From assembly GCF_019355055.1 (NCBI RefSeq), contig NZ_CP048411.1, forward strand, positions 1,488,001-1,552,000: a stretch of DNA of 64,000 nucleotides, in the 5' to 3' direction. Position numbers and translations under genes: made by a program. The notes beneath the pieces were generated by a model. The model was not told where the DNA came from and did not search any database. It was given only the letters and a program-made list of their open reading frames with translations. This document shows, one piece after another, positions 1 to 64,000 of the stretch (positions within the stretch are counted from its first letter, which is position 1; each line of letters opens with the position of its first letter). This DNA comes from Pseudomonas sp. MTM4. Its GTDB lineage: Bacteria; Pseudomonadota; Gammaproteobacteria; Pseudomonadales; Pseudomonadaceae.

Positions 1-869
1 TCTCCCGACAGAACGAACAGGAAGCCGATCGCATCGGCATCGTCAATCTCGAACGAGCAGGTTACGACCCTCGCGCCATGCCGCAGATGTTCGGTCGTCT
101 GATGCGCCAGTATCGCTACGACCAGAAACCGCCCGAATTCCTCCTGACCCACCCGGTCACGGAATCGCGCATCGCCGATACCAAAAACCGCGCCGAACAG
201 TTTCCGGCTGGAGGAGTGCAAGACAGCCTGCGATATCAGCTGATGCGTGCAAGAGTCGACCTTAAATTCGAAAGCACACCCGGCCTCAGCGCTAAGCGCT
301 TCCGAGCCATGCTCAATGAAGACGAAAGCCTGGATGCTGCTCGCTACGGCCTGGCGCTGGCTCAGATCAAGAGCGGCCAACTCTCGGACGCCGCCGCCAG
401 CCTGCAACCGTTACTGACGGAGTCGCCGGATGAAGTCAGCTACAACCTGGCGCAGATCGAGTTGGATATCACCGCCAACCGACTGGCCGCGGCACGCGAG
501 CGAACCCAGACCCTGCTCGATCTCTACCCCAGCAGTTACCCGGTACGCCAAGCGCATATCGATCTGCTGATAAAGGAAGACAAGCTGCAAGAGGCCGAGC
601 GAGAGCTGGACAAGCTGGTCGAAGCACGCCCCAAGGACCCGGACATTTGGTATCAGGTTTCGGAGATCCGCGGACTCACCGGAAACATACTGGGGCTGCA
701 CCAGGGCCGAGCTGAGTTCTTCGCCCTGGTCGGAGATTACGATCAGGCTATCGAGCAACTGGATCTCGCTAAACGCCGATCGAGCAATTTTCAAACAGCC
801 GCACGTATCGACGCTCGGCAGAAACAGCTGATCGAAGAGAAGCGAATGATTGAGGAGATGCTGCGCTGA
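1..869 (+). CDS. BepA-like M48 family metalloprotease with C-terminal TPRs (5' end cut by window)
   Basis: The reading frame is open from the first bases of the window, so only the C-terminal part is present. The visible protein starts with a segment containing EADRIG, the glutamate-bearing third zinc-ligand motif of M48 (HtpX/BepA) peptidases. It continues with an HPVTESRIAD segment, also typical of the family, and then about 200 residues of helical TPR-like repeats (for example ARYGLALAQIKSG and AERELDKLVEARPKDPDIW). BepA (YfgC) proteins are periplasmic metallo-chaperones/proteases that survey outer-membrane assembly, including LptD and BAM. The HExxH motif and any signal peptide would lie upstream of the window and cannot be checked. 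The gene converges on nadA, with 31 bases between them. Confidence 0.85.
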   Translation, partial: SRQNEQEADRIGIVNLERAGYDPRAMPQMFGRLMRQYRYDQKPPEFLLTHPVTESRIADTKNRAEQFPAGGVQDSLRYQLMRARVDLKFESTPGLSAKRFRAMLNEDESLDAARYGLALAQIKSGQLSDAAASLQPLLTESPDEVSYNLAQIELDITANRLAAARERTQTLLDLYPSSYPVRQAHIDLLIKEDKLQEAERELDKLVEARPKDPDIWYQVSEIRGLTGNILGLHQGRAEFFALVGDYDQAIEQLDLAKRRSSNFQTAARIDARQKQLIEEKRMIEEMLR

Positions 870-900
870 GCGTGCAGCACCTCCCTCGACGACAATGATG

Positions 901-1959
901 TCAGGCGTTGCCAGCCTGCTTGATACGCGCAGCCTGAGTGAAATCCAGCATGCGCTTGAGCGGCTTGACCGCCCGCGGAACTAAGGCTGGATCGACGAAT
1001 ATCTCATTGCTGCCGGTGCGCAGGCAATGCAGTGTACGCTCGAGCGTGTTCATCGCCATCCACGGGCAATGCGCGCAGCTACGGCAGGCGGCTCCGCTAC
1101 CCGCCGTCGGCGCCTCGATGAACGCCTTATCAGGACAAAGCTGTTGCATCTTGTAAAAGATGCCGCGGTCGGTGGCAACGATGAAAGTTGGATTCGTCAG
1201 CGTCTGGGCCGCCTTGATCAGCTGACTGGTGGACCCAACGGCATCCGCCAGAGCGATCACCGATTCAGGTGATTCAGGGTGAACCAGAACGGCAGCGTCC
1301 GGATACAGCGCCTTCATATCCTCCAGCTGCTTCGCCTTGAATTCTTCGTGGACGATGCAAGCCCCATCCCAAAGCAGCATGTCGGCTCCGGTTTCACGCT
1401 GCACATAGCTGCCGAGATGTTTGTCTGGAGCCCAGATGATCTTCTCGCCGTTGTCCATCAGGCTTTCGACGATTTCCAGCGCACAACTCGAGGTAACTAC
1501 CCAGTCGGCCCGAGCCTTCACAGCCGCCGAAGTATTGGCATAGACCACGACAGTGCGCTCTGGATGCTGATCACAAAAAGCCGAAAACTCTTCCACCGGG
1601 CAACCGAGGTCCAGCGAGCAGGTGGCGTCCAATGTCGGCATCAGCACCCGCTTTTCAGGATTGAGGATCTTCGCCGTCTCACCCATGAACTTGACGCCCG
1701 CGACCACCACGGTCTGCGCCGAGTGTTCGTTGCCGAAGCGGGCCATCTCCAGCGAATCGGAAACACAGCCTCCGGTTTCCTCGGCGAGCGACTGGATCAC
1801 CGGGTCGGTATAGTAATGCGCCACGAGCACCGCATTCTGGCGCTTCAACTCGACAGCGATATCGTCGCGCAATTGCGCTTCCTGCTCGGGCGACAGCGGC
1901 TGGGGTTGTTTGGCTGCCAGGTGAGCCTGCACAAGAATGCGTTCGGGTATCTGCGTCAT
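901..1959 (-). CDS. nadA: Quinolinate synthase NadA
   Basis: The 352-residue product condenses iminoaspartate with dihydroxyacetone phosphate to give quinolinate, the second step of de novo NAD synthesis in the cytosol. It has the NadA signature [18 protein letters not shown] near residue 47. It also has the three cysteines that bind the oxygen-labile 4Fe-4S cluster: one in the [11 protein letters not shown] region, one in [11 protein letters not shown], and one in the late [14 protein letters not shown] segment. Its length is normal for the long proteobacterial form. The start ATG is preceded by a plausible purine-rich stretch. It is convergent with the upstream protease gene and appears to be a single-gene transcription unit. 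Confidence 0.97.
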
Positions 1960-2167
1960 ATTCGCGGTCCTGCAAAAGCGCGTTATTGCATGAAGCGCCG
2001 AGTATACCCGGCCAGCCTGTTCGAATCGGACGAGGCGAAAGAGGAAGACAGTGCGAGGTGCAGTCCGCCGCTCCCTGCCCGCTCAAGGGGCAGGAATACT
2101 AGCTGAAGCGTCTGCAAAAGGGAAAGCGAGGGGGCAAACGAAGGGTGTTTAGGCTCACCCAAATGAA

Positions 2168-2191
2168 AACCGCCGGCATTTGCCGGCGGTT
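2168..2191 (-). terminator. Rho-independent terminator after the acetyl-CoA hydrolase gene
   Basis: A perfect 11-bp inverted repeat (arm AACCGCCGGCA) with a two-base loop lies just past the stop of the minus-strand gene. On the minus strand it is followed by TTTTCATTT, a modest T-rich tail. Confidence 0.7.
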
Positions 2192-2196
2192 ATCGA

Positions 2197-3693
2197 TCAC
2201 TTGTCTTTGAGCATATGACCGCGTTCTTCCAAATTGATGTGCCAGTTCATGGCTTCGCGCAACATATGTGGAGTCTGGCCGCCCTTGTCGCATGCGCCTT
2301 CGAAGTAATTGTTCAGCGCATCACGGTACGAAGGATGGACGCAGTTATCTATGATCACACGGGCCCGTTCGCGGGGCGCCAGGCCACGCAGATCCGCCAG
2401 GCCTTGCTCGGTGACGAGAATTTCCACGTCGTGTTCGGTGTGGTCGACATGCGCAACCATCGGCACAACACTGGAAATGTTGCCGCCCTTGGCGATCGAC
2501 TTGGTCACGAAGATGGCCATGTGAGCGTTACGCGCGAAGTCACCGGAACCACCGATGCCATTCATCATCTTGGTACCGCCGACATGCGTCGAGTTGACGT
2601 TGCCGTAGATGTCGAACTCCAGAGCGGTGTTGATTCCAACGATACCCAGACGACGCACCAGCTCCGGATGGTTGGAGATTTCCTGCGGACGCAGCACCAG
2701 CTTGTCCTTGTACTTCTCCAGGTTGCCGAATACGCGATCGTTGCAGCGCTCGGACAGGGTAATGGAGCAACCGGAAGCGAACTTCATCTTGCCAGCATCG
2801 ATCAATTCGAAGGTGCAGTCCTGCAGCACTTCGGAGTACATCACCAGATCTTCGAACGGCGAGTCGATCAGACCACATACAACGGCATTGGCGATGTTAC
2901 CGATACCCACCTGCATCGGACCAAGGTTCTTCGCCATGCGGCCTTCATCGACTTCTTTCTTGAAGAATTCGATCAGGTGATTGGCGATGGCCTGGGTTTC
3001 TTCGTCTGCTGGCGTGACGGTGGAATAAGAATCCGGCTGCTCGGTAATGACGATAGCGGCGATCTTGGCCGGGTCGACCGGAATGGCGGCAGTGCCGATA
3101 CGATCGTCGACCTTGGTCAGCGGGATCGGACCACGGTTCGGACGCTCACCCGGGAAATAGATGTCGTGCAGACCTTCCAGATTCAGGTTATGCGCAAGGT
3201 TCAGCTCGACAATGATCTTGTCGGCGAACACCGCCAGATTGGCGGAGTTACCTACTGAGGTAGTCGGGACGATGTGACCCTGCTCAGTGATGCTTACGGC
3301 CTCGATGATGGTCACGTCCGGACGCTTGATTTGGTTGTTGCGCATCTGCTCGACGGTGTGGGAGAGATGCTGGTCTATGAACATGACCTCGCCCAGGTTG
3401 ATCGCCTTGCGCAGGACGGCATCCGCCTGGAACGGTCCACGGCGAGCCAACAAACCGGCTGCAGCCATTTTTCCATCTAGGTCGTTACCGAGGCTGGCGC
3501 CTGTGATGAGACTGATCTTCAGCTTTTCGTCCTTGGCGCGATCGATCAACGCCAAAGGCACAGCTTTAGCCTCACCCGCACGGGTAAAGCCGCTCATGCC
3601 GACGGTCATGCCGTCTTGAATAAGAGTAGCGGCCTTTTCGGCGCTCATGACCTTGCTCTGCAGGGAGGACAAGCGGATGCGATCAGAATACAT
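2197..3693 (-). CDS. Acetyl-CoA hydrolase/transferase family protein (class I CoA-transferase)
   Basis: The 498-residue product belongs to the Ach1/ScpC/Cat1 family. These enzymes move CoA between acetate, succinate or propionate, or hydrolyse acyl-CoA, in the cytosol. Family features are visible: the N-terminal IQDGMTVGMSGFTRAGEAKA segment, the LGPMQVGIGNIANAVVCGL glycine-rich CoA-binding stretch near the middle, and MYSEVLQDCTFELIDAGK, which carries the expected catalytic glutamate. The frame is open for 22 more codons upstream, but I chose the ATG at 3693 because GAGG lies 6 bases before it and homologues begin with a similar MY.DRIR sequence. Succinyl-CoA:acetate CoA-transferase and acetyl-CoA hydrolase cannot be told apart from sequence alone. 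It is a single-gene unit followed by a hairpin terminator. Confidence 0.9.
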   Translation of the reverse strand: MYSDRIRLSSLQSKVMSAEKAATLIQDGMTVGMSGFTRAGEAKAVPLALIDRAKDEKLKISLITGASLGNDLDGKMAAAGLLARRGPFQADAVLRKAINLGEVMFIDQHLSHTVEQMRNNQIKRPDVTIIEAVSITEQGHIVPTTSVGNSANLAVFADKIIVELNLAHNLNLEGLHDIYFPGERPNRGPIPLTKVDDRIGTAAIPVDPAKIAAIVITEQPDSYSTVTPADEETQAIANHLIEFFKKEVDEGRMAKNLGPMQVGIGNIANAVVCGLIDSPFEDLVMYSEVLQDCTFELIDAGKMKFASGCSITLSERCNDRVFGNLEKYKDKLVLRPQEISNHPELVRRLGIVGINTALEFDIYGNVNSTHVGGTKMMNGIGGSGDFARNAHMAIFVTKSIAKGGNISSVVPMVAHVDHTEHDVEILVTEQGLADLRGLAPRERARVIIDNCVHPSYRDALNNYFEGACDKGGQTPHMLREAMNWHINLEERGHMLKDK

Positions 3694-3836
3694 TTGAGCC
3701 TCAAACCAACGGACAATCGGGAGGTCGCAGTCTATTACGTTTAATCTCGGCTGAGTCACAGACCAAGGTCGTAGTGAAAAACGCCTTTTATAACCGAAGG
3801 AAATAACCCGTTTTGACTGCTGTGAATTGCGAACAT

Positions 3837-3870
3837 AAAAAAGCCGGATGACCTAGCGGTCTCCGGCTTT
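3837..3870 (-). terminator. Terminator of tRNA-Lys
   Basis: The inverted repeat AAGCCGGA/TCCGGCTT has an inner GACC/GGTC pairing. On the minus strand it is followed by a run of six T. It lies about 20 bases past the tRNA 3' end. A-rich and T-rich flanks on both sides mean it could also work in the other direction. Confidence 0.75.
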
Positions 3871-3890
3871 TCGGCTCCCTAAGGAGAATA

Positions 3891-3966
3891 TGGTGGGTCG
3901 TGTAGGATTCGAACCTACGACCAATTGGTTAAAAGCCAACTGCTCTACCAACTGAGCTAACGACCC
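3891..3966 (-). tRNA. tRNA-Lys (anticodon UUU)
   Basis: The 76-base gene folds as a cloverleaf. The acceptor stem GGGTCGT pairs with ACGACCC, with discriminator A and encoded CCA. The D-arm contains AGCTCAGTTGGTAGAGC, the anticodon loop CTTTTAA carries anticodon TTT, and the T-arm contains GGTTCGAATCC. It sits between the CoA-transferase gene and queC, with its own promoter and terminator. Confidence 0.98.
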
Positions 3967-3978
3967 AATGCGGGGCGC

Positions 3979-4006
3979 ATGATACTGATTTGATTGATTA
4001 AATCAA
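3979..4006 (-). promoter_or_regulatory. Probable sigma-70 promoter of tRNA-Lys with GC-rich discriminator
   Basis: On the minus strand TTGATT (4001-4006) and TATCAT (3979-3984) are separated by 16 bases. An A/T-rich tract extends upstream to about 4020. The -10 box is followed by GCGCCCCGC before the tRNA start at 3966. Such a GC-rich discriminator is characteristic of stringently controlled stable-RNA promoters. The assignment rests on motif and position only. Confidence 0.6.
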
Positions 4007-4023
4007 AGTTTTTTTGGAAGAAA

Positions 4024-4698
4024 TTAACGGTAGCGAGTCGGATCCGAAAGGCCGGCCTGCTCAAAACCTGCGGCTCGCAAACGGCAGCTGTCGCACTTTC
4101 CACAAGCACGCCCATCATTGTCGGCCTGATAGCATGAGACGGTCATCGCATAATCAACACCCAGACGGGCACCAGCCTGGACGATCTCCGCCTTGCTCAA
4201 GTTCTGCAAGGGAGCACGAATGGTAAAGCCCTGCCCCTCCACGCCAGCCTTGGTCGCAAGATTGGCCATGCGCTCGAAGGCATCGATGAATTCTGGACGG
4301 CAATCTGGATAACCGGAGTAGTCGACGGCATTGACTCCAATGAAAATATCCTGAGCGCCGAGCACCTCCGCCCAGCCCAACGCCAAGGAGAGAAACACGG
4401 TGTTGCGTGCCGGCACGTAGGTTACCGGTATACCTTCCTCCGACGCCTCCGGCACCTCGATGCTACTGTCGGTGAGTGCCGAGCCCCCTATGCCATCGAG
4501 ATTCATGCCGATGACGTTGTGTTCCACCACGCCCAATTGGCGAGCAACCCGCTCGGCAGCCTGCAGCTCCGCACGGTGACGCTGACCATAATCGAAGCTC
4601 ATGGTGTAGCAAGCGTAACCTTGCGCTTTGGCCATCGCGACAACGGTCGCAGAATCGAGCCCGCCCGAAAGGAGGATTACGGCTTTCTTGTCAGTCAT
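4024..4698 (-). CDS. queC: 7-cyano-7-deazaguanine synthase QueC
   Basis: The 224-residue ATP-dependent enzyme converts 7-carboxy-7-deazaguanine to preQ0 in queuosine biosynthesis. The PP-loop motif [12 protein letters not shown] is at residues 7-18. The zinc-binding cysteine cluster ([18 protein letters not shown]) is near the C-terminus. The frame is open up to 4752, but the ATG at 4698 gives the standard [13 protein letters not shown] start, with AGGT about 10 bases upstream. It lies 53 bases downstream of queE on the same strand, so the two form one transcription unit carrying successive steps of the pathway. Confidence 0.97.
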
Positions 4699-4751
4699 TA
4701 GGTTTACCTGTGAGAACTTCGGCTCCAGGATCAAAGCCGCTCCGGCGTACA

Positions 4752-5399
4752 TTAATGGCCGGGCGCATCGTTCCAGAGAATTTTGTGCAGTTGAAGCTGC
4801 AAACGCACCGGAAGATTGTCGCTGACGATCCAGTCAGCCAACGCTCTGGCATCGACTTGCCGATGGCCAGGCGAAAACAGCACCTCACCAGCACGAGCAT
4901 CCAGCCGGTACTCAATAAGCTTGGATACAGCCCAGTCGTAATCTTCGCGTGAACAAATTACGAACTTGATCTGATCGTTTTGCGTCAGCTGACCAATGTT
5001 CGCGTACAGATTGCGGCCCATCTCGCCTGACGCTGGCGTCTTCAGATCAACGACCCGGCTTACTCGCGTGTCGGTACCGGAAATATCCAGCGCACCACTT
5101 GTCTCCAGAGAAACTTCATAGCCCGCGTCGCAAAGCTCGCGTAGCAGCGGCAGACAGTTCGGTTGAGCCAGCGGTTCGCCGCCCGTGACACAGACGTAGC
5201 GGGGCTTATAGGACGCAACCCGCTCAAGAATTGCTTCGAGCGGCATGATCTCGCCGCCACTGAAAGCGTAGGCGGTATCGCAGTAATGACAGCGCAGGGG
5301 GCAGCCGGTCAGGCGGACGAACACAGTAGGCAGGCCACTGGTACGGGTCTCCCCCTGCAACGAGTAGAAAATCTCGGAAATTCGCAGGGTATTTTGCAT
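4752..5399 (-). CDS. queE: 7-carboxy-7-deazaguanine synthase QueE
   Basis: The 215-residue radical-SAM enzyme rearranges 6-carboxytetrahydropterin to 7-carboxy-7-deazaguanine. The SAM/4Fe-4S motif C-x3-C-x2-C is seen in [15 protein letters not shown], and the GGEPLAQ motif follows. The substrate-facing YSLQGE segment is at the N-terminus. The start is uncertain. The ATG at 5399 gives the usual family N-terminus [17 protein letters not shown] but has a weak ribosome site. An in-frame ATG at 5432 has GGAGG only three bases upstream and would add 11 residues. It is the first gene of a queE-queC unit. Confidence 0.95.
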
Positions 5400-5470
5400 A
5401 TCAGCCACGGGCGTGACGGCTAAACAGGCCATCCGCCTCCGTTGCGGGAAAAGGGCAGCGATTCTAACGA

Positions 5471-5497
5471 AAAAACCCGCTCAATGGGCGGGTTTTT
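5471..5497 (-). terminator. Terminator at the end of the tol-pal operon
   Basis: CCCGC (5476-5480) and GCGGG (5488-5492) form a hairpin flanked by A5 on one side and T5 on the other, giving a strong terminator in both orientations. It lies about 25 bases past the cpoB stop, between cpoB and queE. Confidence 0.8.
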
Positions 5498-5521
5498 GTT
5501 AACTGATGCCAACGTATCGGC

Positions 5522-6349
5522 TTATCGATTCAGTTGGCGCTGAGCCAACTGCGCAGCCGAGCTGTTCGGGTAGTCAGCAATGACCTGACGAAGAATCCCG
5601 TCAGCCTTGTCACGATTACCCAGCCGCACCTCGACATCCGCAAGCTTGTACAGCGAGTCAGGAACCTTGTTGTGCTGAGGATACGCCTGACTGACCTTCG
5701 CGAATGCCTGGCCGGCCCCCTGCAAATCTCCCTTGGCGAGATTGACCTCGCCCAGCCAGTACTGTGCATTACCGGCATAAGGGCTTTGGGGATATTTACG
5801 CAAGAAGGCGGAAAAAGCCTGGCTAGCCTTATTGAAATCCTTCGCCTTGATCAGATCGAAGGCTGCGTCGTAGTACAGCTTTTCCTTTTCAGGATCAACC
5901 GATTGATTGCTCGCCTGATCTTGCCCAGAGGCATTCACGGGCCCTTGCACTGAACCACCGGCATTACTGCTGCCCGCGGCTGACGAATTCTGGTTGGCCA
6001 AACCGCCTGATGCGGCGTTCGACAAACGACTATCCAAATCCTGATAACGCTCCAGCCCTTCCTGTTTCAGGCGCTGGATCTCGTTCTGTTGCACTTCCAG
6101 CATGCCGCGCAGTTGCGCGATTTCTTCTTGCATCTGCTGCAACTGAACGAAAAGCATGCCCTGCGCCGAAGACGGAGCCGATGCTCCGCCTCCGACATAG
6201 GCACCGCTAGTATCTGCCCCGGTGGAATAACCCGACTCAGGCACACCGCTTTGGGTTTGCGAGTCATATTCGACCACTGGGACTTGAGCCGCCGCAAAAA
6301 GAGGCAAACCAAGCGCAATAAGCGTCAGAGCGTAACGGTGCTTGAGCAT
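5522..6349 (-). CDS. cpoB: Cell division coordinator CpoB (YbgF)
   Basis: The 275-residue periplasmic protein coordinates peptidoglycan synthesis by PBP1B with Tol-driven outer-membrane constriction. It has a Sec signal peptide (MLKHRYALTLIALGLPLFAAAQ). A coiled coil follows at about residues 65-105 (VQLQQMQEEIAQLRGMLEVQ), which in the family mediates trimerisation. Next comes a Ser/Asn/Gly-rich linker. Three TPR repeats fill the C-terminal 120 residues (YDAAFDLIKAKDFNKASQAF, GNAQYWLGEVNLAKGD, DSLYKLADVEVRLGN). It is the last gene of the Tol-Pal operon, 6 bases after pal. Confidence 0.96.
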   Translation of the reverse strand: MLKHRYALTLIALGLPLFAAAQVPVVEYDSQTQSGVPESGYSTGADTSGAYVGGGASAPSSAQGMLFVQLQQMQEEIAQLRGMLEVQQNEIQRLKQEGLERYQDLDSRLSNAASGGLANQNSSAAGSSNAGGSVQGPVNASGQDQASNQSVDPEKEKLYYDAAFDLIKAKDFNKASQAFSAFLRKYPQSPYAGNAQYWLGEVNLAKGDLQGAGQAFAKVSQAYPQHNKVPDSLYKLADVEVRLGNRDKADGILRQVIADYPNSSAAQLAQRQLNR

Positions 6350-6355
6350 GACTTA

Positions 6356-6862
6356 TTACTTACGCAGCTCAACGCGACGGTTCTGAGCCCACGACTGCTC
6401 GTCGTTGCCCATGGCAACCGGACGCTCTTCACCGTAGGAAACCAGTTCCAGCTGAGCGGGAGATACGCCCTGCAGAACCAGGTAACGCTGAACGGCCTTC
6501 GAACGACGCTCGCCCAGAGCCATGTTGTACTCGCGAGTGCCGCGCTCGTCGGTGTGGCCTTCCAGAACGACACGGTTGCCAGCGGACTTCAGATCCTTGG
6601 CATGAACGTCCAGAGCGCGCATAGCTTCCGGCTTCAGGTCCGAGCTGTCGTATTCGAAGTAGAAAGTAGTGATAGCGCGCAGAGCGGCTTCTTCGCCACC
6701 CATGCTGCCGTCGACAGCACCGCTGTCAGCGCCGTAGCCAGCGTTCGGATCAATGGCGGAGGAACCTTCGCCAGAGTCGTCGCCACCCTTGGACGAACAA
6801 CCAACAGCTACGGCCATAGCCAGAGTCAGCGCAGCGAACTTACCGAATTTCAGCATTTCCAT
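6356..6862 (-). CDS. pal: Peptidoglycan-associated lipoprotein Pal (OprL)
   Basis: The 168-residue outer-membrane lipoprotein anchors the outer membrane to peptidoglycan and interacts with TolB. The lipoprotein signal ends in the lipobox VAVGC, with the cysteine at about residue 22. A Ser/Gly/Asp-rich tether follows. An OmpA-like peptidoglycan-binding domain occupies the C-terminal half ([19 protein letters not shown], then [12 protein letters not shown]). I chose the ATG at 6862 (MEMLKFGKF), as in other pseudomonads, over an upstream TTG at 6871. It lies between tolB and cpoB in the operon. Confidence 0.97.
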
Positions 6863-6912
6863 GTGTAACAACCCCAGTTGTGTTTTTGGTTAGGTAAAGC
6901 GTTGATACCGCA

Positions 6913-8214
6913 TCAGTTCAGGTAAGGGGACCACGATGGCTCACGGACTTCGCCTTGAGCAGTAGGAAGCGGGAGCCTAACTCGACCATTGATTGATACG
7001 AGCATCAAGACTCCCCGGCCCTGCTGGCGGGTCGCGTAGATTAGCATGGTGCCATTAGGCGCAACAGTGGGCGACTCATCTAAACTCGTATCTGAGAGTA
7101 GCCGTAAATTGCCGCGCTGCAGGTCCTGTGCCGCCACCTTGAAATTGGTATAGCCCTCCTGGCGATGAATCATCACCAGCGTCTTTTCATCTGCCGATAG
7201 TTTCGGGTTTGCGTTGTAGTTGCCAACGAAAGTGACTCGTTCGGCATTATTGCTACCCAGACGCTGCTTGTAGATCTGTGGCTTGCCCGCACGATCCGAG
7301 GTGAAGTAGATAGTCTGACCGTCGGCGCCCCAGAAAGGCTCCGTGTCAATTGCGTAATGATTGGTGAGTCGCTGCAACTGACGCGACCCAAGATCCATCA
7401 CGTAGATTTCCGGATTGCCATCCTTCGACAGCACGAATGCCAGGCGATTGCCGTCCGGCGAGAATGCTGGCGCACCGTTGAGCCCTTCGAAATTGGTAAT
7501 CTGCTCGCGACGCCCCGTGTCGATGTGCTGCATGAAAATACGTGGACGTTTCTGTTCAAAAGAAACATAGGCGATGCGACGGCCATCCGGCGAATAGCGC
7601 GGTGACAGAATCGGCTCACGGGATTGCAGCAGGGTCACGGCGCGCGCACCGTCGTAGTCGGAACGCTGCAGCGTGTAACGCGTATTGGTGCCGCCGAGAC
7701 GTTCAGCAGTAACGTAGAGCAAGCGCGTGGAGAACGCGCCCTTGATGCCCGTCAGCTTTTCAAACGCCTGGTCAGCTGCGAAATGCGCCATATCCCGCAG
7801 CTGATCCTGACCACCACCCACGGTGCCCGTCATGACCTGCTGTTCGGTGGTCACATTGAACACCTCGTAGCGGATCTGCAGTTTGCCGGCCGAAGGCTCG
7901 ATGTTGCCGACCATCACGTACTGGGCACCCAATGCCTTCCAGTCACGGAAAATGATTTCGCTACCGCGCGTCGGCAGACTGATCATGTTCTGCTTGGGAA
8001 TCGGCTGGAAAATACCGGTATTGCGCATGTCATTGCCGATGATTTCTGCCATGTCTTCCGGCAGCACAGTGCCGCCCTGCCAACCGAACGGCACAACCGC
8101 GATCGGAATCGCACGATCGGTACCGCTGGTGACGACAATGTTCTTCTCCTGCGCCACGGCACTGCCCATCACGAACAGGAAAAAGACGATAAAACCTCGA
8201 AGGTAATTGATCAC
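6913..8214 (-). CDS. tolB: Tol-Pal system beta-propeller protein TolB
   Basis: The 433-residue periplasmic protein links TolA to Pal. A signal peptide ([22 protein letters not shown]) precedes an N-terminal alpha/beta domain, which includes the TolA-binding segment. A six-bladed propeller of PD40 repeats follows, visible as [45 protein letters not shown] and [15 protein letters not shown]. The start overlaps the tolA stop by 4 bases, which suggests translational coupling. Length is normal. Confidence 0.97.
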
Positions 8215-9218
8215 AACGCTAGATCCTCAGGCGTAAATGTCATCGTGAACGAGCGATACGGCTGAAATTCCTGGGCAGTGAGCCCCTGCATTTCGGTCAG
8301 CCGACCAATATTCTTTACTGCTGCGACCGCCGAATTATCGAACGGCGCATCGCCACTCGAACGCGAAACGGTTGCAGCGGTGATGGTGCCATCCGGCAGC
8401 ATGTTGACCCGGAGCGTTACCGACATGTTGTTCCGGGCCGATGGCGGTCGGGTCCAGCCCTCTGCCGCACGCATACGAATCAGGTCATCGAAGTTACCAG
8501 CTACCTGATCGCCTTGAGTGTCAGCCATGGCCTGCTGCCGCTCCGTGTCTTCAGACAACAGTTCGGCAAGAGCTTGCGCCTTCTTGTCCTCGGCAGCCTT
8601 GCGGGCAGCCTCGGCTGCTGCTTTCTTCTTGGCTTCTTCGGCGGCCTTTTTCTTCGCAGCCTCAGCTGCCGCCTTTTTCTTTGCGTCCTCTGCCGCTTTC
8701 TTTTTCGCGGCCTCGGCAGCAGCTTTCTTCTTGGCTTCTTCGGCAGCCTTTTTCTTGGCCGCCTCGTCAGCCGCTTTCTTCTTGGCGATATCCGCCTGTT
8801 TTTTCTGTTCGGCTAGTTTCTTGGCTTCTTCGGCTTTTTTCGTCTCCGCGGACTTCTTTGCCGCGTCAGCCTTCGCTGCTTCGGCCTTTCGAGCCTCGTC
8901 CGCCTTCTTTTGTTCCGCTGCCTTGGCGGCGGCCTGTTTCTGCTGCTCGGCCTTGCGCTGTTCCAGCTGCTCGGCTTCGTACTGCTTGGCCGCCGTTTTC
9001 TGAGCCTCACCCGCAATCTTCTGATTCGTCTGAGTCGTAGCTTGGCTCTGAGATTTGAGCTGGTACAAGGTCGCCTGAACGATGGGCTTGGATGGCGGCA
9101 GCTCCGGCGTCATGGCGAAGCTGACGAAGAGCATTCCGAAAATAACGATGTGTAGACCGACCGCCAGAATGGTGGGCCAGTAGTAGCTCTCCGAGCGTGA
9201 ACGTTCCGGCTGTTGCAT
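8211..9218 (-). CDS. tolA: Cell envelope integrity protein TolA
   Basis: The 335-residue inner-membrane protein spans the periplasm and transmits proton-motive force from TolQR to Pal-TolB. One transmembrane helix is near residues 15-37 ([17 protein letters not shown]). A long Lys/Ala/Glu-rich helical domain II follows at about residues 60-220, with near-repeats of [18 protein letters not shown]. The C-terminal TonB-like domain III includes [20 protein letters not shown]. The repetitive stretch makes spurious long antisense frames. The gene overlaps tolR by one base at its start and tolB by four at its end. Confidence 0.97.
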
Positions 9219-9670
9219 TAAGGCGCCTCGGTGATCAAGCCGACGTTACCGACACCCGCTTCCTGCAGCCCGCCCATGGCAGACATCACCGAACCGTAGT
9301 CCACCGCCTTGTCGCCGCGCACGAACACCTGAACCTGCTTACCCTGGCTACGGTTCTGGTTCATGATTGCGGTGACCGCCTTGGTCATCTCATCCAGTGT
9401 CAGGGCCTGATCCTGGACGGTTTCGGTGTCCACTTCGCTCCCGATGTTCCAGAAGTAAGTCTTGTCCGCCTTGATCGAAATGGTCAGTACTTGAGCATCG
9501 TTATCCTGAGGCAGGACTTCGCTGCTGACCTTGGGCAGATCGACCTTTACACCCTGATTGAGCATCGGCGCGGTCACCATGAAGATGACCAGCAGCACCA
9601 GCATCACGTCGATGTAAGGCACCACGTTCATCTCGGCGACAGGTTTGCGTCTGTTACGAATTCTGGCCAT
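9218..9670 (-). CDS. tolR: Tol-Pal system protein TolR
   Basis: The 150-residue ExbD-family protein forms the proton channel with TolQ. A single transmembrane helix near residues 17-36 carries the essential aspartate in the motif VPYIDVMLVLLVIFMV. The rest is a periplasmic domain that can bind peptidoglycan. It is encoded between tolQ, 12 bases upstream, and tolA, with which it overlaps by one base. Confidence 0.97.
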   Translation of the reverse strand: MARIRNRRKPVAEMNVVPYIDVMLVLLVIFMVTAPMLNQGVKVDLPKVSSEVLPQDNDAQVLTISIKADKTYFWNIGSEVDTETVQDQALTLDEMTKAVTAIMNQNRSQGKQVQVFVRGDKAVDYGSVMSAMGGLQEAGVGNVGLITEAP

Positions 9671-9682
9671 GGCCTGGGGGCC

Positions 9683-10375
9683 TCAATCTTCGGTGGTGTG
9701 AACTTTGCGATGGAGAATCGCCTGGAACTCATCGGCGAAGGTGTAGTAACGACCGATGAGCATCTCGCCACGCGCGGAGAAACGGTTGTATGCGATGACC
9801 GCAGGAATTGCGGCGAACAGGCCGATCGCAGTAGCGATCAATGCCTCGGCGATGCCGGGCGCGACAGTGGCGAGAGTCGCCTGCTGCACCTGCGCCAGCC
9901 CGCGGAACGAATTCATGATGCCCCAGACGGTACCGAACAGACCGATGTAAGGACTGGTAGAGCCAACGGTCGCGAGGAACGGCAAACTCTGATCGAGCTT
10001 TTCTTCTTCGCGGGAAATGGCGACGCGCATAGCCCGGTTCACCGCATCCATCACGGCATCGGGATCCACACCCTGCTGCTGGCGCAGGCGGGAAAACTCC
10101 TTGAAGCCGGCGCGGAAGATCTGCTCGACACCCGAATCAGGATCAGGATTACTGCCAGCCTGGCGGTACAGTTTGGAAAGGTCGATACCGGACCAGAAAC
10201 GTTCCTCGAAGGTGTCCAGCGAGCGCTTGGCGGCACGCAGCATGTTGCCGCGCTGGAAGATGATGATCCAGGACATCACCGAGGCCGCCACCAGGATCAG
10301 CATGACCAGCTGAACCACAAAGCTGGCGTTGCTGATCAAGCTCCACATGGACATATGATCGACGTTGGGTTCCAC
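9683..10375 (-). CDS. tolQ: Tol-Pal system protein TolQ
   Basis: The 230-residue ExbB/MotA-family inner-membrane protein has three transmembrane helices. One is near residues 12-38 (ISNASFVVQLVMLILVAASV). The second and third lie around residues 130-200 (GLFGTVWGIMNSF and AEALIATAIGLFAAIPAV). The last carries conserved small and polar residues lining the proton path. It is the first of tolQRA and starts two bases after ybgC. Confidence 0.97.
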   Translation of the reverse strand: MEPNVDHMSMWSLISNASFVVQLVMLILVAASVMSWIIIFQRGNMLRAAKRSLDTFEERFWSGIDLSKLYRQAGSNPDPDSGVEQIFRAGFKEFSRLRQQQGVDPDAVMDAVNRAMRVAISREEEKLDQSLPFLATVGSTSPYIGLFGTVWGIMNSFRGLAQVQQATLATVAPGIAEALIATAIGLFAAIPAVIAYNRFSARGEMLIGRYYTFADEFQAILHRKVHTTED

Positions 10376-10377
10376 GC

Positions 10378-10821
10378 TTAATCTCCTGCAGGGGGTAGAC
10401 CCGACCCGGCGAAGGCTGAGCGCAACGCTTCGGGAATAGGTCGGGGTTTCAAACTCTCGGTACGCACACAGGCGACCAGAAACTGCCCTTCACAGAGCAG
10501 CAAATTATCCTTGGCGCGTCGTACCTGCTGCCTGAAATGCAGGCTGGCGCGCTTTATTTTTACAACCTCGGCAGTTACCAGTAACTCGTCGTCCAGCCGC
10601 GCCGGCGCGTGATAACGCGCTTCGCTCGAATGCACGACGAAAAGCAGGTCTTCGCCCGCCAGCTGCGACTGGGCGAAACCCAGGTTGCGCAACCGCTCGG
10701 TGCGGGCCCGCTCCATGAACTTGAGGTAATTGACGTAATAAACGATGCCGCCGGCATCGGTATCTTCGTAGTACACCCGACACCGATGAGTGAAGGGTTG
10801 AGCATCCGATTCCGCGCGCAT
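10378..10821 (-). CDS. ybgC: Tol-Pal-associated acyl-CoA thioesterase YbgC
   Basis: The 147-residue hot-dog-fold protein has the family motif [20 protein letters not shown] near the N-terminus. This includes the catalytic aspartate of 4-hydroxybenzoyl-CoA-thioesterase-type enzymes. YbgC acts on acyl-CoA or acyl-ACP thioesters in the cytosol and is the conserved first gene of tol-pal operons, possibly linking phospholipid metabolism to the envelope machine. I take the ATG at 10821 ([10 protein letters not shown]) because the longer frame would need a TTG. The ribosome site is weak, so the exact start is tentative. Confidence 0.94.
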
Positions 10822-10872
10822 ACTAGAGCCAGGCCCCGTAAATTCCAATCGGGTGGGACAAGAATATTTTCT

Positions 10873-11925
10873 TCACTTTGTGTCGCCGTCGAACAGGTCC
10901 GCTACTGGCGAATCGCCCAGGCGTTTCGGCAGGTTCAGGCCGAAATGCAGATAGGCATGCCGGGTGACCACGCGCCCGCGCGGCGTACGCATGATGTAGC
11001 CCTGCTGGATCAGATAGGGTTCGAGCACGTCTTCGATGGTGTGGCGCTCTTCGCTAATGGCGGCTGCCAGATTGTCGATGCCCACTGGCCCGCCATCGAA
11101 CTTCTCGATTAATGTCAGCAGCAACCGTCGGTCCTGATGATCCAAGCCGCGCTCGTCCACATCGAGCATGTTCAGCGCGAGATCCGCTGTACGGCGGGTA
11201 ATCTCACCATTTCCACGAACTTCAGCAAAATCCCGCACCCGACGCAGCAGGCGGTTGGCGATACGCGGAGTGCCGCGAGCACGCCGGGCAATTTCGAAAG
11301 CGCCTTCGGCCTCGATAGCCAGGCCAAGGATGCCGGCCGAACGGCTGACGATGGTCGCCAGATCGGCCGTGGAATAGAACTCCAACCGCTGCACGATACC
11401 GAAGCGATCACGCAGCGGATTGGTGAGCATGCCCGCACGAGTGGTGGCGCCAACCAACGTGAAGGGCGGCAGGTCGAGCTTGATCGAGCGCGCCGCAGGC
11501 CCCTCGCCGATCATGATGTCCAGCTGAAAATCTTCCATCGCCGGATACAGCACTTCTTCAACGATGGGCGACAACCGATGAATCTCGTCGACGAAGAGCA
11601 CATCGCCCTGCTCCAGATTGGTCAGCAGCGCGGCCAGATCACCGGGCCGCTCCAGCACGGGGCCGGAAGTGCTCTTGATCGAGACACCCATCTCCTGCGC
11701 AATGATATTGGCCAGGGTCGTCTTGCCGAGGCCCGGCGGGCCGAAGATCAGGGTGTGATCAAGGGCCTCGCTGCGCCCGCGGGCCGCACGGATAAACAGA
11801 TCCATCTGCTCGCGCACGACCGGCTGGCCGATGTATTCGGCCAGACTCAGTGGGCGGATGGCACGGTCGAATTGTTCTTCGCGGTCGCGGCCAGTGGCGG
11901 TAATCAGACGATCGGCTTCGATCAT
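10873..11925 (-). CDS. ruvB: Holliday junction branch migration helicase RuvB
   Basis: The 350-residue AAA+ motor drives branch migration of Holliday junctions together with RuvA. Walker A is [12 protein letters not shown] near residue 65 and Walker B is [10 protein letters not shown] near residue 110. Sensor and arginine-finger regions ([18 protein letters not shown]) and the C-terminal winged helix that contacts DNA ([16 protein letters not shown]) are present. It follows ruvA by four bases in the ruvC-ruvA-ruvB order. Confidence 0.98.
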
Positions 11926-11929
11926 GCGC

Positions 11930-12535
11930 TTACACCATTCCCTTCAGGGCACGGCGGATCAGATCTTCACTACTCAAATCGTCTTCCTGTACGGCGGATA
12001 CGGCACGACTGGCCTCTTGCGGCTTGAACCCAAGGGAAATCAGCGCGCTGACCGCATCATTCTCGGCGCTTGAGACTGCCATATTCGAGCGGGGTTCCAC
12101 CACCAGAGGTGCGATGGACGGCATGCTCTCCCAGGCTTTGAAGCGATCTTTCAACTCCACCAGCAGCCGCTCGGCCGTCTTCTTGCCGACGCCCGGAATC
12201 TTCACCAGCGCGGAGGTGTCCTGAGCCTGCACGCAGCGCACCAGTTCGTCCACTTCAAGGCCCGACATCAATGCCAGCGCCAGCTTGGGGCCGACGCCAT
12301 TGAGCCGGATCAGTTCGCGAAACAGCTCGCGGTCACGCTTTTCGGCGAAGCCATAAAGCAGTTGCGCGTCCTCTCGCACTACCAGATGGGTGTGCAGCGT
12401 TACCGGCTCACCGACAGCAGGCAGGCGGTAGAGCGTCGTCATCGGCACCTCGACTTCATAGCCGACGCCATTCACATCCAGTATCAGATGCGGCGGCTGT
12501 TTCTCCGCCAGGGTTCCGCGCAAACGTCCAATCAC
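11930..12535 (-). CDS. ruvA: Holliday junction DNA-binding protein RuvA
   Basis: The 201-residue protein forms a tetramer on the Holliday junction and recruits RuvB. It has an N-terminal OB-fold domain ([20 protein letters not shown]). Two helix-hairpin-helix motifs are present ([16 protein letters not shown] and [19 protein letters not shown]). A flexible acidic linker leads to the C-terminal RuvB-binding domain ([19 protein letters not shown]). Length is normal. Confidence 0.98.
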
Positions 12536-12603
12536 AGTTATCCATTCCTCTCTCGACTGAAGGAGCGCCGTCAGCCATTGTCTTTGCTACCCAGCACTAG
12601 CTA

Positions 12604-13128
12604 CTACAAACGCAAGCGCCCTGCCCTGCGCTTGGCACCGGCCAGCCCGTGCGGGATGAGACTCTGCCGATGATGCGCATGGCACAAGGCGATCGCTAGC
12701 GCGTCTGAGGCATCGATCTGTGGTTTTTTCACCAATTTCAGCAGGTGCATCACCATCATCTGCACTTGCTCTTTGTCGGCACCACCGGTTCCGGCAATCG
12801 CCTGCTTGACCTGGGTGGCGGTGTACTCGGCTATCTCCAGACCCTGCTCGGCAGCAGCCACTATCGCGGCGCCTCGGGCCTGTCCGAGCTTGAGCGCAGA
12901 ATCGGCGTTGCGCGCCATGAAGACCTGCTCGATACCCATGGTCACCGGGCCATGAAGGCGGATCACCTCGCTGACGCCAGCGAATACTGCCTGCAGCCGG
13001 GCGGACAGCTCACCACTGCCGGTGCGGATGCAACCGGATGCCACGTACTCACAACTGCGGCCGGTATCGCGCACCACGCCGTAGCCAGTAATGCGAGAGC
13101 CGGGATCGATCCCGAGGATGAGCGTCAT
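12604..13128 (-). CDS. ruvC: Crossover junction endodeoxyribonuclease RuvC
   Basis: The 174-residue resolvase cuts Holliday junctions symmetrically. The four acidic catalytic residues of the RNase H fold are visible: the first Asp in [14 protein letters not shown], the Glu in [11 protein letters not shown], and two more in [16 protein letters not shown]. It heads the ruvCAB run, 68 bases upstream of ruvA. Confidence 0.98.
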
Positions 13129-13237
13129 GCGGTCGCCGTACTGTCTATTTATCCAGCCGCGAGTATAAAGGTACAGTCGCGGCGAGAGCTACCGGAACAA
13201 TGCCGAAGACCGCACGCATCAAGGCGCACAAATGAAG

Positions 13238-13270
13238 AAGCCGGAAACACGCAAACGGCGCTCCCGGCTT
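13238..13270 (-). terminator. Possible terminator between the YebC/PmpR gene and ruvC
   Basis: AAGCCGG and CCGGCTT form a stem on the minus strand with a long, partly self-complementary loop. The downstream tail CTTCATTT is only weakly T-rich, so termination may be partial. Confidence 0.4.
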
Positions 13271-13305
13271 TCAGCTTCGATTCCTGACTTCTTACCAGTG
13301 CCCAA

Positions 13306-14052
13306 TCACTCCAACTGCTCCATGATTTCGTCGGAAATCTCGGCGTTGTGGTAGACGTTCTGCACATCGTCCAGATCTTCCAGCGCATCGATCAGGCGCA
13401 ACACCTTCTGCGCGGTTTCCAGATCGGCGAGCGGCGCGGCAATCGAGGGGATCATGGCGATTTCCGCCTCCTCGCCCTTGAAGCCGGCCGCACTCAGCAC
13501 CTCGTTGACGGCATGGAAATCGGCAAAGCTGGTGGAGACCAGCGCCGAGCCATCTTCGCCCATTTCCACATCATCGGCACCGGCTTCCAGCGCCGCTTCC
13601 ATCAGCGCATCTTCGTCCACGCCCGCGGCAAAGCTGATCTGCCCTTTGCGATCGAACATGTAGGCAACCGAGCCATCGGTGCCAAGGTTGCCGCCGTGCT
13701 TGCTGAAGGCATGACGCACTTCGGCCGCGGTGCGATTGCGGTTGTCGGTCATGGCCTCGACGATGATGGCCACGCCACTAGGCGCATAACCTTCGTAGCT
13801 CAGTTCGACGACATTGTCGGCCTCGTTATTGCCGGCGCCGCGGGCGATGGCGCGGTCGATCACGTCCCGCGACATGTTGGCGACCAGTGCCTTGTCTACC
13901 GCCAGGCGCAGGCGCGGGTTATCCGCCGGAATTGCGCCACTTTTGGCCGCAACTGTCAGCTCACGAATGAGCTTGGTGAAAATCTTGCCGCGCTTGGCGT
14001 CCTGGCGCCCCTTGCGGTGCTTGATGTTGGCCCATTTGGAATGACCAGCCAT
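13306..14052 (-). CDS. YebC/PmpR family DNA-binding transcriptional regulator
   Basis: The 248-residue product starts with the family hallmark [20 protein letters not shown] and has the usual three-domain YebC length. In P. aeruginosa the syntenic protein PmpR (PA0964) represses the quinolone-signal regulator gene pqsR. Other YebC members act as translation factors that help ribosomes through difficult proline-rich stretches. Which role applies here cannot be read from sequence. It lies 77 bases after aspS and upstream of ruvC, the usual pseudomonad order. Confidence 0.95.
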
Positions 14053-14098
14053 AACTGCCTCCCTCTTCGATCAACTTTCTTCTCGCTGAAACGGAGAA

Positions 14099-14116
14099 GC
14101 CCAGGTTTCCCTGGGC
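14099..14116 (-). terminator. Hairpin between aspS and the YebC/PmpR gene
   Basis: GCCCAGG and CCTGGGC form a compact stem. On the minus strand the tail is TTCTCCGTTTC, which is not a clean U-tract. This could be a weak terminator or a transcript-stabilising hairpin. Confidence 0.35.
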
Positions 14117-14129
14117 TCCGGCTCTGCGG

Positions 14130-15905
14130 TTATTCGGCTTTAGGCTGCTCGCGCAGGCGAATGTGCAACTCGCGCAGCGCCTTGGCATCCACCGCACCCG
14201 GCGCCTGGGTCATGACGTCCGCCGCGCTCTGGGTTTTCGGGAAGGCGATTACTTCACGAATCGATTGCGCGCCAGTCATCAGCATCACTAGGCGATCAAG
14301 GCCGAAAGCCAGGCCACCGTGCGGCGGCGCGCCGTATTTCAGCGCATCGAGCAGGAAGCCGAACTTCTCGTTCTGCTCCGCTTCGTCGATACCCAGGATA
14401 CGGAATACGGTCTGCTGCATGTCCTTGCGGTGGATACGGATGGAACCGCCACCCAGCTCGGTGCCGTTGAGCACCATGTCGTAGGCACGCGACAGCGCCG
14501 CTCCCGGATTGGCTTCCAACTCTTCGGGGCTGCACTTGGGCGCGGTGAAAGGATGGTGCAGTGCCGACAGCGAGCCGTCGTCGTTTTCCTCGAACATCGG
14601 GAAGTCGACCACCCACATCGGCGCCCATTCGCAAGTCAGCAGGTTCAGGTCGTGACCCAGCTTGATGCGCAACGCACCCAGCGCTTCGGAAACAATCTTG
14701 GCCTTGTCGGCACCGAAGAAGACGATGTCGCCATCGACCGCACCCACTCGATCAAGGATCGCATTGAGGTTGGCTTCGGGGATGTTCTTGACGATGGGCG
14801 ACTGCAGGCCTTCAACACCCTTGGCGCGCTCGTTGATCTTGATGTAAGCCAGGCCCTTGGCGCCGTAGATGCCGACGAACTTGGTGTAGTCGTCGATCTG
14901 CTTGCGCGGCATGCTCGCACCGCCCGGCACGCGCAGTGCGGCAACACGGCACTTGGGATCGTTGGCCGGGCCGGCGAACACTTTGAATTCGACATCCTTG
15001 AGCTGGTCTTCCACATCGATCAGTTCCAGCGGAATACGCAGGTCCGGCTTGTCCGAACCGTAGCGGCGCATGGCTTCTTCGAACGGCATATGCGGGAACT
15101 CGCCGAACTCGACGCCCAGCACTTCCTTGAATAGCTTGCGCACCATGCCTTCGGTGATGCCGATGATGTCGGATTCATCGAGGAAGCTGGTCTCGATGTC
15201 GATCTGGGTGAATTCCGGCTGACGGTCGGCCCGCAGGTCTTCGTCGCGGAAGCACTTAGCGATCTGATAGTAGCGATCGAAGCCGGCCACCATCAGCAAC
15301 TGCTTGAACAGCTGCGGCGACTGCGGCAGGGCGAAGAAACTGCCGGGATGGGTGCGGCTGGGAACCAGATAGTCGCGGGCGCCTTCAGGGGTGGCGCGGG
15401 TCAGGATCGGCGTTTCCACATCGAGGAAGCCGTTTTCATCCAGATAGCGACGAATGCTGGTTGTGATGCTCGAGCGCAGTTTAAGCTTCTCGGCCATTTC
15501 CGGGCGGCGCAGGTCGATGAAGCGATAGCGCAGGCGGGTTTCCTCGCCCACGTCGCTGTATTCGTTGAGCGGGAACGGCGGGGTTTCTGCCTCGTTCAGT
15601 ACTTCCAGCTCATAGCCCAACACTTCGATGGCACCAGAGGCCATGTTCGGGTTGCGTGCGCCTTCCGGGCGCAGGCGGACCTTGCCGGTGATTTTCACCA
15701 CATATTCGCTGCGTACCCGGTCGGCGGCTGCAAACGTCTCGGCGCGGTCGGGATCGAACACCACCTGGGCCATGCCTTCACGATCACGCACGTCGAGGAA
15801 GATGACCCCGCCGTGGTCGCGGCGGCGATGGACCCAACCGCAAAGAGTGATTTCCTGGCCGTCCAGGCTTTCGTTCAACTGGCCGCAATAGTGGCTGCGC
15901 ATCAT
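14130..15905 (-). CDS. aspS: Aspartyl-tRNA synthetase
   Basis: The 591-residue class II synthetase has an N-terminal anticodon-binding OB fold ([20 protein letters not shown]). Motif 2 is [19 protein letters not shown], a bacterial GAD insertion domain lies at about residues 290-420, and motif 3 is [15 protein letters not shown]. In pseudomonads the enzyme is generally non-discriminating, also charging tRNA-Asn for GatCAB amidation, but this is family knowledge and not visible here. It starts at the ATG facing dps across a 376-base gap. Confidence 0.97.
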
Positions 15906-16281
15906 GGTGGGGTTCGCTTCTCGTATCTTGGAAATTCGTTGGGTCGCTCGATTCGCGACTGGCAGACGGAGCCCAAATGGCGCTCCACCTGGGATCGATC
16001 GCTCATCGGCACAGAGCCAGAGCTGCCGGCAGACATCAGTACGCGGCTACCCTTACGGCAGACGGGCCGCCCGACACAAGCGCGGGATTATATCTGCATA
16101 ATCGTTTCAACGCAGCCGACTCTGAACGCTTGCCCATCGAAGCAATAGCCAATCCGCATTGAACCCAACGCCTACTGGCGCCTTCCAACCAACAGACCGT
16201 TACCGGCGTCAGTGCGCCGCTCACTGTTAGCCGTCGTTTTCTGGCATAACTGTCAGTCAATTCATCCAAAGGGAGAGAACC
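15906..16281. other. Divergent intergenic region between aspS and dps
   Basis: No coding region is supported in these 376 bases. On the minus strand a TATAAT hexamer (16087-16092) with an AT-rich flank could be the -10 box of aspS, but no good -35 box stands at the right distance. The dps side has a strong ribosome site, AGGGAGAGAACC, just before its ATG. No OxyR or Fur operator is evident by eye. Confidence 0.4.
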
Positions 16282-16752
16282 ATGGAAATTAATATTGGTA
16301 TTGCCGAACAGGATCGCGCCGCCATTGCAGATGGTTTGTCCCGCCTGCTGGCCGACACCTACACGCTTTATCTGAAGACGCACAACTTCCACTGGAACGT
16401 GACGGGGCCGATGTTCAACACCCTGCACACCATGTTCGAGACGCAGTACACCGAACTGGCCCTTGCGGTGGACGATATCGCCGAGCGTATCCGCGCCCTG
16501 GGCTTCCCCGCGCCCGGCACCTACGCCGCCTACGCGAAGCTGTCTTCGATCAAGGAGCAGGAGGGCATTCCATCCGCAGAAGACATGATCAAGTTGCTGG
16601 TTGAAGGACAAGAAGCCGTCGTCCGTACCGCGCGCGGCATCTTCCCGCTGCTGGAAAAAGTCAGTGACGAGCCCACCGCCGACCTTCTGACTCAGCGCAT
16701 GCAGATTCATGAAAAGACTGCCTGGATGCTGCGCAGCCTGCTTGCCGCCTGA
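16282..16752 (+). CDS. dps: Dps-family DNA starvation/ferroxidase protein
   Basis: The 156-residue ferritin-like protein has the Dps ferroxidase signature [20 protein letters not shown] (about residues 33-52). The second ligand set follows in [17 protein letters not shown]. Such proteins form dodecameric shells that oxidise and store iron and protect DNA during stress. The gene is monocistronic, preceded by the strong ribosome site AGGGAG, and divergent from aspS. It matches PA0962 in position. Confidence 0.94.
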
Positions 16753-17023
16753 TACGAGACGCAACCTCCGCTGCAAGCGGGATGGTCGAAGCACGGCCAT
16801 TCCGCTTGGCAAATGACACGAAGCTCGCCGCTAACGGCGTGACACCCGCCCCAACCCCTTCCCGATGCCTCGATGGGCAAGCCATTTGAGCACCGCCTTC
16901 CTTTACTGTTAAATACGCGCGCGTCGCAGCTTGGGCATTCAATTAAGGCGATCGCATACCACTCAATTTCCTCCGCCCAAGCCTGCCGCTTTCTGTCGTG
17001 CTATTTAACTGTGAGTCATAAGA

Positions 17024-17653
17024 ATGCTTAAGATCATCCATGTATTAACGGGCGTTGTTGCCCTGACGCTGTCATTCGTACCCAGTATTACCGGGGCAAT
17101 GCCCTTGCTGGTACAACCCGAGGCATTGAGCCTGCTGTTTCTAGGTCTGCTGAACGTACAGCTTGCATCCGCTCAGGCGAACAGCCACGGGCGTAGCCGC
17201 CCTGTTCTACTCGGCGCTTCTGTGCTGCTGATTATCGCGGTTGTGATCCAGGCTGCGATTCTGTTGCTTCCCGTCGTTGCCATTGCGGGACAACCAGCAA
17301 CCCTGGCCAGCCTAGTGCTCGCCTTCATCGCCGTACTGCTGCAACTGGCTGCGACGCAATCAGTAAATGCACGTACCACCAACCGCAGCCCATCCTCGCA
17401 TCGCAGAAGCCAGCACAAGAACGTCACGGCGCCAGCTGCTAGTACCGCCGGGCGCGAAGCAGGCACGGTCAAATGGTTCAACACCTCGAAAGGTTTCGGT
17501 TTTATCTCCCGCGATAGCGGTGATGATGTGTTCGTCCACTTCAGAGCCATCCGAGGCGAAGGCCACCGGGTACTGGTAGAAGGTCAACGCGTCGAATTCG
17601 CCGTCATGATGCGCGACAAAGGTCTCCAGGCCGAAGACGTGGTCGCAATCTAG
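17024..17653 (+). CDS. Membrane-anchored cold-shock-domain protein
   Basis: The 209-residue product is a fusion. Residues 1 to about 120 contain three or four hydrophobic segments ([68 protein letters not shown]). A basic Ser/Arg-rich linker follows. The C-terminal 65 residues are a cold-shock domain with both RNA-binding motifs, RNP1 as KGFGFIS and RNP2 as VFVHF. The cold-shock fold would face the cytosol. A syntenic protein in P. aeruginosa (PA0961) is annotated as a cold-shock protein. What the membrane part does is unknown. Confidence 0.88.
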
Positions 17654-17670
17654 TCAGACCACCGACGTCG

Positions 17671-17697
17671 AACGCCAGAACCAACAGTGCTGGCGTT
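17671..17697 (+). terminator. Possible terminator after the cold-shock-domain gene
   Basis: AACGCCAG and CTGGCGTT form an 8-bp stem with an 11-base loop, 17 bases past the stop, followed by TTGCC. It lies between two convergent genes; the T-tract is short. Confidence 0.4.
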
Positions 17698-17718
17698 TGC
17701 CACCCTGCGCCGCAGCCT

Positions 17719-17925
17719 TCAATAATGCGGCGGAGGCGCTTCATCCTCCTCCCCCCCCATCCTGCTCTGCATGTCTTCCTGCCGCCTGGCCAGCACACCC
17801 AGCTGCGCTTGTAGCCGCTCGACGGTACGCTGCTGCGCAAACAGCACATCACTCAAGGTTTGGATCGTGTCGTCCTGAAAAGCCAGGCGCGCCTCGAGAT
17901 CGGTGATGCGTTGTTCCATCTCCAT
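17719..17925 (-). CDS. slyX: SlyX family protein
   Basis: The 68-residue protein is mostly one coiled coil (QRITDLEARLAFQDDTIQTL, then AQQRTVERLQAQLGVL) and ends in the DEAPPPHY tail typical of SlyX. The family function is unknown. I chose the ATG at 17925 (MEMEQRITDLE) because GGAG lies seven bases upstream. It starts four bases after the HIT gene stop and is probably co-transcribed with it. Confidence 0.93.
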   Translation of the reverse strand: MEMEQRITDLEARLAFQDDTIQTLSDVLFAQQRTVERLQAQLGVLARRQEDMQSRMGGEEDEAPPPHY

Positions 17926-17929
17926 TACG

Positions 17930-18352
17930 TCACTCCGCAAAACGAAAATTGTCAGTGAGCACCAGCTTCAGCTTCTGCCTTATCGCATCGACCTGCACCT
18001 CACTATAAGGATTGGCCGGCTTGTGACCCCAGACGGGCGCTGGCCAGGCGGCATCACCCCGACGCCGGGCGATCACGTGCATATGGAGCTGATTCACCAC
18101 GTTGCCCAAGGTCGCGACATTCATCTTGTCTGCGCCGAAAGTGTCCTTCAGCGTTTCAGCCAGCGCCGTTGCCTCTCGCCAAAGCGCCTGCTGATCCGCC
18201 GCGTCCAGTTGAAACAGCTCACTGACCTCCTCACGGCGCGGCACAAGAATGAACCAGGGGTAATTGGCATCGTTCATCAGCAGCAAGCGACACAGCGGAA
18301 AATCACCCAGATTCAGCGTGTCCTGCTCCAGGCGTGAATCGAGAACGAACAT
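17930..18352 (-). CDS. HIT (histidine triad) family nucleotide-binding protein
   Basis: The 140-residue protein has the C-terminal triad-like motif VNQLHMHVIARRRGD followed by PAWPAPVWG-like sequence (here AAWPAPVWG). The first histidine of the canonical H-x-H-x-H triad is glutamine, while the two remaining histidines are in place. HIT proteins hydrolyse or transfer nucleotides from phosphoramidates and dinucleotides, but the natural substrate of this bacterial subgroup is unknown. I chose the ATG at 18352, with AGGAG seven bases upstream, over a longer frame starting at 18370. Confidence 0.9.
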   Translation of the reverse strand: MFVLDSRLEQDTLNLGDFPLCRLLLMNDANYPWFILVPRREEVSELFQLDAADQQALWREATALAETLKDTFGADKMNVATLGNVVNQLHMHVIARRRGDAAWPAPVWGHKPANPYSEVQVDAIRQKLKLVLTDNFRFAE

Positions 18353-18808
18353 AACGGCACTCCTGTTCATATGGGGAACCGGCAGCAGCGAAGCCGCACC
18401 GGATCGTCAGATAAGAATACTCCAACGTTCCAGCGCCAGCAGCCGAGCAAAGCGCACCAGTTCGGGACTGCCACCGACGACAAAGCCCCGCTATAGAGCG
18501 GGCCGAGGCGCGCAGCAGTCAGTTTTCCTGCAACGAGGCAGCTTTTCATTCTGTGCACGGTTATTGCTTTGCGGTAAAAAGCCCCACGCGAGGGGGCAGA
18601 AAAACGTAAAAAGCTGGAGTAAGCTTGCTGTCGCTAGTTTCCCCAGCTACACAATAATTCTCGGAAATACATTCCCAGAGTTGTTGCAGGTTTCGACCAG
18701 CTAGGTAAACAAGGACTGCAATTGAGCTTGTATACCGAAAATAAGATGCCTCTTTCCCGCCACAAGCAGGAAAGCAAGCACCAATTTGAACCAAAGGAGC
18801 AATCACTC
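18353..18808. other. Intergenic region between the HIT gene and the OprD-family porin gene
   Basis: No convincing reading frame is seen in these 456 bases. The porin leader carries a clear AAGGAG ribosome site just before 18809. The region holds one hairpin (18576-18597, listed separately) oriented as a terminator on the minus strand, without an annotated minus-strand gene for it to serve. Confidence 0.5.
18576..18597 (-). terminator. Orphan hairpin with U-tract on the minus strand upstream of the porin gene
   Basis: GCCCC (18581-18585) pairs with GGGGC (18593-18597). On the minus strand the stem is followed by TTTTT. No protein gene on the minus strand ends here. It could close an unannotated small RNA or be a leader hairpin of the porin mRNA read in the other direction. 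Confidence 0.45.
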
Positions 18809-20050
18809 ATGCAAGTGATGAAGTGGAGCGTTATCGCAATGGCCGTGGCGGCCGGTACGTCGCAAATGGCATTCGCCAGTGCCCAGTCGGAATCGAAAGG
18901 TTTCGTGGAAGATGCAAGCCTGGATCTGTTGCTGCGAAACACCTATTGGAACCGTGATCATAACAATGGCAACGATGACCGGAACACTTGGGCTCAAGGC
19001 TTCATAGCTACTTTCGAGTCAGGATTCACCCAGGGTACGGTCGGATTCGGCATCGACGCCTACGGCCTGTTGGGCGTTAGACTCGATGGCGGTCAGGGTG
19101 ACATGTTTCCTGGCGGCCCCACTGATTTAGACCCCACTGGAGATTGGGCAGATGATCTCTCCGAAGCCGGCGCCGCTGTAAAACTCCGTCTCTCCAACAC
19201 TACCGTCAAGTACGGCAATCAGTTCGTCGGCTTGCCAGTCATCGCCTCCGACGACTCCCGCCTACTTCCCGAAGCCTTCACGGGCACGTTGATTACCAGC
19301 ACCGAAATCGAAGGACTGGAGCTGAACGCTGGCCGTTTTACAGCAGACAGCCCGATGGGCTCGCCCGCTCGTGATGACAGAAGCCTGAAAAGCCTCGATG
19401 TCTTCGGGGGCACGTATGCCTTCACCGACAACCTAAGCACCTCGCTGTATTTCTCCGACGTCGAAGATACTTACGACAAGAAGTACGCCAATATCAATTA
19501 CGTGATGCCGCTGGCGGAAGATCAGTCACTGACTTTCGATTTCAACTACTACAAAACAGATGATATTGAAATCGTTGCGGATGCCGATGACAACACCATC
19601 TGGAGCCTATCAACTAAGTATGCCGTGGGGGCACACGCTTTTATTATTGCCCACCAGCGCGTTTCAGGTGACACAGGCTACCTGTACGACGAAGGCGACG
19701 GCGGCGGTAGTATCTGGGTCGCGAACTCTTTCCTGTCGGACTTCAACTTCAAGGATGAGCGTTCCTGGCAGGCCAGCTATGAGCTGGATTTCAGCGGCTA
19801 TGGCATCCCCGGCCTGGCCTGGAAAACCGCTTACCTGCGCGGCGATAACATCGACGCGGCATTCTATGGTGGCGAGGGCGAGGCGACCGAGCGCGAGATC
19901 TTCAACCAGGTTTCCTATACCTTCCAGAATGGTGCGGCGAAGGACTTGACTCTTAGAGCACGCAACTCGATCCTGCGGACTAACAATCCCGCCTGGAACG
20001 ACGTCAACGAATGGCGCCTGTATGCCATTTATCCGCTGAGCATTCTGTAA
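18809..20050 (+). CDS. OprD family outer-membrane porin
   Basis: The 413-residue product has a Sec signal peptide (MQVMKWSVIAMAVAAGTSQMAFA). A beta-barrel sequence of OprD type follows: DASLDLLLRNTYWNRD at the mature N-terminus, the TWAQGFIATFESGFTQGTVGFG strand pair, and an aromatic C-terminal strand ending WRLYAIYPLSIL. OprD porins take up amino acids, peptides or organic acids, and the substrate of this one cannot be assigned. I chose the ATG at 18809 because AAGGAG lies upstream and the signal peptide begins there. The open frame extends 29 codons further upstream. A hairpin terminator follows. Confidence 0.93.
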   Translation: MQVMKWSVIAMAVAAGTSQMAFASAQSESKGFVEDASLDLLLRNTYWNRDHNNGNDDRNTWAQGFIATFESGFTQGTVGFGIDAYGLLGVRLDGGQGDMFPGGPTDLDPTGDWADDLSEAGAAVKLRLSNTTVKYGNQFVGLPVIASDDSRLLPEAFTGTLITSTEIEGLELNAGRFTADSPMGSPARDDRSLKSLDVFGGTYAFTDNLSTSLYFSDVEDTYDKKYANINYVMPLAEDQSLTFDFNYYKTDDIEIVADADDNTIWSLSTKYAVGAHAFIIAHQRVSGDTGYLYDEGDGGGSIWVANSFLSDFNFKDERSWQASYELDFSGYGIPGLAWKTAYLRGDNIDAAFYGGEGEATEREIFNQVSYTFQNGAAKDLTLRARNSILRTNNPAWNDVNEWRLYAIYPLSIL

Positions 20051-20069
20051 TTCTGAGCGGTTACGCATG

Positions 20070-20100
20070 AAAGAAACCCGGTTCAGCCGGGTTTCTTTAT
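20070..20100 (+). terminator. Terminator of the OprD-family porin gene
   Basis: The inverted repeat AAAGAAACCCGG / CCGGGTTTCTTT with a TTCAG-type loop ends in T-rich sequence (TTTCTTTATTT), a strong rho-independent terminator 20 bases after the stop. Confidence 0.85.
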
Positions 20101-20217
20101 TTCGCAAGCCACAGCACTTCGACCGTCTGTCAACCACCACCCCACCTGTACGCCACCTCACCGCAGCCGTACAATGCCGAGCCAAATTCCCCGCTCTGCA
20201 AGGACACAACGGCCCTC

Positions 20218-21933
20218 ATGCGCACCAGTCAGTTCCTGCTTTCGACCCTTAAAGAAACGCCTTCCGATGCAGTGGTCATCAGCCATCAATTGATGCTGCG
20301 TGCAGGCATGATCCGCAAGCTGGCGTCCGGCCTCTACACCTGGATGCCGATGGGCCTGCGTGCGCTGCGTAAGGCTGAAGCTATCGTTCGCGACGAGATG
20401 AACAAGGCCGGCGCGCTGGAAGTGCTGATGCCCGCTATTCAGCCCGCCGAACTCTGGCAGGAATCCGGTCGTTGGGAGCAGTACGGTCCCGAACTGCTGC
20501 GCCTGAATGACCGCCATGACCGTGCATTCTGCGTTGGCCCGACCCACGAAGAAGTCATCACCGATCTGGCTCGCAACGAGCTGAACAGCTACAAGCAGTT
20601 GCCGATCAACTTCTACCAGATCCAGACCAAATTCCGCGACGAGATCCGTCCGCGCTTCGGCCTGATGCGCGGTCGCGAATTCATCATGAAGGACGCTTAC
20701 TCCTTCCATGCGGACCAGCAATCGCTGCAGCAAACCTATGACCGCATGCACCAGGCGTACTGCAACATCTTCACTCGCCTTGGGCTGAATTTCCGTCCCG
20801 TGCAAGCCGATACCGGATCGATCGGCGGCACCGGCTCGCATGAATTCCACGTACTGGCTGAATCCGGCGAAGACGATATCGCGTTCAGCGACAGCTCCGA
20901 CTACGCCGCCAACATCGAGAAGGCCGAAGCCATCCCACGCGAAGCGGAGCGCAGCGCCGCTACCGAAGAACTGCGCCTGGTCGATACACCGAACTGCAAG
21001 ACGATTGCTGCGCTGGTCGAGCAGTTTCAGCTGCCCATCGTGAAAACCATCAAGACGCTCGTCGTACAGGGGGTCGAGAAAGGCCAGCTGGTTGCTCTGG
21101 TCGTGCGTGGCGACCATGAACTGAACGAGATCAAGGCGGCGAACCTGGCTCAGGTTGCCAGCCCGCTGGTGTTCGCTTCCGATGCTGAGATCCGTACCGC
21201 CATTGGCGCAGGTCCCGGTTCGTTGGGCCCGCTGAATCTACCGATCAGCTGCGTCATCGACCGTTCGGTCGCGCTGATTAGCGACTTCGCAGCCGGCGCT
21301 AACCAGGAAGACAAGCACTATTTCGGCATCAACTGGGAGCGCGACCTGCCTCTGCCGCAGGTCGCCGACCTGCGCAACGTAGTAGCAGGCGATCCCAGCC
21401 CCGATGGCGTGGGCACTCTGGTGATCAAGCGCGGCATCGAGGTCGGGCATATCTTCCAGCTCGGTACCAAGTACAGCGAGGCGATGAACTGCAGCGTCAT
21501 GGGTGAGAACGGCAAGCCGGTCACCCTGACCATGGGCTGCTACGGCATCGGCGTATCCCGTGTGGTCGCCGCGGCCATCGAGCAGAACTACGACGAGCGC
21601 GGCATTCTTTGGCCTGAGGCGCTGGCACCCTTCCAGATCGCCCTGGTGCCAATGAAGTATGAAAATCAGGCCGTTCGCGAAGCGACCGATAAGCTCTATG
21701 CGGAGCTCACCGCCGCCGGCTACGACGTACTGCTCGATGACCGTGACAAAAAGACCAGTCCCGGCGTCAAATTCGCCGATATGGAGTTGGTGGGCATCCC
21801 GCATCGCATCGTCATCGGCGATCGTGGACTTGCCGACGGCACGCTGGAATACAAGCATCGTCGCGATGCCGAAAGCCAGGCCGTCGCTGCCGCCGACATC
21901 CTCGAGTTCATCAATTCACGCGCCAGTCGCTGA
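20218..21933 (+). CDS. proS: Prolyl-tRNA synthetase
   Basis: The 571-residue class II synthetase is of the bacterial type with an editing insertion. The N-terminal catalytic part starts [20 protein letters not shown]. Motif 2 is [20 protein letters not shown]. The YbaK-like INS editing domain spans about residues 225-400 ([20 protein letters not shown]). Catalysis resumes with [18 protein letters not shown], and the anticodon domain is at the C-terminus. It is the first of a run with the lipoprotein and transglycosylase genes. Confidence 0.97.
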
Positions 21934-21941
21934 CGGACATC

Positions 21942-22889
21942 ATGCACAACCGAAGTGCTTCACTCTGCGCCACGCTTTGCGTGGCGCTTTTTATGGGTGG
22001 CTGCGCCAACCAGCTGCCTCAACGCAGCGAACACGAAGCCCGTACCGAACGCAAACTGCTCGACCACAGCCTTCGCATCGAAGTGGGAGAGCCCTTGCTG
22101 GAGCTACCGCAGCGGCGTATCCGCGTGCTCGACCAGAAGACCTTCGAAGTCACTGATTTCGAAGTGACCCGCCGCTATGATCGCTACACGCCTTATCAGG
22201 CGTGGCGCGAGCTGTACGAGATTCCGCTGGGAGCAGTCGCAGTGGTCGCCGGGGTCGGCGCCAACGTGCTCAACGTGGCCCTGCTCGGCAAAATACCGGA
22301 AAGCGCCACGCGCGGCTGGATCAACTACGGTTTTGCTGGCCTCAACCCGTTCGTCAACGTCGAGTCCAACGGACGTTCGCAGCAGAACCTTGCCAGCCTC
22401 GACGAACAGCGCCGCGATACTCGCCTCGAATACTCCAGCCTGCCTTGGGCCGAGCGCCCCGTGCTGGTCGTTGCCGGCCCCGAAACCCATGAGCTGAGCA
22501 CTGACCGCAACGGAGTGTTGCGGCTCAACCTGCTCGATGGCTCGTTCGCCGATCAGGACATCAGTCAGATCGGCAAGCTCCACCTGCAGGTCGAGGATCC
22601 ACAGGACTCGACCCGTGCCGACGCGATGCTGCTGGTCAGCCGCAGTCTGCGCGGCAAGCTGCTCGAAGCCCACGACCTGATTTTCAACGATCTCGAGGGC
22701 GATGACGTCAGCCAGTGGGTGCATCGCGTCAAGCGGCTCTCGGAGCTTGGCCTCGAGGAAGAAGCCAGCGAACTCGAGCAGAGCCTGATCGAGCTGACCC
22801 GCAATGATCCTGATTTGCAGCAGGAGTTTCTTCGCAGCCTGATGCAGGACGCTGGCCGCCAGGCCAGCGATCCGGGCGAAGACGGCTGA
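21942..22889 (+). CDS. Conserved lipoprotein of unknown function
   Basis: The 315-residue product begins with a lipoprotein signal peptide (ATLCVALFMGGC lipobox, cysteine at about residue 22). A hydrophobic Gly/Ala/Val stretch near residues 93-115 (GAVAVVAGVGANVLNVALLG) could insert in a membrane or be buried. The C-terminal 70 residues are acidic and helical (LSELGLEEEASELEQSLIEL). I do not recognise a family function. It starts 8 bases after proS, and the transglycosylase gene starts 6 bases after it, so the three genes are probably co-transcribed. That hints at an envelope role. Confidence 0.85.
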   Translation: MHNRSASLCATLCVALFMGGCANQLPQRSEHEARTERKLLDHSLRIEVGEPLLELPQRRIRVLDQKTFEVTDFEVTRRYDRYTPYQAWRELYEIPLGAVAVVAGVGANVLNVALLGKIPESATRGWINYGFAGLNPFVNVESNGRSQQNLASLDEQRRDTRLEYSSLPWAERPVLVVAGPETHELSTDRNGVLRLNLLDGSFADQDISQIGKLHLQVEDPQDSTRADAMLLVSRSLRGKLLEAHDLIFNDLEGDDVSQWVHRVKRLSELGLEEEASELEQSLIELTRNDPDLQQEFLRSLMQDAGRQASDPGEDG

Positions 22890-22895
22890 TCCATC

Positions 22896-23468
22896 GTGAC
22901 GCCGCTGCGCTACGCATTGCTACTTGTGCTGGTCGTCGCCGGGCCAGTGTCCGCCAACGTTCGCCAGGCACCCGAGCCGGAATTGCGCGAACTGATGCAA
23001 CGCACCGTAGCGGAAGCCGAGAGTTTCCAGGATCGCTTCGAGGCGGAAGTCTGGCTGATGGATATGTCGACCCGCCTCAAGCGCTACGTTCGCGACCCGC
23101 AAGAACGGTTGACGCTACTGCGACTGGTGCACCAGGAGGCCAGCAAGGCGGGTTTGAAACCTGACCTGGTGCTTGCGCTCATACACGCCGAAAGTCATTT
23201 CGACCGATTCGCCATTTCCAGCGTCGGTGCGCAAGGCATGATGCAGGTGATGCCATTCTGGAAGGCCGAATTGGGGCGCCCGCAGGACAATCTCACCGAC
23301 AACGCCACCAACCTGCGCTACGGCTGCACCATCCTCAGCTACTACCTGAGAAAGGAAAAAGGCGACATCAATCGCGCCCTGGCCCGTTACAACGGTAGCC
23401 TCGGCAAGAACCACTACCCGGCGAAGGTGATCGGCTTCTGGCAGGACTTCTGGTACGTGAAGCCCTAA
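22896..23468 (+). CDS. Lytic transglycosylase SLT domain protein
   Basis: The 190-residue product has a GTG start, a short signal peptide (MTPLRYALLLVLVVAGPVSA) and a C-terminal Slt-type lysozyme-like domain. The catalytic glutamate sits in LALIHAESHFDRFAIS. The following SSVGAQGMMQVMPFW, LRYGCTILSYYLR and ALARYNGSLG motifs are standard for the family. It should cleave peptidoglycan glycan strands in the periplasm with formation of 1,6-anhydro ends. It is the last gene of the proS-lipoprotein-transglycosylase run. Confidence 0.93.
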   Translation: MTPLRYALLLVLVVAGPVSANVRQAPEPELRELMQRTVAEAESFQDRFEAEVWLMDMSTRLKRYVRDPQERLTLLRLVHQEASKAGLKPDLVLALIHAESHFDRFAISSVGAQGMMQVMPFWKAELGRPQDNLTDNATNLRYGCTILSYYLRKEKGDINRALARYNGSLGKNHYPAKVIGFWQDFWYVKP

Positions 23469-23474
23469 GGGCAG

Positions 23475-23550
23475 CGGCAAGCTGCAAGCAGAAGCGCCAC
23501 CGTCCCCTGCTGCCCTGCTCTTAACTTGTGGCTTGAAGCTTGAAGCTCGA
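23475..23550. repeat. Short intergenic repeat with AGCTTGAAGCTTGAAGCT-type arms
   Basis: Between two convergent genes the sequence GGCTTGAAGCTTGAAGCT and the partly complementary GGCAGCGGCAAGCTGCAAGC can fold back on each other. A related element lies at about 37165-37240. It resembles the small palindromic intergenic repeats common in pseudomonads. Confidence 0.45.
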
Positions 23551-23553
23551 CCG

Positions 23554-24009
23554 CTACCTCCCCAACTTTGCCAGATGCTCCTGCAGGCCCTCAGCGGTTT
23601 GTTCGCCGACCAGCTGATGACGCACCTTGCCGTCGCCATCGACGATATAGGTCACCGGTAGCACCGCGCTGCGCGGCAGATCCAGGCGTTCGGCGGGGTC
23701 GACGCTGAGGACTCGAAAACCGATGCCCAGGTCCTTGGCTGCCGCAGCCAGTTCCTCCCCCTGCAGGCCGTCGAAATTGACGCCGAGAACGGTGATGTCG
23801 TCGTGTGAGTCGTCCAGCGCATTCAGCTCGGGGATTTCCGTCCGACACGGGCCGCACCACTCAGCCCAGTAATTGATCAACAGCCATTGACCCTCGAGTT
23901 GCTGCGCCGTGACGTCGGCACCGTGCTGGTCGGGGCCCCAGTCTTCTGCACATCCAGTCAGCGCCAGGCAGGCGAGCAGACCGAATACAGCAATGGAGCG
24001 CTTGATCAT
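23554..24009 (-). CDS. TlpA-like thioredoxin-fold lipoprotein
   Basis: The 151-residue product has a lipoprotein signal ending in LACLALTGC and a TlpA/ResA thioredoxin domain with the redox motif WAEWCGPCRTEIPEL. The typical LGVNFDGLQGEE and AVLPVTYIVDGDGKV segments follow. It probably works in the periplasm, anchored to a membrane, as a disulfide reductase. The partner is unknown. I chose the ATG at 24009, with AAGGA upstream, over a longer frame. It lies downstream of the YihY gene on the same strand; the coding ends are 32 bases apart. Confidence 0.92.
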   Translation of the reverse strand: MIKRSIAVFGLLACLALTGCAEDWGPDQHGADVTAQQLEGQWLLINYWAEWCGPCRTEIPELNALDDSHDDITVLGVNFDGLQGEELAAAAKDLGIGFRVLSVDPAERLDLPRSAVLPVTYIVDGDGKVRHQLVGEQTAEGLQEHLAKLGR

Positions 24010-24041
24010 CTTCGTTTCCTTGCAATGCTGAATTGTCTCGT

Positions 24042-25262
24042 TCAAACCCGTCGCGCCTGCAGCCAGTCGGCAACACTGCCACCGAACAGGTTCGCCTGCT
24101 CCTTCTGTAGCAGCTCCAGCGACTGTTTCAGCGTCGGGTACCAGGGTTCGTCCAGCTGCTCCGGCAAGGCATGGTTACCCGAGAGCGGCCAGGGATTGGA
24201 GCGCAACAGCTGATCGAAACTGTAATGATTGAGATCGCGACACAGGACCCATCCGGACGACCCGGTCCGACAGACGAGTTGTTCCCGTTCGAAGAATTCG
24301 AAAATTTCATCCCACTCATCTTCGGGTAGTTGCCAACCGCTTCGATGCGCATCACGCAAGCGTACCTCGCGCCCAGCCTTCTGGCTTTCGTGCAGCACAC
24401 GCAGCAACCCGAGCATGACCAGAAGGCGCGGTACCGAGCGACGCCGCCATTGCTGCGACGAAGACATACCGCAGACCAGCTCCGCACCAAACAACACGAT
24501 CATCCAGGACAGATAAACCCACAACAGAAACAGCGGTACCGCGGCGAAAGCCCCGTAGATCAGCTGGTAGCTGGGAAAATAGCTCACATACAAACCGAAC
24601 AATTGCTTGGCCGCTTCGAACAGAACCGCCGTGAAAGTGCCGCCGACAACCGCATGCCGTAACGGCACCCGGGTGTTCGGCACCGCTGCGTAGATCAGCG
24701 TGAAGGCCGCGACGCTGAGCACCAGCGGCATCGCCTTGAGTACGGTACGGGCGCCAATCAATGCATGGGGGCCGGAGATCAGCGACAAGGATGTGATGTA
24801 GGTGCTCATGGCGAACCCCGCTCCGAGCAGCAGCGGACCGAGGCTGAGGATGGCCCAGTACAGAAGGAAGCTCGAGATGCCACGGCGTGGCTGTCGCACC
24901 CGCCAGATTACGTTGAACGCCTTTTCGATGGTCAATAGCATCATCAGCGCGGTCGCCATCAGAAACCCCACGCCAAACCAAGTGAGTTGCCTTGCCTGAT
25001 TCGTGAAGGCGACCAAATATTCTTGAATGGTTGCGCCCGTGGAAGGGATGAAGTTTCGGAAGATGTACAGCTGGATCTGCTCGCCGACGCCCTGAAACGC
25101 GGGGATGGCCGAAAGCATGGCGAAGGTGACCGTCATCATCGGCACCACGGCGAACAGTGTCGTGTAGGTCAGCGCGGCGGCACTGTGAGGGCCACGGTCC
25201 GCCAGGAAGCGTTGCACCAGGAAACGGCCGAACTCGACGAAATCATTGATCCTTTGCTGCAT
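24042..25262 (-). CDS. YihY/BrkB family inner-membrane protein
   Basis: The 406-residue product has six hydrophobic segments in the first 290 residues (for example [59 protein letters not shown]). A cytosolic C-terminal region resembling a winged helix follows. The family was once annotated as ribonuclease BN, which is not supported; its transport role is still unsettled. I chose the ATG at 25262 with GGGG upstream. The longer open frame adds 25 codons with no family resemblance. Confidence 0.9.
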
Positions 25263-25418
25263 TCCATCCCCTTGATGACCCGTTCGTTCCAACCCTGTCC
25301 ACCTGCGTGGGACAACCGGCGACTTACCTTTGCTCACCGTTGCCGGCGACCTACCGTTTCAGGCCTCGCTGCATTGAAGGTTAGAATGGCGACCTACCCT
25401 GGCGTGAAGCAACTACAA

Positions 25419-26777
<1,359 letters not shown>

Positions 26778-26810
26778 GGCGGCTTGAGCGCAGGGAGTTG
26801 CTGCCGGATG

Positions 26811-26886
26811 TTGGTGGGCTGAAGCCCACCCTACAACTAAAGCCCACCCTACCTGCTAGACCGTAGGGTGGGCTTCAGCCCACCAA
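26811..26886. repeat. Perfect 24-bp inverted repeat of the TAGGGTGGGCT family
   Basis: The 24-base arm at 26811-26834 is exactly complementary to 26863-26886. A partial third copy (AAAGCCCACCCTACC) sits in the 28-base loop. A single related copy is at 44250-44272. The pair can form a long hairpin between the convergent DUF2069 and hda genes and could serve as a terminator or transcript stabiliser. The element type is a small palindromic intergenic repeat. Confidence 0.8.
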
Positions 26887-26941
26887 TGGCGCGACGCTGG
26901 AGCATCAGGCAAAACCCTCCAGCACTCCAACAACCGAATCG

Positions 26942-27646
26942 CTACCAGCCGAGCGTTTCCTTAAGAAACGGAATGGTCAGCTTTCGCTGCGCTTGCAACG
27001 AGGCCTGATCGAGCCGATCGAGCAATTCGAACAACGTGCTCATGTCGCGCGCGCCACGAGTGAGAATGAAGCGGCCGACGTCATCCGGCAGGTTCAGGCC
27101 GCGGCGCGAGGCTCGCAGTTGCAGCGCGCGCAGCTTGTCTTCGTCGGAAAGCTCCTGCAGCTGGAATACCAGCGAGAGGCTCAAGCGCGACTTGAGATCA
27201 GGCAGTTGCACGGCGATTTCCCGCGGCGAGGCATCGGCCGCGAGCAGCAGTCGCCGACCACTGTCACGCAGCCGATTGAACAGGTGGAACAGCGCCTCTT
27301 CCCATACGGGATCACCGGCTATGGCATCCACATCATCCAGGCAGACCAGCTCGCTCTGCTCCAGATTGTCCAGCAGCGCCGGCCCATACTCGGCCACGTC
27401 GGCGAGCGGAAGATACACCGCCAGCTCGCCGCGCTGTTCGACACGCAAACAAGCGGCCTGCAGCAGATGGCTACGCCCAACACCTGTATTGCCCCAGAGA
27501 TAGATCAACTCATCGGACCAGCCGGCCTCGGGCGAACAGACCCGCTCGACATAGCCCAACGCGGCAGCATTGGCGCCCGGATAGAAGTTGGCAAAGGTGG
27601 CGTCGTCACGAAGACGAATGCCAAGGGGAAGCTGGATGGGTTTCAT
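26942..27646 (-). CDS. hda: DnaA regulatory inactivator Hda
   Basis: The 234-residue DnaA-like AAA+ protein starts with the clamp-binding-type N-terminus MKPIQLPLGIRL. The modified Walker A is GNTGVGRSHLLQA, and Walker B is LVCLDDVDAIAGDPVWEEAL. The sensor and arginine-finger region ends the protein. With the DNA-loaded beta clamp, Hda stimulates ATP hydrolysis by DnaA and so limits re-initiation of replication. Its ATG overlaps the end of the upstream transporter gene by 4 bases. Confidence 0.95.
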   Translation of the reverse strand: MKPIQLPLGIRLRDDATFANFYPGANAAALGYVERVCSPEAGWSDELIYLWGNTGVGRSHLLQAACLRVEQRGELAVYLPLADVAEYGPALLDNLEQSELVCLDDVDAIAGDPVWEEALFHLFNRLRDSGRRLLLAADASPREIAVQLPDLKSRLSLSLVFQLQELSDEDKLRALQLRASRRGLNLPDDVGRFILTRGARDMSTLFELLDRLDQASLQAQRKLTIPFLKETLGW

Positions 27647-28740
27647 GTCTGGCTGGGTGGGTCGACCGATACGACCGGCGGCTCTACGTAAAGGTCGGAG
27701 AGTTTATAGAGATCATGCACGTGACGCAGCAGAACCATGATCACCGCCGCCACCGGCAAGGCCAGCAACACGCCGGTAAAACCAAACAGCTGCCCACCCG
27801 CCAGCACCGCGAAAATCACTGCGACCGGGTGCAGGCCGATCCGATCACCTACCAGCAACGGCGTCAACAGCATGCCCTCGAGCATCTGTCCGACCGTGAA
27901 TACCGCCGCGACACCCAGCAACGGGTAAGGCTCCAGGCCGAACTGGAACAGCACAGCGACGACTGCCGCGCCGATCCCGACCACGAAGCCCATATAGGGC
28001 ACGATGCTGGCGAGACCGGCCAGCACACCAATCAACAGCCCCAGCTCGACGCCGACCAGCATGAGGCCGGCCGAATACACCACCGCCAGCGTCAGCATCA
28101 CCAGCAGTTGCCCGCGCAGGAATGCGCCTATCACCTCATGGCATTCACGCAGCAACGCCATGACTGTCTCTTCCCGCCGCCGCGGCAACAAGGCCCGCAG
28201 CTTGGCCATGATCAGATCCCAATCCCGCAGCAGGTAAAAGCACACCACCGGCACCAGCAACAGATTCGCCAGCCACGCCAGCAGCGCGATGCTGGAAGCC
28301 GTCGCCTGACTGAGAATAACCGCCACCACATCTTTGGTACTGCCAAGATTGGCGGTGAATGCGCTCTTGATCTGGTCGAAGCGCCAGAAATCTTCGTCAA
28401 GACCAAACTGCATCTGCACCCAGGGCAGCGCCGTCATCTGCAGCCAATCGAGCCCCACGGGCGCCAGCTGATAAAGGTGCATCAGCTGCTTGCCGAGCAT
28501 CGGTACCAATACCAGTAGCAGCAACATGCACAGCAAGGTGAAAAGCGTGAACACCAGAATCACGCCCCAGGTGCGGGAAAGCTTCCAGCGCTCCAGGCGA
28601 TCAACCAGCGGATCGCCCAAGTAGGCCAGCAGGATGCCCACCAGAAACGGCGACAGAATGGGTGACAGCTGATAAACCAGCCAGCCAAGCAGCAACAGTG
28701 CTGCCAGCCATAGCCAGCGGTTGGTATGAGTGATCGTCAT
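27643..28740 (-). CDS. AI-2E family transporter (PerM-like)
   Basis: The 365-residue inner-membrane protein has hydrophobic pairs at the N-terminus (WLWLAALLLLGWLVYQL and ILSPFLVGILLAYLGDPLVD). Further membrane segments follow after residue 150, and the C-terminal half has the family motif VPYMGFVVGIGAAVVAVLF with LEGMLLTPLLVGDRIGLHP. Members export diverse substrates including AI-2. The substrate here is not known. It is the gene before hda and overlaps it. Confidence 0.92.
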   Translation of the reverse strand: MTITHTNRWLWLAALLLLGWLVYQLSPILSPFLVGILLAYLGDPLVDRLERWKLSRTWGVILVFTLFTLLCMLLLLVLVPMLGKQLMHLYQLAPVGLDWLQMTALPWVQMQFGLDEDFWRFDQIKSAFTANLGSTKDVVAVILSQATASSIALLAWLANLLLVPVVCFYLLRDWDLIMAKLRALLPRRREETVMALLRECHEVIGAFLRGQLLVMLTLAVVYSAGLMLVGVELGLLIGVLAGLASIVPYMGFVVGIGAAVVAVLFQFGLEPYPLLGVAAVFTVGQMLEGMLLTPLLVGDRIGLHPVAVIFAVLAGGQLFGFTGVLLALPVAAVIMVLLRHVHDLYKLSDLYVEPPVVSVDPPSQT

Positions 28741-28863
28741 GGGCTAGACGCCTTGCTCCGTTATTCGAGCCGCAGTGCCATCGCTGGCGAAAGGTAAGGA
28801 TTCATGAACCAGCGAGCGCCACATGTGCAGCGCCCGCCTTGTCAGCATTGATCAAGCGGCGCA

Positions 28864-29997
28864 TCACCAGCGGTAGCGCAATACCTCGCCCTGATCTGGC
28901 TGCAACGGTGGCTCAGCGGCAGGCTGGTCCGGCTCCTCGAGTGGGACCTGGGCATCGATCGGAGGTGCTTCGCTGCCCGCAACCGGCGCGGTTGCATCGC
29001 TCGGCGGTGCGGCGGCATCGTTCGTCGGCAATCCGGCATCGATCGGCTGCGCAACAACTTCATCAGCCGGCACTTCCTGCAAACGTGCCAAGGCCAGCTG
29101 AGACCGCAGCTGATCCGGGCTGGCATTGAGGCGGTACACCAGCCGATCGCTTTCGACCCGTATCAGGCGAGCGCCGAATGGCTCGAGCAGGCGATCCAAT
29201 TCGGCGAAACGCTCGACATCGGCGCCCAGCACTTCAAGCGTGATTTCTTCGGTCTCGCCCGGCGCCACGCGGTATTGCGGTGCGAGAAACTTGCTCACCG
29301 CCAACATCACCGCATCTGCCACCGCGGCCCGGCTGTCGCCGCTCGCCTTGCCTTGCGTCTGCTTATCGCCAACCCAGAGGCGCCAACTGGCCTCCCAGGT
29401 TTCGCTGGACTGCTTCGCAAGCACCGTCAGCAGGCCATCCGCATCGTAGCGTTCCGACACGTCGCGAAGCGCCTCAGGCTCGTTCGCCGCGATGGTCTCG
29501 GCAGTGGCCGCGAGCTGCTCGCTCAGATCGGCGAGAGGTAGGCGCAGTGGCAAGCCGCGATGCTGGGCGGCTGCTTGCAGATCGGACGCCCCCTCCTGAG
29601 CGTCGCCGACCAGATTCGTGCCGTTGACCGACTCGCCCAGCCACCAGATCAGGATGCTCGGGCGGTCAGCTCCCCACAACGACAGCCCGGCGGACCGCAG
29701 CGCGCGCTCGGTTGTGATTGGATCGAAGCTCACCACAACGGCATCGCCCTCATAGGCGTAGCGGCTTACGAGCTGCTGCGGATCGCTGCGCAGTTGCGCA
29801 ACAGCTGCCGTTTCGGGCTCCCCCGTGAGGCGTAGTACGAGGGTATCGAACGCCTTGCGCAGCGCTTCCTCGCGCTCATCCGGCTGCTGGCTGGCAACTG
29901 GTTCACGCACCTTGTATAGATCGCTGAGAGGTGCCGCCATGCCGTGGGCGGAGACGACCGCACAGCAAAGGGCCAAAAGACGGGGAATGAGGCGCAT
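28864..29997 (-). CDS. DUF2066 domain-containing protein
   Basis: The 377-residue product has a signal peptide (MRLIPRLLALCCAVVSAHGMAA), followed by the DUF2066 region (LSDLYKVREPVASQQPDERE, ALRKAFDTLVLRLTGE). Near the C-terminus a Pro/Ala/Asp/Glu-rich low-complexity stretch of about 50 residues precedes the final LRYRW. The protein is presumably periplasmic, and its function is unknown. I chose the ATG at 29997 because the signal peptide starts there; the frame is open 23 codons further upstream. It is divergent from purM, as in P. aeruginosa. Confidence 0.88.
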   Translation of the reverse strand: MRLIPRLLALCCAVVSAHGMAAPLSDLYKVREPVASQQPDEREEALRKAFDTLVLRLTGEPETAAVAQLRSDPQQLVSRYAYEGDAVVVSFDPITTERALRSAGLSLWGADRPSILIWWLGESVNGTNLVGDAQEGASDLQAAAQHRGLPLRLPLADLSEQLAATAETIAANEPEALRDVSERYDADGLLTVLAKQSSETWEASWRLWVGDKQTQGKASGDSRAAVADAVMLAVSKFLAPQYRVAPGETEEITLEVLGADVERFAELDRLLEPFGARLIRVESDRLVYRLNASPDQLRSQLALARLQEVPADEVVAQPIDAGLPTNDAAAPPSDATAPVAGSEAPPIDAQVPLEEPDQPAAEPPLQPDQGEVLRYRW

Positions 29998-30320
29998 GGA
30001 AATACTCGCTGGCTGGCCAGTCATGGGGAGCCTGCCGGTCGACTGACGACGATCGGCTTCGGCCACTGGGAATCAAGCGCTATACCTTAAACAGGCGTCT
30101 GAACCGCGGCAACCGCCGCGCTCCGGAGTTGCGCGTCGGGCATCACTACTCTGCGGCGCATACTCGCCGATCCATCCACGGGAACCGCGGCGGGATGGCC
30201 GCTGTGCGGCAAGCCTGATAAAATCGCGCGCTTTCCGCAGACCGGTCCGGCGCCCTCGCCGCGTCGAGACAACAGCCTTGTCCCACCGGTCGCCCCGCAC
30301 TCTCCTTACAGGTCCGGATT
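29998..30320. other. Divergent intergenic region between the DUF2066 gene and purM
   Basis: No gene is supported in these 323 bases. The stretch CTGATAAAATCGCG (around 30207-30220) could hold the purM -10 box. No purine-regulon operator is obvious by eye. Confidence 0.3.
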
Positions 30321-31379
30321 ATGAGCAAGCAACCCTCCATCAGCTACAAGGACGCCGGTGTCGACATCGATGCAGGCGAAGCGCTGGTCGAACGCATCAA
30401 GGGCGTGGCCAAGCGTACCGCGCGTCCTGAAGTCATGGGCGGTCTGGGCGGCTTCGGCGCGCTCTGCGAAATTCCGGCCGGCTACAAGCAGCCGGTGCTG
30501 GTTTCCGGTACCGATGGCGTCGGCACCAAGCTGCGCCTGGCACTGAATCTGAACAAGCACGACAGCATCGGCCAGGATCTGGTGGCCATGTGCGTCAACG
30601 ACCTAGTGGTCTGCGGCGCCGAGCCGTTGTTCTTCCTCGACTATTACGCCACCGGCAAGCTCAACGTGGATATCGCCGCAACCGTGGTTACCGGCATCGG
30701 TGCCGGCTGCGAACTGGCCGGTTGCTCGCTGGTTGGCGGTGAGACCGCCGAAATGCCTGGCATGTACGAAGGCGAAGACTACGACCTGGCCGGCTTCTGC
30801 GTCGGCGTGGTCGAGAAGAGCGAAATCATCGACGGCTCGAAGGTTTCCGCTGGCGACGCGTTGATCGCGCTGCCCTCTTCCGGCCCGCACTCCAATGGTT
30901 ATTCGCTGATCCGCAAGATCATCGAAGTGGCCGGCGCCGATATCGAGAACATCCAGCTCGACGGCAAACCACTCACCGAACTGCTGATGGCGCCGACCCG
31001 CATCTACGTCAAGCCGCTGCTTAAGCTGATCAAGGACACCGGCGCGGTCAGGGCCATGGCGCACATCACTGGTGGCGGCCTGCTGGACAACATCCCGCGC
31101 GTACTGCCCGAAGGCAGTCAGGCCGTCCTCGATATCGCCAGCTGGAATCGTCCCGCGGTGTTCGACTGGCTCCAGGAGAAAGGCAACGTCGACGAGCATG
31201 AAATGCACCGCGTGCTCAACTGCGGCGTCGGCATGGTCATTTGCGTGGCACAGGATCAAGTCGAAACCGTTCTCGGCAACCTGCGTGACTCCGGCGAGAG
31301 TCCTTGGGTGATCGGTGAAATCGCCTCCGCTGGCGCGGATGCCGAGCGCGTCGTGCTGAACAACCTGAAACGACATTGA
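30321..31379 (+). CDS. purM: Phosphoribosylformylglycinamidine cyclo-ligase PurM
   Basis: The 352-residue enzyme makes aminoimidazole ribotide from FGAM and ATP, step five of purine synthesis. It starts [20 protein letters not shown]. The ATP-binding region is [20 protein letters not shown], and the family motif [21 protein letters not shown] is at about residues 130-150. The stop overlaps the purN start by one base, so the two are translationally coupled. Confidence 0.98.
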
Positions 31380-32032
31380 TGAGCCTCGGCGCGCCTTGCA
31401 ATGTCGTAGTGCTGATTTCAGGGTCTGGCAGCAATCTCCAGGCCCTGATCGACAGCCTCGGTGAAGAGAATCCGGTGCGTATCCGCGCGGTCGTGTCGAA
31501 TCGCGCCGAAGCATTCGGTCTGCAGCGCGCGCAAGCCGTCGGCATTGCCACTCACGTAGTGCAACACAAGGACTTCGCCGATCGCGAAGCCTTTGACGCC
31601 GCGCTTACCGAGATCATTGATACGTACGAGCCGCAGCTGGTCGTACTGGCCGGTTTCATGCGCATCCTTACATCGCGCTTCGTCCGCCATTACCAGGGCC
31701 GTCTGCTCAACATCCACCCGTCCCTGCTGCCAAAATACAAGGGGCTGGACACCCACCGTCGCGCCCTCGAAGCCGGTGAGCACGAGCACGGCTGCAGCGT
31801 GCATTTCGTCACCGAAGAGCTCGATGGTGGCCCCGTGGCAATACAGGCCAGCCTCAATATCGAGCCCGGCGAAAGCATCGGCGAACTGACCGATCGGGTG
31901 CATGCAGCTGAGCACATCATCTATCCGCTGGCCGTCCGCTGGTTTGCCGAAGGCCGCTTGCGCCTTGCCGAGCAAGGCGCGATGCTTGACGACATTCCGT
32001 TGCCGGCTTCCGGCCATCCGATACGAATCTAG
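31379..32032 (+). CDS. purN: Phosphoribosylglycinamide formyltransferase PurN
   Basis: The 217-residue enzyme transfers a formyl group from 10-formyl-THF to glycinamide ribonucleotide. The phosphate-binding loop VLISGSGSNLQALID is near the N-terminus. The catalytic Asn-His-Asp set is represented by LLNIHPSLLPKYKGLDTHRR and the DGGPVA motif in VTEELDGGPVAIQ. I chose the ATG at 31379, overlapping the purM stop, rather than the upstream TTG at 31376. Confidence 0.97.
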   Translation: MSLGAPCNVVVLISGSGSNLQALIDSLGEENPVRIRAVVSNRAEAFGLQRAQAVGIATHVVQHKDFADREAFDAALTEIIDTYEPQLVVLAGFMRILTSRFVRHYQGRLLNIHPSLLPKYKGLDTHRRALEAGEHEHGCSVHFVTEELDGGPVAIQASLNIEPGESIGELTDRVHAAEHIIYPLAVRWFAEGRLRLAEQGAMLDDIPLPASGHPIRI

Positions 32033-32040
32033 GAGATCTT

Positions 32041-32751
32041 ATGCGTCGCGCTTTGCTGCTCGCTCTCGCCGTACTGGCCCTGCCGGCCCAGGCTCTGGAG
32101 CTCAAGCCCTTCTCCGCCAGCTACACCGCGGACTGGAAACAAGTGCCTGTCAGCGGCACCGCCCAGCGCAGCCTGGAAAAACTCGAAGGCAATACCTGGC
32201 AGCTGGATTTCGAAGCCTCCATGCTGGTGGCCAGCTTCAATGAACGCAGCACCTTCACCGTCGAGGGCGAGACCTTCATCCCACAGAAGTACCGCCTCAA
32301 GCGCAGCGGCCTAGGCAAAGGCAAATCTATCAAGCACGACTTCGATTGGCAGGCTAAGCAGGTCACCGGAGAAGATCGTGGTGATCCGGTCAAGCTGCCG
32401 CTCAACCGCGGCCTGCTGGACAAGTCCACCTACCAGATCGCGCTGCAGGAAGCGGTGGCAGCGGGCGAAAAAAGCATGAGCTATCAGGTCGTCGATGGCG
32501 ATGAAATCGAAACCTACGACTTCCGTGTGCTCGGCGAGGAAGCGGTCAGCACCAAGGCAGGCCAGATCGATGCGATCAAGGTCGAGCGCGTGCGTGATCC
32601 GACGCAGAGCAAGCGTCAGACCATCCTCTGGTTCGCCAAGGACTGGGACTACATGCTGGTCCGCCTGCATCAGGTGGAGAAGGACGGCAAGGAATACCAA
32701 ATCATGCTCGAAGAAGGCACCGTCGACGGCAAAGCCGTGAAAGGTGACTGA
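32041..32751 (+). CDS. DUF3108 domain-containing periplasmic protein
   Basis: The 236-residue product has a signal peptide (MRRALLLALAVLALPAQALE) and a DUF3108 domain: LKPFSASYTADWKQVPVSGT, then RSTFTVEGETFIPQKYRLKR, and TILWFAKDWDYMLVRLHQVE near the end. The domain is beta-rich and its function is unknown. It lies 8 bases after purN with a good ribosome site (AGGAGATCTT) and is probably in the purMN transcript. Confidence 0.9.
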   Translation: MRRALLLALAVLALPAQALELKPFSASYTADWKQVPVSGTAQRSLEKLEGNTWQLDFEASMLVASFNERSTFTVEGETFIPQKYRLKRSGLGKGKSIKHDFDWQAKQVTGEDRGDPVKLPLNRGLLDKSTYQIALQEAVAAGEKSMSYQVVDGDEIETYDFRVLGEEAVSTKAGQIDAIKVERVRDPTQSKRQTILWFAKDWDYMLVRLHQVEKDGKEYQIMLEEGTVDGKAVKGD

Positions 32752-32808
32752 TTACCACTGCGCCGGGCAGCCGGCGCGTCATCGCCCGCCGTTTCAGCGA
32801 ATCTCACC

Positions 32809-33471
32809 ATGACTTCTCCGCGCGTCTTGCTGCTCGCCCTGCTGCCGGTTTTTGCTGGCTGCCAATCGTTACCCTGGAGCGACGGCCCTCGCAGACAACC
32901 AACCGAGCGGCTTCAGGGCGAGGTCACGCACCGCGACGGTCTGCTGTCGTTGCGCACTTGTCAGGGCGAACGCCAGATCACACTGCTCGACACCGACGCG
33001 ATCGGATTGTCAGAAGATGCCCAGGCGCTATTGTCCGACAGCGGCCAACCGCTGTTTGCCGATGTACGTGGCACGCTGATTTCGCGAGAGGGCGATAGCC
33101 AACTGCAACTGACCCAAGTCTATCGACTGCAAGCCGAAGGTCCTGGCTGCGACGCGGACGACTTCAAGCAATTGACGCTGCGCGCCAGTGGCAACGAGCC
33201 AGGCTGGAGCGTAAGGATCACCACCCGCGGCATGCTGCTCGAACGTCCCGGCGAGGCCCCCTTGGCCGTGCCGTATCTGGAAGAACAACTTCCGGGCGGA
33301 CAGTCGAGCTTCAGCAGCGAAGCCAACAACCAGCGCCTCGATCTCTGGGTGGCGCCACAGCGTTGCGTCGATGATGCCAGCGGTGCGATCAGCCATTTGA
33401 CCGCCGAACTGCGCCTCGACGGCCAGACGCTGCTTGGCTGCGCCTATTACGGCGGTGCACGTAACGAATGA
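32809..33471 (+). CDS. Putative lipoprotein of unknown function
   Basis: The 220-residue product has a lipoprotein signal (LLALLPVFAGC lipobox). It has a repeated beta-strand character and two recognisable stretches, LRTCQGERQITLLD and LTLRASGNEPGWSVRITTRG. The second, NEPGW, is seen in COG3650-type envelope proteins. The C-terminal CVDDASGAISHLTAELRLDG segment and a final LLGCAYYGG are also typical of that group. The function is unknown. It is 57 bases after the DUF3108 gene and 50 bases before dapC. Confidence 0.82.
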   Translation: MTSPRVLLLALLPVFAGCQSLPWSDGPRRQPTERLQGEVTHRDGLLSLRTCQGERQITLLDTDAIGLSEDAQALLSDSGQPLFADVRGTLISREGDSQLQLTQVYRLQAEGPGCDADDFKQLTLRASGNEPGWSVRITTRGMLLERPGEAPLAVPYLEEQLPGGQSSFSSEANNQRLDLWVAPQRCVDDASGAISHLTAELRLDGQTLLGCAYYGGARNE

Positions 33472-33521
33472 TTTATCGAAGCGTGCATTTGTGCGCTTCC
33501 CGACGTTTCGAAGACCACACA

Positions 33522-34718
33522 ATGAATAACGACCTGTCCTTGCTGCAGCCTTATCCGTTCGAGAAACTCCGCGCCCTGCTCGCTGGCGCGCAACCGCCGA
33601 GCGAAAAGCGCCCGATCGCGCTGTCGATTGGCGAACCGAAACATCCATCGCCCGATTTCGTTGCTCAGGCACTAACCGCCAGTCTTGACCAGCTGGCCGT
33701 GTATCCATCCACACTCGGCATCCCCGAGCTGCGCGAGTCGATCGCCCGCTGGTGCGAACGTCGCTTCGGCGTACCGGCTGGCAGTCTCGATCCGGCGCGC
33801 CACGTATTGCCGGTCAACGGCACCCGCGAAGCCCTGTTTGCGTTCACTCAGGCCGTCGTCAACCGCAGCGCGGATGCCCTGGTGCTCAGCCCCAATCCGT
33901 TCTATCAGATTTACGAAGGCGCGACGCTTCTGGCTGGCGCCACGCCGCACTACCTGCCCTGTACCGCCGAGAATGGGTTCAATCCGGATTTCGACGCCGT
34001 TCCGGCCGATATCTGGCAGCGCACGCAGATCCTGTTTCTCTGCTCGCCGGGCAACCCCACCGGCGCGTTGGTGCCGCTCGACACGCTGCAGAAGCTGATC
34101 GCGCTGGCCGACGAGCATGACTTCGTCATCGCCGCCGACGAGTGCTACAGCGAGCTTTACTTCGATGAGAAACAACCGCCAGCCGGATTGCTGACCGCCT
34201 GCGCCGCGCTGGGTCGCACTGATTTCAAACGCTGCGTGGTGTTCCACAGCCTATCCAAGCGCTCGAACCTGCCGGGGCTGCGCTCCGGATTCGTTGCCGG
34301 GGATGCAGATATTCTCAAGGCGTTTCTGCTCTACCGCACCTATCACGGCTGCGCCATGCCCGTGCAGACCCAACTCGCGAGCATCGCCGCCTGGAACGAC
34401 GAGGCGCACGTCCAGGCCAATCGCCAGATGTACCGCGAAAAGTTCGATGCGGTTCTAGACATCCTCACACCAGTGATGGATGTGCAGCGCCCCGATGGCG
34501 GCTTCTACCTGTGGCCGAAAACGCCTGTCGACGACCAGCAATTCACCCGCGAGCTGTTTGCCCGCGAACATGTGACCGTGGTGCCAGGGTCCTATCTGTC
34601 ACGAGAAGTCGATGGCGTCAGCCCTGGTAAGGATCGGGTTCGCATGGCGCTGGTGGCGCCGCTCGCCGATTGCGTTGAAGCAGCCGAGCGCATCCGCGCG
34701 TTTACCGCCACGCTTTGA
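33522..34718 (+). CDS. dapC: Succinyldiaminopimelate transaminase DapC
   Basis: The 398-residue PLP enzyme of aminotransferase class I/II makes N-succinyl-LL-2,6-diaminopimelate in lysine and peptidoglycan-precursor synthesis. The PLP lysine is in FHSLSKRSNLPGLRSGFVAG. The N-terminus MNNDLSLLQPYPFEKLRALL, GEPKHPSP and the CSPGNPTGA motif are characteristic of DapC. I chose the ATG at 33522; an in-frame start at 33468 overlaps the preceding gene. dapD lies 1.4 kb downstream on the same strand. Confidence 0.95.
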   Translation: MNNDLSLLQPYPFEKLRALLAGAQPPSEKRPIALSIGEPKHPSPDFVAQALTASLDQLAVYPSTLGIPELRESIARWCERRFGVPAGSLDPARHVLPVNGTREALFAFTQAVVNRSADALVLSPNPFYQIYEGATLLAGATPHYLPCTAENGFNPDFDAVPADIWQRTQILFLCSPGNPTGALVPLDTLQKLIALADEHDFVIAADECYSELYFDEKQPPAGLLTACAALGRTDFKRCVVFHSLSKRSNLPGLRSGFVAGDADILKAFLLYRTYHGCAMPVQTQLASIAAWNDEAHVQANRQMYREKFDAVLDILTPVMDVQRPDGGFYLWPKTPVDDQQFTRELFAREHVTVVPGSYLSREVDGVSPGKDRVRMALVAPLADCVEAAERIRAFTATL

Positions 34719-34752
34719 GCCGGAGCCGGACGCGGCGGCGTCCGGCCCTCTT

Positions 34753-34899
34753 TCAGGCGACACCTGGCGGAATCTTGTCTTTACCGTAGTCGCGCAGTTT
34801 CTCGAGGTTTTCCGGCTTCATATGCTCCGGAATGTCCGCCGTGATGGGTTCTTCGCGCTCATCGCGCTCCTCCACATTGGGCTTTTCGGGCTCGTTCAT
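34753..34899 (-). CDS. Small acidic hypothetical protein (48 aa)
   Basis: A short minus-strand frame starts at the ATG 34897-34899 and ends with TGA at 34753. The encoded 48-residue protein is highly charged (MNEPEKPNVEERDEREEP at the start, PENLEKLRDYGKDKIPPGVA at the end). A strong ribosome site, AGGAGA, lies 5 bases before the ATG. It follows another small acidic protein gene by 10 bases on the same strand. The function is unknown. Confidence 0.7.
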   Translation of the reverse strand: MNEPEKPNVEERDEREEPITADIPEHMKPENLEKLRDYGKDKIPPGVA

Positions 34900-34909
34900 G
34901 GCGCTCTCC

Positions 34910-35155
34910 TCAGATTGCGTTCTCTTCCCAAATCAGCTCACCGTCGTTGCTGACCTCCCTGACCTTGGTCAGCGCCGCCTCGGCTGCTACTTCGGCCTCG
35001 GACGCAAGGTCGTAATGCCGGCCGTTGGCGACTTTGAATACTCGGGCAGTGTCGTCGGTATCACGACGCTTCACCGCGATCACCGCCTCGAATCCATCAT
35101 CGGCAGGAACGGCGGAGGAAATGGCCTCATGGTTTTCGAAATGCTTGCGTGCCAT
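34910..35155 (-). CDS. Small acidic hypothetical protein (81 aa)
   Basis: The 81-residue product begins MARKHFENHEAISSAVPADD. It is Ala/Glu/Asp-rich with one predicted beta segment (GFEAVIAVKRR) and a helical segment (ASEAEVAAEAALTKVREVS). GAGG lies 7 bases before the ATG at 35155, which I prefer over the much longer open frame. No family is recognised. It probably forms a two-gene unit with the 48-residue gene and is divergent from the thioredoxin gene. Confidence 0.7.
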   Translation of the reverse strand: MARKHFENHEAISSAVPADDGFEAVIAVKRRDTDDTARVFKVANGRHYDLASEAEVAAEAALTKVREVSNDGELIWEENAI

Positions 35156-35294
35156 ACATGACCTCATCGTTACGATTGTGATCAATGGACAACGTATGGC
35201 CTGAAAAAGGTCGAACCGCTTTGCGACCTTTACCGCTGAACCGATGGCCGCTGCGGCGACTCCCACTCTTATTAGGATTCTCAAGGAGCCGACC

Positions 35295-35627
35295 ATGCCC
35301 GTGAACGAAACCTACACCGCCAATGCCCCTTCGCGAGACGAAGTGGATGATCTCGAAGGTTTTACCCTGCTCGAATTCGGCACCGACTGGTGTGGTCATT
35401 GCCGTGCGGCGCAACCGCCATTGGCGACTGCTATGGCCGAGCGCTCACTGCGTCATCTGAAGATCGAAGACGGTCCTGGGCGCCCACTGGGGCGGTCGTT
35501 TCGCGTCAAACTCTGGCCGACGTTGATTCTCATGCGCCAGGGCGAAGAACTCGACCGCGTGGTGCGTCCGACCAGCACCCAGGCTATCGAGGATCTGCTG
35601 CGCCAGGCGGACAACTCCGCTAGCTAA
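35295..35627 (+). CDS. Thioredoxin family protein
   Basis: The 110-residue product has a thioredoxin fold with active site FGTDWCGHCRAAQPPL and the cis-proline region VKLWPTLILMRQG. No signal peptide is seen, so it is cytosolic. The ribosome site AAGGAG precedes the ATG at 35295. Close relatives are stand-alone thioredoxins of unknown client. Confidence 0.9.
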   Translation: MPVNETYTANAPSRDEVDDLEGFTLLEFGTDWCGHCRAAQPPLATAMAERSLRHLKIEDGPGRPLGRSFRVKLWPTLILMRQGEELDRVVRPTSTQAIEDLLRQADNSAS

Positions 35628-35711
35628 AGCGCCAGGCCGCTCAAAGCGGCAGGTTCGTGTTCATCGTGGCATAATCCGCGGTCCAGTTTGGCCGGAGAAT
35701 GCGGAGCTGTT

Positions 35712-36083
35712 ATGCCCGATCAACACAAAGGACTCTGTCTGTACGGCATCAAGGCGTGCGACACCATGAAAAAGGCCCGTACTTGGCTCGACCAGCAGGG
35801 CTTGAGCTATGAGTTCCATGACTACAAGAGCGCCGGCATCGACCGCGCCCACCTGGAAGCCTGGTGCAACGAACATGGCTGGCAGACCGTACTCAACCGT
35901 GCTGGCACCACCTTCCGCAAGCTGGACGACGTGCAAAAAGCTGATCTTGACCAAGCCAAGGCCATCGAGCTGATGCAGGCTCAGCCATCGATGATCAAGC
36001 GCCCCGTATTCGATCTGGGCGACAAGACGCTGATTGGCTTCAAGCCGGATATTTACGCTGTCGAGCTGGCAGCCAAGAACTGA
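35712..36083 (+). CDS. ArsC/Spx/YffB-type reductase-like protein
   Basis: The 123-residue product has the ArsC/Spx fold with the N-terminal motif LYGIKACDTMKKARTWLDQQ and the C-terminal MIKRPVFDLGDKTLIGFKPD. It has a single cysteine at the active position, as in YffB, where a glutathione-dependent thiol reductase role has been proposed. It is not part of an arsenic operon. The neighbouring dapD starts 43 bases downstream. Confidence 0.9.
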   Translation: MPDQHKGLCLYGIKACDTMKKARTWLDQQGLSYEFHDYKSAGIDRAHLEAWCNEHGWQTVLNRAGTTFRKLDDVQKADLDQAKAIELMQAQPSMIKRPVFDLGDKTLIGFKPDIYAVELAAKN

Positions 36084-36126
36084 GACCCGCTCGCCAAGAC
36101 GAGCGTGATTGATAAAGGGATTCCCC

Positions 36127-37161
36127 ATGAGCAAAAACCTATTCAGCCTGGCGTTCGGCGTCGGCACACAGAACCGTCAGGGCAGCTGGCTGGAAGTCTT
36201 CTACGCGCAGCCGCTGCTGCAACCGGCCGGCGAGCTGGTCGCCGCTATCGCCCCGCTGCTCGGCTATGAAGGTGGCAATCAGGCCATCACCATCTCCACC
36301 AGCCAGGCCGCGCAACTGGCGGATGCGATCAAATCGATCGACAGCACCCAGCACGCACTGCTGACCCGTCTGGCCGAAAGCCAGCGCCCGCTGGTAGTCA
36401 CACTGCTTGCCGAAGACGCCGCGCTGACCTCGACGCCCGAGGCCTACCTCAAGCTGCATCTGATCTCCCATCGCCTGGTCAAGCCGCACGGCCTGAACCT
36501 TGCCGGCATCTTCCCGCTGCTGCCCAACGTCGCCTGGACCAACCAAGGCGCGGTGGATCTGGCCGAACTGGCCGAGCGTCAACTGGAAGCACGCCTGAAG
36601 GGCTATCTGCTGGAAGTCATCTCCGTCGACAAATTTCCGAAGATGACCGATTACGTGGTCCCGGCTGGCGTGCGCATCGCCGATACGGCGCGCATCCGTC
36701 TTGGCGCTTACGTGGGCGAAGGCACCACCGTCATGCACGAAGGCTTCATCAACTTCAACGCCGGCACCGAAGGCCCAGGCATGATCGAAGGCCGCGTCTC
36801 GGCGGGCGTGTTCGTCGGCAAGGGCTCGGACCTCGGCGGCGGCTGCTCGACCATGGGCACCCTGTCCGGTGGCGGCAACATCGTCATTTCCGTAGGTGAA
36901 GGCTGCCTGATCGGCGCCAATGCCGGTATCGGCATTCCGCTGGGCGACCGCAACACCGTGGAAGCCGGCCTGTACATCACCGCTGGCACCAAAGTGAACC
37001 TGCTCGACGAGCAAGGCGAGCTGGTCAAGGTGGTAAAAGGACGCGAGCTGGCTAACCAGACCGACCTGCTGTTCCGCCGCAACTCGCTGACTGGCGCGGT
37101 CGAATGCAAGACGCACAAGTCCGCGATCGAGCTGAACGAAGCGCTGCACGCGCATAACTGA
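36127..37161 (+). CDS. dapD: Tetrahydrodipicolinate N-succinyltransferase DapD
   Basis: The 344-residue product is the long, two-domain DapD type found in Pseudomonas. A DapD_N region (MSKNLFSLAFGVGTQNRQG) is followed by a left-handed beta-helix of hexapeptide repeats (IRLGAYVGEGTTVMHEGFIN, VFVGKGSDLGGGCSTMGTL, NAGIGIPLGDRNTVEAGLYI). It transfers succinyl from succinyl-CoA to tetrahydrodipicolinate, the step before DapC. I chose the ATG at 36127. Confidence 0.96.
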   Translation: MSKNLFSLAFGVGTQNRQGSWLEVFYAQPLLQPAGELVAAIAPLLGYEGGNQAITISTSQAAQLADAIKSIDSTQHALLTRLAESQRPLVVTLLAEDAALTSTPEAYLKLHLISHRLVKPHGLNLAGIFPLLPNVAWTNQGAVDLAELAERQLEARLKGYLLEVISVDKFPKMTDYVVPAGVRIADTARIRLGAYVGEGTTVMHEGFINFNAGTEGPGMIEGRVSAGVFVGKGSDLGGGCSTMGTLSGGGNIVISVGEGCLIGANAGIGIPLGDRNTVEAGLYITAGTKVNLLDEQGELVKVVKGRELANQTDLLFRRNSLTGAVECKTHKSAIELNEALHAHN

Positions 37162-37164
37162 CCG

Positions 37165-37240
37165 CTTAGCTGGAAGCCATAAGCCGGAAGCCGGAAGCAA
37201 CCGCGCATCGCTTGGGCTTCCAGCTTCCAGCTTCAGGCTT
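37165..37240. repeat. Intergenic imperfect palindrome of GGAAGC repeats
   Basis: The left half AAGCCGGAAGCCGGAAGC is roughly complementary to the right half GGGCTTCCAGCTTCCAGCTT. It resembles the element at 23475-23550 and lies between dapD and csdA. Confidence 0.45.
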
Positions 37241-37246
37241 AACGCT

Positions 37247-38449
37247 ATGCTTTTGTCCCCCTGGCGTTCCGATTTCCCCGCCCTGGCCATTCTCGAAGCC
37301 CAGGGCCAGACCTACCTCGATAGCGCCGCCACGGCGCAAAAGCCGCAAGCGTTGATCAATGCGCTGACCGGCTATTACACCAGCGGCACCGCCAACGTTC
37401 ACCGCGCCCAGCATCAGCCGGCCGAGCGCGCGACACGTGCCTTCGAGGATTCACGGATCAAGGTGGCGCGGTGGCTCAACGCAGCCAGCCCGACCGAAAT
37501 CGTCTTCACCCGTGGCGCCACCGAGGCGCTCAACCTACTTGCCTATGGCCTCGAACCGCTGATCGAAGCGGATGACGAGATCGTCGTCAGCGCGCTGGAG
37601 CATCACGCCAATCTGCTGCCCTGGCAGCAACTGGCGAAGCGACGCAATGCCAGGCTGGTGGTATTGCCGCTGAATAATCGCGGAGTGATCGATCTCGAAG
37701 CGGCTTCTCAATTGATTGGCCCAAGGACCCGCCTACTTGCCGTCAGCCAGCTATCCAATGTGCTCGGCGCTTGGCAACCGCTTGCAGAGCTATTGCCGCT
37801 GGCCAAGGCTCAGGGCGCGCTAACCATCGTCGACGGCGCCCAAGGCGTGGTCCATGGCCGGCACGACATGCAGGCGCTGGCCTTCGACTTCTATGTGCTC
37901 TCCAGCCACAAGCTCTACGGGCCGGAAGGCGTCGGCGCGCTTTATGGGCGCGGCGAGTCACTGCTCAAGCTCAGGCACTGGCAATTCGGCGGCGAGATGG
38001 TCCGTATCGCCGACTTCCAGGACGCCGAATTCCATGCCGCGCCGCTGGGCTTCGAGGCCGGTACGCCGCCCATCGGTGCGGTCATCGGGCTCGGTGCGAC
38101 GCTGGATTATCTGTCCAGACTGGACGCAACGGCGGTGGCTGACCACGAACAAGCACTGCATAAACAATTACTGGCGGGCCTCGCAACCCGTGAAGGCGTG
38201 CGACTGCTGGGCGAACCGCAGTTGGCACTGGCCAGCTTCACCGTGGACGGCATTCATCACGGTGATTTGGCGCACCTGCTCACCGAACAAGGCATCGCCA
38301 TTCGCAGCGGGACCCATTGCGCACAGCCGCTATTGAAAAGTCTGGGAATCGATGGCGCCACCCGCGTCTCGCTCGGGCTGTACAACGACGGCACCGATCT
38401 GGAGCGTTTTTTCGCAGCGCTGGACCAATCGCTGGAGCTGCTCCAATGA
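37247..38449 (+). CDS. csdA: Cysteine desulfurase CsdA (SufS family)
   Basis: The 400-residue PLP enzyme releases sulfur from cysteine. The PLP lysine lies in DFYVLSSHKLYGPEGVGALYG. The active cysteine is in the C-terminal loop RSGTHCAQPLLKSLG. The N-terminus DFPALAILEAQGQTYLDSAA is typical of group II desulfurases. The following gene csdE (SufE type) overlaps by 4 bases and should accept the persulfide. With tcdA close by, the set parallels the csdA-csdE-csdL (tcdA) locus of E. coli. Confidence 0.94.
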   Translation: MLLSPWRSDFPALAILEAQGQTYLDSAATAQKPQALINALTGYYTSGTANVHRAQHQPAERATRAFEDSRIKVARWLNAASPTEIVFTRGATEALNLLAYGLEPLIEADDEIVVSALEHHANLLPWQQLAKRRNARLVVLPLNNRGVIDLEAASQLIGPRTRLLAVSQLSNVLGAWQPLAELLPLAKAQGALTIVDGAQGVVHGRHDMQALAFDFYVLSSHKLYGPEGVGALYGRGESLLKLRHWQFGGEMVRIADFQDAEFHAAPLGFEAGTPPIGAVIGLGATLDYLSRLDATAVADHEQALHKQLLAGLATREGVRLLGEPQLALASFTVDGIHHGDLAHLLTEQGIAIRSGTHCAQPLLKSLGIDGATRVSLGLYNDGTDLERFFAALDQSLELLQ

Positions 38450-38862
38450 GCGAGCTGCCTGCCCCTGCTAGCGAAGCCCTGCTCAATTTTCAACAGGCTG
38501 CCGGTTGGGAACAGCGCGCGCGGTTGCTGATGCAGTGGGGCGATAGGCTCGAGCCACTCAGCGAATTCGAGCGCAACGAGACCAACCAAGTGGCAGGCTG
38601 CGAAAGCAAGCTGTGGTTGATCGGCGAGCGACAAGGAGATCTCTGGCATTTCCGCGGCACCAGCGAGGCGCGCCTTCTGCGCGGGTTACTCGCTGTTCTG
38701 CTGGTGCGCGTCAACGGGCTCGACGCTGCTCAGCTGCGGCAGCTCGACATCGCAGAGTGGTTCGACCAACTCGGCCTGTCGCGGCAGCTATCGCCTTCGC
38801 GCAGCAACGGCATGAACGCAGTGTTGGCGCGCATGCGCGAACTGAGCCGGCAAACGCAATAG
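38446..38862 (+). CDS. csdE: SufE-type sulfur acceptor CsdE
   Basis: The 138-residue product has the SufE/CsdE fold. The acceptor cysteine is in the motif TNQVAGCESKLWL, and the conserved LARMRELS end is present. The ATG at 38446 overlaps the csdA stop by 4 bases, implying translational coupling. It accepts persulfide from CsdA and activates it; in E. coli CsdE can pass sulfur to the TcdA (CsdL) branch. Confidence 0.93.
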   Translation: MSELPAPASEALLNFQQAAGWEQRARLLMQWGDRLEPLSEFERNETNQVAGCESKLWLIGERQGDLWHFRGTSEARLLRGLLAVLLVRVNGLDAAQLRQLDIAEWFDQLGLSRQLSPSRSNGMNAVLARMRELSRQTQ

Positions 38863-38866
38863 CGGC

Positions 38867-39367
38867 TCATCTGGCAGAGCGCCAGGGAAACCAGCGCGGC
38901 GTACGTCGGCAATAATCGCGATACTGCTCACCGAACACCGATTCCAGGTAGGGCTCTTCATAACGCGCGATATATACCGCGGCGAAGCGGCTCCAGATCG
39001 CCAGCCACACCGCCAGCAGCGGCGAACTGTAGATCAACATCAGGCCGATCAGTACGAAAGTGCCCGACCACATCATCGGATGCCTGACCCATCCGTACGG
39101 ACCGCCTCGCAGCAGGGCCTTCGGTCCAGATAGCGGGCTGACCGTTCCCTTGCCATGCCGGTACATCATCAGCGCGCAGACGATCGCCAGCAGCCCACCC
39201 AGATTCATCAGCGTGACGCCCGTGTATTTCAGAACTGCCAGGCGCGGCAGCTCGATGCCCAGTTGCTGTTCCAGTTGCAGAAAGAAACGCGGGAATACAT
39301 AGAGCACGCCGAACGGGCCGACGATCAGGTAGATCAGGGTATCGACCCTGCCGAGCAGCTTATTCAC
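38867..39367 (-). CDS. Isoprenylcysteine carboxyl methyltransferase-like membrane protein
   Basis: About 166 residues are predicted, with four or five transmembrane helices (for example LIYLIVGPFGVLYVFPRFFL, YTGVTLMNLGGLLAIVCALM, WSGTFVLIGLMLIYSS). The C-terminal ICMT/PEMT signature is visible: YGWVRHPMMW, then RYEEPYLESVFGEQYRDYC and TPRWFPW. Related proteins methylate diverse membrane substrates, and the substrate here is unknown. The start is uncertain: a GTG at 39367 begins the clearly membrane-like sequence, while the longer frame to 39439 needs a TTG. It lies between csdE and tcdA on the minus strand. Confidence 0.78.
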   Translation of the reverse strand: MNKLLGRVDTLIYLIVGPFGVLYVFPRFFLQLEQQLGIELPRLAVLKYTGVTLMNLGGLLAIVCALMMYRHGKGTVSPLSGPKALLRGGPYGWVRHPMMWSGTFVLIGLMLIYSSPLLAVWLAIWSRFAAVYIARYEEPYLESVFGEQYRDYCRRTPRWFPWRSAR

Positions 39368-39450
39368 GTGTATGGCGTCCGATCTGTCTCGTCTAAGGAC
39401 AACAAGCGCAGCGCCCCGGTTCGCCTTCGACGAAGGCAACAGCGTCGGGA

Positions 39451-40260
39451 CTAGCCTATCGGCGCACGCTCCGCCGGCCGCCTTGCTCCCGCCACCAGCT
39501 TGTCGACGGCGCGCGCCGCCGCCACCAGACCGAAACTGGCAGTGACCATCATCGCCGCGCCGAAACCGCCGGCACAGTCGAGCTTTACTCCCTCGCCCAC
39601 GAAACTCTTGCTCTGGCAGACACCGCCATCCGGCTTGGGGTAGCGCAATTGCTCGGTGGAAAACACACAGGGCACGCTGTAGGTGCGGCCCGGCGTGCGG
39701 GAAAAGTTGTATTCGCGCCGCAGCAGGGAACGCACCTTGGCGGCCAGCGGATCGTTGAAGGTCTTGTTCAAGTCGGTGACTTGGATCTGCGTCGGATCAA
39801 CCTGCCCGCCCGCGCCGCCCGTGGCGATGATCTGAATCTTGCGCCGCTTGCACCAGGCGATCAGCGCCGCCTTGGCCGGCACGCTGTCGATGCAGTCGAT
39901 GACGCAATCCATCTGTTCGGTGATGTATTCGGCCATAGTGTCGCGCGTGACGAAGTCGGCAACAGCATGCACCACACATGCGGGGTTGATCGCTTTGATC
40001 CGCGCCGCCATCTCATCAACCTTGGGTTTGCCAACGGCGCCTTCCAGCGCATGCACCTGCCGGTTGGTGTTGGTAATACAGACATCGTCCAGATCGAACA
40101 AACTGATCTCGCCGACCCCGCTACGCGCTAGCGCCTCGGCCGCCCAGGAACCAACCCCTCCAATCCCAACCACTGCGACATGCGCCGCCGCCAAACGCTC
40201 TAGCCCAGCAGCACCGTAGAGACGGGCTATACCGCCAAAACGCTGATCGTCGATAGCCAT
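39451..40260 (-). CDS. tcdA: tRNA threonylcarbamoyladenosine dehydratase TcdA (CsdL)
   Basis: The 269-residue E1-like enzyme cyclises t6A37 to ct6A37 in ANN-decoding tRNAs with ATP. The nucleotide-binding motif is VVGIGGVGSWAAEALARSG near residue 30, followed by LFDLDDVCITNTNRQVHAL. The dinucleotide and active-site segment is IIATGGAGGQVDPTQIQVTD, and the FVGEGVKLDCAGGFGAAMM region is near the C-terminus. It starts at the ATG at 40260. The neighbouring csdA/csdE genes match the known TcdA context. Confidence 0.95.
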   Translation of the reverse strand: MAIDDQRFGGIARLYGAAGLERLAAAHVAVVGIGGVGSWAAEALARSGVGEISLFDLDDVCITNTNRQVHALEGAVGKPKVDEMAARIKAINPACVVHAVADFVTRDTMAEYITEQMDCVIDCIDSVPAKAALIAWCKRRKIQIIATGGAGGQVDPTQIQVTDLNKTFNDPLAAKVRSLLRREYNFSRTPGRTYSVPCVFSTEQLRYPKPDGGVCQSKSFVGEGVKLDCAGGFGAAMMVTASFGLVAAARAVDKLVAGARRPAERAPIG

Positions 40261-40348
40261 GTCGATACCCCTGGGAAATATCGCGCGATTATAGGGCCGA
40301 CATTCACCTCGATCCCAGCCCGTAATGTCAGCCCTGACAGCTCCTCTA

Positions 40349-40637
40349 AAAGCTTCGCCCCGAGGGCGGGCCTCCTACGCAAACCGAGGTCTGCAACGAC
40401 CCCTGCGTTAGCCGCGCCCGACATTAAAGCCGAAGCCTGCACGAAACCCTGTTGGAGGCGTACCCGCCTGATCAACGCTCAAACAACCAGCAACCCTATC
40501 TGCCGGAAAGCCAAAAAGCTTCGCGCCGAGGGGGGTCTCCTACAAACCGAGGCCTGCATAAACCCTTGCGTTAGCCGCGCCGACGTTAAAGCCGAACCTG
40601 TACGAAACCCTGTAAGAGGCACGCCCTCGCGGCGAAC
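40349..40637. repeat. REP-type repeat cluster (two degenerate tandem units)
   Basis: Each unit starts with a head of the type AAAGCTTCGCCCCGAGGGCG (40349 and about 40513) and ends with a partly inverted tail ACCCGCC (about 40468) or GCCCTCGCGGCGAA (to 40637). The internal stretches (CTGCGTTAGCCGCGCC, TTAAAGCCGAA) are shared, so unit 2 is a diverged copy of unit 1. No gene is supported between tcdA and the binding-protein gene (401 bases). Confidence 0.75.
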
Positions 40638-40661
40638 GTGGTGAGCACGAACAAGGACGAA

Positions 40662-41789
<1,128 letters not shown>

Positions 41790-41822
41790 CTAGGACGAGG
41801 CCATGCCGTATACAGCCTGTTT

Positions 41823-42722
41823 TCAGCGATTGCCTTCGCGAGTCGTGAGGTGCTCCAGCAACTGTCGCGCCGTGACCGAGAGGCTTTCGAGGTTGCGTAC
41901 ACCAATCTTCAGTTCGCGGCGTGCCCAAGGATCGGTAAGCGGAATGATCGCGACATCCAGCGCCGGCAAGTAATTGCGCACCACCTGCTCGGGCAGCACA
42001 CCAATGCCCATGCCGGTATGAATCATCCGGCAGATCGCCTCGAAGCTGCGCACCTGAATGCGCAGCCGCAACGGCATGCCCATCTGCTGGGCTGACTGCT
42101 GCAGCAGCGCATGCAGTGACGCGTCTTGCTGCAGGCCGATGAAATCGAAACCGGCGGCATCGCGCAGGGCGATGCTTGTCAGCGTCGCCAAGGGATGCTC
42201 GCGCGGTGTGACCAGCACCAGCCGATCCTCGCGATAGCCGAACACCTGAATATCTTCGGCCGGCATGTGCCCGGCGAAGATGCCGATATCCGTCAGCCCT
42301 TCGCGTAGAGCACGCAGGGTGTCGCTGCTGACGCGCTCTTCCAGATCAATTTTTACTTCTGGATGCAAGCGAGAGAAGGCACTCAGATCTTCGGGCAGGA
42401 ATTCAATTACCGATGAGGTGTTGGCGTGGATGCGAACGTGCCCTTTCACGCCTTGGCTGAATTCGCTGAGATCGGCATCCATCTGCTGTAGGCCATCGAG
42501 CAAGTTGCGCGCGTGATGCAGCAACGCATGGCCGGCGGGCGTCAGTTCCACGCCCTTCGGTTGGCGATACAGTAAGCTCACGCCGAGCTGGCTCTCCATG
42601 TCGCTGATGCGCTTGCTGACAGCGGCGAGCGCCAGGTGCTCGCGCTCGGCGGCACGGGTAAGGCTGCGCTCGTCGGCAATGGCGACAAAAAGGCGCAGGG
42701 TAACGAAATCGACACGCCGCAT
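41823..42722 (-). CDS. LysR family transcriptional regulator
   Basis: The 299-residue product has an N-terminal winged helix-turn-helix (MRRVDFVTLRLFVAIADERS, then LTRAAEREHLALAAVSKRI). A periplasmic-binding-like effector domain follows (GHVRIHANTSSVIEFLPEDL, VLPEQVVRNYLPALDVAII). It is divergent from the CoA-transferase gene across 173 bases and is therefore its likely regulator. The inducer is unknown, presumably the substrate or a CoA ester of the pathway. I chose the ATG at 42722, since it starts the HTH domain. Confidence 0.93.
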   Translation of the reverse strand: MRRVDFVTLRLFVAIADERSLTRAAEREHLALAAVSKRISDMESQLGVSLLYRQPKGVELTPAGHALLHHARNLLDGLQQMDADLSEFSQGVKGHVRIHANTSSVIEFLPEDLSAFSRLHPEVKIDLEERVSSDTLRALREGLTDIGIFAGHMPAEDIQVFGYREDRLVLVTPREHPLATLTSIALRDAAGFDFIGLQQDASLHALLQQSAQQMGMPLRLRIQVRSFEAICRMIHTGMGIGVLPEQVVRNYLPALDVAIIPLTDPWARRELKIGVRNLESLSVTARQLLEHLTTREGNR

Positions 42723-42798
42723 GGTTGGTTCTCGTATTCGCAAGTGACGAAGCGGCAACCTTAAACCGTAGCGTTCAGAAAGGCATTAGCCTACAGCC

Positions 42799-42813
42799 TT
42801 CGCATTCCGCGAA
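42799..42813. promoter_or_regulatory. Candidate LysR operator between the regulator and the CoA-transferase gene
   Basis: TTCGC-N5-GCGAA (TTCGCATTCCGCGAA) is a 15-bp palindrome in the 173-base divergent gap, 77 bases from the LysR start and 83 from the CoA-transferase start. LysR proteins commonly bind palindromes of about 15 bp here. Support is positional only. Confidence 0.4.
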
Positions 42814-42895
42814 TACATGCTTGGTTATTTGGTAATTGTCCACCGCGCCGCCCTCGGTCATCCTCCGCATATGGATTACCGGCACAGGTGTTGTG

Positions 42896-44098
42896 ATGAA
42901 CGAAAAGAATGAAAACAGCTTGCCGCTGCAAGGCCTCAAGGTCATCGAGATGGGCCAGCTGATCGCCGGCCCCTTCGCCAGCAAGATGCTCGGTGAGTTC
43001 GGCGCCGAGGTGATCAAGATCGAACCACCGGGAGTCGGCGATCCACTGCGCAAATGGCGCAAGCTCAAGGACGGCACCTCGCTCTGGTGGCACGTGCAGT
43101 CGCGCAATAAGCAGTCGGTGACCCTTGATCTGAAAGCCGCCGAAGGTCAGGAAATAGTTCGTCAGTTGGTGGCCGAAGCCGACGTACTGGTGGAAAATTT
43201 TCGTCCCGGCACCCTCGAAGGCTGGGGCCTTGGCTGGGACGAGCTGGCCAAGCTCAACCCGCGGCTGATCATGTTGCGCATCTCCGGCTACGGCCAGACC
43301 GGCCCCTACCGCGACCTGCCCGGCTTCGGCGTGATCGGCGAGGCCATGGGCGGGTTGCGGCACCTGTCCGGCTATCCCGGTCAACCGCCGGTACGGGTAG
43401 GCGTGAGCATTGGTGACTCGCTGTCCTCGCTCTACGGCGTTATCGGCGTGCTGCTCGCCTTGCAGGAGCGCAGCCGCAGCGGCAAGGGCCAAGAGATCGA
43501 CGTAGCGTTGTACGAATCGGTATTCGCCATGATGGAAAGCATGGTGCCCGAGTACGACGCCTTCGGCTATATCCGCGAGCCCGCCGGCAGCGCCCTGCCC
43601 GGCATCACGCCTTCCAACTCCTACCTGTGCAGCGACGGCGCGTATGTATTGATCGCAGGCAACGGCGACAGCATCTACAAGCGTTTGATGGCTCTGATGG
43701 GGCGCCAGGATCTTGCCGACGATCCGCGCTTCGCCCATAACGACGGCCGCTCCCAGCATGCCGAACTGATCGATGCCGCCATCGGTGAATGGACCGCGAA
43801 GCACAGTCGCGACGAGGTAATCGAGGCGCTCAAAGACGCGCGCGTCCCGGCCGGCTATCCCTACACCGCTGCCGATATTGTCAAAGACCCGCATTACCTG
43901 GCGCGGCAGATGATCGAGCAGGTACATACATTCGCCGGACCGCTCAAGGTTCCGGGCGTGCTACCCAAGCTCAGCCGCACCCCAGGCCGCATCGGCACCG
44001 GCGGCCCACAGCTGGGCGAACACACCGAAGACGTACTGGCGGGGCTAGGCCTGACCGAAGCGCAGCGCCACGGATTGCGCGAGCGGGGAATTATCTGA
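42896..44098 (+). CDS. CaiB/BaiF family (class III) CoA-transferase
   Basis: The 400-residue product has the family N-terminus LQGLKVIEMGQLIAGPFASK, then LGEFGAEVIKIEPPGVGDP, and the VENFRPGTLEGWGLG motif near residue 100. The catalytic Asp is expected in VGVSIGDSLSSLYGVIGVLL. It would transfer CoA from a donor such as succinyl-CoA to a carboxylate. Its adjacency to an HMG-CoA-lyase-family gene suggests the acceptor is 3-hydroxy-3-methylglutarate, citramalate or a relative. I chose the ATG at 42896. Confidence 0.92.
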   Translation: MNEKNENSLPLQGLKVIEMGQLIAGPFASKMLGEFGAEVIKIEPPGVGDPLRKWRKLKDGTSLWWHVQSRNKQSVTLDLKAAEGQEIVRQLVAEADVLVENFRPGTLEGWGLGWDELAKLNPRLIMLRISGYGQTGPYRDLPGFGVIGEAMGGLRHLSGYPGQPPVRVGVSIGDSLSSLYGVIGVLLALQERSRSGKGQEIDVALYESVFAMMESMVPEYDAFGYIREPAGSALPGITPSNSYLCSDGAYVLIAGNGDSIYKRLMALMGRQDLADDPRFAHNDGRSQHAELIDAAIGEWTAKHSRDEVIEALKDARVPAGYPYTAADIVKDPHYLARQMIEQVHTFAGPLKVPGVLPKLSRTPGRIGTGGPQLGEHTEDVLAGLGLTEAQRHGLRERGII

Positions 44099-44104
44099 GT
44101 AGCC

Positions 44105-44275
44105 ATCAAATCCATTCGCCGCGGGGCGAGGCTTTGACTTTGTTAGCAGCCTATCGCCTGCATTCGCCGCGAGGGCGCGCCTCCCACAAAAAGCGGTGCG
44201 GCGTAGGCTTTGGGTGTTGTAGGAGGCCTGCCCTCGGCACGCAGCAATCGTAGGGTGGGCTTTAGCCCACCAGCC
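44105..44275. repeat. REP-type repeat cluster plus a TAGGGTGGGCT repeat
   Basis: The stretch holds ATTCGCCGCGGGGCGAGG (about 44113), ATTCGCCGCGAGGGCGCGCC (about 44162) and the inverse-type TTGTAGGAGGCCTGCCCTCG (about 44216). At 44250-44272 stands GTAGGGTGGGCTTTAGCCCA followed by CCA, a copy of the 26811 element. This fills most of the 349 bases between the CoA-transferase and lyase genes, so the two are not tightly spaced as an operon. Confidence 0.75.
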
Positions 44276-44447
44276 ACTCGCCGCCCAACGGGCATCTTAT
44301 GGCTTCCACGCTCTGCGTAGGAGCCAACCGGACGCTCAGCGTCCAGCGGCGCAAAGCGCCGCAGTGCCGTTCCCAGCGGAGCTTGGGGACAATCAAACTG
44401 ACCTGATGGTCCTCGAACAATCAGCGCTTGCCACTCCCGGAGACATC

Positions 44448-45383
44448 ATGACCAAACGCCTCTACATCCAGGACGTTGCTACCCGCGACGGTTTCCAGAT
44501 TGAACCGAACTTCATCCCAACCGAAGGCAAAATCGCATTGATCGATCGCCTCTCCGAAACCGGGTTGGCGAAAATCGAGGTCACCTCTTTTACCTCGCCA
44601 AAAGCCATCCCCAATTTGCGCGATGCCGAAGAAGTCATGCGCGGTATCCGCCGAACGCCAGGCGTCGAATACACGGTACTGGTACCCAACGTAAAGGGAT
44701 GCGAGCGCGCCCTCTCCTGTCGCGTGGATGAAATCAACCTCGTGATGTCCGCTAGCGACACCCACGGCATGGCAAACCTGCGTATGACGCCGGAGCAATC
44801 ACTGGCTCAGTTCCGCGAAATCATCGAAGTCACCCGTGGCAGCGGCGTGTTCATCAACGCTTCGCTCTCCACCACCTTCGGCTGCCCGTTCGAGGGTGAT
44901 ATCCCAGAGCCCCGAATATATGAACTGGTGCAGCGCCTGCTGGATCTAGACGTGCAGGGCATCACCCTCTGCGATACCACCGGCATGGCCGATCCGGCTC
45001 AGGTCGAGCGCATCTGCCGCGAAGCGACGAGCAACTGGCCCGAGGCGGTATTTACCGCGCACTTTCACAACACCCGAGGAATGGGCTTGGCCAACGCGCT
45101 GGCCGCTCTGAATGCAGGTATCGATCGTTTCGATGCGTCGCTCGGTGGCCTTGGCGGCTGTCCTTACGCGCCAGGTGCCAGCGGCAACATCTGCACTGAA
45201 GATCTCGTGCACATGTTTCAACGCATGGGCCTGAACACCGGCGTCGATCTAGACACGCTGTTGCAATGCGCCGCGAGCCTGCCGGAACTGGTCGGCCACG
45301 ATGTGCCGGGCGCCGTCCTCAAAGCCGGTAAAGCAGACCGCCGTTATCCGAAGCCCAAGTGGATGCAGGAGTCAGACAAATAG
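44448..45383 (+). CDS. Hydroxymethylglutaryl-CoA lyase family protein
   Basis: The 311-residue TIM-barrel product has LYIQDVATRDGFQIEPNF at the start, where the usual DGLQ signature reads DGFQ. Further signatures are GLAKIEVTSFTSPKAIPNL and LCDTTGMADPAQVERI. The catalytic-cysteine loop GGLGGCPYAPGASGNICTED and the FHNTRGMGLANALAALNAG metal-site segment are also seen. Related enzymes cleave HMG-CoA or (R)-citramalyl-CoA. The adjacent class III CoA-transferase supports a two-step activation and cleavage pathway. I chose the ATG at 44448 with GGAG upstream. Confidence 0.92.
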   Translation: MTKRLYIQDVATRDGFQIEPNFIPTEGKIALIDRLSETGLAKIEVTSFTSPKAIPNLRDAEEVMRGIRRTPGVEYTVLVPNVKGCERALSCRVDEINLVMSASDTHGMANLRMTPEQSLAQFREIIEVTRGSGVFINASLSTTFGCPFEGDIPEPRIYELVQRLLDLDVQGITLCDTTGMADPAQVERICREATSNWPEAVFTAHFHNTRGMGLANALAALNAGIDRFDASLGGLGGCPYAPGASGNICTEDLVHMFQRMGLNTGVDLDTLLQCAASLPELVGHDVPGAVLKAGKADRRYPKPKWMQESDK

Positions 45384-45435
45384 GCCTATCAACGAGTAAG
45401 TTGTAGCATATGCGCAAACGTATTAGGGCCCACGA

Positions 45436-45858
45436 ATGAACAACATTGATGTGCGCTGGCAACAACGTCTGCATAACTTCAGCAGGGCTCTGCTACAACT
45501 CGATGAAGCGATGGAACTCATGCAGCAACGCCAGCTATCGAAACTGGAAAAGCAGGGTGTCATCCAGGGTTTCGAATATTGCTATGAGCTTGGCTGGAAT
45601 ACGCTGAAAGATTTCCTCGTCTGGCAAGGCATCGATGGCATCGTCGGCTCGCGTGACACTATTAGAGAAGCGTTTAGCAAGGGGCTGATCGAGGATGGTC
45701 ATGCCTGGATGCACATGCTGACAGACCGTAACCGGACCTCTCACACGTATAACGAGGAAACGGCCGAAGCCATCTTGAGCAATATCCGAATGAAGCACCA
45801 TTCGCTGCTCAAAGCGCTTGAGCGAACCATGCGCAGCCGAGCCGAACCAGCCCCATGA
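45436..45858 (+). CDS. HEPN-type nucleotidyltransferase substrate-binding protein (HI0074 family)
   Basis: The 140-residue all-helical protein carries the HEPN motif R-x4-H in MLTDRNRTSHTYNEETAEAI. It also has the HI0074-type middle segment QGFEYCYELGWNTLKDFLVW. HEPN proteins of this type are ribonuclease-like toxins whose partner MNT nucleotidyltransferase antitoxin modifies and silences them. Its stop overlaps the partner's start by four bases. It is the first gene of the pair. Confidence 0.9.
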   Translation: MNNIDVRWQQRLHNFSRALLQLDEAMELMQQRQLSKLEKQGVIQGFEYCYELGWNTLKDFLVWQGIDGIVGSRDTIREAFSKGLIEDGHAWMHMLTDRNRTSHTYNEETAEAILSNIRMKHHSLLKALERTMRSRAEPAP

Positions 45859-46172
45859 TTTTAGAAGATACGGGACTCTCCCAAAGCGATGTGCAATCGA
45901 TTCAAGAAGCGCTGCGACAGTTTCCCAAAGTCAGCGAAGCGATTCTCTACGGCTCCCGCGCAAAACGAAACTACCGCCCCGGTTCGGATATCGATTTGAC
46001 CCTCAAGGGTGATGGGCTCTCACACCAAGACCTACTCGATATCGAGCTGGCGATCGATGACCTGCTCCTGCCTTACAAGGTGGACCTGTCCCTGCATTAC
46101 CAAATCGACAACTCCCAGCTGATCGACCACATCGCCCGAGTCGGGAAACAGTTCTATAAGGTAACGGATTAG
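45855..46172 (+). CDS. MNT-type nucleotidyltransferase domain protein (putative antitoxin)
   Basis: The 105-residue minimal nucleotidyltransferase has the catalytic motif ILYGSRAKRNYRPGSDIDLTL (G-S followed by D-x-D) and a later acidic residue in LPYKVDLSLHYQ. MNT antitoxins of the HEPN/MNT (type VII) systems AMPylate the HEPN toxin. It starts with an ATGA overlap with the HEPN gene, implying coupled translation. Confidence 0.9.
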   Translation: MILEDTGLSQSDVQSIQEALRQFPKVSEAILYGSRAKRNYRPGSDIDLTLKGDGLSHQDLLDIELAIDDLLLPYKVDLSLHYQIDNSQLIDHIARVGKQFYKVTD

Positions 46173-46258
46173 CGCATCCCCTCGATCCAGCGCTTCGCCT
46201 GAGGATCGCTCTTGTGGAGACGTGTCCCGCAGCGAATGCGGACCACAGCCGCCAACAA

Positions 46259-46348
46259 ACCAAAGCCTTGCCCCGAGGTCGGGCCTAAAGCTTAATCAGC
46301 CCACCGCGAGCCCGTTGTGGGAGGCGCGCCCTCGCGGCGGATGCAGGC
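46259..46348. repeat. REP-type repeat pair upstream of the O-antigen locus end
   Basis: AAGCCTTGCCCCGAGGTCGG (about 46263) and the opposed TGTGGGAGGCGCGCCCTCGC (about 46316) form a loosely inverted pair of the same family as the other clusters. They lie between the HEPN/MNT pair and the convergent dehydratase gene. Confidence 0.7.
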
Positions 46349-46367
46349 GATAGCCTGCCCACCTCCC

Positions 46368-48380
46368 CTACTCAGCCGGCCCCGCTCTTCGCTGCTGATA
46401 AATCAAATCGACGATTTCCCCTTCAGGCACATAACCGCTCACCACCTCACGCAGCAGTACCCGAACCTGCGGATAGTCATCCTGCTCGACAGCTTTAAGC
46501 AGTTTCGCCAGAGCGCCGCGCAATGCATCCCAAGTGAAGTATTCCTCATCGGCACGCATGATCATCGGATGCTCGGTGGGGCTCACGTTGTCGCCGATCA
46601 GCAGCTCTTCATAAAGCTTCTCACCCGGGCGCAGCCCAGTGAACTCGATGGCGATATCGCCATGCGGAGATTTCTCCGAGCGCACGCTCAGACCGGACAG
46701 GTGAATGAGCTTCTCCGCCAGCTCGGCAATACGCACCGGTTGCCCCATGTCCAGGACAAACACATCACCGCCCTGCCCCATGGAGCCCGCCTGGATCACC
46801 AGCTGGGCGGCCTCGGGAATGGTCATGAAGTAGCGAGTGATTTTCGGATGGGTCACGGTTACCGGCCCGCCACTGCGTATCTGCTGATAGAAACGTGGAA
46901 TCACCGATCCCGACGAGCCCAGCACATTGCCGAAACGCACCATGGTGAAACGGGTCTTGTTGACGTGATGCACCGCATCGTCAGCGCCGAACAGCACCGG
47001 TGCCGCTTCACGGCTCAACGCCTGCAGAATCATCTCCGCGACACGCTTGGTACTCCCCATCACATTGGTGGGCCGCACCGCCTTGTCGGTGGAGATCAGC
47101 ACGAAGTTGGCAACACCCGCCTGCACCGCCGCCTGGGCGGTGTTCATGGTGCCAAGCACATTATTTAGCACGCCCTCTGCGACGTTGTGCTCCACCATGG
47201 GTACATGCTTGTACGCCGCTGCGTGGTAGATCGTCTCGACCTGCCAGGTGCGCATCACATCCAGTAGACGCTCGGGATTACGGATGGAACCCATGATCGG
47301 CACCAACCGAACCGGCAGCGAAGCCCGCTTGATCACCCGCTCCAGTTCGATGTGAATGCTGTAAAGATTGAACTCGCTGTGCTCGAACAGCAGTAGCGTT
47401 CGAGGCTTGTTCGACAGGATCTGTCGGCACAGCTCGGAACCAATCGAGCCGCCCGCTCCCGTCACCATCACTACCTTGCTGCGGATGCACTTCTCGAACA
47501 GCGCCTGCTGCGGTGGCACGGCGTCACGCCCGAGCAAGTCAGCAATGTCGACTTCCTGAATATCCTCGACCTTGACCTTGCCGCTGGCCAGATCCATAAA
47601 ACCGGGAACGCTGCGTACATGGAGGGGGAAATGCTCCAATGTCTCCAGTACCTCACGCCGCCTGCCACGCGATGCAGACGGGATCGCCAACAGAATTTCA
47701 TCCGCTCCCGTCTCGTCGATCATCTGCTGGATATGCTTGGGCGAATACACCCGCAATCCGGCGATGGTGCGGTTGAAGAGATTTGGATCATCATCGATGA
47801 ACGCAACCGGACGCATCGCGCGCCCCAGCCGCAATGCTGCAATCAACTGATTGCCCGCCGCACCAGCGCCATAAACAGCGACTTTCGGCAACCCCGCGTC
47901 GCGGCCCTTGAACTTAGTAAGCGAATCCGGGGAAAACCAATCACCCATAAAGTATTGGCGCATCACCAGGCGCAAGCCGCCGATCAGCACCAGGCTCAAC
48001 CACCAGTAATTGAACACCATGGAGCGCGGAATGACCTTGGGCACATCCGTACGCCAATACACAGCCAGGGAAAGCAGCAACGCCGAGAGCGTAACCGCCT
48101 TGACGATTGCCATCAGCGCGTCGTTGCCGAAGTAGCGCATCACAGCGCGATACATGCCGAAGCGGATGAAGAACGGAATCGCAATCAGCGGTGCAATTCC
48201 GAACAGCCAGGCGTGCCCACCAAACGGATCAATATTGTGCGTATCACCCAATCGCACCACAAAGGCCAGCCAGAGCGCAGCCCAGACCAAGACTACATCC
48301 GCAGAGACCTGGATCAGCCGCTTATAACGACGCGGCAAAGTCACCAACCGAGCTCGTAGTTTTTCAGCGAGTCTTAACAC
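46368..48380 (-). CDS. wbpM: WbpM/PglF-type UDP-GlcNAc C6-dehydratase
   Basis: The product is about 670 residues. The N-terminal third has four transmembrane helices (SADVVLVWAALWLAFVVRLG, AWLFGIAPLIAIPFFIRFG and others). A Rossmann domain follows (VAVYGAGAAGNQLIAAL), then the catalytic SDR with NAD motif VVMVTGAGGSIGSELCRQ and active-site region STDKAVRPTNVMGSTKRVAEM. It makes the UDP-4-keto-6-deoxy-HexNAc intermediate. WbpM closes pseudomonad O-antigen loci. The start is uncertain: GTG 48380 gives MLRLAEKLRARLVTLPRRYK, close to P. aeruginosa WbpM, and a TTG at 48410 is also in frame. The C-terminus converges on REP repeats. Confidence 0.93.
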   Translation of the reverse strand: MLRLAEKLRARLVTLPRRYKRLIQVSADVVLVWAALWLAFVVRLGDTHNIDPFGGHAWLFGIAPLIAIPFFIRFGMYRAVMRYFGNDALMAIVKAVTLSALLLSLAVYWRTDVPKVIPRSMVFNYWWLSLVLIGGLRLVMRQYFMGDWFSPDSLTKFKGRDAGLPKVAVYGAGAAGNQLIAALRLGRAMRPVAFIDDDPNLFNRTIAGLRVYSPKHIQQMIDETGADEILLAIPSASRGRRREVLETLEHFPLHVRSVPGFMDLASGKVKVEDIQEVDIADLLGRDAVPPQQALFEKCIRSKVVMVTGAGGSIGSELCRQILSNKPRTLLLFEHSEFNLYSIHIELERVIKRASLPVRLVPIMGSIRNPERLLDVMRTWQVETIYHAAAYKHVPMVEHNVAEGVLNNVLGTMNTAQAAVQAGVANFVLISTDKAVRPTNVMGSTKRVAEMILQALSREAAPVLFGADDAVHHVNKTRFTMVRFGNVLGSSGSVIPRFYQQIRSGGPVTVTHPKITRYFMTIPEAAQLVIQAGSMGQGGDVFVLDMGQPVRIAELAEKLIHLSGLSVRSEKSPHGDIAIEFTGLRPGEKLYEELLIGDNVSPTEHPMIMRADEEYFTWDALRGALAKLLKAVEQDDYPQVRVLLREVVSGYVPEGEIVDLIYQQRRAGPAE

Positions 48381-48406
48381 ACTAACCTCACGTTCTGGCT
48401 GACCGG

Positions 48407-49591
48407 TCAAACGACCTTAGTTGTGGCGGCAGCCATGACTTGCATAAGCACCGAGCAGGTCTTTTCTATTTCGGCTGTTGTTAGCGTCGGATGCACTAAG
48501 AACATTAGACTGGTCTCGCCCAATTCGCGGGCAATCGGAAGACGCTCCGCAGGTCGCCATCCTGTCCCGTCAAAAGCTTTTTCCAAATAGACCTCGGAGC
48601 AGGAGCCCGAAAAGCAAGGAACGCCTTTCGCCGATATCTCTCCAAGAATACGGTCCCTGCTCCAACCTTCAGCAAGCTGAGCAGGCTCTACGAACACATA
48701 GCATTTGTACCCTGCGTGAAGAATTTCTTGCGGTACTTCCGGTACGCGCAGCCCCTGCAGCGTCTTGGCAACCGACCATATGCGCTCGCAATTAGCTAAA
48801 CGACTCGCATGCCAATTAGCCATCTGCCGCAGCTGTATACGACCAATAACACCTTGGACCTCCATCATTCGCCAGTTGGTGCCGAAGCTCTCATGAAGCC
48901 AGCGAAAACCGGGCGCATGCTCACGCTCATAGACTGCATCCCAACTCTTGCCATGGTCTTTGATGGCCCACATACGCTTCCACAGGGAGCGATCATTCGT
49001 GGTGACCATGCCCCCCTCGCCTCCAGTGGTCATGATCTTGTCCTGACAGAAGGACCACGCACCGACATGTCCGATGGAACCCACCGGTCGGCCCTTGTAA
49101 CGTGCTCCGTGAGCCTGGGCACAATCCTCGATGACTTTAAGATGGTGCTCAGCCGCCAATTCCATAATCGGATCCATATCGCACGGCCAACCAGCCAGAT
49201 GCACGCAAATGACTACACGTGTACGGGGCGTCAGCACGGCGCGGATCGTTTCTGCAGTGATATTTTGCGAGTCCCGATCCACCTCAGCGAACACAGGGAT
49301 TGCGCCCGCATTGACGATGCTGGAAACCGAAGCGAGAAAAGTGCGCGGCGTAACGATAACCTCATCACCAGCACCGATACCTAAGGTCAGCAATGCCAGG
49401 TCCAGCGCTACCGTACCGTTAGTTACCGCAACGGCATGCTCAGTACCTGCCCAGGCCGCAAACTCTTTTTCAAATTCGCGACATTCTTGGCCAGTCCAGT
49501 AGTTCACCTTGTTGGAGAGAATAACATCTCGTACAGCATTGGCTTCTTCTTCACTGAAGCTCGGCCAGGGAGAAAACGGGGTATTGAGCAT
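48407..49591 (-). CDS. DegT/DnrJ/EryC1 family sugar aminotransferase (PglE/QhbD-like)
   Basis: The 394-residue PLP enzyme has HAVAVTNGTVALDLALLTLG, then VIEDCAQAHGARYKGRPVGS, and the PLP lysine in WSFCQDKIMTTGGEGGMVTT. The family transfers an amino group to UDP-4-keto-6-deoxy-HexNAc at C4. It stands directly between the acetyltransferase (8 bases away) and the dehydratase, the order expected for UDP-QuiNAc4NAc synthesis. PglE, QhbD and WeeJ are the closest known functional analogues by pathway; the sugar assignment is inference. Confidence 0.9.
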   Translation of the reverse strand: MLNTPFSPWPSFSEEEANAVRDVILSNKVNYWTGQECREFEKEFAAWAGTEHAVAVTNGTVALDLALLTLGIGAGDEVIVTPRTFLASVSSIVNAGAIPVFAEVDRDSQNITAETIRAVLTPRTRVVICVHLAGWPCDMDPIMELAAEHHLKVIEDCAQAHGARYKGRPVGSIGHVGAWSFCQDKIMTTGGEGGMVTTNDRSLWKRMWAIKDHGKSWDAVYEREHAPGFRWLHESFGTNWRMMEVQGVIGRIQLRQMANWHASRLANCERIWSVAKTLQGLRVPEVPQEILHAGYKCYVFVEPAQLAEGWSRDRILGEISAKGVPCFSGSCSEVYLEKAFDGTGWRPAERLPIARELGETSLMFLVHPTLTTAEIEKTCSVLMQVMAAATTKVV

Positions 49592-49599
49592 AAAACGGG

Positions 49600-50220
49600 T
49601 TACCTCATCCTTTTGGCCGGAACACCAGCCACAGTCACATCATCCGGAACATCACTTACGACCGCCGAACCCGCACCCACCATCACGCGCTGGCCGATAC
49701 GAATCAGCTGCCGCACACTAGCGCCAATGCCAACCCAGCTTTGACTACCAACCTGTACGCCACCCGCGAGTCTGGCACCTGGACTGACATGCACGGCCTC
49801 ACCGAGTACACAATCGTGGTCGATGCTGCAGCCAGTATTAAGGATACTGCCTAGAGCTACGGAAACATCAGCGTTAACTACCGCCCCCGCAAATATCACA
49901 GTTCCTTCGCTAATAGTCGCGTATCGGCTGACGGTAGCAGCGGGATGAACCAGCGTTGCCAGACGAGCACCCGCCGCACGCAGCTCAAGCAGCTTGGCGT
50001 GACGGATACGGTTATTGCCAATAGCCACCACAATACCTTCAAATTCGGCCAACCGCTTCATGAGCGCCGTCATATCGCCCACAACCGGCCAAATTCGATT
50101 ATTTTGAAGTTTAGGCCATGCGTCATCAAAAAACTCGATTGTATGCCAACCGCAACATTCAGCAGTATCCGCCACTACCTTTCCGTGACCACTGGCACCG
50201 AGAATGGCTAGGCTATTCAC
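49600..50220 (-). CDS. Sugar acetyltransferase, left-handed beta-helix type (PglD/NeuD-like)
   Basis: The 206-residue product has a PglD N-terminal domain (SLAILGASGHGKVVADTAEC). Hexapeptide repeats follow (SRYATISEGTVIFAGAVVNA, LGSILNTGCSIDHDCVLGEA, VGSQSWVGIGASVRQ), ending VTVAGVPAKRMR. It should acetylate the C4 amino group of the bacillosamine precursor. The GTG at 50220 has AGGGA 6 bases upstream and is preferred over the longer frame. It overlaps the sugar transferase gene by 8 bases. Confidence 0.9.
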   Translation of the reverse strand: MNSLAILGASGHGKVVADTAECCGWHTIEFFDDAWPKLQNNRIWPVVGDMTALMKRLAEFEGIVVAIGNNRIRHAKLLELRAAGARLATLVHPAATVSRYATISEGTVIFAGAVVNADVSVALGSILNTGCSIDHDCVLGEAVHVSPGARLAGGVQVGSQSWVGIGASVRQLIRIGQRVMVGAGSAVVSDVPDDVTVAGVPAKRMR

Positions 50221-50815
50221 ACTTATTCCCTGTAAATTTTGGCATTGTGGCATCTCTGTCAGCATTTATTCCTTCGCGCGCCACAACCTTCTTTAGAGTG
50301 ATAAACATAATCCTCAAATCTAAAAATATGGAGCGATTATCCACGTACCAAATATCAAGCTCAAACTTTTCATCCCAACTCAGTGAGTTACGCCCGTTGA
50401 TCTGCGCCCACCCGGTAATACCTGGCCTAACTTCATGACGCCGGCGTTGTCGCTCGTTGTAAAGAGGTAGATACTCAGGCAATAAAGGTCGAGGTCCTAC
50501 CAAACTCATGTCTCCCCTGAGGACATTCCACAATTCAGGAAGCTCGTCTAAACTACAAGAGCGCAAGAGATGTCCTAACGGAGTTAACCTATCGCGATCT
50601 GGAAGCAACTCCCCTTTTGCGTCAACCAATTCATTCATCGTACGGAATTTTACCATTCTAAATAGCCTGCCATTCATCCCAGGCCTTAACTGAGTAAAAA
50701 ACACAGACCCAAACGCCAACCGAGCAACCAAAGATATGACCAATAACAATGGAAAAAGGATAACTAGGCATACAGCCGAAACTACGATATCCATTAGCCG
50801 CGACCACATATTCAT
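50213..50815 (-). CDS. PglC-type phosphoglycosyl transferase (monotopic initiating sugar transferase)
   Basis: The 200-residue small form has one N-terminal hydrophobic helix (MDIVVSAVCLVILFPLLLVI) and the catalytic domain: FRMVKFRTMNELVDAKGE, RSCSLDELPELWNVLRGDMS and LVGPRPLLPEYLPLYN, then PGITGWAQINGRN. The Asp-Glu pair in CSLDELPE is the expected nucleophile site. It would move a sugar phosphate onto undecaprenyl phosphate to start the O-unit. Its position beside the QuiNAc4NAc genes suggests that is the sugar. It overlaps the glycosyltransferase gene by 4 bases. Confidence 0.92.
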   Translation of the reverse strand: MNMWSRLMDIVVSAVCLVILFPLLLVISLVARLAFGSVFFTQLRPGMNGRLFRMVKFRTMNELVDAKGELLPDRDRLTPLGHLLRSCSLDELPELWNVLRGDMSLVGPRPLLPEYLPLYNERQRRRHEVRPGITGWAQINGRNSLSWDEKFELDIWYVDNRSIFLDLRIMFITLKKVVAREGINADRDATMPKFTGNKCE

Positions 50816-51957
50816 CCCTTCCTATTCAGAATATCTTGATAGAACCCATACACAGCGCGACCGGTTTCTCGTATATCTAGGATATTTTGAGTAAACACAC
50901 GACCAGCGTGAGCGCGCTTGATAGCCTCGTCAGGGTTACATAATATTTCTAAAATAGCGTTTGAAAGCATTGCAGGATCTCTTGGCGAAACCATCCAGCC
51001 CGTCTCGCCAGGAATAATAATATCTGGAAAACCACCAACACTAGTGGTGAGGGTTGGAACTCCCATCAGTAACGACTCAGCTGCGCCACCAAGATTCTCA
51101 GAGTGAGACGGGTGCACTACAAGATCAAAATCAGGATACAGTGAAGCGACATCACTTCTTGAACCTAAGAAAATCGCTTTGTCTTTCAGAATCTTTTTTC
51201 CGTACTTTTTCACTGCGCCGTAGTACTTTTCAGCCCCAACCCAAGCCCCCCCAACAAAAACGCAAACTACGTCGCTACGATGCTGAAGAACGAGCGACAT
51301 AGCATCTATCAAATCCTCATGTCCTTTTATTCCTCTGCTTTGGCCAAGCCATTTTTTTGGTCCGTATGCATAAGCAACCATCCCAACAATCTTAACTCCA
51401 TCAGGAACGCCCAATTCTCTCCTTAATACACCTTTGGCACTAGGTGAAAAGAGACCCGTATCGGTACCATAATATGTTAAAAACAGCTTACTAGCAGAAA
51501 CCTTCGCATCAATATAATATTTTCTGGTTCTATTGCATGTCGCAATCCAATAGTCGTGGTCATTAGATAAAGCAATCTCGACAGCGCGCGTTAAACAACT
51601 TTCCAGGTGCAAAGGTCCAGGGACCTGAAAACAACGCGCCACACTCATTCGAAACAAAGCAATACGCATAAACAACGTCGTGCCTACGAAGTGCGAGTGA
51701 ATGACGTCCGGCCTGATTTCTTTAACTAATCGACGAAAAGCATAAATAGAGCGAAACAACGAAAGTGGGTTTTTCAGCGAAGTTACATCACTAACAAGTA
51801 TAACGACGTTAGCGCCTGCGGCCCGGTAAGCGCTCGCTGTACCTGTATCATTAGGTAAGGCAACCCACACTTCGCAACCCAAATCGATGAGAACTTTTAT
51901 CTGCCGTAGAGCCCAGATAGCGCCTGACGTCGTTTTGACGAGGTGCAAGACTTTCAT
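50812..51957 (-). CDS. Glycosyltransferase family 4 protein (O-antigen, first)
   Basis: The 381-residue GT-B enzyme starts MKVLHLVKTTSGAIWALRQI. The C-terminal donor-binding region is LVVHPSHSENLGGAAESLLM, followed by GVPTLTTSVGGFPDIIIPGE (GT4 E-x7-E region). It adds a sugar to the growing lipid-linked O-unit in the cytosol. The donor is unknown. Codons are AT-rich compared with the flanking genes. It overlaps the other glycosyltransferase stop by one base. Confidence 0.9.
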   Translation of the reverse strand: MKVLHLVKTTSGAIWALRQIKVLIDLGCEVWVALPNDTGTASAYRAAGANVVILVSDVTSLKNPLSLFRSIYAFRRLVKEIRPDVIHSHFVGTTLFMRIALFRMSVARCFQVPGPLHLESCLTRAVEIALSNDHDYWIATCNRTRKYYIDAKVSASKLFLTYYGTDTGLFSPSAKGVLRRELGVPDGVKIVGMVAYAYGPKKWLGQSRGIKGHEDLIDAMSLVLQHRSDVVCVFVGGAWVGAEKYYGAVKKYGKKILKDKAIFLGSRSDVASLYPDFDLVVHPSHSENLGGAAESLLMGVPTLTTSVGGFPDIIIPGETGWMVSPRDPAMLSNAILEILCNPDEAIKRAHAGRVFTQNILDIRETGRAVYGFYQDILNRKG

Positions 51958-53147
51958 TATTTCTCTCCAGCCCGTGCCGCAAGATATTCATAAAATTCTA
52001 TTCGCCGCCCTCGTAGAACACTCGACTCATAACTATGCGCCATGCGAATGTTATCTTCAGACATGGCCTTTCTCTGTGCGTAATCATCTATTAGATTGCA
52101 AATTAGATTAGCCAGCGAGACGTAATCCTCACGTTCAACCAGAAAGTTTGACGCGAGCAATTCAGGTATGCCACCTACATTAGTTCCAACAGAAGGAAGA
52201 CCGCGTGCCATAGCTTCTATTAAAACCCGCGGCAGCCCTTCTGTCCTTGACGGGATAACAAACATGTCAGCCAAGTCCATTTCACGCAAAACCTGTTCCC
52301 GAGAAACTTTTCCCAAAAAAACAATATTTTTTGAAACCTCCAGCGAACGTGCAAGATATTCCAATTCGCTTTTAAAAGCCCCATCTCCAGCTAAAATGAG
52401 GTTGGCACGATGCCCAGAAGAAGCTATGCGTTCCATAGCTTTAATCATGATATCAAACCCTTTATATCGCTGCTCCATAGTACCAGCCATAAAAAGTCTG
52501 AACGCCTGCTCCTCACTCTTCCTTTTTATTAATCGGTCAGACACTATAATTTCACTAGGAAGATCAATGCTCGAATAAAATGTCGCATAAGCCCTAGATG
52601 AAGCAGGATAGCGCCGCTGCATTGTATGCTTAGTTACGTATGCCACAGCCTTTGCATGCTTGCAAGCAAGACGAGTGGCGGTCGTAAATACATACTCATA
52701 ACATTTAGAAAACCTACCACCTACACCACCTACTGAAAAAACACTTTGAGGATCTCCAACCAGCTCAACGCCAAATACCTTTCGACTTACAAGAAGAAAA
52801 GGAAGCGCGATGCTACTTAAGATTCCCGGTAGCCTCAAAATATGTACACCACGGATCCGAGTTGTCATCCATACGGCAAATAGCACCTTATGAATTTTTA
52901 TTAACAACTGTCGACCGCCCTTATAATAGGGCAGCTCGATAAATTTTAAGCGTGTATCCGCTATCATCCAATCAAGATTTTGGGGCATTAAATTTCTATC
53001 TGGCTCGGCACGAGCGACAATATAAACAAAGTCGTAAACCTCCAAATACCGGCGCCAAAAAAAACCACCAAATATATTCGAGTAATACACACCAGCGCTA
53101 GATCGCTGAAATCGCTCCTCTAAGTACACAACCAGAACTTTAGACAT
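51957..53147 (-). CDS. Glycosyltransferase family 4 protein (O-antigen, second)
   Basis: The 396-residue GT-B protein starts MSKVLVVYLEERFQRSSAGV and has the GT4 motif DMFVIPSRTEGLPRVLIEAM, followed by GLPSVGTNVGGIPELL. It is AT-rich. The ATG overlaps the wzy stop by 8 bases and the next gene by 1. Together with the other enzyme and the PGT it supports at least a trisaccharide unit. Confidence 0.9.
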   Translation of the reverse strand: MSKVLVVYLEERFQRSSAGVYYSNIFGGFFWRRYLEVYDFVYIVARAEPDRNLMPQNLDWMIADTRLKFIELPYYKGGRQLLIKIHKVLFAVWMTTRIRGVHILRLPGILSSIALPFLLVSRKVFGVELVGDPQSVFSVGGVGGRFSKCYEYVFTTATRLACKHAKAVAYVTKHTMQRRYPASSRAYATFYSSIDLPSEIIVSDRLIKRKSEEQAFRLFMAGTMEQRYKGFDIMIKAMERIASSGHRANLILAGDGAFKSELEYLARSLEVSKNIVFLGKVSREQVLREMDLADMFVIPSRTEGLPRVLIEAMARGLPSVGTNVGGIPELLASNFLVEREDYVSLANLICNLIDDYAQRKAMSEDNIRMAHSYESSVLRGRRIEFYEYLAARAGEK

Positions 53148-54360
53148 TGGTTGCTTTCACCTCACCCTTTCGCGACGTCAACCTTACCCTACCGCCGCTT
53201 GAAATTACCGACGCGAAAATATAGAAAAACAAACAATATGCCAGCGATTTCAAAACAACGAGCGACTCGCCGCGTATTGCATATATACCAAAGAAAAGAA
53301 AGTGATAGTACAACAAATATCCAAGATGACTTCGCCTTACAGCAAAGTGCTCTATCCATGCATAATAGTAGCCATACAATAAGAAAACAACCAGGACGCC
53401 CATAATTCCAAAGTTCAAATAAGCTTCTGCCTCCAGAGAGAAGCCGTAAGCGCCGGCCCCGTTAGAAACATAATTAGAGAACCACACCGAGCGAGACTCA
53501 GTTATTTTAACGAAACCAGCCGTCAGTAAATTCAAAATTGCAGACACATAAGACCCACCCCAAATCAACTCGCCGCCCTCTTCGAAATACTGCAAAACAT
53601 TTGTCATAACCATGAGATTACTCCCTTGATTAAGTAGCGAAGACACAAACCCTTGATTAAAAACATCGGAGCGCCCGCCCGACATCAATACAAATAAAAA
53701 AACGAAACAAACAAAAAGTATTAATGGGTATCGCAAGCCGGTAAATACATCACGAATCAACCAAAAATATATTGGAAGAGCTAGAAGCAGAAAGTCCCGT
53801 TCTCCCATTAGGAGAGAGTAGAAGCAGTACAAAACCAAGCAAATGGTGAAAACAAGGTAATTACGTCTGACTTCGACGGTGAGCGCCATATAAGCTATAA
53901 GCGCGGCAGGGACCAGCGTTGCTACTGCATAATGATATATTCCTACAGCTAGTATTTTCTCCGTTTTATTCATACCAGACTGCACAATACCGATGTAATA
54001 CAGCCAAACAAGTGCAAACACTACAAGCACTATCCCAAAAACAGGCAATACCAGAAAAATATTTTTCTTTCCTCCAGCGGCCGAATAAAAATCAGGGACC
54101 CGTTCAGACCGTGTGGGAAGCCAACTTCCCAGCATCATCGCAAAAACGGCAACAGACAATACCAGCAATGCTTTATGCAAATAATCGAACCGAATCCCTA
54201 TATATACATGGTAACCAAGAAGTTGCGCGGCAAAAGGGCCTGCAAAAAAATATATATATAAAAGAAGGTAAATATCGATACCTGATAGTTTTTTGCGCCA
54301 TGAAAATCTGCCGGCGAGTAAAATTACAAATACCACAAAGAAAACGCTAAAAATTGTCAT
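53140..54360 (-). CDS. wzy: O-antigen polymerase Wzy
   Basis: The 406-residue integral membrane protein has about ten hydrophobic segments (IFSVFFVVFVILLAG, IDIYLLLYIYFFAGPFAAQL, LVIILAL-type repeats) and a hydrophilic loop around the middle. There is no recognisable domain beyond that, as is usual for Wzy. It is placed beside wzx and the glycosyltransferases. I chose the ATG at 54360, which overlaps the wzx stop by 4 bases (ATGA); the longer frame adds a cysteine-rich, non-Wzy N-terminus. The base composition is strongly AT-rich. Confidence 0.82.
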   Translation of the reverse strand: MTIFSVFFVVFVILLAGRFSWRKKLSGIDIYLLLYIYFFAGPFAAQLLGYHVYIGIRFDYLHKALLVLSVAVFAMMLGSWLPTRSERVPDFYSAAGGKKNIFLVLPVFGIVLVVFALVWLYYIGIVQSGMNKTEKILAVGIYHYAVATLVPAALIAYMALTVEVRRNYLVFTICLVLYCFYSLLMGERDFLLLALPIYFWLIRDVFTGLRYPLILFVCFVFLFVLMSGGRSDVFNQGFVSSLLNQGSNLMVMTNVLQYFEEGGELIWGGSYVSAILNLLTAGFVKITESRSVWFSNYVSNGAGAYGFSLEAEAYLNFGIMGVLVVFLLYGYYYAWIEHFAVRRSHLGYLLYYHFLFFGIYAIRGESLVVLKSLAYCLFFYIFASVISSGGRVRLTSRKGEVKATNV

Positions 54361-55526
54361 ATAGCAACCTTGCGGCGCCTGATACAAAGAAAGAAATAGC
54401 TTGCATGAGCAGCCTGAACTAACAAGCACATCCATATAGCACCTAACGCTCTGCTTAATGAATATCCAAGCAAGCCGAACACCAACGCGCCAGCTACAAA
54501 AGCAATCGACGATTTAAGCATCTGGCTATATTGGCGAGAAGCCATTACTCCAGATGCTAAAACGGAATTTGCGATAGCGACGAAACCTGACGCAGCGGTG
54601 AACATAAAAACCTCCTTTGCCACGTCACTGGATTCAATCTTATAAAGGGATAGGTAATATGATCCACCGCTTGTACCAAGCAACAAGATGCAGACGACTC
54701 CCCAAATCACAGAAAAGAAAAGCTGTACTCTTAGCATCATGCCAAAAGCATCTTTCGTGCTTCCTGACTGAAAACAGGCACTTAATGCTGTCAACCTAGT
54801 CTGCAAAATAACGTTGACTGCCACAGACAATCCAGTCACCAAAAAGGCACTAGCAGTATAAGCAGCCAAATAGGGCATTTCGTTATTTCCCCCGAGAATA
54901 TAGCGAGGCATATTACTTTCTAAAGCAACAAAAAAACCGGAAATAGATAGCGCTAGGGAACTCAGCACCTCATTACGCCCTATCCAAACACCAGTATCAT
55001 CATAAAATAAGATTGCAGTGAGGATAAAGCCAACGCACATAGGAACGATTAATATAACCAGCGATTCAAACCGCATCGCAACCAATAGGGGGCCAACTGT
55101 CGTCACAACACGGCAGCACCATAAAATACTGATAGACCGAATGCGCTTCTGGCTAATTAATTTAGCCAATGGTATATCAACAAGCAACTCAAAGGATTTA
55201 ACAGCAAAAACAAGAATTGGAATAAACCAATACTCTATATTCCAACCCACAAAAAGAAAAAATATACAACATATGGCTGTTATAGACAGCCTAGATAAAT
55301 ACAAACAACTATCTGAAAAAACCTTATTAGCTGTAAGCAGGAAGTTCCTGTTTGGCAGTGCCGACAGTGTTGCGACAGGAGTGGCTATAGCCATCCAGTA
55401 AGACACGAGCCCAATACTCGCTTCCCCTCCGACGTTACCAGCAATAAATACGATGGACCAAGGCGAAAGGAAAGCTACAACTTGGTGCAGCCCTACCAAT
55501 ATAGATAATATACCCAAGTCGCCCAC
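54357..55526 (-). CDS. wzx: O-antigen flippase Wzx (MOP superfamily)
   Basis: The 389-residue protein has many hydrophobic segments, including LVGLHQVVAFLSPWSIVFIA, YWFIPILVFAVKSFELLVDI and VWGVVCILLLGTS-type stretches. It fits a polysaccharide-biosynthesis flippase that moves lipid-linked O-units to the periplasmic face. The proposed start is a GTG at 55526 with no clear ribosome site, so it is uncertain, and the N-terminus is shorter than most Wzx proteins. It lies 93 bases after wbpP. Confidence 0.82.
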   Translation of the reverse strand: MGDLGILSILVGLHQVVAFLSPWSIVFIAGNVGGEASIGLVSYWMAIATPVATLSALPNRNFLLTANKVFSDSCLYLSRLSITAICCIFFLFVGWNIEYWFIPILVFAVKSFELLVDIPLAKLISQKRIRSISILWCCRVVTTVGPLLVAMRFESLVILIVPMCVGFILTAILFYDDTGVWIGRNEVLSSLALSISGFFVALESNMPRYILGGNNEMPYLAAYTASAFLVTGLSVAVNVILQTRLTALSACFQSGSTKDAFGMMLRVQLFFSVIWGVVCILLLGTSGGSYYLSLYKIESSDVAKEVFMFTAASGFVAIANSVLASGVMASRQYSQMLKSSIAFVAGALVFGLLGYSLSRALGAIWMCLLVQAAHASYFFLCIRRRKVAI

Positions 55527-55619
55527 CAGCGTTCAAACTTGAAAAAACTCATTAGGTCGAAAATTCCTAGCTTACGGCTAAAATTATCGACATGAGTCCG
55601 AAGACCTTTTCATGCGCTA

Positions 55620-56642
55620 CTAAATCAATTTACGAACATACCACGACATAGCTTCACGAACACCTTCAGATGCAGATATCGACGGATTATAGAAAAGTAT
55701 ATTTCTGGCCTTTGTAATATCGGCCCTTGAATGCCTTACATCTCCACCGCGAAACCCTCTGTACAGAATTTCGCTTTTAAAGAATACCCCTTGCTCATTC
55801 AAAGCTTTGCCGATAAGCACTGCGATCTCATTCAAAGTAGTTTGATCACCAACTGCGATATTATAGATATTGTCTTTTTCTGTTGAGCTTGCTGATGCGG
55901 CAAGTATGTTTGCCTGAATAACATTGTTAATATGACAAAAATCCCGGCTCGTTTCACCATCACCATTTATCCAAATTGGTTCATTTTTTAACATTGAACT
56001 AATCCATTTTGGAATAACAGCAGCATAGGCCCCGTCTGGGTCTTGGCGCTTACCGAATACGTTAAAGTAGCGCAGTCCAATCGTACTGAATCCATATGTG
56101 CGAGCAAATACGTCAGCATAAAGCTCATTGACATATTTGGTCACAGCGTAGGGCGAAAGAGGTTTCCCAATCACATCCTCAACCTTAGGAAGCCCAGGAT
56201 GATCTCCGTATGTTGAACTGCTGGCAGCATAGGTGAAGCTTTCCACCTGAGCGTCGCGAGCGGCCACCAACATATTAAGGAAGCCATCAATATTGGTGCT
56301 GTTCGTTGTTATCGGATCATTGATCGACCGTGGTACGGAGCCTAGGGCTGCTTGATGCAGAACATAGTCAACGCCTGCGCACCCTCTGCGGCAATCGTCT
56401 AGGTTCCGGATATCACCCTCATTGAATCTGAACCGCGCCCATTGCCCCGCACTCACCAAACTTTTAACTTCATCCAGATTCCGCTGGTGGCCTGTGGCGA
56501 AATTATCCAGCCCAACCACATGCTGATTTAGCCGGAGCAGCGTTTCTAACAAGTTGGAGCCGATAAAGCCTGCCACTCCGGTTATCAACCAAGTTTTAGG
56601 CTTTAGAGGCAGTTCTTGCAGTAATAATTCGTAGCGAGTCAT
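55620..56642 (-). CDS. wbpP: UDP-HexNAc 4-epimerase WbpP (TviC-like)
   Basis: The 340-residue short-chain dehydrogenase has the NAD motif [20 protein letters not shown], then [20 protein letters not shown]. The catalytic region is [19 protein letters not shown] with [20 protein letters not shown]. These match WbpP of P. aeruginosa serotype O6 and TviC. It interconverts UDP-GlcNAc and UDP-GalNAc (or their uronates). It is one of the two upstream genes of the locus, following tviB by 99 bases. Confidence 0.95.
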
Positions 56643-56741
56643 GAAGTTTCACTTGTTCTTAAAGGGAGCAGTGAAGGGAACCGTAAATTGAACATTCCCT
56701 CCTCTCGAGTTTTCCGTGACCGGGCCACCTGCTCAGGCCAT

Positions 56742-58031
56742 TTATAAGCGCAGGTCGGACTCTTCAGCGCTCAGCAAATACTTTAGATCATATAGTACGT
56801 GTTCAGCCTTGCCGTACCGACGTATATTGTCAGCGCCCAAATCACGGAATTCGTTATGCGCTACAGCGAGCACGACACCATCGTACGCGTCGATTGCCGG
56901 TTCGGTTATTGGCGTGATTCCGTATTCATGCTGGGCTTCCGTGCCACTGACCCAAGGGTCATATACGTCAACCGCAATGTTGTATTCACCCAATTCGCTG
57001 ATGATGTCCACTACCCGCGTGTTACGTAGGTCTGGACAATTTTCTTTGAACGCAAGCCCTAGTACGAGCACTCGTGCGCCGTCGACGTGGATTCGACGTT
57101 TCAGCATAGCTTTGACCAGCTGCGACACAACGTATGCGCCCATGCCATCGTTAAGGCGGCGACCAGCAAGAATAATTTCGGGATGGTAACCGATACTTTG
57201 GGCTTTATGAGTCAAATAGTACGGGTCTACCCCGATGCAGTGACCGCCGACCAGGCCTGGGCGAAAAGGCAGGAAGTTCCATTTGGTTCCTGCAGCTTGG
57301 AGTACTGCCTCGGTATCGATACCCATCCTGTTAAAGATAATTGCAAGCTCATTGATCAAGGCGATATTTAGATCGCGCTGGGTATTCTCAATGACCTTAG
57401 CGGCCTCAGCGACCTTGATGCTAGTAGCCTTGTGGGTCCCGGCTGTAATGATCTGGTTGTAAAGTTTATCAACCAAATCGGCGACTTCGGGAGTAGAACC
57501 TGAGGTAACCTTCTTGATGGTGGTGACCCGGTGCTCTTTGTCGCCTGGGTTGATGCGCTCTGGACTGTATCCGGCAAAGAAGTCAACGTTGAACTGCAGG
57601 CCAGACACTTTTTCCAAGACCGGTACGCAGTCTTCCTCGGTAGCTCCCGGATATACCGTGGATTCGTAGATGACAATATCGCCCTTCTTCAACACCTTAC
57701 CGATACTCTGGGAAGCTTTAATCAGCGGTGTGAGATCTGGCTGCTTATGCTCGTCTATAGGCGTCGGCACAGTAACGACAAATACGTTGCAATCTCTAAG
57801 GTCGTCGAGTTTCGCTGTGTAGGTGAGATGTTCAGCTTGCTTAAGTTCGTCATCGCTAACTTCGAGAGTAGCATCGTGACCTCCTTGTAAAGCTTCAATG
57901 CGCGGGTTGTTGATATCGAAACCCACCACGGCACGCTGCTTCCCAAATTCCACAGCTAGCGGCAGGCCGACGTAGCCCAAGCCGATAATGGCGAGTTTTA
58001 TCTCTTGCAAGCTGACCATCATTACATCCAT
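56742..58031 (-). CDS. tviB: UDP-N-acetylhexosamine 6-dehydrogenase (TviB/WbpO)
   Basis: The 429-residue dehydrogenase of the UDP-glucose/GDP-mannose dehydrogenase family has the NAD motif [20 protein letters not shown] and the catalytic cysteine in [20 protein letters not shown]. Other hallmarks are [16 protein letters not shown] and a C-terminal NAD-linked domain. It oxidises a UDP-HexNAc to the uronic acid. With wbpP, the product is probably UDP-GalNAcA, as in P. aeruginosa O6 and Vi antigen. The exact start among [10 protein letters not shown] is uncertain. Confidence 0.95.
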
Positions 58032-58078
58032 CTAAATGATTAAAATTGAACTCAGCGGCCTTTCGCCTTTGGCTTGGT

Positions 58079-58089
58079 CCGCTACCGCT
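58079..58089 (-). promoter_or_regulatory. Candidate ops/JUMPstart-like element upstream of the O-antigen operon
   Basis: On the minus strand the 11-mer AGCGGTAGCGG matches the RfaH-recognised ops core GGCGGTAG with a following CGT-type flank at 9 of 11 positions. It sits in the 74-base gap between the metallo-hydrolase stop and tviB, the place a JUMPstart would occupy. RfaH dependence in pseudomonads is not established here. Confidence 0.3.
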
Positions 58090-58105
58090 CCGTTAGAAGT
58101 ATGCG

Positions 58106-59596
58106 TCAGGTAACGACGTGCACTGTTTCACCTTTGTATGCGTATTGTTTACTCAACTGGGCAGACAACACCCCCTTCGCCCCAACCTCCCCATGTACCG
58201 CTCGTATCTCACTCGGCCACTGCTGCATTCCGGTCACAAACTCCACCAACCCTTTCTGATCCGCATGCGCAGAGTAGCCGCCGATACTTGTGATGCCAGC
58301 ACAGATATCGATGCGTTCGCCATCCAGGTCTACGTAGCCGCCTTTAGGTCCGTAGGTTTGGATGACATGTCCCGGCGTGCCCTTGGCTTGGTAGCCAACG
58401 AATAGGACGTTGTGCCTTTTATCGCCCAGCATGGCTTTGAGGTAATTGACGATACGGCCACCGCTACACATGCCACCGCCAGCGATGACGATCGCCGGGC
58501 GTGCGGTCTGGGCCAGATGCTGGACGATGCGTTGGTGGTCGCTGTGGCTGTCGATGGTAATCAGTTGCTCGAAGGCCAGCGGGCGGCGGCCGGACTGGAT
58601 ACGGTCGCGGGCCTCCTGGTTCCAAAAGGGTTTTAGGCTTCGGTAGGTCTCGGTGAAGCGGCTCGCGAGTGGCGAATCGAGGATGACGGGGAGTTCGGGC
58701 CAGTTTGTTTCGGTGTTGGACTTGGCGTCGGTGTTGTTCGCCGGCCCCCTCACCCCAGCCCTCTCCCCAGGGGGGAGAGGGGGTTGTGCGGTGTTGGGGC
58801 GGGCCTTGTTGATGATCTCTTCAAGCTCGTAGAGCAGCTCTTGGGTTCGGCCGATGCTGAATGCGGGAATGAGGACAGTGCCTTGGTCTTCGAGGGCTTG
58901 TTCGATGACGGCTTCGAGCCGCTTTCGGCGGTTGGCGCGGTCTTCGTGGAGGCGGTCGCCGTAGGTGCTTTCCAGCACCAGGATGTCGGCGCGCTCCGGT
59001 GATTCGGGCGGCATCAGGAAAGGTGCGTGCGGCGCGCCGAGGTCGCCGGAAAAGACTACGCGCTTGCTCTCCCCTGTTTGCGAGTAAGTCAGATCGATTT
59101 CGACATAGGCCGACCCGAGGATATGTCCAGCACGCTGCAACCGTATGCGCGCCAGCAATTCGTCGCTATCGGCCAGGGTGAACCATTGCTGATACGGCAG
59201 CGCGATGATCCGCTGCTCGACGAGGCGGATATATTTCTCGATCTGGACCTGATCACGGCTGAAGCCAAGCTTGAAGGCATCTTCCAGCACGATCGGCAGA
59301 AGCTTCGCGGAAGGCTCGCTGCACAGGATGGGACCATCGAAGCCTGCCGCGAGCAGGTAAGGAATGCGCCCGACGTGATCGATATGTACGTGGGTGGCGA
59401 CCAGCGCTTTGATGGTATCCAGCGGGAATTCGATGGAGAGGCGATCCGCGCCGGGCTCATCAGGGATCGATGCGTCGTTGCCTTGGAACAGCCCGCAGTC
59501 GATCAGCAAGCTGGTGGTGGCGTTCATGCGCAGTTGGTGGCAGGAGCCGGTAACGCCGTCCTTGGCGCCGTGATGTTCTATTTGTGGATAGCTCAT
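58106..59596 (-). CDS. Beta-CASP metallo-beta-lactamase-fold ribonuclease-like protein
   Basis: The 496-residue product has the MBL metal motifs ATHVHIDHVGRIPYLL, RAGHILGSAYVEI and FSGDLGAPHAPFL. Beta-CASP features follow: LESTYGDRLHEDRANRRK, then LIPAFSIGRTQELLYELEEI, SHSDHQRIVQHLAQ and GGYSAHADQKGLVEFV. It resembles the bacterial YSH1/CPSF-like RNA-specificity MBL proteins that cut RNA. A stretch within a loop reads LPPGERAGVRG and comes from an inserted palindrome (58751-58790). I chose the ATG at 59596 with AAAGGAATAACC upstream. It sits between wzz and tviB, an unusual place. Confidence 0.93.
   Translation of the reverse strand: MSYPQIEHHGAKDGVTGSCHQLRMNATTSLLIDCGLFQGNDASIPDEPGADRLSIEFPLDTIKALVATHVHIDHVGRIPYLLAAGFDGPILCSEPSAKLLPIVLEDAFKLGFSRDQVQIEKYIRLVEQRIIALPYQQWFTLADSDELLARIRLQRAGHILGSAYVEIDLTYSQTGESKRVVFSGDLGAPHAPFLMPPESPERADILVLESTYGDRLHEDRANRRKRLEAVIEQALEDQGTVLIPAFSIGRTQELLYELEEIINKARPNTAQPPLPPGERAGVRGPANNTDAKSNTETNWPELPVILDSPLASRFTETYRSLKPFWNQEARDRIQSGRRPLAFEQLITIDSHSDHQRIVQHLAQTARPAIVIAGGGMCSGGRIVNYLKAMLGDKRHNVLFVGYQAKGTPGHVIQTYGPKGGYVDLDGERIDICAGITSIGGYSAHADQKGLVEFVTGMQQWPSEIRAVHGEVGAKGVLSAQLSKQYAYKGETVHVVT
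58742..58790. repeat. Palindromic repeat inserted within the metallo-hydrolase gene
   Basis: CCCTCTCCCC (58759-58768) pairs with GGGGAGAGGG (58772-58781) over a three-base loop. The flanking sequence CCCTCACCCCAGCC is typical of an intergenic element known from many proteobacteria. On the minus strand it is translated in frame as LPPGERAGVRG without breaking the reading frame. Confidence 0.75.
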
Positions 59597-59726
59597 GGTT
59601 ATTCCTTTAACGATGTCACCCAATGCGCGCGACAAACTAGTCACGTGCCCGCTGAAAAAATAAAGCGGGATTCTAAACGAGTTTCGGAGCTGCCGAGTTA
59701 TCAGCAGCAATCCGACGGATGGATGG

Positions 59727-61007
59727 TCAGATCGTAACGACCGGACGACGCAGGTTTCGCACCAGTGCGATGAACAAACCGAGCATGCCGCCAAGCACCA
59801 AGGCGAGCGCGACGATCAGCGCCTTCCTAGGTTTGATGGGCCGGCTCGGCTCTACCGCAGCCTGGTCGATGGAGACCAACTTGAGCGATTCGGTATCGAA
59901 CTGCAGGGCACGCAAGCGTGCGGCCTCCTCGCGCCAAGTGGCGAGGTCTTTGAGGAATAAGTCTTCGTTTTCGCGACTGTTGAGCACTTCGATCTGGCGG
60001 TTGTGCTGGAGCAGTTTGAGCTCGCGGGCGATCTGGGCAATGCGCGGCTCGGTGAAGTCATCGGAGCGGCGCGCGAGCAACGCTTTACGCTCGGCCTCGA
60101 GCGCATTGCTGCCCATGAAGTAGAGCGGAATTTGCTGATTGTTGACTTCAGTACGGATCACGCTGCCTTGGCCCGTGATTTCGGCGGCGCCAAGGGATGA
60201 AGGCGTAGTGGGTTTGCTGATACCCAACGAGGTTGCGATGCGGATCGCCTCGTTAAGTTGATTGATGCGGTTGTCACGGCGGGTTTTCAGTTGCTGGCGC
60301 AGCGCTGCCAATTCATCGTTCAATTCGGCGCGCTTGAGGGCGTCCGCCTCGCTCAGCTTGGCGATCTTGATTTCTTTACTCGCCTCGTAGTTGGCACGAG
60401 CGGCAGCCATGTTCTTTTCCAATTGGCTGAGTCGATTGCCGATGAGGGTGTCGAGATCGGCTGCGACCTGCTGACGTACATTATTAAGTGAGTACTGCAC
60501 GAAGCCGTTGACGATCTGGACGCCGTTGAGGTCCTGCGGGTAGGTCAGCTGGATGCCAATGAAGGGAGTGGTGCTTTCGGCCTTTTTAGCATCAGGCTGC
60601 AGCAGCTCGAATGCGTCATCATTAAAGGACTCGAAGGTTTGTTCCAGGCTGCGGCCGGGCTGGGCCAAATCAGCGAAGAGCTGCTGATTGTCGCGGAAGA
60701 AACCGAGGCGGTTTTCGTAAGAATCGAGCGCAGCGCCAACTTCGGCCAATGCCTGCTTCGGTGACAGCTTGTAGATACCCAGGTGATTGAGTTCGTCCAG
60801 ATCCTTGATCGCTGCTGGTCGCAATACGCTTTGGACTGTGTAGTAGCGCGTTGTAAGCATGGCGTAAGCAAGCCCAATGAGGCCAGCCAGGATGGTCACT
60901 GCGATGATCAGCGTTTTTTGCTTCCATAGCGCGCTGACGAGCTGGACCAGATCAATTTCATCATGGGTAGCAGAATGAAGGTGTTGCGGGGGGACTACAG
61001 CGTTCAC
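59727..61007 (-). CDS. wzz: Wzz O-antigen chain-length determinant (copy 1)
   Basis: The 426-residue polysaccharide co-polymerase has an N-terminal transmembrane helix after DEIDLVQLVSALWKQKTLII. A long periplasmic, coiled-coil-rich domain follows (RLSQLEKNMAAARANYEASK). The C-terminal helix after the proline-rich EPSRPIKPRK is ALIVALALVLGGMLGLFI. Wzz proteins set O-chain length by controlling Wzy. A GTG at 61007 starts the frame. It is the downstream of two tandem wzz genes and clearly a paralogue of the other. Confidence 0.94.
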   Translation of the reverse strand: MNAVVPPQHLHSATHDEIDLVQLVSALWKQKTLIIAVTILAGLIGLAYAMLTTRYYTVQSVLRPAAIKDLDELNHLGIYKLSPKQALAEVGAALDSYENRLGFFRDNQQLFADLAQPGRSLEQTFESFNDDAFELLQPDAKKAESTTPFIGIQLTYPQDLNGVQIVNGFVQYSLNNVRQQVAADLDTLIGNRLSQLEKNMAAARANYEASKEIKIAKLSEADALKRAELNDELAALRQQLKTRRDNRINQLNEAIRIATSLGISKPTTPSSLGAAEITGQGSVIRTEVNNQQIPLYFMGSNALEAERKALLARRSDDFTEPRIAQIARELKLLQHNRQIEVLNSRENEDLFLKDLATWREEAARLRALQFDTESLKLVSIDQAAVEPSRPIKPRKALIVALALVLGGMLGLFIALVRNLRRPVVTI

Positions 61008-61235
61008 GTCGAATTCCGTCTCGTCGGTTAGGCAGCGCAGCGAAAGGCTGCGCGATCTGAAAAAGATTGAAAAGTTCCATCCAACCTTTAGCGGGTTGGC
61101 ATTTTGCCACCTAGATCACAAAAAACAAGCGGACCGATTAAAGGAGACGAAGGGCAAAACGCCGCAGGTGACGAGTGGTATCTATTAAGGGCTTTCGAGA
61201 GAAGTCGTTGAGCTAGCCGGTTGCCTAACAAGCGA

Positions 61236-61492
61236 AGAGCTTCGCCCCGGGGGCGGGCCTCCCACAGAAGCTGCGAGGTATCGTCAAGATTTGTAGGGCG
61301 CGCGCCCTCGCGGCGAATGCAAACGCAGGCCTGCCCGGGGGGCAGTGCGTGCTTCATGGAAATGCTAGGGGGTTGGGTTCATGGTCCATGACGATGCCAG
61401 CTACCTGAGCCCGTTCGCCCCGGGGGCGGGCCTCCCACAAGAGCTGTGAGGTGTCGCCAAGGTTGTAGGAGGCGCGACCTCGCGGCGAATGC
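61236..61492. repeat. Two REP pairs in inverted arrangement between the wzz genes
   Basis: The first pair (61236-61320) and second pair (61413-61492) each have a head such as TTCGCCCCGGGGGCGGGCCT and a tail in opposite orientation (CGCGCCCTCGCGGCGAATGC and GGCGCGACCTCGCGGCGAAT). They account for most of the 575 bases between wzz copies 1 and 2. No further gene is supported in that gap. Confidence 0.8.
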
Positions 61493-61582
61493 TTAGAACT
61501 GAGCAGTAGCGGGCGATGGAATGTCCGCGCGATGCGGGCAATGCAGAGTAAATAGGCTGCTGGAGCGTCAACAGCCTATTGA

Positions 61583-62860
61583 TCAGCGAAGAGCGGTGTT
61601 TGGTTCGTTGTTACGTGCTACTAGGCTGCGTACCAGCGCGACGAACACACCCAGCATCCCACCGAACACGATGCCTAACGCCAGGATCATGGTCTTTTTA
61701 GGTTTGATTGGGTTGAGAGATTGCAGAGCTGGCTGATCCAATCGGACCAGCCTCAACCTTTCCGTGTCTAGCTTGATGCCTTTCAGGCGGGCGGCTTCTT
61801 CACGCAGCTCGGCGAGGTTGGTTAGATAAAGATCTTCGCCATCACGCTCCTTCAGGATTTCTACTTCCCGATTGTGCTTGAGCATGGCCAGCTCCGACTG
61901 AATTTCAGCGATGCGGGGTTCTATGAAGTCGTCGGAAGTCCGAGCTGCAAGCGCATCGCGCTCGGCAGTTAGTGCTTCGGTACCCATGAAGTAAAGCGGC
62001 GCTTTCTGATTGGTAACCTCGGTGCGAATGACCTGAGTACCGCTAGGAGGTGATGCCGTCATAGCTGATGGGCTTGTTGGGGTACGAATCCCAAGTGATT
62101 CAGCAATTGTGATCGCCTCGTTAAGCTCCTGAATACGGTTCATTCGACGGGTCTTGAGCTCGACACGTAACGCTGTGAGTTCATCCTGTAATTCGGCGCG
62201 CTTCAAGGCGTCCTCTTCCAGCAGCGCTGCGATCTTCGCCTCTTTAGTAGCCGAATAACTTGCGCGCTGAGCCTCCATGTTCATATCCAGGCTGGCCAAG
62301 CGGTTTTTGATCAGGCTTTCAAGGTCTTCCGCGATTTCGCGACGCTCAAGCTCAAGTACATGCGCGACGAAGCCATTGACCACCGCAGCGCCATCCATTC
62401 CTTTAGGGTAGGTCAGCCTAAGCCCGACGAAGGCGCTTCGGTTGTCCGTGCGCTTGGGATCAGGAAAGAGCATTTCGAAGGCGTTTTCGTTGAAATCGGC
62501 AAATGCCTGCTCAAGCGAGTCGCCACGCTTCTCAATCTGCTGGAAAAGCTCTTGGTTATTCAGAAAGAAGTCGAGCCGGTTGTCATAGGATGAAAGCGCA
62601 CCGGCTACTCTGTTGATGGCCTCTTCCGGGGTGAGCTTGTAGATGCCGGTCTCGTTGAGTTGATCCAGGCTGCTCTGAGGGACGGGGCGTAGATAAGTTC
62701 TTGTCTGGTAGTAAGGAGTCGCAAGGAAAGCGTAAGCGGCTGCGATAAGCGTAACGACCGCCGCTATTCCGAGAATCAGAAGCTTCTGACGCCAAAGCGC
62801 CCGAAACAGCTCGACTAGGTCTATCTCTTCAGCTGTGGAGGTTTGGTACTGCACGGTCAT
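61583..62860 (-). CDS. wzz: Wzz O-antigen chain-length determinant (copy 2)
   Basis: The 425-residue paralogue of the neighbouring Wzz has the same architecture. EEIDLVELFRALWRQKLLIL leads into the first helix, a periplasmic coiled-coil domain follows, and SLNPIKPKKTMILALGIVFG forms the C-terminal helix. Motifs are nearly identical in both copies, e.g. TSDDFIEPRIAEIQ versus RSDDFTEPRIAQIA. The ATG at 62860 has AAGGAG six bases upstream. It follows ihfB in the usual pseudomonad order. Confidence 0.95.
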   Translation of the reverse strand: MTVQYQTSTAEEIDLVELFRALWRQKLLILGIAAVVTLIAAAYAFLATPYYQTRTYLRPVPQSSLDQLNETGIYKLTPEEAINRVAGALSSYDNRLDFFLNNQELFQQIEKRGDSLEQAFADFNENAFEMLFPDPKRTDNRSAFVGLRLTYPKGMDGAAVVNGFVAHVLELERREIAEDLESLIKNRLASLDMNMEAQRASYSATKEAKIAALLEEDALKRAELQDELTALRVELKTRRMNRIQELNEAITIAESLGIRTPTSPSAMTASPPSGTQVIRTEVTNQKAPLYFMGTEALTAERDALAARTSDDFIEPRIAEIQSELAMLKHNREVEILKERDGEDLYLTNLAELREEAARLKGIKLDTERLRLVRLDQPALQSLNPIKPKKTMILALGIVFGGMLGVFVALVRSLVARNNEPNTALR

Positions 62861-62994
62861 CCCAACTCCTTGTTATAAATGCGCTTCAATGCAAAGCAGG
62901 CGAACCGGAGTTAGTGCACGGTTAAGCCGGAAAGTTCGCTCACGCTGAAATTTTGCGACTTCTAAGAGAGAGATTATGAGTGCGACTGCGCTCG

Positions 62995-63279
62995 TTATTC
63001 TTCTTCGTTCACCCGATCACGCAATTCTTTGCCCGGCTTGAAATGCGGGACGAATTTGCCATCGAGCGGGACGGACTGGCCGGTCTTGGGGTTACGGCCG
63101 ACGCGCGGGGCGCGGTAATGGAGAGAGAAACTGCCGAAGCCGCGGATTTCGATACGGTCTCCGGTCGCCAGTGCTTGGGCCATTTGCTCAAGCATGGTCT
63201 TGATTGCCAGTTCCACATCCTTGGACGAAAGCAGCCCTTGTTGGGTGACGATACGCTCGATCAACTCCGACTTGGTCAT
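62995..63279 (-). CDS. ihfB: Integration host factor subunit beta
   Basis: The 94-residue HU/IHF protein starts [20 protein letters not shown]. The DNA-intercalating arm region is [20 protein letters not shown] and the tail [16 protein letters not shown] is typical of IHF-beta. As a heterodimer with IHF-alpha it bends DNA by about 160 degrees. In pseudomonads ihfB (himD) marks one end of the O-antigen locus and usually follows rpsA. Here a RAYT gene lies next instead, as far as the window shows. Confidence 0.96.
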
Positions 63280-63440
63280 GGTTTTCCCTTCGTTTTCAAG
63301 CGGCTAGATCATTTGGGTTGCGTTCGTTTGTAGCATGTTGTTCAGAGTTTGAACAGCCTGGACGATGGTAAGGGTCATTGACAGCTGGTGCATGGTCTGG
63401 GTGTAGGCTCGCCCATGAAAGCAGTTCGGATACTTTTGCT

Positions 63441-63632
63441 CTTGTTGGGGCCTGACCTCGGGGCGAAGCTTTTGCTCTTGTGCTGGCATGGGGTTCGCAT
63501 TCGCCGCGAGGGCGCCTCCTACAACAGCGTCGAGCAGCGTGCTTTTTGTGGGAGGCCCAACCTCGGGGCGAGGCCTTTGCTCTTGTGCTGGCATAAGGGT
63601 CGCTTTCGCCGCGAGGGCGCGCCTCCTACAAG
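63441..63632. repeat. Two direct copies of a REP pair beside the RAYT gene
   Basis: Copy 1 (63441-63524) and copy 2 (63546-63632) are about 105 bases apart and share long identical stretches such as TTTGCTCTTGTGCTGGCAT and CGCCGCGAGGGCG. Each has a CCTCGGGGCGA head and an opposed CGCCGCGAGGGCG-CTCCTACAA tail. A third partial copy (GGGAGGCACGGCCAGGGTGAGG) ends about 63683. Together with the ihfB leader they fill the 444 bases between ihfB and the RAYT gene. Confidence 0.85.
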
Positions 63633-63723
63633 AGGGTGTGGGGTGGGTTTGAGTTTTGTGCGGGAGGCACGGCCAGGGTGAGGCATTGGCACTACGCTGC
63701 GGGCTAGATAACAAGGAGTTCGA

Positions 63724-64000
63724 ATGAGCAAGGGCGCTTATTTTTCATCAAGCCGACTACGTGCGGGTCGATGGTCCAATGAAGGACAGATTTATCTGGT
63801 CACGGCAGTTACAAAACATCGCCGGCCAATCTTCCAGGACTTCCTCACTGCTCGGGAGCTGATTCGCGTCATGCGAGACGATGCGGCACGGGACTCGCAC
63901 GAAACATTAGCTTTTGTTGTGATGCCGGATCATCTGCATTGGCTGCTGGAGTTGCGACAAGAATCATTGTCGCGACTGGTAGGGCGGGTGAAGTCGATAT
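63724..64000 (+). CDS. REP-associated tyrosine transposase RAYT (3' end cut by window)
   Basis: The open frame from the ATG at 63724 runs to the window end (92 complete codons). The RAYT N-terminus is seen as GRWSNEGQIYLVTAVTKHRR and PIFQDFLTARELIRVMR. The HUH-type metal motif follows in VVMPDHLHWLLEL, and SRLVGRVKSI is in line with the family. RAYTs are single-copy IS200-like transposases that recognise REP palindromes. AAGGAG lies 8 bases before the ATG. The catalytic tyrosine would be downstream of the window. It lies between ihfB and whatever follows. Confidence 0.9.
   Translation, partial: MSKGAYFSSSRLRAGRWSNEGQIYLVTAVTKHRRPIFQDFLTARELIRVMRDDAARDSHETLAFVVMPDHLHWLLELRQESLSRLVGRVKSI

Follow-up and report, generated by a model that had tools for sequence, protein, structure and literature searches.

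Repeat units that combine QuiNAc4NAc, a rare sugar, with GalNAcA-type residues have been described in capsules of Acinetobacter baumannii and in the O-antigen of Francisella novicida. The A. baumannii K1 unit is ->4)-alpha-GlcNAc6OAc-(1->4)-alpha-GalNAcA-(1->3)-beta-QuiNAc4NR-(1->, and the K17 trisaccharide has two GalNAcA residues (PMC10715181); ItrA1 occurs in both and is linked to QuiNAc4NAc (PMC10320297). The K1 genes include gna, gne2, qhbA, qhbB, gdr and two glycosyltransferases, and the first sugar of this capsule was called unknown in 2013 (PMC3628348). The F. novicida O-antigen has QuiNAc4NAc at its reducing end, and its three GalNAcAN residues are amidated (PMC9763628). Dehydratase, 4-aminotransferase, N-acetyltransferase and phosphoglycosyl transferase (PGT) chemistry like that predicted here is found in the Campylobacter Pgl system (PglF/E/D/C) and in Psychrobacter (Pcryo_0638/0637). 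The O6 antigen of Pseudomonas aeruginosa, which starts with WbpL, has wbpO and wbpP homologues and a WbpM-type dehydratase in common with the present locus. Its UDP-QuiNAc is made via WbpV (PMC3628348), whereas an aminotransferase, an acetyltransferase and a PglC-type PGT are found here instead.

The locus lies within the window (the whole 64,000-nucleotide stretch of DNA analyzed) and comprises ten open reading frames (ORFs), all on the minus strand and running from 58031 to 46368, so that the gene content, order and single strand given in the original prediction were recovered in full. Two Wzz genes lie beyond those limits.

56742..58031, minus strand: WbpO/TviB UDP-HexNAc 6-dehydrogenase, predicted UDP-HexNAcA maker (NF011729; GGHC motif at 262)
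55620..56642, minus strand: WbpP UDP-GlcNAc(A) 4-epimerase (1sb8 WbpP, WbgU; YAVTK at 165)
54357..55526, minus strand: Wzx flippase, divergent MOP family (hhalign to MOP flippases; model matching WzxE)
53140..54435, minus strand: Wzy O-antigen polymerase (PF14296, TIGR04370)
51957..53147, minus strand: GT1, GT4-type glycosyltransferase, predicted third-sugar transferase (PF00534/PF13692)
50812..51957, minus strand: GT2, GT4-type, predicted GalNAcA transferase onto QuiNAc4NAc-PP-Und (PF00534/PF13692)
50213..50815, minus strand: PglC-type small monotopic PGT, initiating (8g1n, PF02397)
49600..50265, minus strand: PglD/NeuD-family N-acetyltransferase (TIGR03570; 45% to 4m98; DHDC motif)
48407..49591, minus strand: DegT/DnrJ/EryC1 4-aminotransferase (260/390 identical to Pcryo_0638, 7l7x)
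46368..48410, minus strand: WbpM/PglF-type UDP-GlcNAc 4,6-dehydratase, long form (PF02719; WlaL chains)
59727..61007, minus strand: Wzz chain-length determinant, copy 2 (PF02706, 48.4 bits)
61583..62860, minus strand: Wzz chain-length determinant, copy 1 (PF02706, 60.5 bits)

All ten genes can be assigned to families from their sequences, Wzx (without a Pfam match) through profile comparison and a model of moderate confidence. From the gene order, families and conserved residues, which are direct observations, we infer every reaction, every linkage and the final structure. The locus probably makes an acidic O-antigen by the Wzx/Wzy route, with a unit that likely starts with QuiNAc4NAc and likely contains GalNAcA. 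In this pathway, the WbpM/PglF enzyme would convert UDP-GlcNAc to a 4-keto-6-deoxy sugar, from which the aminotransferase would form UDP-QuiNAc4N and the PglD-type enzyme, by acetylation, UDP-QuiNAc4NAc; the PglC-type transferase would place QuiNAc4NAc onto undecaprenyl phosphate. WbpO and WbpP would provide UDP-GalNAcA, GT2 would add GalNAcA in alpha linkage, probably at O-3 of QuiNAc4NAc on the model of A. baumannii K1 and K17, and GT1 would attach another sugar, also in alpha linkage, after which Wzx would flip the unit, Wzy would polymerize it and the two Wzz would set chain length. We predict alpha-GalNAcA-(1->3)-QuiNAc4NAc plus one more sugar, and the repeat unit probably has three sugars. 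The matches of the aminotransferase, acetyltransferase, PGT and WbpO/WbpP are in line with the unit originally proposed, initiated by QuiNAc4NAc and containing a HexNAcA, and both of the further glycosyltransferases it called for proved to be GT4-type (PF00534/PF13692).

The likeness to K1 and K17, a trisaccharide with alpha-GalNAcA-(1->3) on QuiNAc4N(R), was judged from structure and gene names, which for K17 means ItrA1. The locus differs from both as a predicted pseudomonad O-antigen locus with Wzz, in having ten genes without wza-wzb-wzc or an O-acetyltransferase, and in a Wzx found only in Stutzerimonas and one further contig. It differs from F. novicida in lacking an amidotransferase, from Campylobacter Pgl in an aminotransferase of Pcryo_0638 type, and from Psychrobacter in its acetyltransferase, which scores only about 44 bits against the Pcryo_0637 chains (7l7y/7l7z) and 157 against 4m98. 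The hint of uniqueness in the original prediction does not hold, since K1 and K17 are published examples of the plan (PMC10715181) and F. novicida is one of a related plan (PMC9763628). Its nomenclature is also revised: the A. baumannii PGT for QuiNAc4NAc is ItrA1, not ItrB, with ItrB1 and ItrB3 going with FucNAc/QuiNAc (PMC10320297), and the genes for QuiNAc4NAc are qhbAB/gdr rather than QhbC/QhbD, with qhbCB/gdr corresponding to the 3-hydroxybutanoyl form (PMC9676051).

WbpO and WbpP are both present and adjacent, which points to a supply of UDP-GalNAcA as judged by homology. WbpO/TviB scores 693.6 bits against NF011729 (cut-off 592), and WbpP scores 562 bits against PDB chain 1sb8 ('wbpP'), 528 against WbgU and 514.6 against the NCBIfam TviC model, under its cut-off of 760. 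WbpP also interconverts UDP-GlcNAc and UDP-GalNAc (PMC3628348), so that GalNAc might replace GalNAcA at one residue.

Sequence is no safe guide to the glycosyltransferase substrates, and the support for GT2 comes from three loci. Among 299 genomes from a single other family, taken as Moraxellaceae, three have a relative of GT2 (54-57% identity), and in all three loci this relative stands directly before a PGT-acyltransferase-aminotransferase-dehydratase series, the acyltransferase being of another type (25-31% identical). WbpO and WbpP are complete in two of these loci, and the contig of the third ends within a WbpP-like gene (49%, 81 aa). No GT2 relative was found in L131 or L132, two loci of the same genus with the same sugar genes. 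The recurrence of GT2 beside the QuiNAc4NAc module in another family makes it a possible marker of the GalNAcA-QuiNAc4NAc linkage for serotype prediction from genomes. The same neighborhoods bear on a different order of addition, in which the first sugar is unchanged, QuiNAc4NAc receives a neutral sugar (GlcNAc or GalNAc) from GT2, and the GalNAcA comes from GT1. We give this order perhaps one chance in a few: Bacillus subtilis EpsD, also of the GT4 type, transfers GlcNAc onto Und-PP-diNAcBac (PMC10653937), and a GT1 relative (53%) stands beside GT2 and also beside WbpO/WbpP in L129, a more distant one (32%) occurring in L128; however, L130 keeps GT2 beside WbpO/WbpP with no close GT1 relative found, and in K1 and K17 GalNAcA is directly on QuiNAc4N(R) (PMC10715181).

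Somewhat less likely, though still to be reckoned with, is a unit that goes beyond a plain trisaccharide, with a branch or modification added by a glycosyltransferase, O-acetylase or amidotransferase whose gene lies outside the locus. Asn_synthase-family matches number five elsewhere in the genome, alongside other polysaccharide genes, and none in the locus, and make amidation of the uronic acid possible; on the other side, no gene for such additions is among the ten, and two glycosyltransferases plus one PGT correspond to three sugars.

For the first sugar, the reading as QuiNAc4NAc has been strengthened by the homology and residue evidence: a dehydratase, a 4-aminotransferase and a PglD/PglB-type N-4 acetyltransferase are all recognizable by homology, and the aminotransferase also by its residues. 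The dehydratase scores 412 bits against PF02719 and has the WlaL proteins as its best PDB chains (278 bits). As listed, the acetyltransferase ORF shares 53 nt with that of the PGT, and its homology begins only at residue 18-19, so that the true start is probably internal. It scores 221 bits against TIGR03570, above the cut-off, and is best matched by 4m98 (157 bits, 45% identity, DHDC motif), with 136 bits to perosamine acetyltransferase and 99 to UDP-N-acetylbacillosamine acetyltransferase. The 4m98 entry, titled 'Pilin glycosylation protein', is presumably the PglB domain of Neisseria, which has demonstrated acetyltransferase activity for QuiNAc4NAc, and this nearest relationship argues against an N-4 acyl group that is 3-hydroxybutanoyl, as in many Acinetobacter capsules, instead of acetyl. 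We regard that substitution as improbable, even though qhbCB/gdr pairs with QuiNAc4NHb in A. baumannii (PMC9676051), K1 bears acetyl or 3-hydroxybutyrate (PMC3628348), and two acyltransferase types partner the aminotransferase (in 52 and 14 of 80 loci).

The aminotransferase scores 300 bits against PF01041 and 599 against 7l7x (Pcryo_0638), to which it is 67% identical (260/390). The six active-site residues of Pcryo_0638 that were checked (T60, D156, S180, Q183, K185 and N239) are kept in it and in all 80 named relatives. Tyr 229 of Pcryo_0638, which contacts uracil and phosphate (PMC8040287), is Phe here and in 78 of the 80. Pcryo_0638 was assayed with UDP-4-keto-6-deoxy-GlcNAc and is 27% identical to PglE (PMC8040287). 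Grouping with perosamine enzymes, which the original prediction had named as evidence that would count against it, was not observed: perosamine synthetase reached 194.6 bits against the 599 of Pcryo_0638, and perosamine was rejected as the product.

The PGT scores 209 bits against PF02397, 226 against PglC chain 8g1n and 118 against WbaP, and carries SLDELPEL at 88. For the aminotransferase, the dehydratase and the PGT, every NCBIfam model matched scores below its cut-off. The marks described for diNAcBac-using PGTs are a 'GLLP' loop and a Phe at the C terminus (PMC10942596); aligned to C. concisus PglC, the PGT has a common GELLP loop and a KFTG C-terminal tail with an aligned Phe. The Phe-bearing tail occurs in 68 of 72 PGT matches of at least 50%, and the loop is no clean marker in this group, given that G-x-LLP is found in only 11 of 76 matches. 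The KFTG-type tail is absent from two PGT-like proteins (L135 and L136) whose loci are without a close copy of the aminotransferase. A Shigella sonnei-type cluster presumably has a gene order similar to that of the locus, which counts for FucNAc4N or another 4-amino sugar as the first sugar of an S. sonnei-like unit. Despite this and despite B. fragilis WcfS, a small PGT using UDP-FucNAc4N (PMC12550135), we consider such a sugar very improbable, in view of the N-4 acetyltransferase gene between the PGT and aminotransferase genes, the 67% identity to Pcryo_0638 and the PglC features of the PGT.

Of 80 named loci, 8 have the enzyme set, some of them from P. fluorescens, P. lini and P. hunanensis; within the genus it occurs in 3 of 56 genomes when the present one is counted. 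The structure of Pseudomonas tolaasii reportedly combines QuiNAc4NAc with a GulNAcA amide. A literature search limited to the available parts of its sources, with subscription chemistry journals mostly outside, found no pseudomonad structure with QuiNAc4NAc and HexNAcA. The locus is a fresh example of a design known from Acinetobacter capsules and is not new in kind. Tentatively, and with the odds somewhat against it, the product might be a pseudomonad version of the K1/K17 glycan, alpha-Sug-(1->4)-alpha-D-GalNAcA-(1->3)-beta-D-QuiNAc4NAc, with the GT2-PGT cassette found across the border of Moraxellaceae and Pseudomonadaceae; Stutzerimonas and Acinetobacter could then have a common surface epitope, together with phages or antisera that read it. 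From the gene list, a Stutzerimonas O-antigen gains a structural prediction that is specific and can be tested, and two reactions become assignable, those of the PGT on UDP-QuiNAc4NAc and of GT2 on UDP-GalNAcA.

Wzx matched no family in Pfam or NCBIfam searches, and a protein search gave four sequences, its own included. Its profile aligns with MOP flippases (hhalign 98.2%, E 4.2e-14). A model built from the four sequences (at least 72% identity) had a pLDDT of 42.5, and addition of three distant relatives raised it to 64.6 (pTM 0.62), with WzxE as the top PDB match (E 1.5e-4, 12% identity). Compared with the flippases of other loci, the four sequences matched the L129 protein only, and neither those of L130 and L128 nor the locus Wzy, used as a control. 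The profile and model tie Wzx to the MOP-fold flippases, as a putative flippase missed by curated families. Wzy exceeds the cut-offs of PF14296 (45.8 bits) and TIGR04370 (43.3 bits) and has two weak matches besides itself among 194 relatives. Polymerase (PF14296, once) and chain-length regulator (PF02706, twice) are thus both present, and we infer from the Wzz genes that an O-antigen is favored over a capsule. Two Poly_export (Wza-type) matches lie away from the locus, at genome positions 1207664 and 1689381, and the one ligase-family match above the cut-off is at 3597397. An MBL gene lies just beyond the 46368-58031 limits.

The ten open reading frames of the original prediction are present on the minus strand, running from 58031 to 46368 in the claimed order (WbpO, WbpP, Wzx, Wzy, glycosyltransferases GT1 and GT2, a PglC-type initiating phosphoglycosyl transferase [PGT], acetyltransferase, aminotransferase and dehydratase). 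Family scans and PDB sequence searches bear out its gene names for all but Wzx, which has no family match. WbpP, the aminotransferase, the dehydratase and the PGT match NCBIfam models only at scores under the respective cut-offs, so their names are based on Pfam and PDB matches. The genome consists of one contig of 4.69 Mb, and the closest named relatives among the matches listed belong to Stutzerimonas, which makes this genus the most likely one for the organism. Three further genes occupy the region upstream of the ten (58106-62860):

58106-59794, minus strand: metallo-beta-lactamase-fold (MBL) gene
59727-61007, minus strand: Wzz-family gene
61583-62860, minus strand: Wzz-family gene, adjoining the preceding one

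GC content is 41.7-45.6% from wbpP through the PGT gene, 50.8% in wbpO, 53.8% in the acetyltransferase gene and 54-59% in the genes for the aminotransferase, the dehydratase and the Wzz and MBL proteins, the pattern to be expected of a serotype-specific segment exchanged between strains. Both Wzz copies are retained in five same-genus loci (L134-L138), and their pairing suggests two modal chain lengths.

Regarding the enzymes for the first sugar, a PDB sequence search scored the acetyltransferase at 157 bits to 4m98, which we take to be the Neisseria PglB domain, and at 136 bits to perosamine acetyltransferase, with lower scores to UDP-N-acetylbacillosamine acetyltransferase (99 bits) and Pcryo_0637 chains (~44 bits). 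The aminotransferase aligns with Pcryo_0638 (7l7x) with 260/390 identical residues; PMC8040287 gives the PDB codes and reports the kinetics of Pcryo_0638 on UDP-4-keto-6-deoxy-GlcNAc. Among the residues named in that paper, T60, D156, S180, Q183, K185 and N239 are retained in the window enzyme and in 80/80 named relatives (the best 80 of at least 583), and Y229, which that paper places in contact with uracil and a phosphate, is replaced by Phe in the window enzyme and in 78 of the same best 80.

The PGT scores 226 bits against C. concisus PglC versus 118 bits against WbaP, and contains SLDELPEL, including the DE dyad. PMC10942596 describes diNAcBac PGTs as having a 'GLLP' loop together with a Phe at the C terminus; the GELLP loop of the window PGT is identical to that of PglC, and the C-terminal Phe is also aligned. 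Around the named aminotransferases (best 80 of at least 583 loci), exact G-x-LLP occurs in only 11 of 76 PGT matches and is thus a weak marker, and a Phe-bearing tail is found in 68 of the 72 matches with at least 50% identity. This tail is missing from two PGT-like proteins in L135 and L136, whose genomes carry no close copy of the locus aminotransferase.

The frequency of the module was assessed in one scan of named genome contigs with the aminotransferase. It yielded at least 583 loci, of which the 80 best (L007-L086) were used; neighbors were counted within up to 10 kb, with contig-end losses scored as misses. Among these best 80, a PGT (at least 50% identity) and a dehydratase each occur in 72, WbpO (at least 55%) in 12, WbpP (at least 60%) in 14 and both in 11. 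The one aminotransferase is partnered by two distinct acyltransferase types, the window type (at least 48%) in 52 and a second (24-48%) in 14; none was detected in L027, L034, L037, L042, L050, L068 and L086 despite a nearby PGT, and the N-4 group may differ there. PGT, window-type acetyltransferase and dehydratase co-occur in 47/80 of these loci, and together with WbpO and WbpP in 8/80 (L018, L023, L035, L038, L039, L056, L057 and L071), including P. fluorescens PS858, P. lini CC269 and P. hunanensis xwS6. PGT, acetyltransferase and aminotransferase form an unbroken same-strand run in 47 of 51 cases among the same best 80. Within the window's genus, a search at E 0.001 gives some match to the aminotransferase in 55/56 genomes, for the most part other aminotransferases; 11/56 have a close one (at least 82%; the match in genome G053 spans 297 residues), 8/56 a close WbpO, and 3/56 both (the window's own, G035 and G037), the same three carrying the whole enzyme set in one stretch.

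The predicted glycan type has precedents. In PMC10715181 (Table 1), A. baumannii capsules K1 and K17 are trisaccharides with alpha-GalNAcA 1->3 on beta-QuiNAc4N(R). The K1 genes listed in PMC3628348 are gna, gne2, itrA1, qhbA, qhbB, gdr and two glycosyltransferases, its first sugar being stated there as unknown in 2013; ItrA1 is tied to QuiNAc4NAc and listed for K1 and K17 in PMC10320297. The sugar-making functions match those of the window locus. In F. novicida, QuiNAc4NAc occupies the reducing end and three GalNAcAN are present (PMC9763628). The glycan predicted for the window locus is thus a further example of an already known type.

Five Asn_synthase-family matches in the genome make amidation possible; none lies within the locus, and one weak match falls inside the window near 4507-4701. 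Both GT1 and GT2 match GT4-type Pfam models, so alpha linkages are expected from the family. GT2 is rare, occurring in 2/390 genomes of the order at E 1e-60 (the window's own and G365) and in 3/299 genomes of G365's family, taken as Moraxellaceae. In the three loci of that family (L128-L130), a GT2 gene of 54-57% identity stands immediately before those for the PGT, acyltransferase, aminotransferase and dehydratase; L129 and L130 have both WbpO and WbpP in full length, and the L128 contig ends within a WbpP-like gene. On the basis of these three neighborhoods, GT2 is predicted to use QuiNAc4NAc-PP-undecaprenol as acceptor and UDP-GalNAcA as donor. Counting against this assignment, no GT2 relative was found in same-genus loci L131 and L132, although the sugar genes are there. 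PMC10653937 holds that sequence alone cannot predict glycosyltransferase specificity, and reports that EpsD uses GlcNAc. A GT1 relative adjoins GT2 in L129 (53%) and L128 (32%), and no close one was found in L130. In the protein searches (top 120 entries out of 2307 and out of 2746), nine GT1/GT2 relative pairs besides that of the window agree in the length of their longest contig; each pair therefore probably shares one contig, as was directly seen only for L129. The Moraxellaceae-type locus L130 also carries, near WbpO/WbpP and GT2, a RimK-like ATP-grasp gene (13399-14421) whose product, by analogy with K17, could add an amino acid to GalNAcA.

Wzx has no Pfam or NCBIfam match, and a protein search returned four sequences including its own, the named ones from Stutzerimonas. 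A syntenic 402-aa protein of L129 matches it by profile comparison (probability 65.6%, E 5.8e-5), and a 34% relative of that protein (L139) reaches PF01943 at 38.4 bits, over the cut-off. Since a seven-sequence Wzx alignment matches five MOP flippases (98.2%, E 4.2e-14) and WzxE ranks first among the PDB matches of the structural model (pLDDT 64.6; E 1.5e-4, TM-scores ~0.5-0.6), with MATE and MurJ entries next, the protein most likely represents a divergent Wzx. For Wzy, only two weak matches besides its own turned up among 194 relatives.

The MBL gene, of beta-CASP/RMMBL type and located between wzz and wbpO, encodes an RNA-processing-type enzyme travelling with O-antigen loci. It lies upstream of wbpO in all seven same-genus wbpO loci fetched (L131, L132 in pieces, and L134-L138), but is not adjacent in L137; relatives at 53-55% occur in 5 of the best 80 of at least 583 named loci, one of them partial. 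Inside it, at 58745-58783, is an in-frame palindromic repeat (protein PPLPPGERAGVRG), in a linker region that varies in length and sequence among aligned species. By the dehydratase end, at 45436-46172 on the plus strand, an NTase_sub_bind gene (PF08780) overlaps a small Polbeta/NTP_transf_2 nucleotidyltransferase gene; in our reading, the two form a HEPN-MNT pair.
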